A stretch of DNA of 19,743 nt, from the NCBI GenBank assembly GCA_002897695.1, contig BDTG01000031.1:1-19743 (forward strand). Direction: 5' to 3'. Below are positions 1-19,743 of the stretch, piece after piece; the stretch's first letter is position 1; each line of letters starts with the position of its first letter. This DNA is from a bacterium BMS3Abin14. Lineage in GTDB: Bacteria > BMS3Abin14. Under the pieces are notes generated by a model. That model was not told the origin of the DNA, ran no database searches, and saw only the letters and a list, made by a program, of their open reading frames with translations. A program made the translations under genes and the position numbers.

Positions 1-229
1 TTTTAGTACTTTGCACGACAGCCCTGAAGAACAGTTTTGTGAACTGTCGTTGATGGAACCTGAAGGTTCTGTTGTTTGTGCGACAGGTCAGGTGGTACGG
101 AAATTCGGTCTGCAGTATACGAAGTGGCCTTCCCATGCCCCTTTACTATCACGATCCGTGCCAACTTTAACGGGAGAGAAAAAAGTGTCAGAGACAGGGG
201 GATCAAACTGTCCATATCCATAATCTTTC

Positions 230-245
230 TCCCCCTTGAGGGGGA
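230..245. repeat. C5/G5 palindrome (copy A)
   Basis: The sequence TCCCCCTTGAGGGGGA folds into a 7-bp stem with a 2-base loop. Two more copies of the same core occur at 15425-15447 and 15490-15510, where a G-rich tail follows; this copy lacks the tail. It looks like a dispersed REP-like intergenic element. Confidence 0.6.
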
Positions 246-252
246 ATGTCCG

Positions 253-282
253 TTTACTAATTACGAGCAGGTGTGTTATATT
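253..282 (+). promoter_or_regulatory. Possible sigma-70 type promoter for the ferredoxin/glutamate synthase cluster
   Basis: A -35-like TTTACT (253-258) and a -10-like TATATT (277-282, one mismatch to TATAAT) are separated by 18 bases. It lies about 140 bases upstream of the ferredoxin start, just right of a C5/G5 palindrome. No sigma-54 -24/-12 pair was seen upstream of this cluster, unlike amtB. The match is weak and could be chance. Confidence 0.25.
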
Positions 283-425
283 TGTCCGCTAAAGCTTGCA
301 CTGGAAAGGTATCGCCCGCCGGGTTTTGTAAAATCCAACCGCGTTAGGAAACCGGAACCAGGATACAACCTGAGGGAGTGGTCCCTTTTCTAATGCACCG
401 GTTTTTTTTGAAGCTGGAGGTCCCA

Positions 426-866
426 GTGAAGAGGATTTACGCAAAAGAGGAAGTGTGTATCGGGTGTCGGCTTTGCGAGATTTATTGTCAGGTCGAACAT
501 TCCGGGTCAAAAAATATCATTAAAACTTTCAAGGAGGAGACACCTCCACCGTCGCTAATCATCGTGGAGGAGGTTGGCCCCGTATCCTTTGCCCTTCAGT
601 GCAGGCATTGTGACGAGCCGTATTGTGCCTATTCCTGTATCGCCGGGGCTATTTATCAGGACGAGAGGACCGGCGAGATCATCCACGATCCGGATAAATG
701 CATAGGCTGCTGGACGTGCGTCCTCACCTGCACCAAAGGGGCTATCTGGCCTGATCGCAGGGAAAGGAGCGTGGCCGCCAGGTGCGACCTGTGTCCCGAC
801 AGAGAAATTCCCGCCTGTGTGGAGATGTGCCCCAACGAGGCGCTATATCTGGTTGATGAGGATTGA
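426..866 (+). CDS. Four-cluster [4Fe-4S] polyferredoxin (CooF/HycB-like)
   Basis: A 146-residue electron-transfer protein, cytoplasmic by lack of a signal peptide. Sixteen cysteines form four cluster motifs: C11-x2-C14-x2-C17-x3-C21, C59-x2-C62-x4-C67-x3-C71, C92-x2-C95-x2-C98-x3-C102 and C120-x2-C123-x7-C131-x3-C135. This is the layout of CooF/HycB/DmsB-type proteins. I chose the GTG start at 426 because GGAGG (416-420) sits 5 bases before it; longer in-frame starts at 378 and 393 lack a ribosome site and add an implausible N-terminus. The gene is first in a plus-strand series with an FAD oxidoreductase and the three glutamate synthase proteins, so its likely role is to carry electrons between the flavoprotein and the synthase. 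That partnership is inferred from gene order. Its stop codon lies inside a hairpin repeat. Confidence 0.9.
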   Translation: MKRIYAKEEVCIGCRLCEIYCQVEHSGSKNIIKTFKEETPPPSLIIVEEVGPVSFALQCRHCDEPYCAYSCIAGAIYQDERTGEIIHDPDKCIGCWTCVLTCTKGAIWPDRRERSVAARCDLCPDREIPACVEMCPNEALYLVDED

Positions 867-931
867 TGACTTCGTAAAAAGCCACGAACTTCCCTGTGCG
901 TTGCACGCAGACAGGTGGGCTTTTTACGACC
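862..931. repeat. TGATGACTTCG hairpin repeat (copy 1), overlapping the ferredoxin stop codon
   Basis: Perfect 12-bp inverted arms lie at 872-883 and 918-929 (TCGTAAAAAGCC and its complement). An inner GC-rich hairpin (893-915) is followed within a few bases by five T residues. The element starts with ATTGATGACTTCG (862-874), in which TGA at 864-866 is the ferredoxin stop. The same 13 bases recur at 7518-7530, again on a stop codon. The inner hairpin could act as a partial terminator or mRNA-stability element between the ferredoxin and oxidoreductase cistrons. Confidence 0.7.
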
Positions 932-969
932 ATAACAGGATGTGATATTCGAGAAAAAAAGGAAAATAT

Positions 970-2301
970 ATGGCCGTTAAGAAATACGACTACCTGATAG
1001 TGGGCAACTCAGCCGGCGGGATTGGCTGCGTCGAGGGCATCCGGCGGGAGGACCGTGAAGGAAGTATCGCGATTCTAGCCGACGAAAAATACCACACGTA
1101 TGCGAGACCGCTCATAACGCACCTCCTGGAGGGAGATGTTGATCGAAGGGGGATGGACTATCGCCCCAGGGATTTCTACCGGAAACATTCCGTTGACGCT
1201 TTCCTTGGATACAGGGCCCGCAATCTGGACATGGAAAAAAGGTCCATATCCATTTCCGGCTCCGGAGGGACGAGCTCAGGTGGAAACGGGGATGGAAAGA
1301 GGACCCTGAGATTCGACAAGCTTCTGCTCGCCACCGGAGGGTCGCCTTTTATACCTCCCATGGAGGGGTCAGGCCTGGACGGCGTCACCACCATGATTAC
1401 CCTGGACCAGAGCCTGGAGGTGAAAAAACGGCTTGGAAGGGTGAAAAATGCCGTTGTGCTGGGCGCCGGGCTCATCGGCACAAAGACTGCCGAGGCCCTT
1501 TCACGGGTTATCGATCGTGTCACGGTGGTGGAACTTGCCGACAGGGTTCTTGCCCTCGTTTCCGATGAAACCTCGTCGCGGCTTGCCGCCGATGCCTTTC
1601 GGAAAAAAGGTGTGGAGATTCTTCTGGGCAATTCCATCATCGAGGTCAGAGGGCATGGAAAGGTGGAGGAGGTTCTCCTTCTGGATGGAACCGTCCTTCC
1701 CTGCGATCTCCTGGTAGTCGCCGTGGGTGTAAGGCCCAGGGTCGAACTTGCCGGGGGAACGGATATCCGGGTGGATACCGCCAGGACGGGAGGCGGGTTC
1801 ATGGTGGAGGACAACATGGCCACTAGCATCGAAAATGTTTACGCGTGCGGTGACGCTTCACATGCCCACGATTTTGTGACGGGCGCCCACCGCCTCCTGC
1901 CTCTGTGGCCCAATGCCTACATCGGCGGGCGTATTGCCGGGCTCAATATGGCCGGGGTTCCCAGCCGCCACCGATGGGCCACCAACATGAACTCGGTGGA
2001 TTTTTTCGGGCTTCCTATGGTTTCCGCCGGTTTTATGGAAAAGCCGAACCGTAAGGGGTTCACGGAAATCATAAGGGATGAAAAGGGTAAATACGCCAAG
2101 CTTGTTCTTAAGGACGGTGTCATAAAGGGCATGGTTATGGCTGGGTGCGTCGCCCGTGCCGGTATATACCTTGGGCTGATGAGGAACAAGGTCAAGACAA
2201 CGTCCTTCTCCGATCATCTCCTGTCTCACGATTTCGGGGCCGTTCACCTGCCGGACGAAGTCAAGGAGAAGATGAAACAGCCAATCAGGATTATCGAGTA
2301 G
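970..2301 (+). CDS. FAD-dependent pyridine nucleotide-disulfide family oxidoreductase (probable NAD(P)H-oxidising partner of glutamate synthase)
   Basis: A 443-residue flavoprotein with two Rossmann folds. FAD binding is marked by the N-terminal strand YDYLIVGNSAGG (6-17), the ATGG turn (121-124) and YACGDA (291-296). NAD(P) binding is marked by VVLGAGLIG (162-170). It resembles NADH:rubredoxin/nitrite reductase-type NAD(P)H oxidoreductases. No redox-active CxxC pair follows the first Rossmann motif, so it is not a thioredoxin reductase or a GltD. A Gly/Ser-rich stretch (about 97-110) looks like a loop insertion. The ATG at 970 follows an A/G-rich AAGGAAAA sequence. Its position between a polyferredoxin and the split glutamate synthase suggests that it moves NAD(P)H electrons to the ferredoxin or directly to the synthase. 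I recall a similar arrangement in Thermotoga. The electron donor (NADH or NADPH) cannot be read with confidence. Confidence 0.85.
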   Translation: MAVKKYDYLIVGNSAGGIGCVEGIRREDREGSIAILADEKYHTYARPLITHLLEGDVDRRGMDYRPRDFYRKHSVDAFLGYRARNLDMEKRSISISGSGGTSSGGNGDGKRTLRFDKLLLATGGSPFIPPMEGSGLDGVTTMITLDQSLEVKKRLGRVKNAVVLGAGLIGTKTAEALSRVIDRVTVVELADRVLALVSDETSSRLAADAFRKKGVEILLGNSIIEVRGHGKVEEVLLLDGTVLPCDLLVVAVGVRPRVELAGGTDIRVDTARTGGGFMVEDNMATSIENVYACGDASHAHDFVTGAHRLLPLWPNAYIGGRIAGLNMAGVPSRHRWATNMNSVDFFGLPMVSAGFMEKPNRKGFTEIIRDEKGKYAKLVLKDGVIKGMVMAGCVARAGIYLGLMRNKVKTTSFSDHLLSHDFGAVHLPDEVKEKMKQPIRIIE

Positions 2302-2390
2302 ATCGTGGTGTCAGAGACAGTACCTCATTGGGTCTCAGGTTCCATGCAAACGAGCTTTGACTGCAGAAAAGTGAAACATAGGAAACAGAC
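2302..2390. other. Intercistronic spacer carrying a second GTGTCAGAGACAG copy
   Basis: These 89 bases separate the oxidoreductase from the glutaminase gene. They contain GTGTCAGAGACAG (2308-2320), identical to 185-197. An AGGAAA ribosome-site-like stretch precedes the ATG at 2391. No clear promoter or terminator was seen, so read-through from the oxidoreductase is plausible. Confidence 0.4.
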
Positions 2391-3557
2391 ATGAGAAACC
2401 TTTGCAGTGTCAACAACCCATATAACGACGACAAGGTCATCTCCCAGTGCTCCATCTTCGGGATGATGAATACCTCCGGGAAGCTCATTTCGGGCAAAGA
2501 TTGCATAACGGCCATCACCAACATGCATGAGCGTGGGAACGGGCTCGGGGCCGGGTTTGCCATATACGGTATCTACCCCGATCGGCCCGACGATTATGCT
2601 CTCCACATCATGTTCGAAACCAAGGTCAGCCGCGAGGAAACCGAGACCTATCTAAGGAGGCTCTTCGATATCAGCTTGGCCGAGGAGGTCCCCACCTTTC
2701 CTACGGAAACCATTACCAACCCTCCTTATATCTGGAGGTATTTCGTTCGCCCCAAGCTCAAGGAAACACATGAGATAGTCAATGAGGATGATGTTGTCAC
2801 GCGAAGGGTCTTCAAAATCAACATATCCATTGAAGGCGCTTTCGTTTTTTCCTCGGGCAAGAACATGGGGGTTTTCAAGGGAGTGGGATTCCCTGAGGAT
2901 ATCGCCCTGTTTTTCGGGCTGGAACACTACCATGGTTATATCTGGACGTCCCATGGACGGTTTCCGACCAACACTCAGGGCTGGTGGGGCGGCGCGCACC
3001 CGCTGTCACTGCTGGACTGGACCGTGGTTCACAATGGTGAGATCTCGTCCTACGGCGCCAACCGCAGGTTTCTCGAGATGTACGGCTATGTATGCACCAT
3101 GCAGACGGATACCGAGGTGGTGGCCTACGCTGTGGACCTCCTGGAAAGGAAGCACGGTCTTCCCATCGAGGTGGTAATGGACATCTTTTCGCCGCCGATC
3201 TGGGAGCAGATCGACCGTATGAACTCCAGTGACAGGAAATATTTCGAGGCCATCCGGAATACTTACGGCTCCCTGCTGCTCAACGGGCCCTTCGCCATTA
3301 TCGTGGCCCATCATGGAGAGATGATCGCCCACACCGACCGTATTCGTTTAAGGCCAATGGTTGCCGGGATAAAGGGAGATATCGTATACGCCTCATCCGA
3401 GGAATCGGCTATCCGCCTGGTTTGTCCGGAGCTGGACAAGATATGGATTCCCACCGGCGGGCACCCGGTCATAGCCCGTCTGAAAGGGACCGAAGGACAC
3501 GACGTTGTCGAGGGTGGACGGGAGTTTCTGGGGACGACCGTTATGGAGGTTCAATAG
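2391..3557 (+). CDS. Class II glutamine amidotransferase subunit of split glutamate synthase
   Basis: A 388-residue Ntn-type glutaminase that releases ammonia from glutamine for the synthase subunit. The likely nucleophile is Cys20 in QCSIFG (19-24). It is preceded by 19 residues that must be removed for the usual N-terminal Cys mechanism; glutamate synthases and some PurF proteins also carry a propeptide. Other family marks are HGRFPTN (188-194), HNGE (214-217, oxyanion hole) and TDTE (239-242, glutamine binding). The residue after Cys is Ser rather than the common Gly. The next gene starts immediately after the stop codon, so the two are translationally linked. A related set, the N-methylglutamate synthase subunits (Mgs/Glx), has the same three-part architecture. 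The neighbouring ammonium transporter and dehydrogenase favour true glutamate synthase, but paralogue function cannot be excluded. Confidence 0.9.
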   Translation: MRNLCSVNNPYNDDKVISQCSIFGMMNTSGKLISGKDCITAITNMHERGNGLGAGFAIYGIYPDRPDDYALHIMFETKVSREETETYLRRLFDISLAEEVPTFPTETITNPPYIWRYFVRPKLKETHEIVNEDDVVTRRVFKINISIEGAFVFSSGKNMGVFKGVGFPEDIALFFGLEHYHGYIWTSHGRFPTNTQGWWGGAHPLSLLDWTVVHNGEISSYGANRRFLEMYGYVCTMQTDTEVVAYAVDLLERKHGLPIEVVMDIFSPPIWEQIDRMNSSDRKYFEAIRNTYGSLLLNGPFAIIVAHHGEMIAHTDRIRLRPMVAGIKGDIVYASSEESAIRLVCPELDKIWIPTGGHPVIARLKGTEGHDVVEGGREFLGTTVMEVQ

Positions 3558-5057
3558 ATGCGCAGTGCACTTCTTCCGGAATTTTCCGTTGTAAGGGACG
3601 AGGATCGGTGCATCCAGTGCCGGGTTTGCGAGCGCCAGTGCTCCTTCGGCGTTTTCAGTTACGATGCCTACAACAATCTGATGGTGCACAGGGAGGAGAA
3701 CTGCGTGGCATGCCAGAGATGCTCCGTTCTCTGCCCCACCAACGCTCTGGTTATCAAAAATAACGACTACACCTATCGGCCCAACGCCAACTGGACCCGC
3801 GAGGCCATCCGCGATCTGAAAAAGCAGGCCGAGACGGGAGGTGTGCTTCTCACTGGAATGGGGTGTGACAAACCGCTGAAAAATTACTGGGATCACATCC
3901 TTCTTAACGCTTCCCAGGTGACCAACCCTTCCATCGACCCTCTCCGGGAACCCATGGAGCTGCGCACCCGGCTGGGAAGAAGATCCGACCGGCTTGAGTT
4001 CAGAAATGGGAACCTTGAGGTGCCCGATTATCCGTTTGTGGAGCTTTCCACGCCCATAATGTTCGGGGCCATGTCATACGGCGCCATCAGTTATAACTGC
4101 TTCAAATCCCTCGCTCAGGCCGCCCACGAGGTCGGAACCATGTTTAACACCGGTGAGGGGGGATGGCCCAGGGAACTTCGTAAATTCGGGAAAAACACCA
4201 TAGTCCAATGCGCCTCAGGCCGATTCGGCCTGGATCTGGAGTACTTTAACGACGCGGCCATGGTGGAAATCAAGATCGGCCAGGGAGCGAAGCCCGGCAT
4301 CGGCGGACATCTTCCGGGTGAAAAAGTTTCCGCGCACATCTCGCAGACGAGAATGATCCCCATGGGATCCGACGCCATCAGCCCCGCGCCTCATCACGAC
4401 ATCTACTCCATCGAGGACCTGCAGATGCTCGTCCATGCCCTCAAGGAAGCCACTGATTATGGAAAACCCATATCCGTGAAGATCTCCGCGGTTCACAATG
4501 CGCCGGCCATTGCCAGCGGCATGGTGAGGGCGGGAGCGGACGTCATCGTCGTGGACGGGGTCCGGGGCGGCACCGGCGCAGCCCCAAAAATACTGAGGGA
4601 CAACGTCGGGCTGCCCATAGAACTGGCGTTAGCTGCTGTCGATACCAGGCTGAGAGAGGAGGGGATCCGCAACTGGGCATCCCTCGTGTGTTCCGGAGGC
4701 ATCCGGAACTCGTCCGACATATTCAAGGCCATCGCGCTGGGGGCGGACGCTGTATACATCGGCACTGCGGCTTTAATGTCCATGGGGTGCACCGTCTGTC
4801 AGAAGTGCTACACGGGCAAGTGTGCCTGGGGCATTACCACCCAGGATCCGTATCTTACCAAGAGGGTCAATCCCGAGATCGGCACACAGGCGCTGGTGAA
4901 CCTGCTCCGGGCCTGGAGCCTGGAGATCAAGGAGATGTTGGGCTGTGCGGGGATAAACTCCATCGAATCAGTACGGGGCAATCGTCTCCAGCTAAGGGGG
5001 ATCGGCCTGGAAAGTTGGGAACTCGATGTGCTGGGAATAAGGGGCGCCGGCCTATGA
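3558..5057 (+). CDS. gltB: Archaeal-type glutamate synthase, FMN/3Fe-4S synthase subunit with N-terminal 2[4Fe-4S] ferredoxin domain
   Basis: A 499-residue protein that forms glutamate from 2-oxoglutarate and ammonia on FMN. Residues 18-28 and 49-59 each hold a C-x2-C-x2-C-x3-C motif (a bacterial-type two-cluster ferredoxin domain). The FMN barrel follows, with FGAMSYGAIS (169-178), the GEGG loop (199-202), KIGQGAKPGIGG (239-250) and the phosphate-binding segment around VCSGGIR (377-383). Cys411, Cys417 and Cys422 match the C-x5-C-x4-C spacing of the glutamate synthase 3Fe-4S cluster, and there is an extra Cys414. It lacks the glutaminase and GXGXG domains, which the flanking genes encode. 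The ATG abuts the upstream TAG and has GGAGG (3545-3549) 8 bases before it. The stop overlaps the next start (ATGA). The ferredoxin domain distinguishes it from MgsC/GlxD-type relatives and suggests reduction through the upstream polyferredoxin. Confidence 0.93.
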   Translation: MRSALLPEFSVVRDEDRCIQCRVCERQCSFGVFSYDAYNNLMVHREENCVACQRCSVLCPTNALVIKNNDYTYRPNANWTREAIRDLKKQAETGGVLLTGMGCDKPLKNYWDHILLNASQVTNPSIDPLREPMELRTRLGRRSDRLEFRNGNLEVPDYPFVELSTPIMFGAMSYGAISYNCFKSLAQAAHEVGTMFNTGEGGWPRELRKFGKNTIVQCASGRFGLDLEYFNDAAMVEIKIGQGAKPGIGGHLPGEKVSAHISQTRMIPMGSDAISPAPHHDIYSIEDLQMLVHALKEATDYGKPISVKISAVHNAPAIASGMVRAGADVIVVDGVRGGTGAAPKILRDNVGLPIELALAAVDTRLREEGIRNWASLVCSGGIRNSSDIFKAIALGADAVYIGTAALMSMGCTVCQKCYTGKCAWGITTQDPYLTKRVNPEIGTQALVNLLRAWSLEIKEMLGCAGINSIESVRGNRLQLRGIGLESWELDVLGIRGAGL

Positions 5058-5905
5058 ACCCCATTGCGATAACCGTAAAAACAGAAGAGCCTGTGGCATC
5101 CGCCGAAAGGAAGAAGAAAGGCATCACCTATTCCCCATCGAAGTGGTATCAGATCGATGCCGCCGGCGTTCATTACAAGGATCTGAACAGAAAGATACGG
5201 GCCATGGCAGAGAAAGGGGCCAGGAAATTCGAGATTCGCAACGTCTACGGCCAACGGTACATTGGAACCAACCTGTGGGGCATTGAAAGGGATAAAATAA
5301 AGATAAGGATCCACGGTACGCCCGGATCGGATCTCGGCGCCCTGCTCGACGGGCCAAGCATTGATGTGTTCGGAAACGCCCAGGATGCCACCGGCAACAC
5401 CATGAACGGGGGGAAGATCATTATCCACGGGTCGGCCGGGGATGTTCTCGGCTACAGCATGAGGGGCGGGGAGATCTACGTCAGGGGGAACGTGGGATAC
5501 CGGGTTGGGATCCACATGAAGGAGTATGAGGCGAAGGTCCCCACCGTGGTCATTGGCGGTACCGTCCAGGATTTCTTCGGGGAGTACATGGCCGGGGGAC
5601 GGATTATCGTTCTTAACAAGTTTTTCGAGGATAATCCTCCGCTGCGCCTCTCCTATTTCATCGGCACCGGGATGCACGGCGGCACCATATATCTGAGGGG
5701 AGAGGTGGAGATCAACCAGGTCGGCGCCGAGGTGGGAATTACCGAACCTGCAGACGACGAGTGGAGAATTATCGAGAGGTATGTCCACAGATACTGCAAG
5801 GCCTTCGGGTTCGAAGCGAAGCAGGCGAAGCTTCTCAAAAGGGAAAAATTCATCAAGCTTTACGCCAAATCGTCCAGGCCGTACGGGATGTTGTACGCAT
5901 ACTGA
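5054..5905 (+). CDS. GXGXG (beta-helix) subunit of split glutamate synthase
   Basis: A 283-residue protein matching the C-terminal alpha-subunit domain of glutamate synthase, a right-handed beta-helix. In the large enzyme this domain is structural and holds the glutaminase and synthase parts in register around the ammonia tunnel. Repeating turns of the form G-x-x-x-G-x-x-M-x-G-G-x-I are visible (for example NTMNGGKIIIHG, YSMRGGEIYVRG and EYMAGGRIIV). The ATG overlaps the gltB stop by ATGA, so the pair is translationally coupled. A longer in-frame extension inside gltB was rejected because it has no homology-like content. The first 30 residues are Lys/Glu-rich and may be disordered. The same fold occurs in formylmethanofuran dehydrogenase subunit C, but the operon context settles the assignment. 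Confidence 0.9.
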   Translation: MNPIAITVKTEEPVASAERKKKGITYSPSKWYQIDAAGVHYKDLNRKIRAMAEKGARKFEIRNVYGQRYIGTNLWGIERDKIKIRIHGTPGSDLGALLDGPSIDVFGNAQDATGNTMNGGKIIIHGSAGDVLGYSMRGGEIYVRGNVGYRVGIHMKEYEAKVPTVVIGGTVQDFFGEYMAGGRIIVLNKFFEDNPPLRLSYFIGTGMHGGTIYLRGEVEINQVGAEVGITEPADDEWRIIERYVHRYCKAFGFEAKQAKLLKREKFIKLYAKSSRPYGMLYAY

Positions 5906-5959
5906 TCAGTTCTTCAACAGGGCCCTCCGCGATAAAATCTTCCAGTGTCTAAAAAATAG

Positions 5960-6000
5960 GCATATTTTGGAGCTGATGTCTAAAAAACATGCTTTTATTT
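5960..6000 (+). terminator. Weak terminator-like hairpin after the glutamate synthase operon
   Basis: Arms GCATATTTT (5960-5968) and AAAACATGC (5984-5992) pair 8 of 9, with a 15-base loop and a following TTTTATTT. The stem is AT-rich and therefore weak. The right arm overlaps the second TGTCTAAAAAA repeat, so the same bases may instead serve as an activator site. Confidence 0.3.
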
Positions 6001-6116
6001 CCCCTCCCGTAATTCTTCCGGAACACCAGATATAATAGAAATAATATTATTCTTTGATAACAGTCGGTTAAGAAAATATCCTGACGTTGTTTCTACGCTC
6101 CTGCATGTAATCTTTC

Positions 6117-6132
6117 TGGCACATACCCTGCA
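6117..6132 (+). promoter_or_regulatory. Sigma-54 (-24/-12) promoter of amtB
   Basis: The sequence TGGCACATACCCTGCA matches the RpoN consensus TGGCACG-N4-TTGCW at all but two specified positions. The invariant GG (6118-6119) and GC (6130-6131) have the correct 10-base spacing. Transcription should begin near 6143, about 70 bases before the amtB start at 6212. RpoN control fits a nitrogen-limitation-induced ammonium transporter and implies an NtrC-type activator encoded elsewhere. Confidence 0.8.
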
Positions 6133-6211
6133 AACCCCAAGTGGATTGACGACCCTGCCCCTCCCGTCCACGCTTTTGCGGTATTGCTGTCATTCAACAG
6201 GAGCTGCCTCG

Positions 6212-7522
6212 ATGAAAGATTCCGGACACAATTTATCACGTATCATGCTTTTCATTTTTACGACTGCGTTCCTTTCCCTCATTTCAAGCCCGGCATTTGC
6301 CGGCGCCCTTGATTCAGGGGACACGGCGTGGGTTCTGACATCCACTGCCCTGGTCCTGTTCATGACCATCCCGGGGCTTTCCCTCTTCTACGGTGGGTTG
6401 GTTCGCACAAAGAACGTACTGTCGGTCCTGATGCAATGCTTTGCCATTACCTGCGTGGTTACGGTGTTGTGGGTCATCGGAGGTTACAGCATTGCCTTCA
6501 GCGCCAACGGTTCACCGATCCTTAACGGGTGGTTCGGCGGCTTGTCAAAAGGATTCCTCCTGCATGTGGGAAGGGATTCCATGATCGGCGGGATACCCGA
6601 GACCGTTTTCGTCATGTTCCAGCTCACCTTCGCAATAATAACCCCGGCGCTCATCATCGGTTCTTTTGCCGAGAGGATGAGATTCTCCGCCATGCTCCTT
6701 TTTTCGGCCATCTGGTCCATCGTGGTCTATGCGCCCGTGGCCCATTGGGTCTGGGGTGGGGGATGGCTTCAGAGTATGGGAGTTATGGATTTTGCGGGCG
6801 GAATAGTTGTTCACATCAATGCCGGCGTGGCGGGTCTGGTCACTGCTCTTTACCTCGGTAAACGCAAGGGATACCCAAAGATTCCCATGCCGCCGCACAG
6901 CCTCACTCTTTCCGTGGTGGGTGCGGGAATGCTGTGGGTAGGGTGGTTCGGCTTTAATGGGGGAAGCGCTCTGGCCGCCGATACTACTGCCGGCATGGCC
7001 ATCCTGGTTACCCAGATTTCCTCCGCCACGGCAGCGTGTGCATGGATGCTTGTGGAATGGATCAGGTACGGCAAGCCCAGTGTCCTGGGGATCATTACGG
7101 GAGCGGTCGCCGGCCTGGCGACCATCACCCCGGCTTCCGGTTTTGTTGGTCCCGGGGGAGCCATCATCATTGGCGCAATCGCGGGAGTGGCATGTTTCTT
7201 CACCGCCACGAGCATCAAAAGGGCTTTTGGATATGACGATTCTCTCGATGCCTTCGGCGTCCATGGCGTCGGAGGTTACATCGGGTCCATCCTCACCGGT
7301 GTTTTCGGGGCCTCCGTCCTCGGGGGCAGCATGGCACTGAACATCGGCAGGCAGGTGGGTGTTCAGATCCTGGCCGCAGTTGCGGTTACCGTCTACTGCG
7401 CTGTTTTATCCTGGATCATTCTTAAGGTCGTGGACAGCCTGATCCATGTCCGGGTAGAAAATGACGACGAGCTTATGGGACTTGACCTTACCGATCACAA
7501 CGAGAAGGGATACGATTATTGA
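6212..7522 (+). CDS. amtB: Ammonium transporter (Amt/MEP/Rh family)
   Basis: A 436-residue inner-membrane ammonium channel. A cleavable signal peptide is predicted (residues 1-30, ending AFA), as in E. coli AmtB, followed by about eleven membrane segments. The pore twin histidines are H201 in DFAGGIVVHINAG (193-205) and H351 in DAFGVHGVGG (346-355). D193 belongs to the family signature. I chose the ATG at 6212 because AGGAG (6199-6203) lies 8 bases upstream and the signal peptide then begins properly; a longer frame from 6146 would start only a few bases after the predicted transcription start. The sigma-54 promoter upstream suggests induction under nitrogen limitation. A glnK gene, the usual partner that plugs AmtB, is absent on both sides. 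The stop codon is embedded in a hairpin repeat shared with the ferredoxin gene. Confidence 0.95.
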   Translation: MKDSGHNLSRIMLFIFTTAFLSLISSPAFAGALDSGDTAWVLTSTALVLFMTIPGLSLFYGGLVRTKNVLSVLMQCFAITCVVTVLWVIGGYSIAFSANGSPILNGWFGGLSKGFLLHVGRDSMIGGIPETVFVMFQLTFAIITPALIIGSFAERMRFSAMLLFSAIWSIVVYAPVAHWVWGGGWLQSMGVMDFAGGIVVHINAGVAGLVTALYLGKRKGYPKIPMPPHSLTLSVVGAGMLWVGWFGFNGGSALAADTTAGMAILVTQISSATAACAWMLVEWIRYGKPSVLGIITGAVAGLATITPASGFVGPGGAIIIGAIAGVACFFTATSIKRAFGYDDSLDAFGVHGVGGYIGSILTGVFGASVLGGSMALNIGRQVGVQILAAVAVTVYCAVLSWIILKVVDSLIHVRVENDDELMGLDLTDHNEKGYDY

Positions 7523-7571
7523 TGACTTCGCAGGAAGTCATCAACGCGCCCATGGACTTTTTGCGACCCTG
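7518..7571. repeat. TGATGACTTCG hairpin repeat (copy 2) between convergent amtB and gdh
   Basis: A perfect 9-bp inverted repeat GATGACTTC/GAAGTCATC (7521-7529 and 7534-7542) encloses a 4-base loop and begins on the amtB stop codon TGA (7520-7522). The distal CATGGACTTTTTGCGACC (7550-7567) resembles the right arm of copy 1 (GGGCTTTTTACGACC), so the two elements belong to one family. The hairpin lies between the two convergent stop codons and could limit read-through in both directions, although a clear T-tract is lacking. Confidence 0.6.
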
Positions 7572-7595
7572 TCAAAATTGTGTAACTATCTGATT

Positions 7596-10500
7596 TCACG
7601 GCCTGGTGCGGCCATCGAACACCCGTTTAAGATGCCCCTTGATCATCTCCTCAAAATCCGAATCCCGGTTGCTTCGGTAGGTGAGGGATGAGGCGATTTC
7701 GCTGGCGAGGATGGCGGACCGGTATTTTCCGGGAAGCTTGTTGATCCTCGCGTGGTACTTCCGGTTTTCCCTCAGGAACCGGGGAAGATGGCTGAAGAGG
7801 GCCATGCGAAAGAGCCGGGTCGCGGCCAGCTGTGGATGGTCCTGCAGGTAGCCGAAGAGCCTGGCGTAATGATCGTTGATCTCGACGCTGATGGCGTCCG
7901 ATATTTCAGTGAAAAGATGCTTTCCATTTGATTCTCTGAACCGGGCCAGGATCAGGTATGCCTCATCCGCGGCCCGCTTCTCCAGGATCTCTATTACGTC
8001 CGAAACATAACGTTCCTTGTTGGCCAGAAATTCCTTTTCGCCCATTATGAGGTTGGCGATGACCTCGTAGGAGGATGAGATGACGCCGCACTTGTTAGCG
8101 GACGCGTCCCGCATGATTACGATCCCCCTTTTCTGAAGTTGAACGCGTGCGTCCGGGGTAATAAATGAGTTGGCGCCCTCCACGATGGCACGCAGAGTAG
8201 GTTCACTGCCTTCAGGGAAAAATTTCTGCCAGTTCCCATCATGGACTGTTTCTGGCCGCCCGCCGGCTGGGATGAACAGGTCGGCATGGACCTCAAATAT
8301 AAGGTTATCGTATTCTCTGTGGAAATCGTCGGTCGACAGCCACTGTTCCACAAGCTCACCGGTTTGGGATCTGGAGACCTTTCGATAGAGGGTTTTCAGT
8401 CCCTCCACCCGTGGATTGGACCTGAAGATGAGAAACCCTCCTTTATGAAGCTTTGACGGCCTGAAGGCGTCAATATCGCCTTTAAACAGGATCCTTTTCA
8501 GTTCCGACCGGCTCCCCCCGTCGGGGTCAAAGAGGGCGCCTGTCCCGTCGAGGATGAGGTTGATCTTCACCCTGGGGCATTTTTCAAAGAGAATCCTGAT
8601 GGCGTTTCCCGCCACGTCACCGTCGGGGCCACCCGTGAACTTGACCGAGAAGGCATCCTTTCCCATATCAATTCCAAGGTCCTCCATAGTTATCTCGGCG
8701 AACTTCACCACACCCGTGGAGGTCACCCCGTACTCCTTGTGGTTGATACCGTTCTTCTTGCTGGAGATGATCCCATCCCCCAGCATGTATCCGCGCCTCA
8801 CCGAGAGCCTGGCGATGGTTTCGATCATGGAGTCGTGCATGTTCTCATCGGGTCCCAGCTCGATGGGTTCATCCTCCCCATAGTAGTCAACGACCCGTGG
8901 GTTGCTGACCTTGCCGTCCTCGGTGATAAAAATGTCAAGGAAAGCGTTGATGAACCCGTACTGCAGTTTGTACATACGCTGGGTAACGAAATCGGCTTCC
9001 TCCAGACCGGAAGCGTCCAGTACCACGACCATCTTGGAACCACCCTCGTAGATATCCTTGTTCTTCAGGTGCTGTGTGTGGGCCAGTACGAAAACCTCGC
9101 GGAATAACGTATCGGCGTTGGTATCGTAGTCATCCCGGTTGCCGGTGATGATCGTCCGCCAACCGCCCCTTGCGATATCTGAAAAACCGATATGGTAGCC
9201 AATCCCGAAACGGCCGAAGAAGAATGTGATTCTGAAGGGGGTTTTGGGGGGCAGGTCGGCGGTGAAAACGGGGTCCAGGCTGGAAAGGTATTTCGGGTCC
9301 AGGCGGAACGCCAGGGCCTGTTTGCCGAGGACGAAGAAATTGGTCTTCAATGTGTGGCGGATGAAGTCAATGCAGCATTTGAAAATGCTCCTTCGGAATT
9401 CGTCCAGGTACCTGTGACCTGTGTTGTGGCCTTCAACGGATTCCTCGGTCCTCCTCAGGACATTCTCATATTGTGTCTTCCGCCCGGAGATCCCAGGGGA
9501 GAACCGTGTCCTGAACAGGTCCACCAGCTGCAGGGAAATGTTGGGGTTGGAGTGGAAGGCCAGCTTGACGTCGTCGAGGTGGTAGCTTTCCTGCCGGTTG
9601 TGGGCGAGGTTTGTATGGCAAAAGGCGATAAAGGCGTTGATAAGGGAGGCATCCTCCCCGGACATGATGTCCCTGGCCATAAAATGCTGGTAGGTGTAGG
9701 AATTGGTTGAGAGGATCTGGGTATTATAAAGCTCGTTGCGCAGTCGTTCAAACAGTTCCGTGCCTTTGGTGACCGCCCGGGTTTCCCTGGCCCGGGCGTA
9801 AAAGGTCCCCAGGAAATAGGGATGAACGCCGTTGCTGATGTTGAGGCAGTAGGTGCGCTGGATGCCGATGCCCAGGCGGTTGAAGGCCTCCATGATCTGC
9901 AGCAGAAAACCCTTCTGTGGAGGGTTGCCGGCGGCGAACAGGACCCTGTATCCTTCCGTTTCATCCGGTTCCTTTGTCTCTTCGACGTCCAGGAAGACCC
10001 CGCCCTTTGCATTACCCTGGTAGAAGAGCCATAGGAGCTGAGCGACCCTCCTGGGAGGTGAGATGCGCACGTAGTTCCGGTTATTCAGCCAGATGATCTT
10101 CAGGTAGCGGTCAAAACGGTCGAAATCAAAGGCCGGGTAGTGCTCCCTGAGGGCATCGAGGATCTTTACCCCGATGCCGCGGGGGACGGAAACCCCCGCT
10201 GTCCCGGCGATAGTCCGGTGGTCCTTGCGGTCGAACTCGTAGCGCTGGATCTCCAGGGAATGTTCAAGACCGGGAATGGGGCCGAGGGAGTGGATGATCT
10301 CCGTATAGGTGATCTCCCTGTCATGGAGGGTTCGAAGCGTCCCGTAGAGGGAACCCGGTACATTCCGGCAGGCCAGGATCAGGGCTTTTTCCCTGTCCGC
10401 CAGGATGAGTCTGTGGTTTGCGGCGAGGGTGTCAAGCTGCATGGCGAGGGTGGTGAGCGCATCGATTTCCTCCTTCATTGTGATGAAGAAGTAGGGGTGC

Positions 10501-10604
10501 ATCTGCTCTTCAAGCCACTGGAGGTTTTCCTTGCCATGCTGGTGAAAAACCCCGATCCGGTTCCGGATATCGGTCAGGAGACGACGTTCAGGTTTTCCAT
10601 GCAT
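7596..10604 (-). CDS. gdh: Large NAD-specific glutamate dehydrogenase (about 115-kDa class)
   Basis: A 1002-residue enzyme that oxidatively deaminates glutamate to 2-oxoglutarate and ammonium with NAD. The N-terminal 400 residues are the poorly conserved regulatory portion. The catalytic core holds ARGGWR (478-483), GGSKMVVVLD (521-530, likely catalytic Lys524 region), YGVTSTGV (625-632) and the dinucleotide-binding GGPDGDVAGN (658-667), followed by LDGTGALFDPDGG. Its length matches the fungal Gdh2-like 115-kDa class rather than the 180-kDa (about 1600-residue) bacterial enzymes or the 450-residue hexameric type. The ATG at 10604 has AGGGGGG (complement of 10612-10618) 7 bases upstream. It converges on amtB, and the arn cluster follows its 5' end in the same orientation, separated by heptamer arrays. 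Its usual catabolic direction opposes the glutamate synthase nearby. Confidence 0.93.
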   Translation of the reverse strand: MHGKPERRLLTDIRNRIGVFHQHGKENLQWLEEQMHPYFFITMKEEIDALTTLAMQLDTLAANHRLILADREKALILACRNVPGSLYGTLRTLHDREITYTEIIHSLGPIPGLEHSLEIQRYEFDRKDHRTIAGTAGVSVPRGIGVKILDALREHYPAFDFDRFDRYLKIIWLNNRNYVRISPPRRVAQLLWLFYQGNAKGGVFLDVEETKEPDETEGYRVLFAAGNPPQKGFLLQIMEAFNRLGIGIQRTYCLNISNGVHPYFLGTFYARARETRAVTKGTELFERLRNELYNTQILSTNSYTYQHFMARDIMSGEDASLINAFIAFCHTNLAHNRQESYHLDDVKLAFHSNPNISLQLVDLFRTRFSPGISGRKTQYENVLRRTEESVEGHNTGHRYLDEFRRSIFKCCIDFIRHTLKTNFFVLGKQALAFRLDPKYLSSLDPVFTADLPPKTPFRITFFFGRFGIGYHIGFSDIARGGWRTIITGNRDDYDTNADTLFREVFVLAHTQHLKNKDIYEGGSKMVVVLDASGLEEADFVTQRMYKLQYGFINAFLDIFITEDGKVSNPRVVDYYGEDEPIELGPDENMHDSMIETIARLSVRRGYMLGDGIISSKKNGINHKEYGVTSTGVVKFAEITMEDLGIDMGKDAFSVKFTGGPDGDVAGNAIRILFEKCPRVKINLILDGTGALFDPDGGSRSELKRILFKGDIDAFRPSKLHKGGFLIFRSNPRVEGLKTLYRKVSRSQTGELVEQWLSTDDFHREYDNLIFEVHADLFIPAGGRPETVHDGNWQKFFPEGSEPTLRAIVEGANSFITPDARVQLQKRGIVIMRDASANKCGVISSSYEVIANLIMGEKEFLANKERYVSDVIEILEKRAADEAYLILARFRESNGKHLFTEISDAISVEINDHYARLFGYLQDHPQLAATRLFRMALFSHLPRFLRENRKYHARINKLPGKYRSAILASEIASSLTYRSNRDSDFEEMIKGHLKRVFDGRTRP

Positions 10605-10628
10605 TTACTAACCCCCCTATGTAAATGA

Positions 10629-10690
10629 AGTCCAGAGTCCAGAGTCCAAGGTCCAACGTATCCAGACCCTAGACCCCAGACCCCACACCC
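10629..10690. repeat. Double heptamer array between arnT and gdh
   Basis: Two exact 7-bp-period blocks lie end to end. The first is AGTCCAG, AGTCCAG, AGTCCAA, GGTCCAA at 10629-10656; the second is CAGACCC, TAGACCC, CAGACCC, CACACCC at 10663-10690. The block ends 6 bases from the arnT stop and begins 24 bases upstream of the gdh start. Phase is kept within each block although the bases vary. Confidence 0.85.
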
Positions 10691-10696
10691 TGTTTT

Positions 10697-12352
10697 TCAA
10701 AACCTCGCGAAGACGAACTTTCCATACTCATCCTTAAAGACGGGTTCCGGGAGCCGATCCTTGTACGCCTCATAACGCTTCCTGTGAATTATGAGGATCA
10801 ATTTTCCACTTCCAGCCATCTTCTTCGCCATTTTGCTGAATTTGTCAATATTCAGAAGCCGCCCCTTCGAGTCATCGTAGGTGAGGCCGTAGGTAAATTC
10901 TCCTCCCACCTCAAGCAGGTAGACGTCCGATCGTCCGTACAACCAGCAAACGGCAGGCGCCAGATAGTTGTCCGACACGAGGACAGAGTCTGTGGAAATC
11001 CGGCTCGCATAGGACCTGATGAAGGGGCCGGGATTTTTCCTTCCCATGGATTGATAGGGTATGGCGAAGTGGAGAACAAAAAGAAAAAGCAATGGCGCAG
11101 CCGCAAAGATCGTAATCTTCCGGACCGGGTTTTCCGCCCGCGAGGCGAACCATGCGGCCAGGCCGAATGAGATGAATCCGGTCGTCCCGAGGGCCCATTT
11201 CAGGGTTTCGTTCTGTGCGTATATCCTGTCGCCGCCGGGGAAAAAAAGATGGGCCGCCAGGAGAATGGCGCCCACCAGACCCGCTGATGCGGCCAGTATC
11301 CTGGCCCCCAGGTTAAAACATTTTCTTCCATTTTTCCGGAAGTATCCCGCAAGCCCAAAGGCCATCAGGATAGCAAGAGGCGGGAAGCACGGGAGGATGT
11401 ATGTGCCCAGTTTGCCGTTGGAGGCAGTGAAAAAGAGGAACGGGAAGATCAGCCAGCATATGGCGAACCGCACAAGGGGGTCACCGGGTTTTTGAGGGAG
11501 TTTTTTAAATGTCGAGCCGACCACGGCCGCCGGGACGAGAACCGACCAGGGCAGCGCGCCGCCCGCTATTACCGGAACAAAATACCAGAACGGCTTGGGG
11601 TGCTGTGGATGATGGGAGAGAAACCTCTGGATGTGCTCAACCCAGAAAAAATAGCGCCAGAAATCACCTTCCCGGAGATGGATCATTATGGACCAGGGCA
11701 GGGCGACGAGAAGCGCGGCGATTGCGGGGATCCACGGGACGGTGAAAAGCCTTCTCCACTGGCCCTCCCATATCATGAACGGTACGATTGCAACCACCGG
11801 GACGGCAAAGGCCAGAAACCCCTTCGTCAGAAATGCCAGTCCGCAGAAAACGCCGAAGAGTGCGAGGAACACGGCCCTTCGGGTGGGGTGTTCCTCCACG
11901 TGGGACAGGAAAAAAAGGACCATACCCGCGGTCAGGAACATGGAAAGAAGGCTGTCGGGAGAGTTGTATACCCCGGCGGCGTAGACCCCCATGGAAGTCA
12001 GGTAGATCACGGAGGAAAGGGTTCCCTTCCAGGGATCCCCGGACACACGGGAGACAAGCAGGTAGATGAAGAGGGCCGCGAGGGCGACCGCAAGGGCGGA
12101 TGGGAGCCTGAGGGCGAACCGGTTCTCACCGATCAGAGATGTTGAAAAAGCGGTAATCCAGTAGCTGAGAACGGGTTTTTCAAAGTAGCGGATGCCGTCC
12201 AGGCGGGGAACCGTCCAGTCCCCGGTTGCAAGCATTTCCCTGGGGATCTCGGCATACCTGGTCTCGTCGGGGATGACGAATGGCCTGACACCCAGGGGGA
12301 CAACGTAAATGAGCAGAAAAAGAGCAATTATTATCCAGGCTTGCTTCTTCAT
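10697..12352 (-). CDS. arnT: Undecaprenyl phosphate-L-Ara4N:lipid A 4-amino-4-deoxy-L-arabinosyltransferase
   Basis: A 551-residue polytopic inner-membrane GT-C glycosyltransferase that moves L-Ara4N from its undecaprenyl carrier to lipid A phosphates on the periplasmic face, lowering surface negative charge. The first periplasmic loop IPDETRYAEIPREML (27-41) and RYFEKP (55-60) are close to E. coli ArnT. Asp29, Glu58/Lys59 and Asp133 (NSPDSLL) are acidic or basic residues at positions expected to bind substrate or metal; this mapping is from memory. About a dozen hydrophobic segments are followed by a periplasmic C-terminal domain (about 440-551). Length equals the family norm (about 550). 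The start overlaps the arnD stop by ATGA, so it is last in a coupled arnA-D-T run. No typical T-tract hairpin follows, only heptamer arrays. Confidence 0.95.
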   Translation of the reverse strand: MKKQAWIIIALFLLIYVVPLGVRPFVIPDETRYAEIPREMLATGDWTVPRLDGIRYFEKPVLSYWITAFSTSLIGENRFALRLPSALAVALAALFIYLLVSRVSGDPWKGTLSSVIYLTSMGVYAAGVYNSPDSLLSMFLTAGMVLFFLSHVEEHPTRRAVFLALFGVFCGLAFLTKGFLAFAVPVVAIVPFMIWEGQWRRLFTVPWIPAIAALLVALPWSIMIHLREGDFWRYFFWVEHIQRFLSHHPQHPKPFWYFVPVIAGGALPWSVLVPAAVVGSTFKKLPQKPGDPLVRFAICWLIFPFLFFTASNGKLGTYILPCFPPLAILMAFGLAGYFRKNGRKCFNLGARILAASAGLVGAILLAAHLFFPGGDRIYAQNETLKWALGTTGFISFGLAAWFASRAENPVRKITIFAAAPLLFLFVLHFAIPYQSMGRKNPGPFIRSYASRISTDSVLVSDNYLAPAVCWLYGRSDVYLLEVGGEFTYGLTYDDSKGRLLNIDKFSKMAKKMAGSGKLILIIHRKRYEAYKDRLPEPVFKDEYGKFVFARF

Positions 12353-13263
12353 GGCCTGATTTCTTCGTCAACGGCGACTGACGGGCCCTGCAGGGAGACC
12401 CATCCATCCCTGCCGGGAACATGACCGGGGATGAGCGGCGCCGCAGGCAGGGAGGTTGACCCTTCGAGGAAGGACCCCAGGGTGCAGAAGGCCATCCCGG
12501 ATGAACGGGCGGTGGAGAGGAAACGGTCGAACATCCCGAGACGGGAGATCCCTTCGACCTCAGCATGAACGGTCAGGACGTTGAGCCCGGCCGGGTCCAG
12601 GAGTGAGAGCATATACTCATTGTAGTTTTCGTCGGAGATCCCGGAGTTGCCGATGACCTCGTCGTAGGTGGGAAGGGTAACAGGAACCTGGGGTTGTCGC
12701 AGGGTTCTGCCGCCTACAATGGGAAGAAATACGTGATCACCCCTGCAGTCACTGTTGTAGACAAAGGGAAACCGGTCCTTTTCCGTGAGGGCCGGGTCAC
12801 TGGATTTCCAGGCCGGCGCCGCGGAACAGTCCGGTGGGCGCCCCAGTATCCGGGAGAGGAGGTCGACCCCCATTGTCAGGGAACGATGGATGTCGTTACC
12901 GTCCATAGTGTCTATGCGTGTCTGCCAGTGATGGTGGTCCCATGCGTGAAGGCCGATCTCGTGACCCGCGTCTGCCGTATCCTGGATAACGCCGGCGAGC
13001 TTCTCTCCGATAACAGGCCCGGGCCGGAATGTCCCTTTCAGGAGAATATCCCATCCGTAGAGGCCGACGGCCCTGGTTCGCAGCATTTTCCAGAGAAAGG
13101 ACGGGCGCAGAAGACGGCGCAGGTGACGGCCCATGTTGTCGGGGCCGACCGTAAAAAAAAAGGAGGCGGTGATTCCCTGCCGGGCCAGGAGTTTACAAAT
13201 CGCCGGTACTCCCAGGCGTGTTCCCCTGAAGGTGTCGACGTCAACCCTGAGGCCGATCCTCAT
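12349..13263 (-). CDS. arnD: 4-deoxy-4-formamido-L-arabinose-phosphoundecaprenol deformylase
   Basis: A 304-residue polysaccharide deacetylase-family (NodB-like) enzyme that removes the formyl group from undecaprenyl-phosphate-L-Ara4FN, making the pathway irreversible. Residues near-identical to E. coli ArnD include GLRVDVDTFRGTR (4-16), FFTVGPDNMGRHL (36-48), GLHAWDHHHW (104-113), YNSDCRG, QVPVTLPTYDEVIG and TVHAEVEG. Asp8/Asp10 and His106/His110 are the expected metal and catalytic positions. I placed the start at ATG 13263 because the homologous protein begins right there. An in-frame GTG at 13302, 8 bases after the arnA stop, would add 13 residues (METQEANRQDDRH), and neither start has a convincing ribosome site. 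The C-terminal extension after about residue 260 is variable. The stop overlaps the arnT start. Confidence 0.93.
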   Translation of the reverse strand: MRIGLRVDVDTFRGTRLGVPAICKLLARQGITASFFFTVGPDNMGRHLRRLLRPSFLWKMLRTRAVGLYGWDILLKGTFRPGPVIGEKLAGVIQDTADAGHEIGLHAWDHHHWQTRIDTMDGNDIHRSLTMGVDLLSRILGRPPDCSAAPAWKSSDPALTEKDRFPFVYNSDCRGDHVFLPIVGGRTLRQPQVPVTLPTYDEVIGNSGISDENYNEYMLSLLDPAGLNVLTVHAEVEGISRLGMFDRFLSTARSSGMAFCTLGSFLEGSTSLPAAPLIPGHVPGRDGWVSLQGPSVAVDEEIRP

Positions 13264-13310
13264 GTGCCGGTCGTCTTGCCGGTTGGCCTCCTGTGTTTCC
13301 ACCGGCCGCG

Positions 13311-15299
13311 CTAGCCGCTTTGCGCTTCGGCGACCTGGGTCAGGAAGAAATCCAGGGTTTCCTCAACGGACTGTCGGATTCCGACGGTGGGCGACCAGTC
13401 CAGGAGCCTCTTCGCGTTGCGTATGGACGGTTTCCGGTGCTCTACGTCCTGATATCCAGGACCGTAGAAGGCCCGGCTCTCCAGCTCCTGATAGCCGGCG
13501 AATGGCGGAAAATGGGAACGCATGGGATGTTTTTCGAATGCTTCGACGAGCATCTCGGCCAGTTCCCTGATGCTCGCTTCGTTGTCGGGATTGCCGATGT
13601 TGATGATCTTTCCGTCGCAGCGCCCGTCCCTGTTCTCGATCATCCTGAAGAGGCATTCGATGCCGTCCGATACGTCGGTGAAGCACCGTTTCTGATCTCC
13701 CCCGTCAACCAGCTGGATGGGCGTTCCCTCCACCAGGTTGAGGATCAGCTGGGTTATGGCCCGTGAGCTTCCAATACGGGCGGAGGCCAGGCTGTCGAGC
13801 CGGGGCCCGATCCAGTTGAAAGGCCTGAACAGACTGAATGAAAGCCCCCTCTGCTGCCCGTAGGCCCAGATAACACGGTCCAGGAGCTGTTTGCTGCACG
13901 AATAGATCCATCGCTGCATCCGAATGGGCCCGGTAATGAGCCTGGAGTTGTCCTCGTCGAACGAATCGTCCTCGCACATGCCGTAGACCTCGGAGGTGGA
14001 AGGGAAGAGGATCCTTTTGCCGTACTTCACGCAGTAGCGTACGATCCGCAAATTCTCCTCGAAATCAAGCTCGAACACACGCAGGGGGTTCCGGGTATAT
14101 TCGATGGGAGTGGCGATAGCGACAAGAGGCAGGACGATGTCGCATTTTCTGATGTGGTACTCGATCCATTCCCTGTGGATGGAGATGTCTCCTTCCGAAA
14201 AGTGAAAATCCGGCCTGTCCAGCAGCCGCTGGATGTACTTTGCGTGAAGGTCCATGCCATGGACCTCGTAGCGGCCGCTCTCGAGCAATCTCTCGCCAAG
14301 GGCGTTTCCGATAAAGCCGTCCGTACCCAGGATAAGGACCCTTTTCTTCCTGGAGGCTTCCACCCTTATTTTCGCGCTGGAGCCGAAGGACATTCCGATG
14401 GTGAGATACATCTCCCGGGCAAGCTGGGGGCCGGTCATGTACACGCCGCCTTCCTCCTGTCCGAAGTCAACGCGCACGGTTCCCTTTCCGCAGGCGACGA
14501 CAAGGGGGTCGGTGGAGACGACGGTTCCAGCGGCCCTGTCGCCGGCGTTCCCGTTTGTTTCTGTAACAGTCCAGAAAAAGCATTTTCTGTCACCGGCGAA
14601 TGAAAATGCCCCCGGGTATGGTCTGGTAACCGCCCTGACAAGGTTGCGAACGGCCACGGCGTCCAGGCTCCAGTTGATCTCGCCGTCCTCGGGGCGGCGC
14701 CCACCGAAGGAGGTCGCCTTTTCATGGTCCTGCGGGGTGCCCGAGGCCGTGCCGTCCTTGATCGCAGGCAGAACATCATCGAGCATGGCCGCCGCGGCGG
14801 CGGCCGCTTTCCCGTGCAGGGTCAGAGCTGTATCGTCGTTGTCGATCCGGATCTTCTGCCGGGCCACAATATTCCCTTCGTCGGGCCGTGCTGTCATGTA
14901 GTGGAGGGTGACGCCCGTTTCCTTCTCTCCGTTCACCAGCGCCCAGTTGATGGGAACCCGGCCCCTGTATTTAGGGAGGAGGGACCCGTGGAGGTTGAGG
15001 CAGCCCGACGGGGGGATGGCGAGGATTTCCGGTCCGACGATGTTCCGGTAGTAGAATGAGAAGATTATATCCGGCGCCAGTTCCCGGATTCTTTCGATCC
15101 AGAGGGGATGGTTGATGTCATCAGGGGCGTAGACCGGGATGTCCGTGGAGGCTGCCAGTTCCGCCACCGATCTGAACCAGATCGTCTCTTCGGGGTTGTC
15201 CCGGTGCGTGAAAACGGCCTGGATGGAAATGCCGTTGCGCAGCAGCGCTTCCACGCCCGTGCAGCCAATGTTGTGGTATCCGAGAACGACAGCCTTCAT
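13311..15299 (-). CDS. arnA: Bifunctional UDP-4-amino-4-deoxy-L-arabinose formyltransferase / UDP-glucuronate decarboxylating dehydrogenase
   Basis: A 662-residue cytoplasmic enzyme with both ArnA domains intact. The N-terminal formyltransferase (1-about 305) has the triad Asn102, His104 ([14 protein letters not shown]) and Asp140 (ARPDEG), the same numbering as E. coli. The C-terminal dehydrogenase (about 318-660) has the NAD-binding GTDGFIG (325-331), SE in STSEVYG (436-437), Tyr466/Lys470 in RWIYSCSK and Arg622 in EHRKPSIRN. It oxidatively decarboxylates UDP-GlcA and formylates UDP-L-Ara4N. The C-terminal half looks strikingly close to the enterobacterial sequence. An Ala-rich run (165-171) is a local oddity. 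The ATG has GGAGG (complement of 15306-15310) 6 bases upstream. Its 5' side faces a 490-bp repeat island that separates it from arnC, so it may need its own promoter. Confidence 0.97.
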
Positions 15300-15322
15300 T
15301 GTTTACCTCCGATATTAAAGAC

Positions 15323-15350
15323 AGTCCAGAGTCCAGGGTCCAGAGTCCAA
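15323..15350. repeat. Heptamer array AGTCCAG x4 upstream of arnA
   Basis: Units AGTCCAG, AGTCCAG, GGTCCAG, AGTCCAA follow one another with exact 7-bp phase. On the arnA strand they read as CTGGACT-type units ending 23 bases before the start codon, the same orientation and nearly the same distance as the array before gdh. Confidence 0.85.
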
Positions 15351-15424
15351 CGGGCGCGGTCAGGATATGGGTAACACTTTTAGCCTGTCATCGCGAACTT
15401 CTTATAATCCATCTTCGACAATCT

Positions 15425-15447
15425 TCCTCCCCCTTGAGGGGGGAGGA
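15425..15447. repeat. C5/G5 palindrome (copy B)
   Basis: CCCCCTTGAGGGGGG core flanked by TCCT/AGGA, followed by a G-rich tail (GAGGTGGGGC, 15451-15460). It shares core and tail with copy C about 65 bases downstream, and its core matches copy A at 230-245. Confidence 0.65.
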
Positions 15448-15489
15448 TAAGAGGTGGGGCACCAAATGGCGGCCTATCACTATATTCTT

Positions 15490-15510
15490 CTTCCCCCTCG
15501 AGGGGGGAAG
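15490..15510. repeat. C5/G5 palindrome (copy C)
   Basis: CTTCCCCCTCGAGGGGGG followed by AAG forms a stem of about 10 bp with almost no loop. The tail GAGATGGGGGTG (15514-15525) parallels the tail of copy B. Two similar copies within 90 bases indicate a REP-like element inserted or duplicated locally. Confidence 0.65.
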
Positions 15511-15621
15511 ACTGAGATGGGGGTGAAACCGGGCGGAAGCGATCCCGTGGTGGCCGTAGGGCACCGTTAAGACCTTTTCAGCTTCCGTCTTCGTTCTTCG
15601 AACTTTGCCGCGACAGGCCGC

Positions 15622-15665
15622 ACGAGATTGCCGCGATCACGCCGTTGGCGTGACTCGCAATGACA
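15622..15665 (-). repeat. GTCATTGCGAG...GCAATCTCG dispersed repeat
   Basis: On the minus strand this begins TGTCATTGCGAG and ends GCAATCTCGTG. An inner perfect hairpin TCACGCC-GTT-GGCGTGA lies at 15637-15653. I recall this end-pair as a common intergenic repeat in many Gram-negative genomes. Partial copies of the GTCATCGCGA end occur at 15387-15396 and 17978-17989. Confidence 0.6.
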
Positions 15666-15753
15666 GGAACGGTGCTTCGCCTCCGATGTTTGCCTTATCC
15701 CCCCCATCCCCTTCATCCCTGTGAAATCAAGCCTTTGCATCTGGTTTTCCCCT

Positions 15754-15774
15754 CTGGACACTGGACTCTGGACT
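15754..15774. repeat. Inverted heptamer array CTGGACW x3 downstream of arnC
   Basis: CTGGACA, CTGGACT, CTGGACT in exact 7-bp phase, 15 bases beyond the arnC stop. The unit is the reverse complement of the AGTCCAG unit at 15323-15350, so the repeat island is bounded by inverted arrays. Confidence 0.8.
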
Positions 15775-15789
15775 GCTCTACGGGTCCTT

Positions 15790-16761
15790 TCACCCCTCCC
15801 TGTCCCTTACGACCACCTTCTCCACGAAATACCGGGGACGGGCCCGGACGTCCGAGTAGATACGACCGATATACTCTCCCAGCAGCCCCATCCCGATAAA
15901 TTGCGCTCCTATGAAGATGAAAAGGAGCGCGAACAGGGTAAAGACGCCGCCCACCGCCCACTCGGAGCCGTAAAGAAGCCGCATCACGAGGAGGAAGAGG
16001 CCGAACCCCATCCCCAGCATGGAAATGATCCCCCCGAGTATACTGAGGAGCCGGAGGGGGAAGGTGGTCATGCTGGTCAACAGGTCAAACTGCAGGCTCA
16101 CGAGCCTCCAGAAGCTGTATTTCGAGTCGCCTGCCGACCGGCTTTCATGGACGACCGGGACCTCCGTGGTCAGACGGGCGAAGGTGTTGGCAAGGATGGG
16201 GATGAACGTGCTGCGTTCCGTGCAAAGCAGCATGGCGTCCACTATGTGGCGCCGGTAGGCCCGAAGCATGCACCCGTAGTCGTGCATGTCCACACCCGTG
16301 GACACGCGGACGACCCTGTTCACCATGAAAGAGGCGGCCTTCCTGAAGAGGGTGTCCTTGCGATTTATCCTTACGGTGCCGACGACGTCGAACCCTTCGT
16401 CCATTTTCGCGACGAGTTTGGGAATCTCCTCGGGTGGGTTCTGAAGGTCGGCGTCGAGAGTGACAATGATCTCTCCACGGGATTTTTCCAGCCCCGCCAT
16501 CACCGCCGCGTGCTGACCGTAGTTCCTGTTCAGAAGAACCCCGACCACCTCCCCGTGGGTGTCCATCTCTCCCTGGGTGTCCCGGGCGGCCCTGGTTATG
16601 ATGTCCCGGGATGAATCCATGCTGCCGTCGTCCACCAGGATGATCTCGAAAGGCTTTCCAATGCCCCGGCAGGCTTCCAGACAGCGCCGGACAAGTTCAT
16701 CAAGGTTGTCCTCCTCGTTGAACACAGGGATGACGATGGAGATGGCAATGGCGTTATCCAT
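15790..16761 (-). CDS. arnC: Undecaprenyl-phosphate 4-deoxy-4-formamido-L-arabinose transferase
   Basis: A 323-residue GT2 family glycosyltransferase that moves L-Ara4FN from UDP to undecaprenyl phosphate on the cytoplasmic face of the inner membrane. The N-terminal GT-A domain shows [11 protein letters not shown] (10-20), VDDGSMDSS (43-51), [13 protein letters not shown] (78-90) and the metal-binding DAD (103-105) in [14 protein letters not shown]. Two membrane segments follow (about 236-262 and 271-295) and then the ArnC-like tail [21 protein letters not shown]. Length and motifs match E. coli ArnC (322 residues). The start overlaps the arnB end by 8 bases, with GAGGA about 6 bases upstream, so it is translationally coupled to arnB. 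Downstream, the operon order is broken only by the repeat island before arnA. Confidence 0.96.
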
Positions 16762-17923
16762 TGGGCTTCCTCAGAACGTCCTTGACGGCCGCGACGACGT
16801 CGTCAACATCGTCCATGGTCATCCCGGGAAAGAGGGGAAGGGAACATATGCGCTCCGAGTTCCATTCGGTGTTGGGCAGGGAGGCCCGGGAGATGTCCCT
16901 GGCCTCCCTGTAGTACCGGTGAAGGTGCACGGCCAGGAAGTGGAGGCCGGTGCCGATGTTGCGTCTTTTTAACCTGTCCATGAGATCGTCGCGGCTGATC
17001 CCGGCCTTTTCCGTGTCCAGGCGCACGATGAAAAGATGCCGGGAATGACGCATGGGATAGGGGGGATCGGAAACGGGAATGATCTCCTCGATCTCCTCAA
17101 GGCGCTCCCGGTAGCTCGCCGCCAGTACGGCCCTCTTCCGGTTGAACTCATCCACCCGCTCCAACTGGCCGATTCCAATGGCCGCGCTGATATCGGTCAT
17201 GTTGTACTTGTACCCCGGTTCGAGCACCTCGGCCCTGGGGGAACGGCCCCAGGTTCCACGGTCCTGCCGGTCATAGGCGTCGGATCCCAGACCGTGGAAT
17301 TTCAGGCGACGAATCCGGTCAAGGAGCTCCGGGTCGTCCGAGCAGAGCATCCCTCCCTCGCCGGTGGTAATGTTCTTGATGGGATGAAAGGAGAAGATGG
17401 TTGTCCCCCTGCGGCCGATGCGTTCGCCCCGATATTCCGTTCCCACGGCATGGGCGGCGTCCTCGATGAGGTGCAGGCCATGGGTTTCCGAAAGCCTGCG
17501 GACTGGGTCCATGTCGACCGGGGCCCCGGCGAAATGGACGGGTATGATCAGCCTGGTTCGTTCGCTCAACCGCTCCTCGATGGCATCGGCGGTGACCATG
17601 AGGGTATCCTTGTCGATATCGGCGAAGACCGGGGTGGCTCCGGCGAGGACGATGAGGTTCACGGTGGAGACCCAGGTCATGGACGGGGTGATGACCTCGT
17701 CGCCGGGGCCTATGCCCAACGCCCTGAGGGCAAGGTGCATTCCTCCTGTGCCCGAGGCGAGGGCGACGGCTCCCCGTGAGCCTGTGTACTCGCGAAAGCG
17801 CTCCTCGAAGAGGGCGTTCTTCGGCCCGGTGGTGATCCAGCCGGATCGCAGGACATCGGCCACCGCCGCGATCTCGTGTTCGGAGATGTCCGGCCTTGAA
17901 AATGGAAGAAATTCAGATCTCAA
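16754..17923 (-). CDS. arnB: UDP-4-amino-4-deoxy-L-arabinose--oxoglutarate aminotransferase
   Basis: A 389-residue PLP enzyme of the DegT/DnrJ/EryC1 family that aminates UDP-4-keto-arabinose using glutamate as donor, so it also consumes the product of the nitrogen module in region 1. The PLP lysine is Lys183 in [10 protein letters not shown] (177-186), with Asp155 in [16 protein letters not shown] (3-11), [10 protein letters not shown] (27-36), [10 protein letters not shown] and [18 protein letters not shown] match E. coli ArnB closely. The start is a TTG (17921-17923): the encoded [11 protein letters not shown] aligns with the E. coli N-terminus, and an in-frame TGA lies two codons upstream, so no longer form is possible. 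The weak start and weak AAGGCG ribosome site suggest modest initiation. It is first of the minus-strand arn series and divergent from the wzi-like gene. Confidence 0.96.
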
Positions 17924-17958
17924 TAATCACCGCGCCTTTCGCTCTTCGAGCCAAGGTT

Positions 17959-17972
17959 AGTCCAAAGTCCAA
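17959..17972. repeat. Heptamer pair AGTCCAA x2 upstream of arnB
   Basis: Two AGTCCAA units with exact 7-bp phase, in the same orientation as the arrays before arnA and gdh, 35 bases upstream of the arnB start. A GTCATCGCGAGC repeat end follows at 17978-17989. Confidence 0.65.
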
Positions 17973-18063
17973 AGGTTGTCATCGCGAGCCGATGATCATG
18001 CGACGCGATCCCAAGCGGAAGCTGATCACTTGCGACGCGGCAAGCTGGGGTCTGGATCTAAAC

Positions 18064-18091
18064 CACAAACCTCAAACCTCAAACCTCAGAC
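18064..18091. repeat. Heptamer array CTCAAAC x4
   Basis: CACAAAC, CTCAAAC, CTCAAAC, CTCAGAC in exact 7-bp phase. The unit differs from AGTCCAG, but the period is the same as in the other arrays of the window, so the phase rather than the exact bases is shared. Confidence 0.8.
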
Positions 18092-18177
18092 CTGTCTTGG
18101 AAATATAACGCAATTGTCTGCACTAACTCAAGGAAGTTGTAAAGCGGGGTGCTGCGAAGAGACGGCAAAGTGCTCTG

Positions 18178-18199
18178 ACACCGGACTTACACCGGACTT
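18178..18199 (+). promoter_or_regulatory. Exact 11-bp tandem duplication, candidate operator of the wzi-like gene
   Basis: ACACCGGACTT occurs twice with no spacer (18178-18188 and 18189-18199), 62 bases before the start codon. An 11-bp direct repeat places both half-sites on one DNA face, the pattern bound by many OmpR-family response regulators. No known consensus is matched, so this is a candidate only. Confidence 0.35.
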
Positions 18200-18261
18200 T
18201 TGTGATGAGATAACGGGTTCCAGGTTCTGGACATGAGTTTCATTAACTAATATAAGGACCC

Positions 18262-19653
18262 ATGACCTTCAGGCACGGGTTCCGGACAATTGTATTCGCC
18301 TCGGTTCTGATCACACTGGTGCACCTGCCGGGCGTCCTTGCCTCCGATATTCCTCTGGATTCCCCTCTATACCCCGTGCTGGACCGGTACTGGTCCGAGG
18401 GCAGGCTCGACGGTTATCGTCCTGACCAGAGGCCCATCTCTTTTCGTGAGGCAAAAGACCTACTGGATTCCCTGGACCGTCCCGTGATCCTGGAAAATCT
18501 CATCCCCAACGGGAATATATCCCTTACACCCCGCCTCGGCTGGGAAGGTGGCGACAAGGGGTTCGTACCAGACAACCGCTCAGGTATCCCCGTGTCGGGC
18601 GGTCTCGTGGCGGGCGCGGAGTTTATCCTGAATGTTCATCCGTTCTCCCTTTTCGCCGACGGGAGGCTTCCCCTGACCGGTAGTGGGGATCGGTTTTTCA
18701 AAGAAGCTTACGGGCAATTCCGCTGGGGCAAACTCCAGTTCACCGTAGGCAAGGAGAACATGTGGTGGGGACCGGGCAGGAGGGGAAGCCTCCTTCTGAC
18801 CGACAACGCCGAGCCCCGCAAGATATTCCGCCTGGACAACTACCCGGATTTTACACTGCCCGGTTTTCTTAAACATCTCGGCGGTGTCCGCGTCTCCTTC
18901 TTTTTGTCGCGCCTCGACGACGACCGCCCCGGTTTTGTCCCTGACCCTGTCATGGGGGGGCTGAAGATCGGCTTTTCACCCAATCCGAACCTCATCTTCT
19001 CACTGAACCGCACCTTCCTTTTCGGCGGGGAGGGGAGGGACGAGGATTTTGGCGCCTTTCTCGATGTCCTGCTGGGCCGGCCGGGCAGCGAATCGGCTTC
19101 GGCCGCTCAGAACGTCATCGGCAACCAGATAGCCGGCTTCTCAGTCATCTGGAGGGCACTGGCCGATGCCCAGCCGTTTACCCTTTACGTGGATGGCGCC
19201 GGAGAGGACGCCGCCGGATGGACACCGTCCAAGTGGGCCTTCCTGGGGGGTATCTACCTCCCGCGCATCGGACAATCGGAGATGTTCGATGTGCGCCTCG
19301 AGGCGGCTTCCACCGATCTGGGCTACTCCGGCTGGTACACGCATGAGGATTACCCTTACACCTACAGGGGCCGTCTCATGGGGCATCCCATGGGCGGGGG
19401 CGCCGAGGACCTTTATCTCGAGCTGGGGGTCTACCCGGTCCCGGCTTCCAGGTTGGCACTCACTGTCGCGAGGACGAGGGAAACAGACCCGGGTGGAGGG
19501 CACGACACCCTCATGACATTGGGGCTGAAGGGCGACCTTTGGACCTCCGCGCGGACCGTCACCTGGCAGTGGGTCAGGAAGGACAGGGAAGGTCCCGCCG
19601 CGGTTCCGGATGAGGGGGATCTTTATTCGGTGACGGTGAAGTTCAGGTTGTAG
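18262..19653 (+). CDS. Outer-membrane Wzi-like capsule assembly protein
   Basis: A 463-residue secreted protein. A signal peptide (1-27, cleavage after VLA) is followed by a short helical region, DSPLYPVLDRYWSEGRLDGY (33-52), then a beta-rich body ending in hydrophobic SVTVKFRL, typical of an outer-membrane barrel. The segment VGKENMWWGPGRRGSLLLT (162-180) followed by DNAEP resembles the WG-P-x-x-x-G-S-L-L signature of the Wzi family, whose E. coli member binds group 1 capsule at the cell surface. The ATG at 18262 has AAGGA (18254-18258) close upstream. It is divergent from the arn cluster, and no capsule polymerase or export gene is in view, so the polysaccharide it would bind is unknown. 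It could instead be a general OM barrel with this fold. Family assignment is fairly sure, function less so. Confidence 0.8.
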   Translation: MTFRHGFRTIVFASVLITLVHLPGVLASDIPLDSPLYPVLDRYWSEGRLDGYRPDQRPISFREAKDLLDSLDRPVILENLIPNGNISLTPRLGWEGGDKGFVPDNRSGIPVSGGLVAGAEFILNVHPFSLFADGRLPLTGSGDRFFKEAYGQFRWGKLQFTVGKENMWWGPGRRGSLLLTDNAEPRKIFRLDNYPDFTLPGFLKHLGGVRVSFFLSRLDDDRPGFVPDPVMGGLKIGFSPNPNLIFSLNRTFLFGGEGRDEDFGAFLDVLLGRPGSESASAAQNVIGNQIAGFSVIWRALADAQPFTLYVDGAGEDAAGWTPSKWAFLGGIYLPRIGQSEMFDVRLEAASTDLGYSGWYTHEDYPYTYRGRLMGHPMGGGAEDLYLELGVYPVPASRLALTVARTRETDPGGGHDTLMTLGLKGDLWTSARTVTWQWVRKDREGPAAVPDEGDLYSVTVKFRL

Positions 19654-19743
19654 ACCGGTCAGGAGTGTGAGATGTGTCCTTTCCCATGGCATTGAAACAA
19701 AGTAGCATCCCACATTGGATGAAAAGACTAAGCAAAGACATAA
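19654..19743 (+). other. Window end downstream of the wzi-like gene
   Basis: No terminator was seen in the 90 bases after the stop codon. An ATG at 19719 opens a frame (M-K-R-L-S-K-D-I) that runs off the window and might be the next gene, but no clear ribosome site precedes it. Confidence 0.25.

Follow-up and report, generated by a model that had tools for sequence, protein, structure and literature searches.

The window (the whole 19,743-nucleotide stretch of DNA analysed) begins with five intact, consecutive open reading frames on the + strand, which form a tight operon at 426-5905. Assigning the domains of all five proteins with Pfam bore out the original prediction of a five-gene split set, in which the glutaminase, the FMN-binding synthase and the GXGXG domain of a glutamate synthase (GltS) are separate proteins (GATase_2, Glu_synthase and GXGXG on three reading frames). 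The features are listed here with the ammonium transporter gene, which lies about 300 bases 3' of the GXGXG gene on the same strand.

426..866, + strand: polyferredoxin subunit with four 4Fe-4S motifs, HycB/DmsB/AorA-like (146 aa; Fer4_11, E 7e-16)
869..930, no strand: inverted repeat in the gap between genes 1 and 2 (fold z -3.0)
970..2301, + strand: FAD/NAD(H) oxidoreductase subunit, AorC/PadH/FNOR-like (443 aa; Pyr_redox_2, E 5e-50)
2391..3557, + strand: glutaminase subunit, a class II amidotransferase, GltS domain 1 (GATase_2, E 1e-11)
3558..5057, + strand: FMN/synthase subunit with an N-terminal 2[4Fe-4S] domain (Glu_synthase, E 3e-137; Fer4_7, E 1.5e-7)
5054..5905, + strand: GXGXG (beta-helix) subunit (GXGXG, E 1e-35)
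6203..7522, + strand: ammonium transporter, Amt (TIGR00836, above cut-off)

The ferredoxin gene starts with GTG and has GGAGG upstream. The stop of the glutaminase gene and the start of the FMN-subunit gene meet without a gap at 3557/3558 and the start of the GXGXG gene overlaps the stop of the FMN-subunit gene (ATGA, 5054-5057), so that these three genes are almost certainly co-translated. The inverted repeat at 869-930 is a dispersed repeat of the genome, since the pattern of its 15-base arm has 26 near copies compared with one for the reversed control, and it is probably not part of the function of the enzyme.

The core subunits and the iron-sulphur motif beside the FMN

The likely nucleophile of the glutaminase, judged from the alignment, is Cys20, which is present in at least 90% of the aligned relatives and sits behind a short propeptide that would be cleaved off. 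On the FMN subunit the additional 2[4Fe-4S] domain that had been predicted is borne out by the Fer4 match and by two N-terminal CxxCxxCxxxC groups, C18/21/24/28 and C49/52/55/59, which are invariant in 16 sequences. The best profile matches of this subunit in the PDB are 2vdc, 1ea0, 7mfm and 1llw (E about 1e-80 to 1e-76), with no chain of a split-type GltS among them. Its structure model is poor (pLDDT 67) and too weak for judging the geometry of the clusters.

The arrangement is that of the archaeal-type split GltS, in which class II glutaminase, FMN/synthase and GXGXG proteins are encoded by separate reading frames in one cluster and the 2[4Fe-4S] domain is fused N-terminally to the FMN domain; both features are found here, and the same three core proteins share around 40-70% identity with distant bacterial and archaeal relatives. 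A review records reading frames in archaea that each encode a single GltS domain (PMC8097209), Ignicoccus has been described as having a fused/split variant (PMC2614490) and the Geoglobus genome paper also lists a split form. In the passages on split GltS in PMC8097209 and PMC2614490 a ferredoxin and FAD module does not form part of the description. The enzyme shares its chemistry and the domains of the large subunit with the bacterial NADPH-GltS (GltB and GltD), but here the large subunit is split in three, two 4Fe-4S clusters are on the FMN protein, and the place of GltD, made of Fer4_20 and an adrenodoxin-reductase-like FAD domain, is taken by a ferredoxin and a flavoprotein that belongs to a different class. 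The FMN synthase fold is also common to the ferredoxin-dependent GltS of cyanobacteria and plants, of which 1ofe is the best fold match, whereas the enzyme here is split, has the extra Fe-S domain and is accompanied by an NAD-type flavoprotein.

Beside the FMN, the classic GltS carries a [3Fe-4S] cluster whose ligands are the three cysteines of a Cx5Cx4C motif. In the window the corresponding motif is C411-x2-C414-x2-C417-x4-C422, in which the classic positions are joined by a fourth cysteine, and all four are invariant. The fourth cysteine is present in 108 of the 109 split FMN proteins with a readable motif (111 distinct proteins were examined), the single exception having isoleucine at this position. 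That exception is probably the protein of locus L152, which has neither a glutaminase nor a GXGXG neighbour. Six full-length GltB reading frames, read in the same way, have methionine or leucine at the position of the extra cysteine in five cases and cysteine in one (L030). Four cysteines in the Cx2Cx2Cx4C spacing make a [4Fe-4S] cluster possible and, from the motif, the split GltS may hold such a cluster at this site. As to the single 3Fe-4S cluster of the original prediction, the Cx5Cx4C positions are there, but the fourth cysteine makes the 3Fe-4S count doubtful. The four-cysteine motif opens a long-assumed cofactor to direct testing. A divergent stand-alone FMN subunit is seen in L152 (genome G084) and in genome G354.

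The ferredoxin and flavoprotein, and the search for GltD

In the genome (2.28 Mb, rated 100% complete) GXGXG and genuine Glu_synthase each occur at a single place, in both cases within this operon, which encodes its only GltS; there is also one glutamine synthetase. A genome-wide search for a full-length GltB (about 1500 aa) with a separate gltD found none, and there is no GltD with Fer4_20 next to a GltB in the genome, the Fer4_20 places lying elsewhere, in a 474-aa reading frame adjoining an NfnA-like one and in a 647-aa reading frame of another kind. The normal GltB/GltD enzyme that would have spoken against a ferredoxin and flavoprotein in place of GltD is therefore missing, and the original prediction stands on this point. 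The sole full-type GltD-like reading frame comes second in an nfnAB-like pair (named by gene order and sequence recognition, rather than by family search). This putative NfnB was considered as the GltD of the enzyme and rejected, as it directly follows the NfnA-like gene (L037:5025-5855 then 3588-5012, minus strand). A second Glu_synthase match, at C43 (20.4 bits), covers only positions 210-305 of a 498-aa reading frame, presumably IMP dehydrogenase-like and not a GltS. The sampled relatives of the host jump from the same family to the same domain, as if it belonged to a deep lineage that the sample represents by one family only.

The ferredoxin subunit has 16 cysteines, invariant in 16 sequences, which together with the Fer4_11 match agree with the four-cluster polyferredoxin that had been proposed. 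It is related to HycB3/4 (HycB4, 7qv7) and to AorA (8c0z_C), and in NCBIfam it matches AegA and HydN best, PadI being one of those that follow. The flavoprotein, described in the original prediction as an FAD/NAD(P)H oxidoreductase without a CxxC pair, matches Pyr_redox_2 and has only four cysteines (20, 245, 293 and 393), of which none is paired as CxxC and none is conserved throughout; with no cysteines of the disulfide type it would be an electron transferase and not a disulfide reductase. The second strand of the NAD-Rossmann fold ends in Glu188, which is invariant in 18 GltS-linked sequences. An acidic residue at this position is typical of NAD(H) binding and usually selects NADH over NADPH, and NADH would accordingly be the preferred nucleotide here. 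The best sequence match of the flavoprotein in the PDB is AorC (8c0z_E, E 1e-42), which is also among the top three fold matches of its model (TM 0.84; model pLDDT 89). Its best NCBIfam match is PadH (NF045765), at 257 bits compared with a curated cut-off of 475, so that it is related to PadH without being a member of that family.

Adjacent pairs of a four-4Fe-4S ferredoxin and a Pyr_redox_2 FAD/NAD protein, such as the pair found here, are known as AorA/AorC (8c0z), PadI/PadH and CooF/FNOR, though here the catalytic partner is GltS. In the structure of the Aromatoleum aldehyde oxidoreductase (AOR), an enzyme that reduces NAD, AorA carries four 4Fe-4S clusters, with 9.5 A between FS4 and the AorC FAD (PMC10413684), and the pair named CooF and FNOR adjoins CO dehydrogenase (CODH; PMC4703632, PMC6344411). 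Among the sampled loci, related pairs adjoin CODH (L136, L140, L141), aldehyde oxidoreductase (L142) and, by sequence recognition, probable molybdopterin genes (L132, L133). The occurrence of like pairs beside CODH and aldehyde oxidoreductase identifies the pair as a general adaptor rather than one specific to GltS. The GltS-linked members are clustered on the flavoprotein tree with no strict clade (4 changes compared with 8.7 when shuffled). The original prediction would have been refuted if the pair lay beside unrelated partners in relatives; a pair of that kind does adjoin CODH and aldehyde oxidoreductase genes, which goes partly against the prediction, but the pair is also conserved beside GltS.

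Distribution and neighbours of the split core

An alignment search of named genomes with the FMN subunit gave at least 589 relatives, of which the best 80 were examined. All five families are present in 56 of these 80 loci, a fraction biased by their being the nearest matches. The co-occurrence on which the original prediction was to be checked is thus found, in the order of the window (Fd-FAD-GAT-FMN-GXG) in 27 of the 80 loci and as GAT-FMN-Fd-FAD-GXG in another 27, and 17 of the 80 have an Amt-like gene nearby. The hosts of the five families range from relatives of Desulfotomaculum to archaea and include Desulfofundulus, Desulfovirgula, Thermoanaerobacter, Dehalococcoidia, Archaeoglobus and Bathyarchaeota. 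A Thermotogae MAG (L110) carries the five-gene form, and we take TM0394-TM0398 of Thermotoga maritima to be such a cluster. The ferredoxin and flavoprotein genes of several Dehalococcoidia are not adjacent but have other DNA between them. Recurrence in dozens of loci across phyla means that the arrangement is not due to chance.

In a broader sample the split FMN subunit occurs in 58 of 386 genomes, and 34 of these 58 also carry the flavoprotein no more than 8 kb away. By a count made by eye, in which G354 was assumed to resemble its relative G084, the remaining 24 divide into ten with a CCG protein instead, four without a visible module and about ten on short or broken contigs. With so wide a spread, the idea that the complex is rare in bacteria is not supported. 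A paper, structure or assay of the five-gene GltS was not found in the literature searched, which lay mostly outside the subscription journals.

The CCG protein, which is HdrB/C-like with two CCG domains and a 4Fe-4S motif, lies directly upstream of the glutaminase gene in 11 loci (L046, L048, L127, L144-L148, L153, L154 and L156), and consists of two separate parts in L147 and L153. None of the 11 carries the flavoprotein, and a search for the CCG protein and the FAD module together found no case in 111 loci. The CCG-type loci share one region of the FMN tree (16 rows, support 93, with a few rows otherwise labelled; 3 changes of label compared with 10.7 when shuffled), and over most of the remaining tree the form with the flavoprotein is found. 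A third arrangement is seen in two Methanothrix loci (L061, L063), in which a formate-dehydrogenase-like molybdopterin subunit and a polyferredoxin lie 3' of the core (L061:9356-11759), which suggests a formate-linked variant of GltS. Taken together, the gene neighbourhoods suggest that the three-gene core takes exchangeable input subunits. A wider reading is that the split core is a general acceptor of electrons with interchangeable input modules, namely ferredoxin and FAD protein (NADH), HdrB/C-like CCG protein, or formate-dehydrogenase-like subunit with ferredoxin, and that its inner cluster is [4Fe-4S] and not [3Fe-4S]; this combination we put forward only tentatively. In the CCG-type locus L148 a second reading frame (4618-6210, - strand; 530 aa) with a partial Glu_synthase match lies between the FMN and GXGXG genes.

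Electron supply to the enzyme

It would seem likely that the operon encodes an archaeal-type split GltS with a dedicated module for NADH input. The glutaminase would split glutamine to give ammonia, the remaining parts of the classic large subunit would be represented by the GXGXG and FMN subunits, and at the FMN 2-oxoglutarate and ammonia would be reduced to glutamate. Electrons would pass from NADH to the FAD, through the four 4Fe-4S clusters of the ferredoxin and the two of the FMN subunit to the inner Fe-S centre, and from there to the FMN. The five proteins are presumed to form a complex, though adjacency alone is no proof of physical coupling, because like pairs serve other enzymes.

The same observation raises the question of whether the pair works for some other enzyme and is merely co-located with GltS, as related pairs adjoin CODH, aldehyde oxidoreductase and molybdopterin genes. 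We consider this improbable: no such catalytic gene adjoins the operon within the window, the five genes stay together across phyla although their order takes two different forms, and the presence of the FAD protein with GltS groups strongly on the FMN tree (14 changes compared with 30.6 when shuffled). A more serious, if still unlikely, alternative is a ferredoxin-dependent GltS, in which the core takes its electrons straight from reduced cellular ferredoxin and the FAD subunit acts as an exit or balancing valve, from ferredoxin to NAD+, or in which there are two inputs, as the original prediction proposed. Core-only and differently partnered loci exist, so that the core is reducible without the FAD subunit, and the many clusters of low-potential type would be expected to take electrons from ferredoxin. 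Against this, the FAD subunit accompanies the core in 74 of the 93 FMN-tree rows with readable flanks, as expected of the main input, and in AOR, the structural relative, a like pair couples to NAD (PMC10413684).

Flavin-based bifurcation or confurcation, with the FAD splitting electrons between ferredoxin and the GltS core, appears very improbable. The relatives are of anaerobic type and bifurcation by the FAD of FNOR has been speculated upon for the CODH version (PMC4703632), but the flavoprotein is in the NADH oxidase/ferredoxin reductase class and not in the NfnB/GltD-like class found elsewhere in the genome, and it has no sequence feature pointing to a second acceptor. NADH, entering through the FAD subunit, thus remains the most likely electron donor, and the operon is best seen as a member of a known, widespread and biochemically neglected family that is most likely NADH-linked.

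GltS is one of the main routes by which nitrogen enters biomass when ammonium is low, and the split form is common in anaerobes. Settling which donor supplies its electrons would put annotations and metabolic models right. What is of interest is the inner motif with its four cysteines and the apparent exchange of input modules, rather than this particular locus.

Convergent with the Amt gene is a gene for a 1002-aa NAD-glutamate dehydrogenase-like protein (7596-10604, - strand; Bac_GDH_CD), which may counterbalance GltS. The rest of the window contains a gene cluster like that of the Arn (lipid A aminoarabinose) pathway (10697-17923, - strand), with genes for a PMT-type transferase, a polysaccharide deacetylase, a formyltransferase-epimerase fusion, a glycosyltransferase 2 and a DegT aminotransferase, and a gene for a Wzi-like capsule assembly outer membrane protein (18262-19653, + strand).
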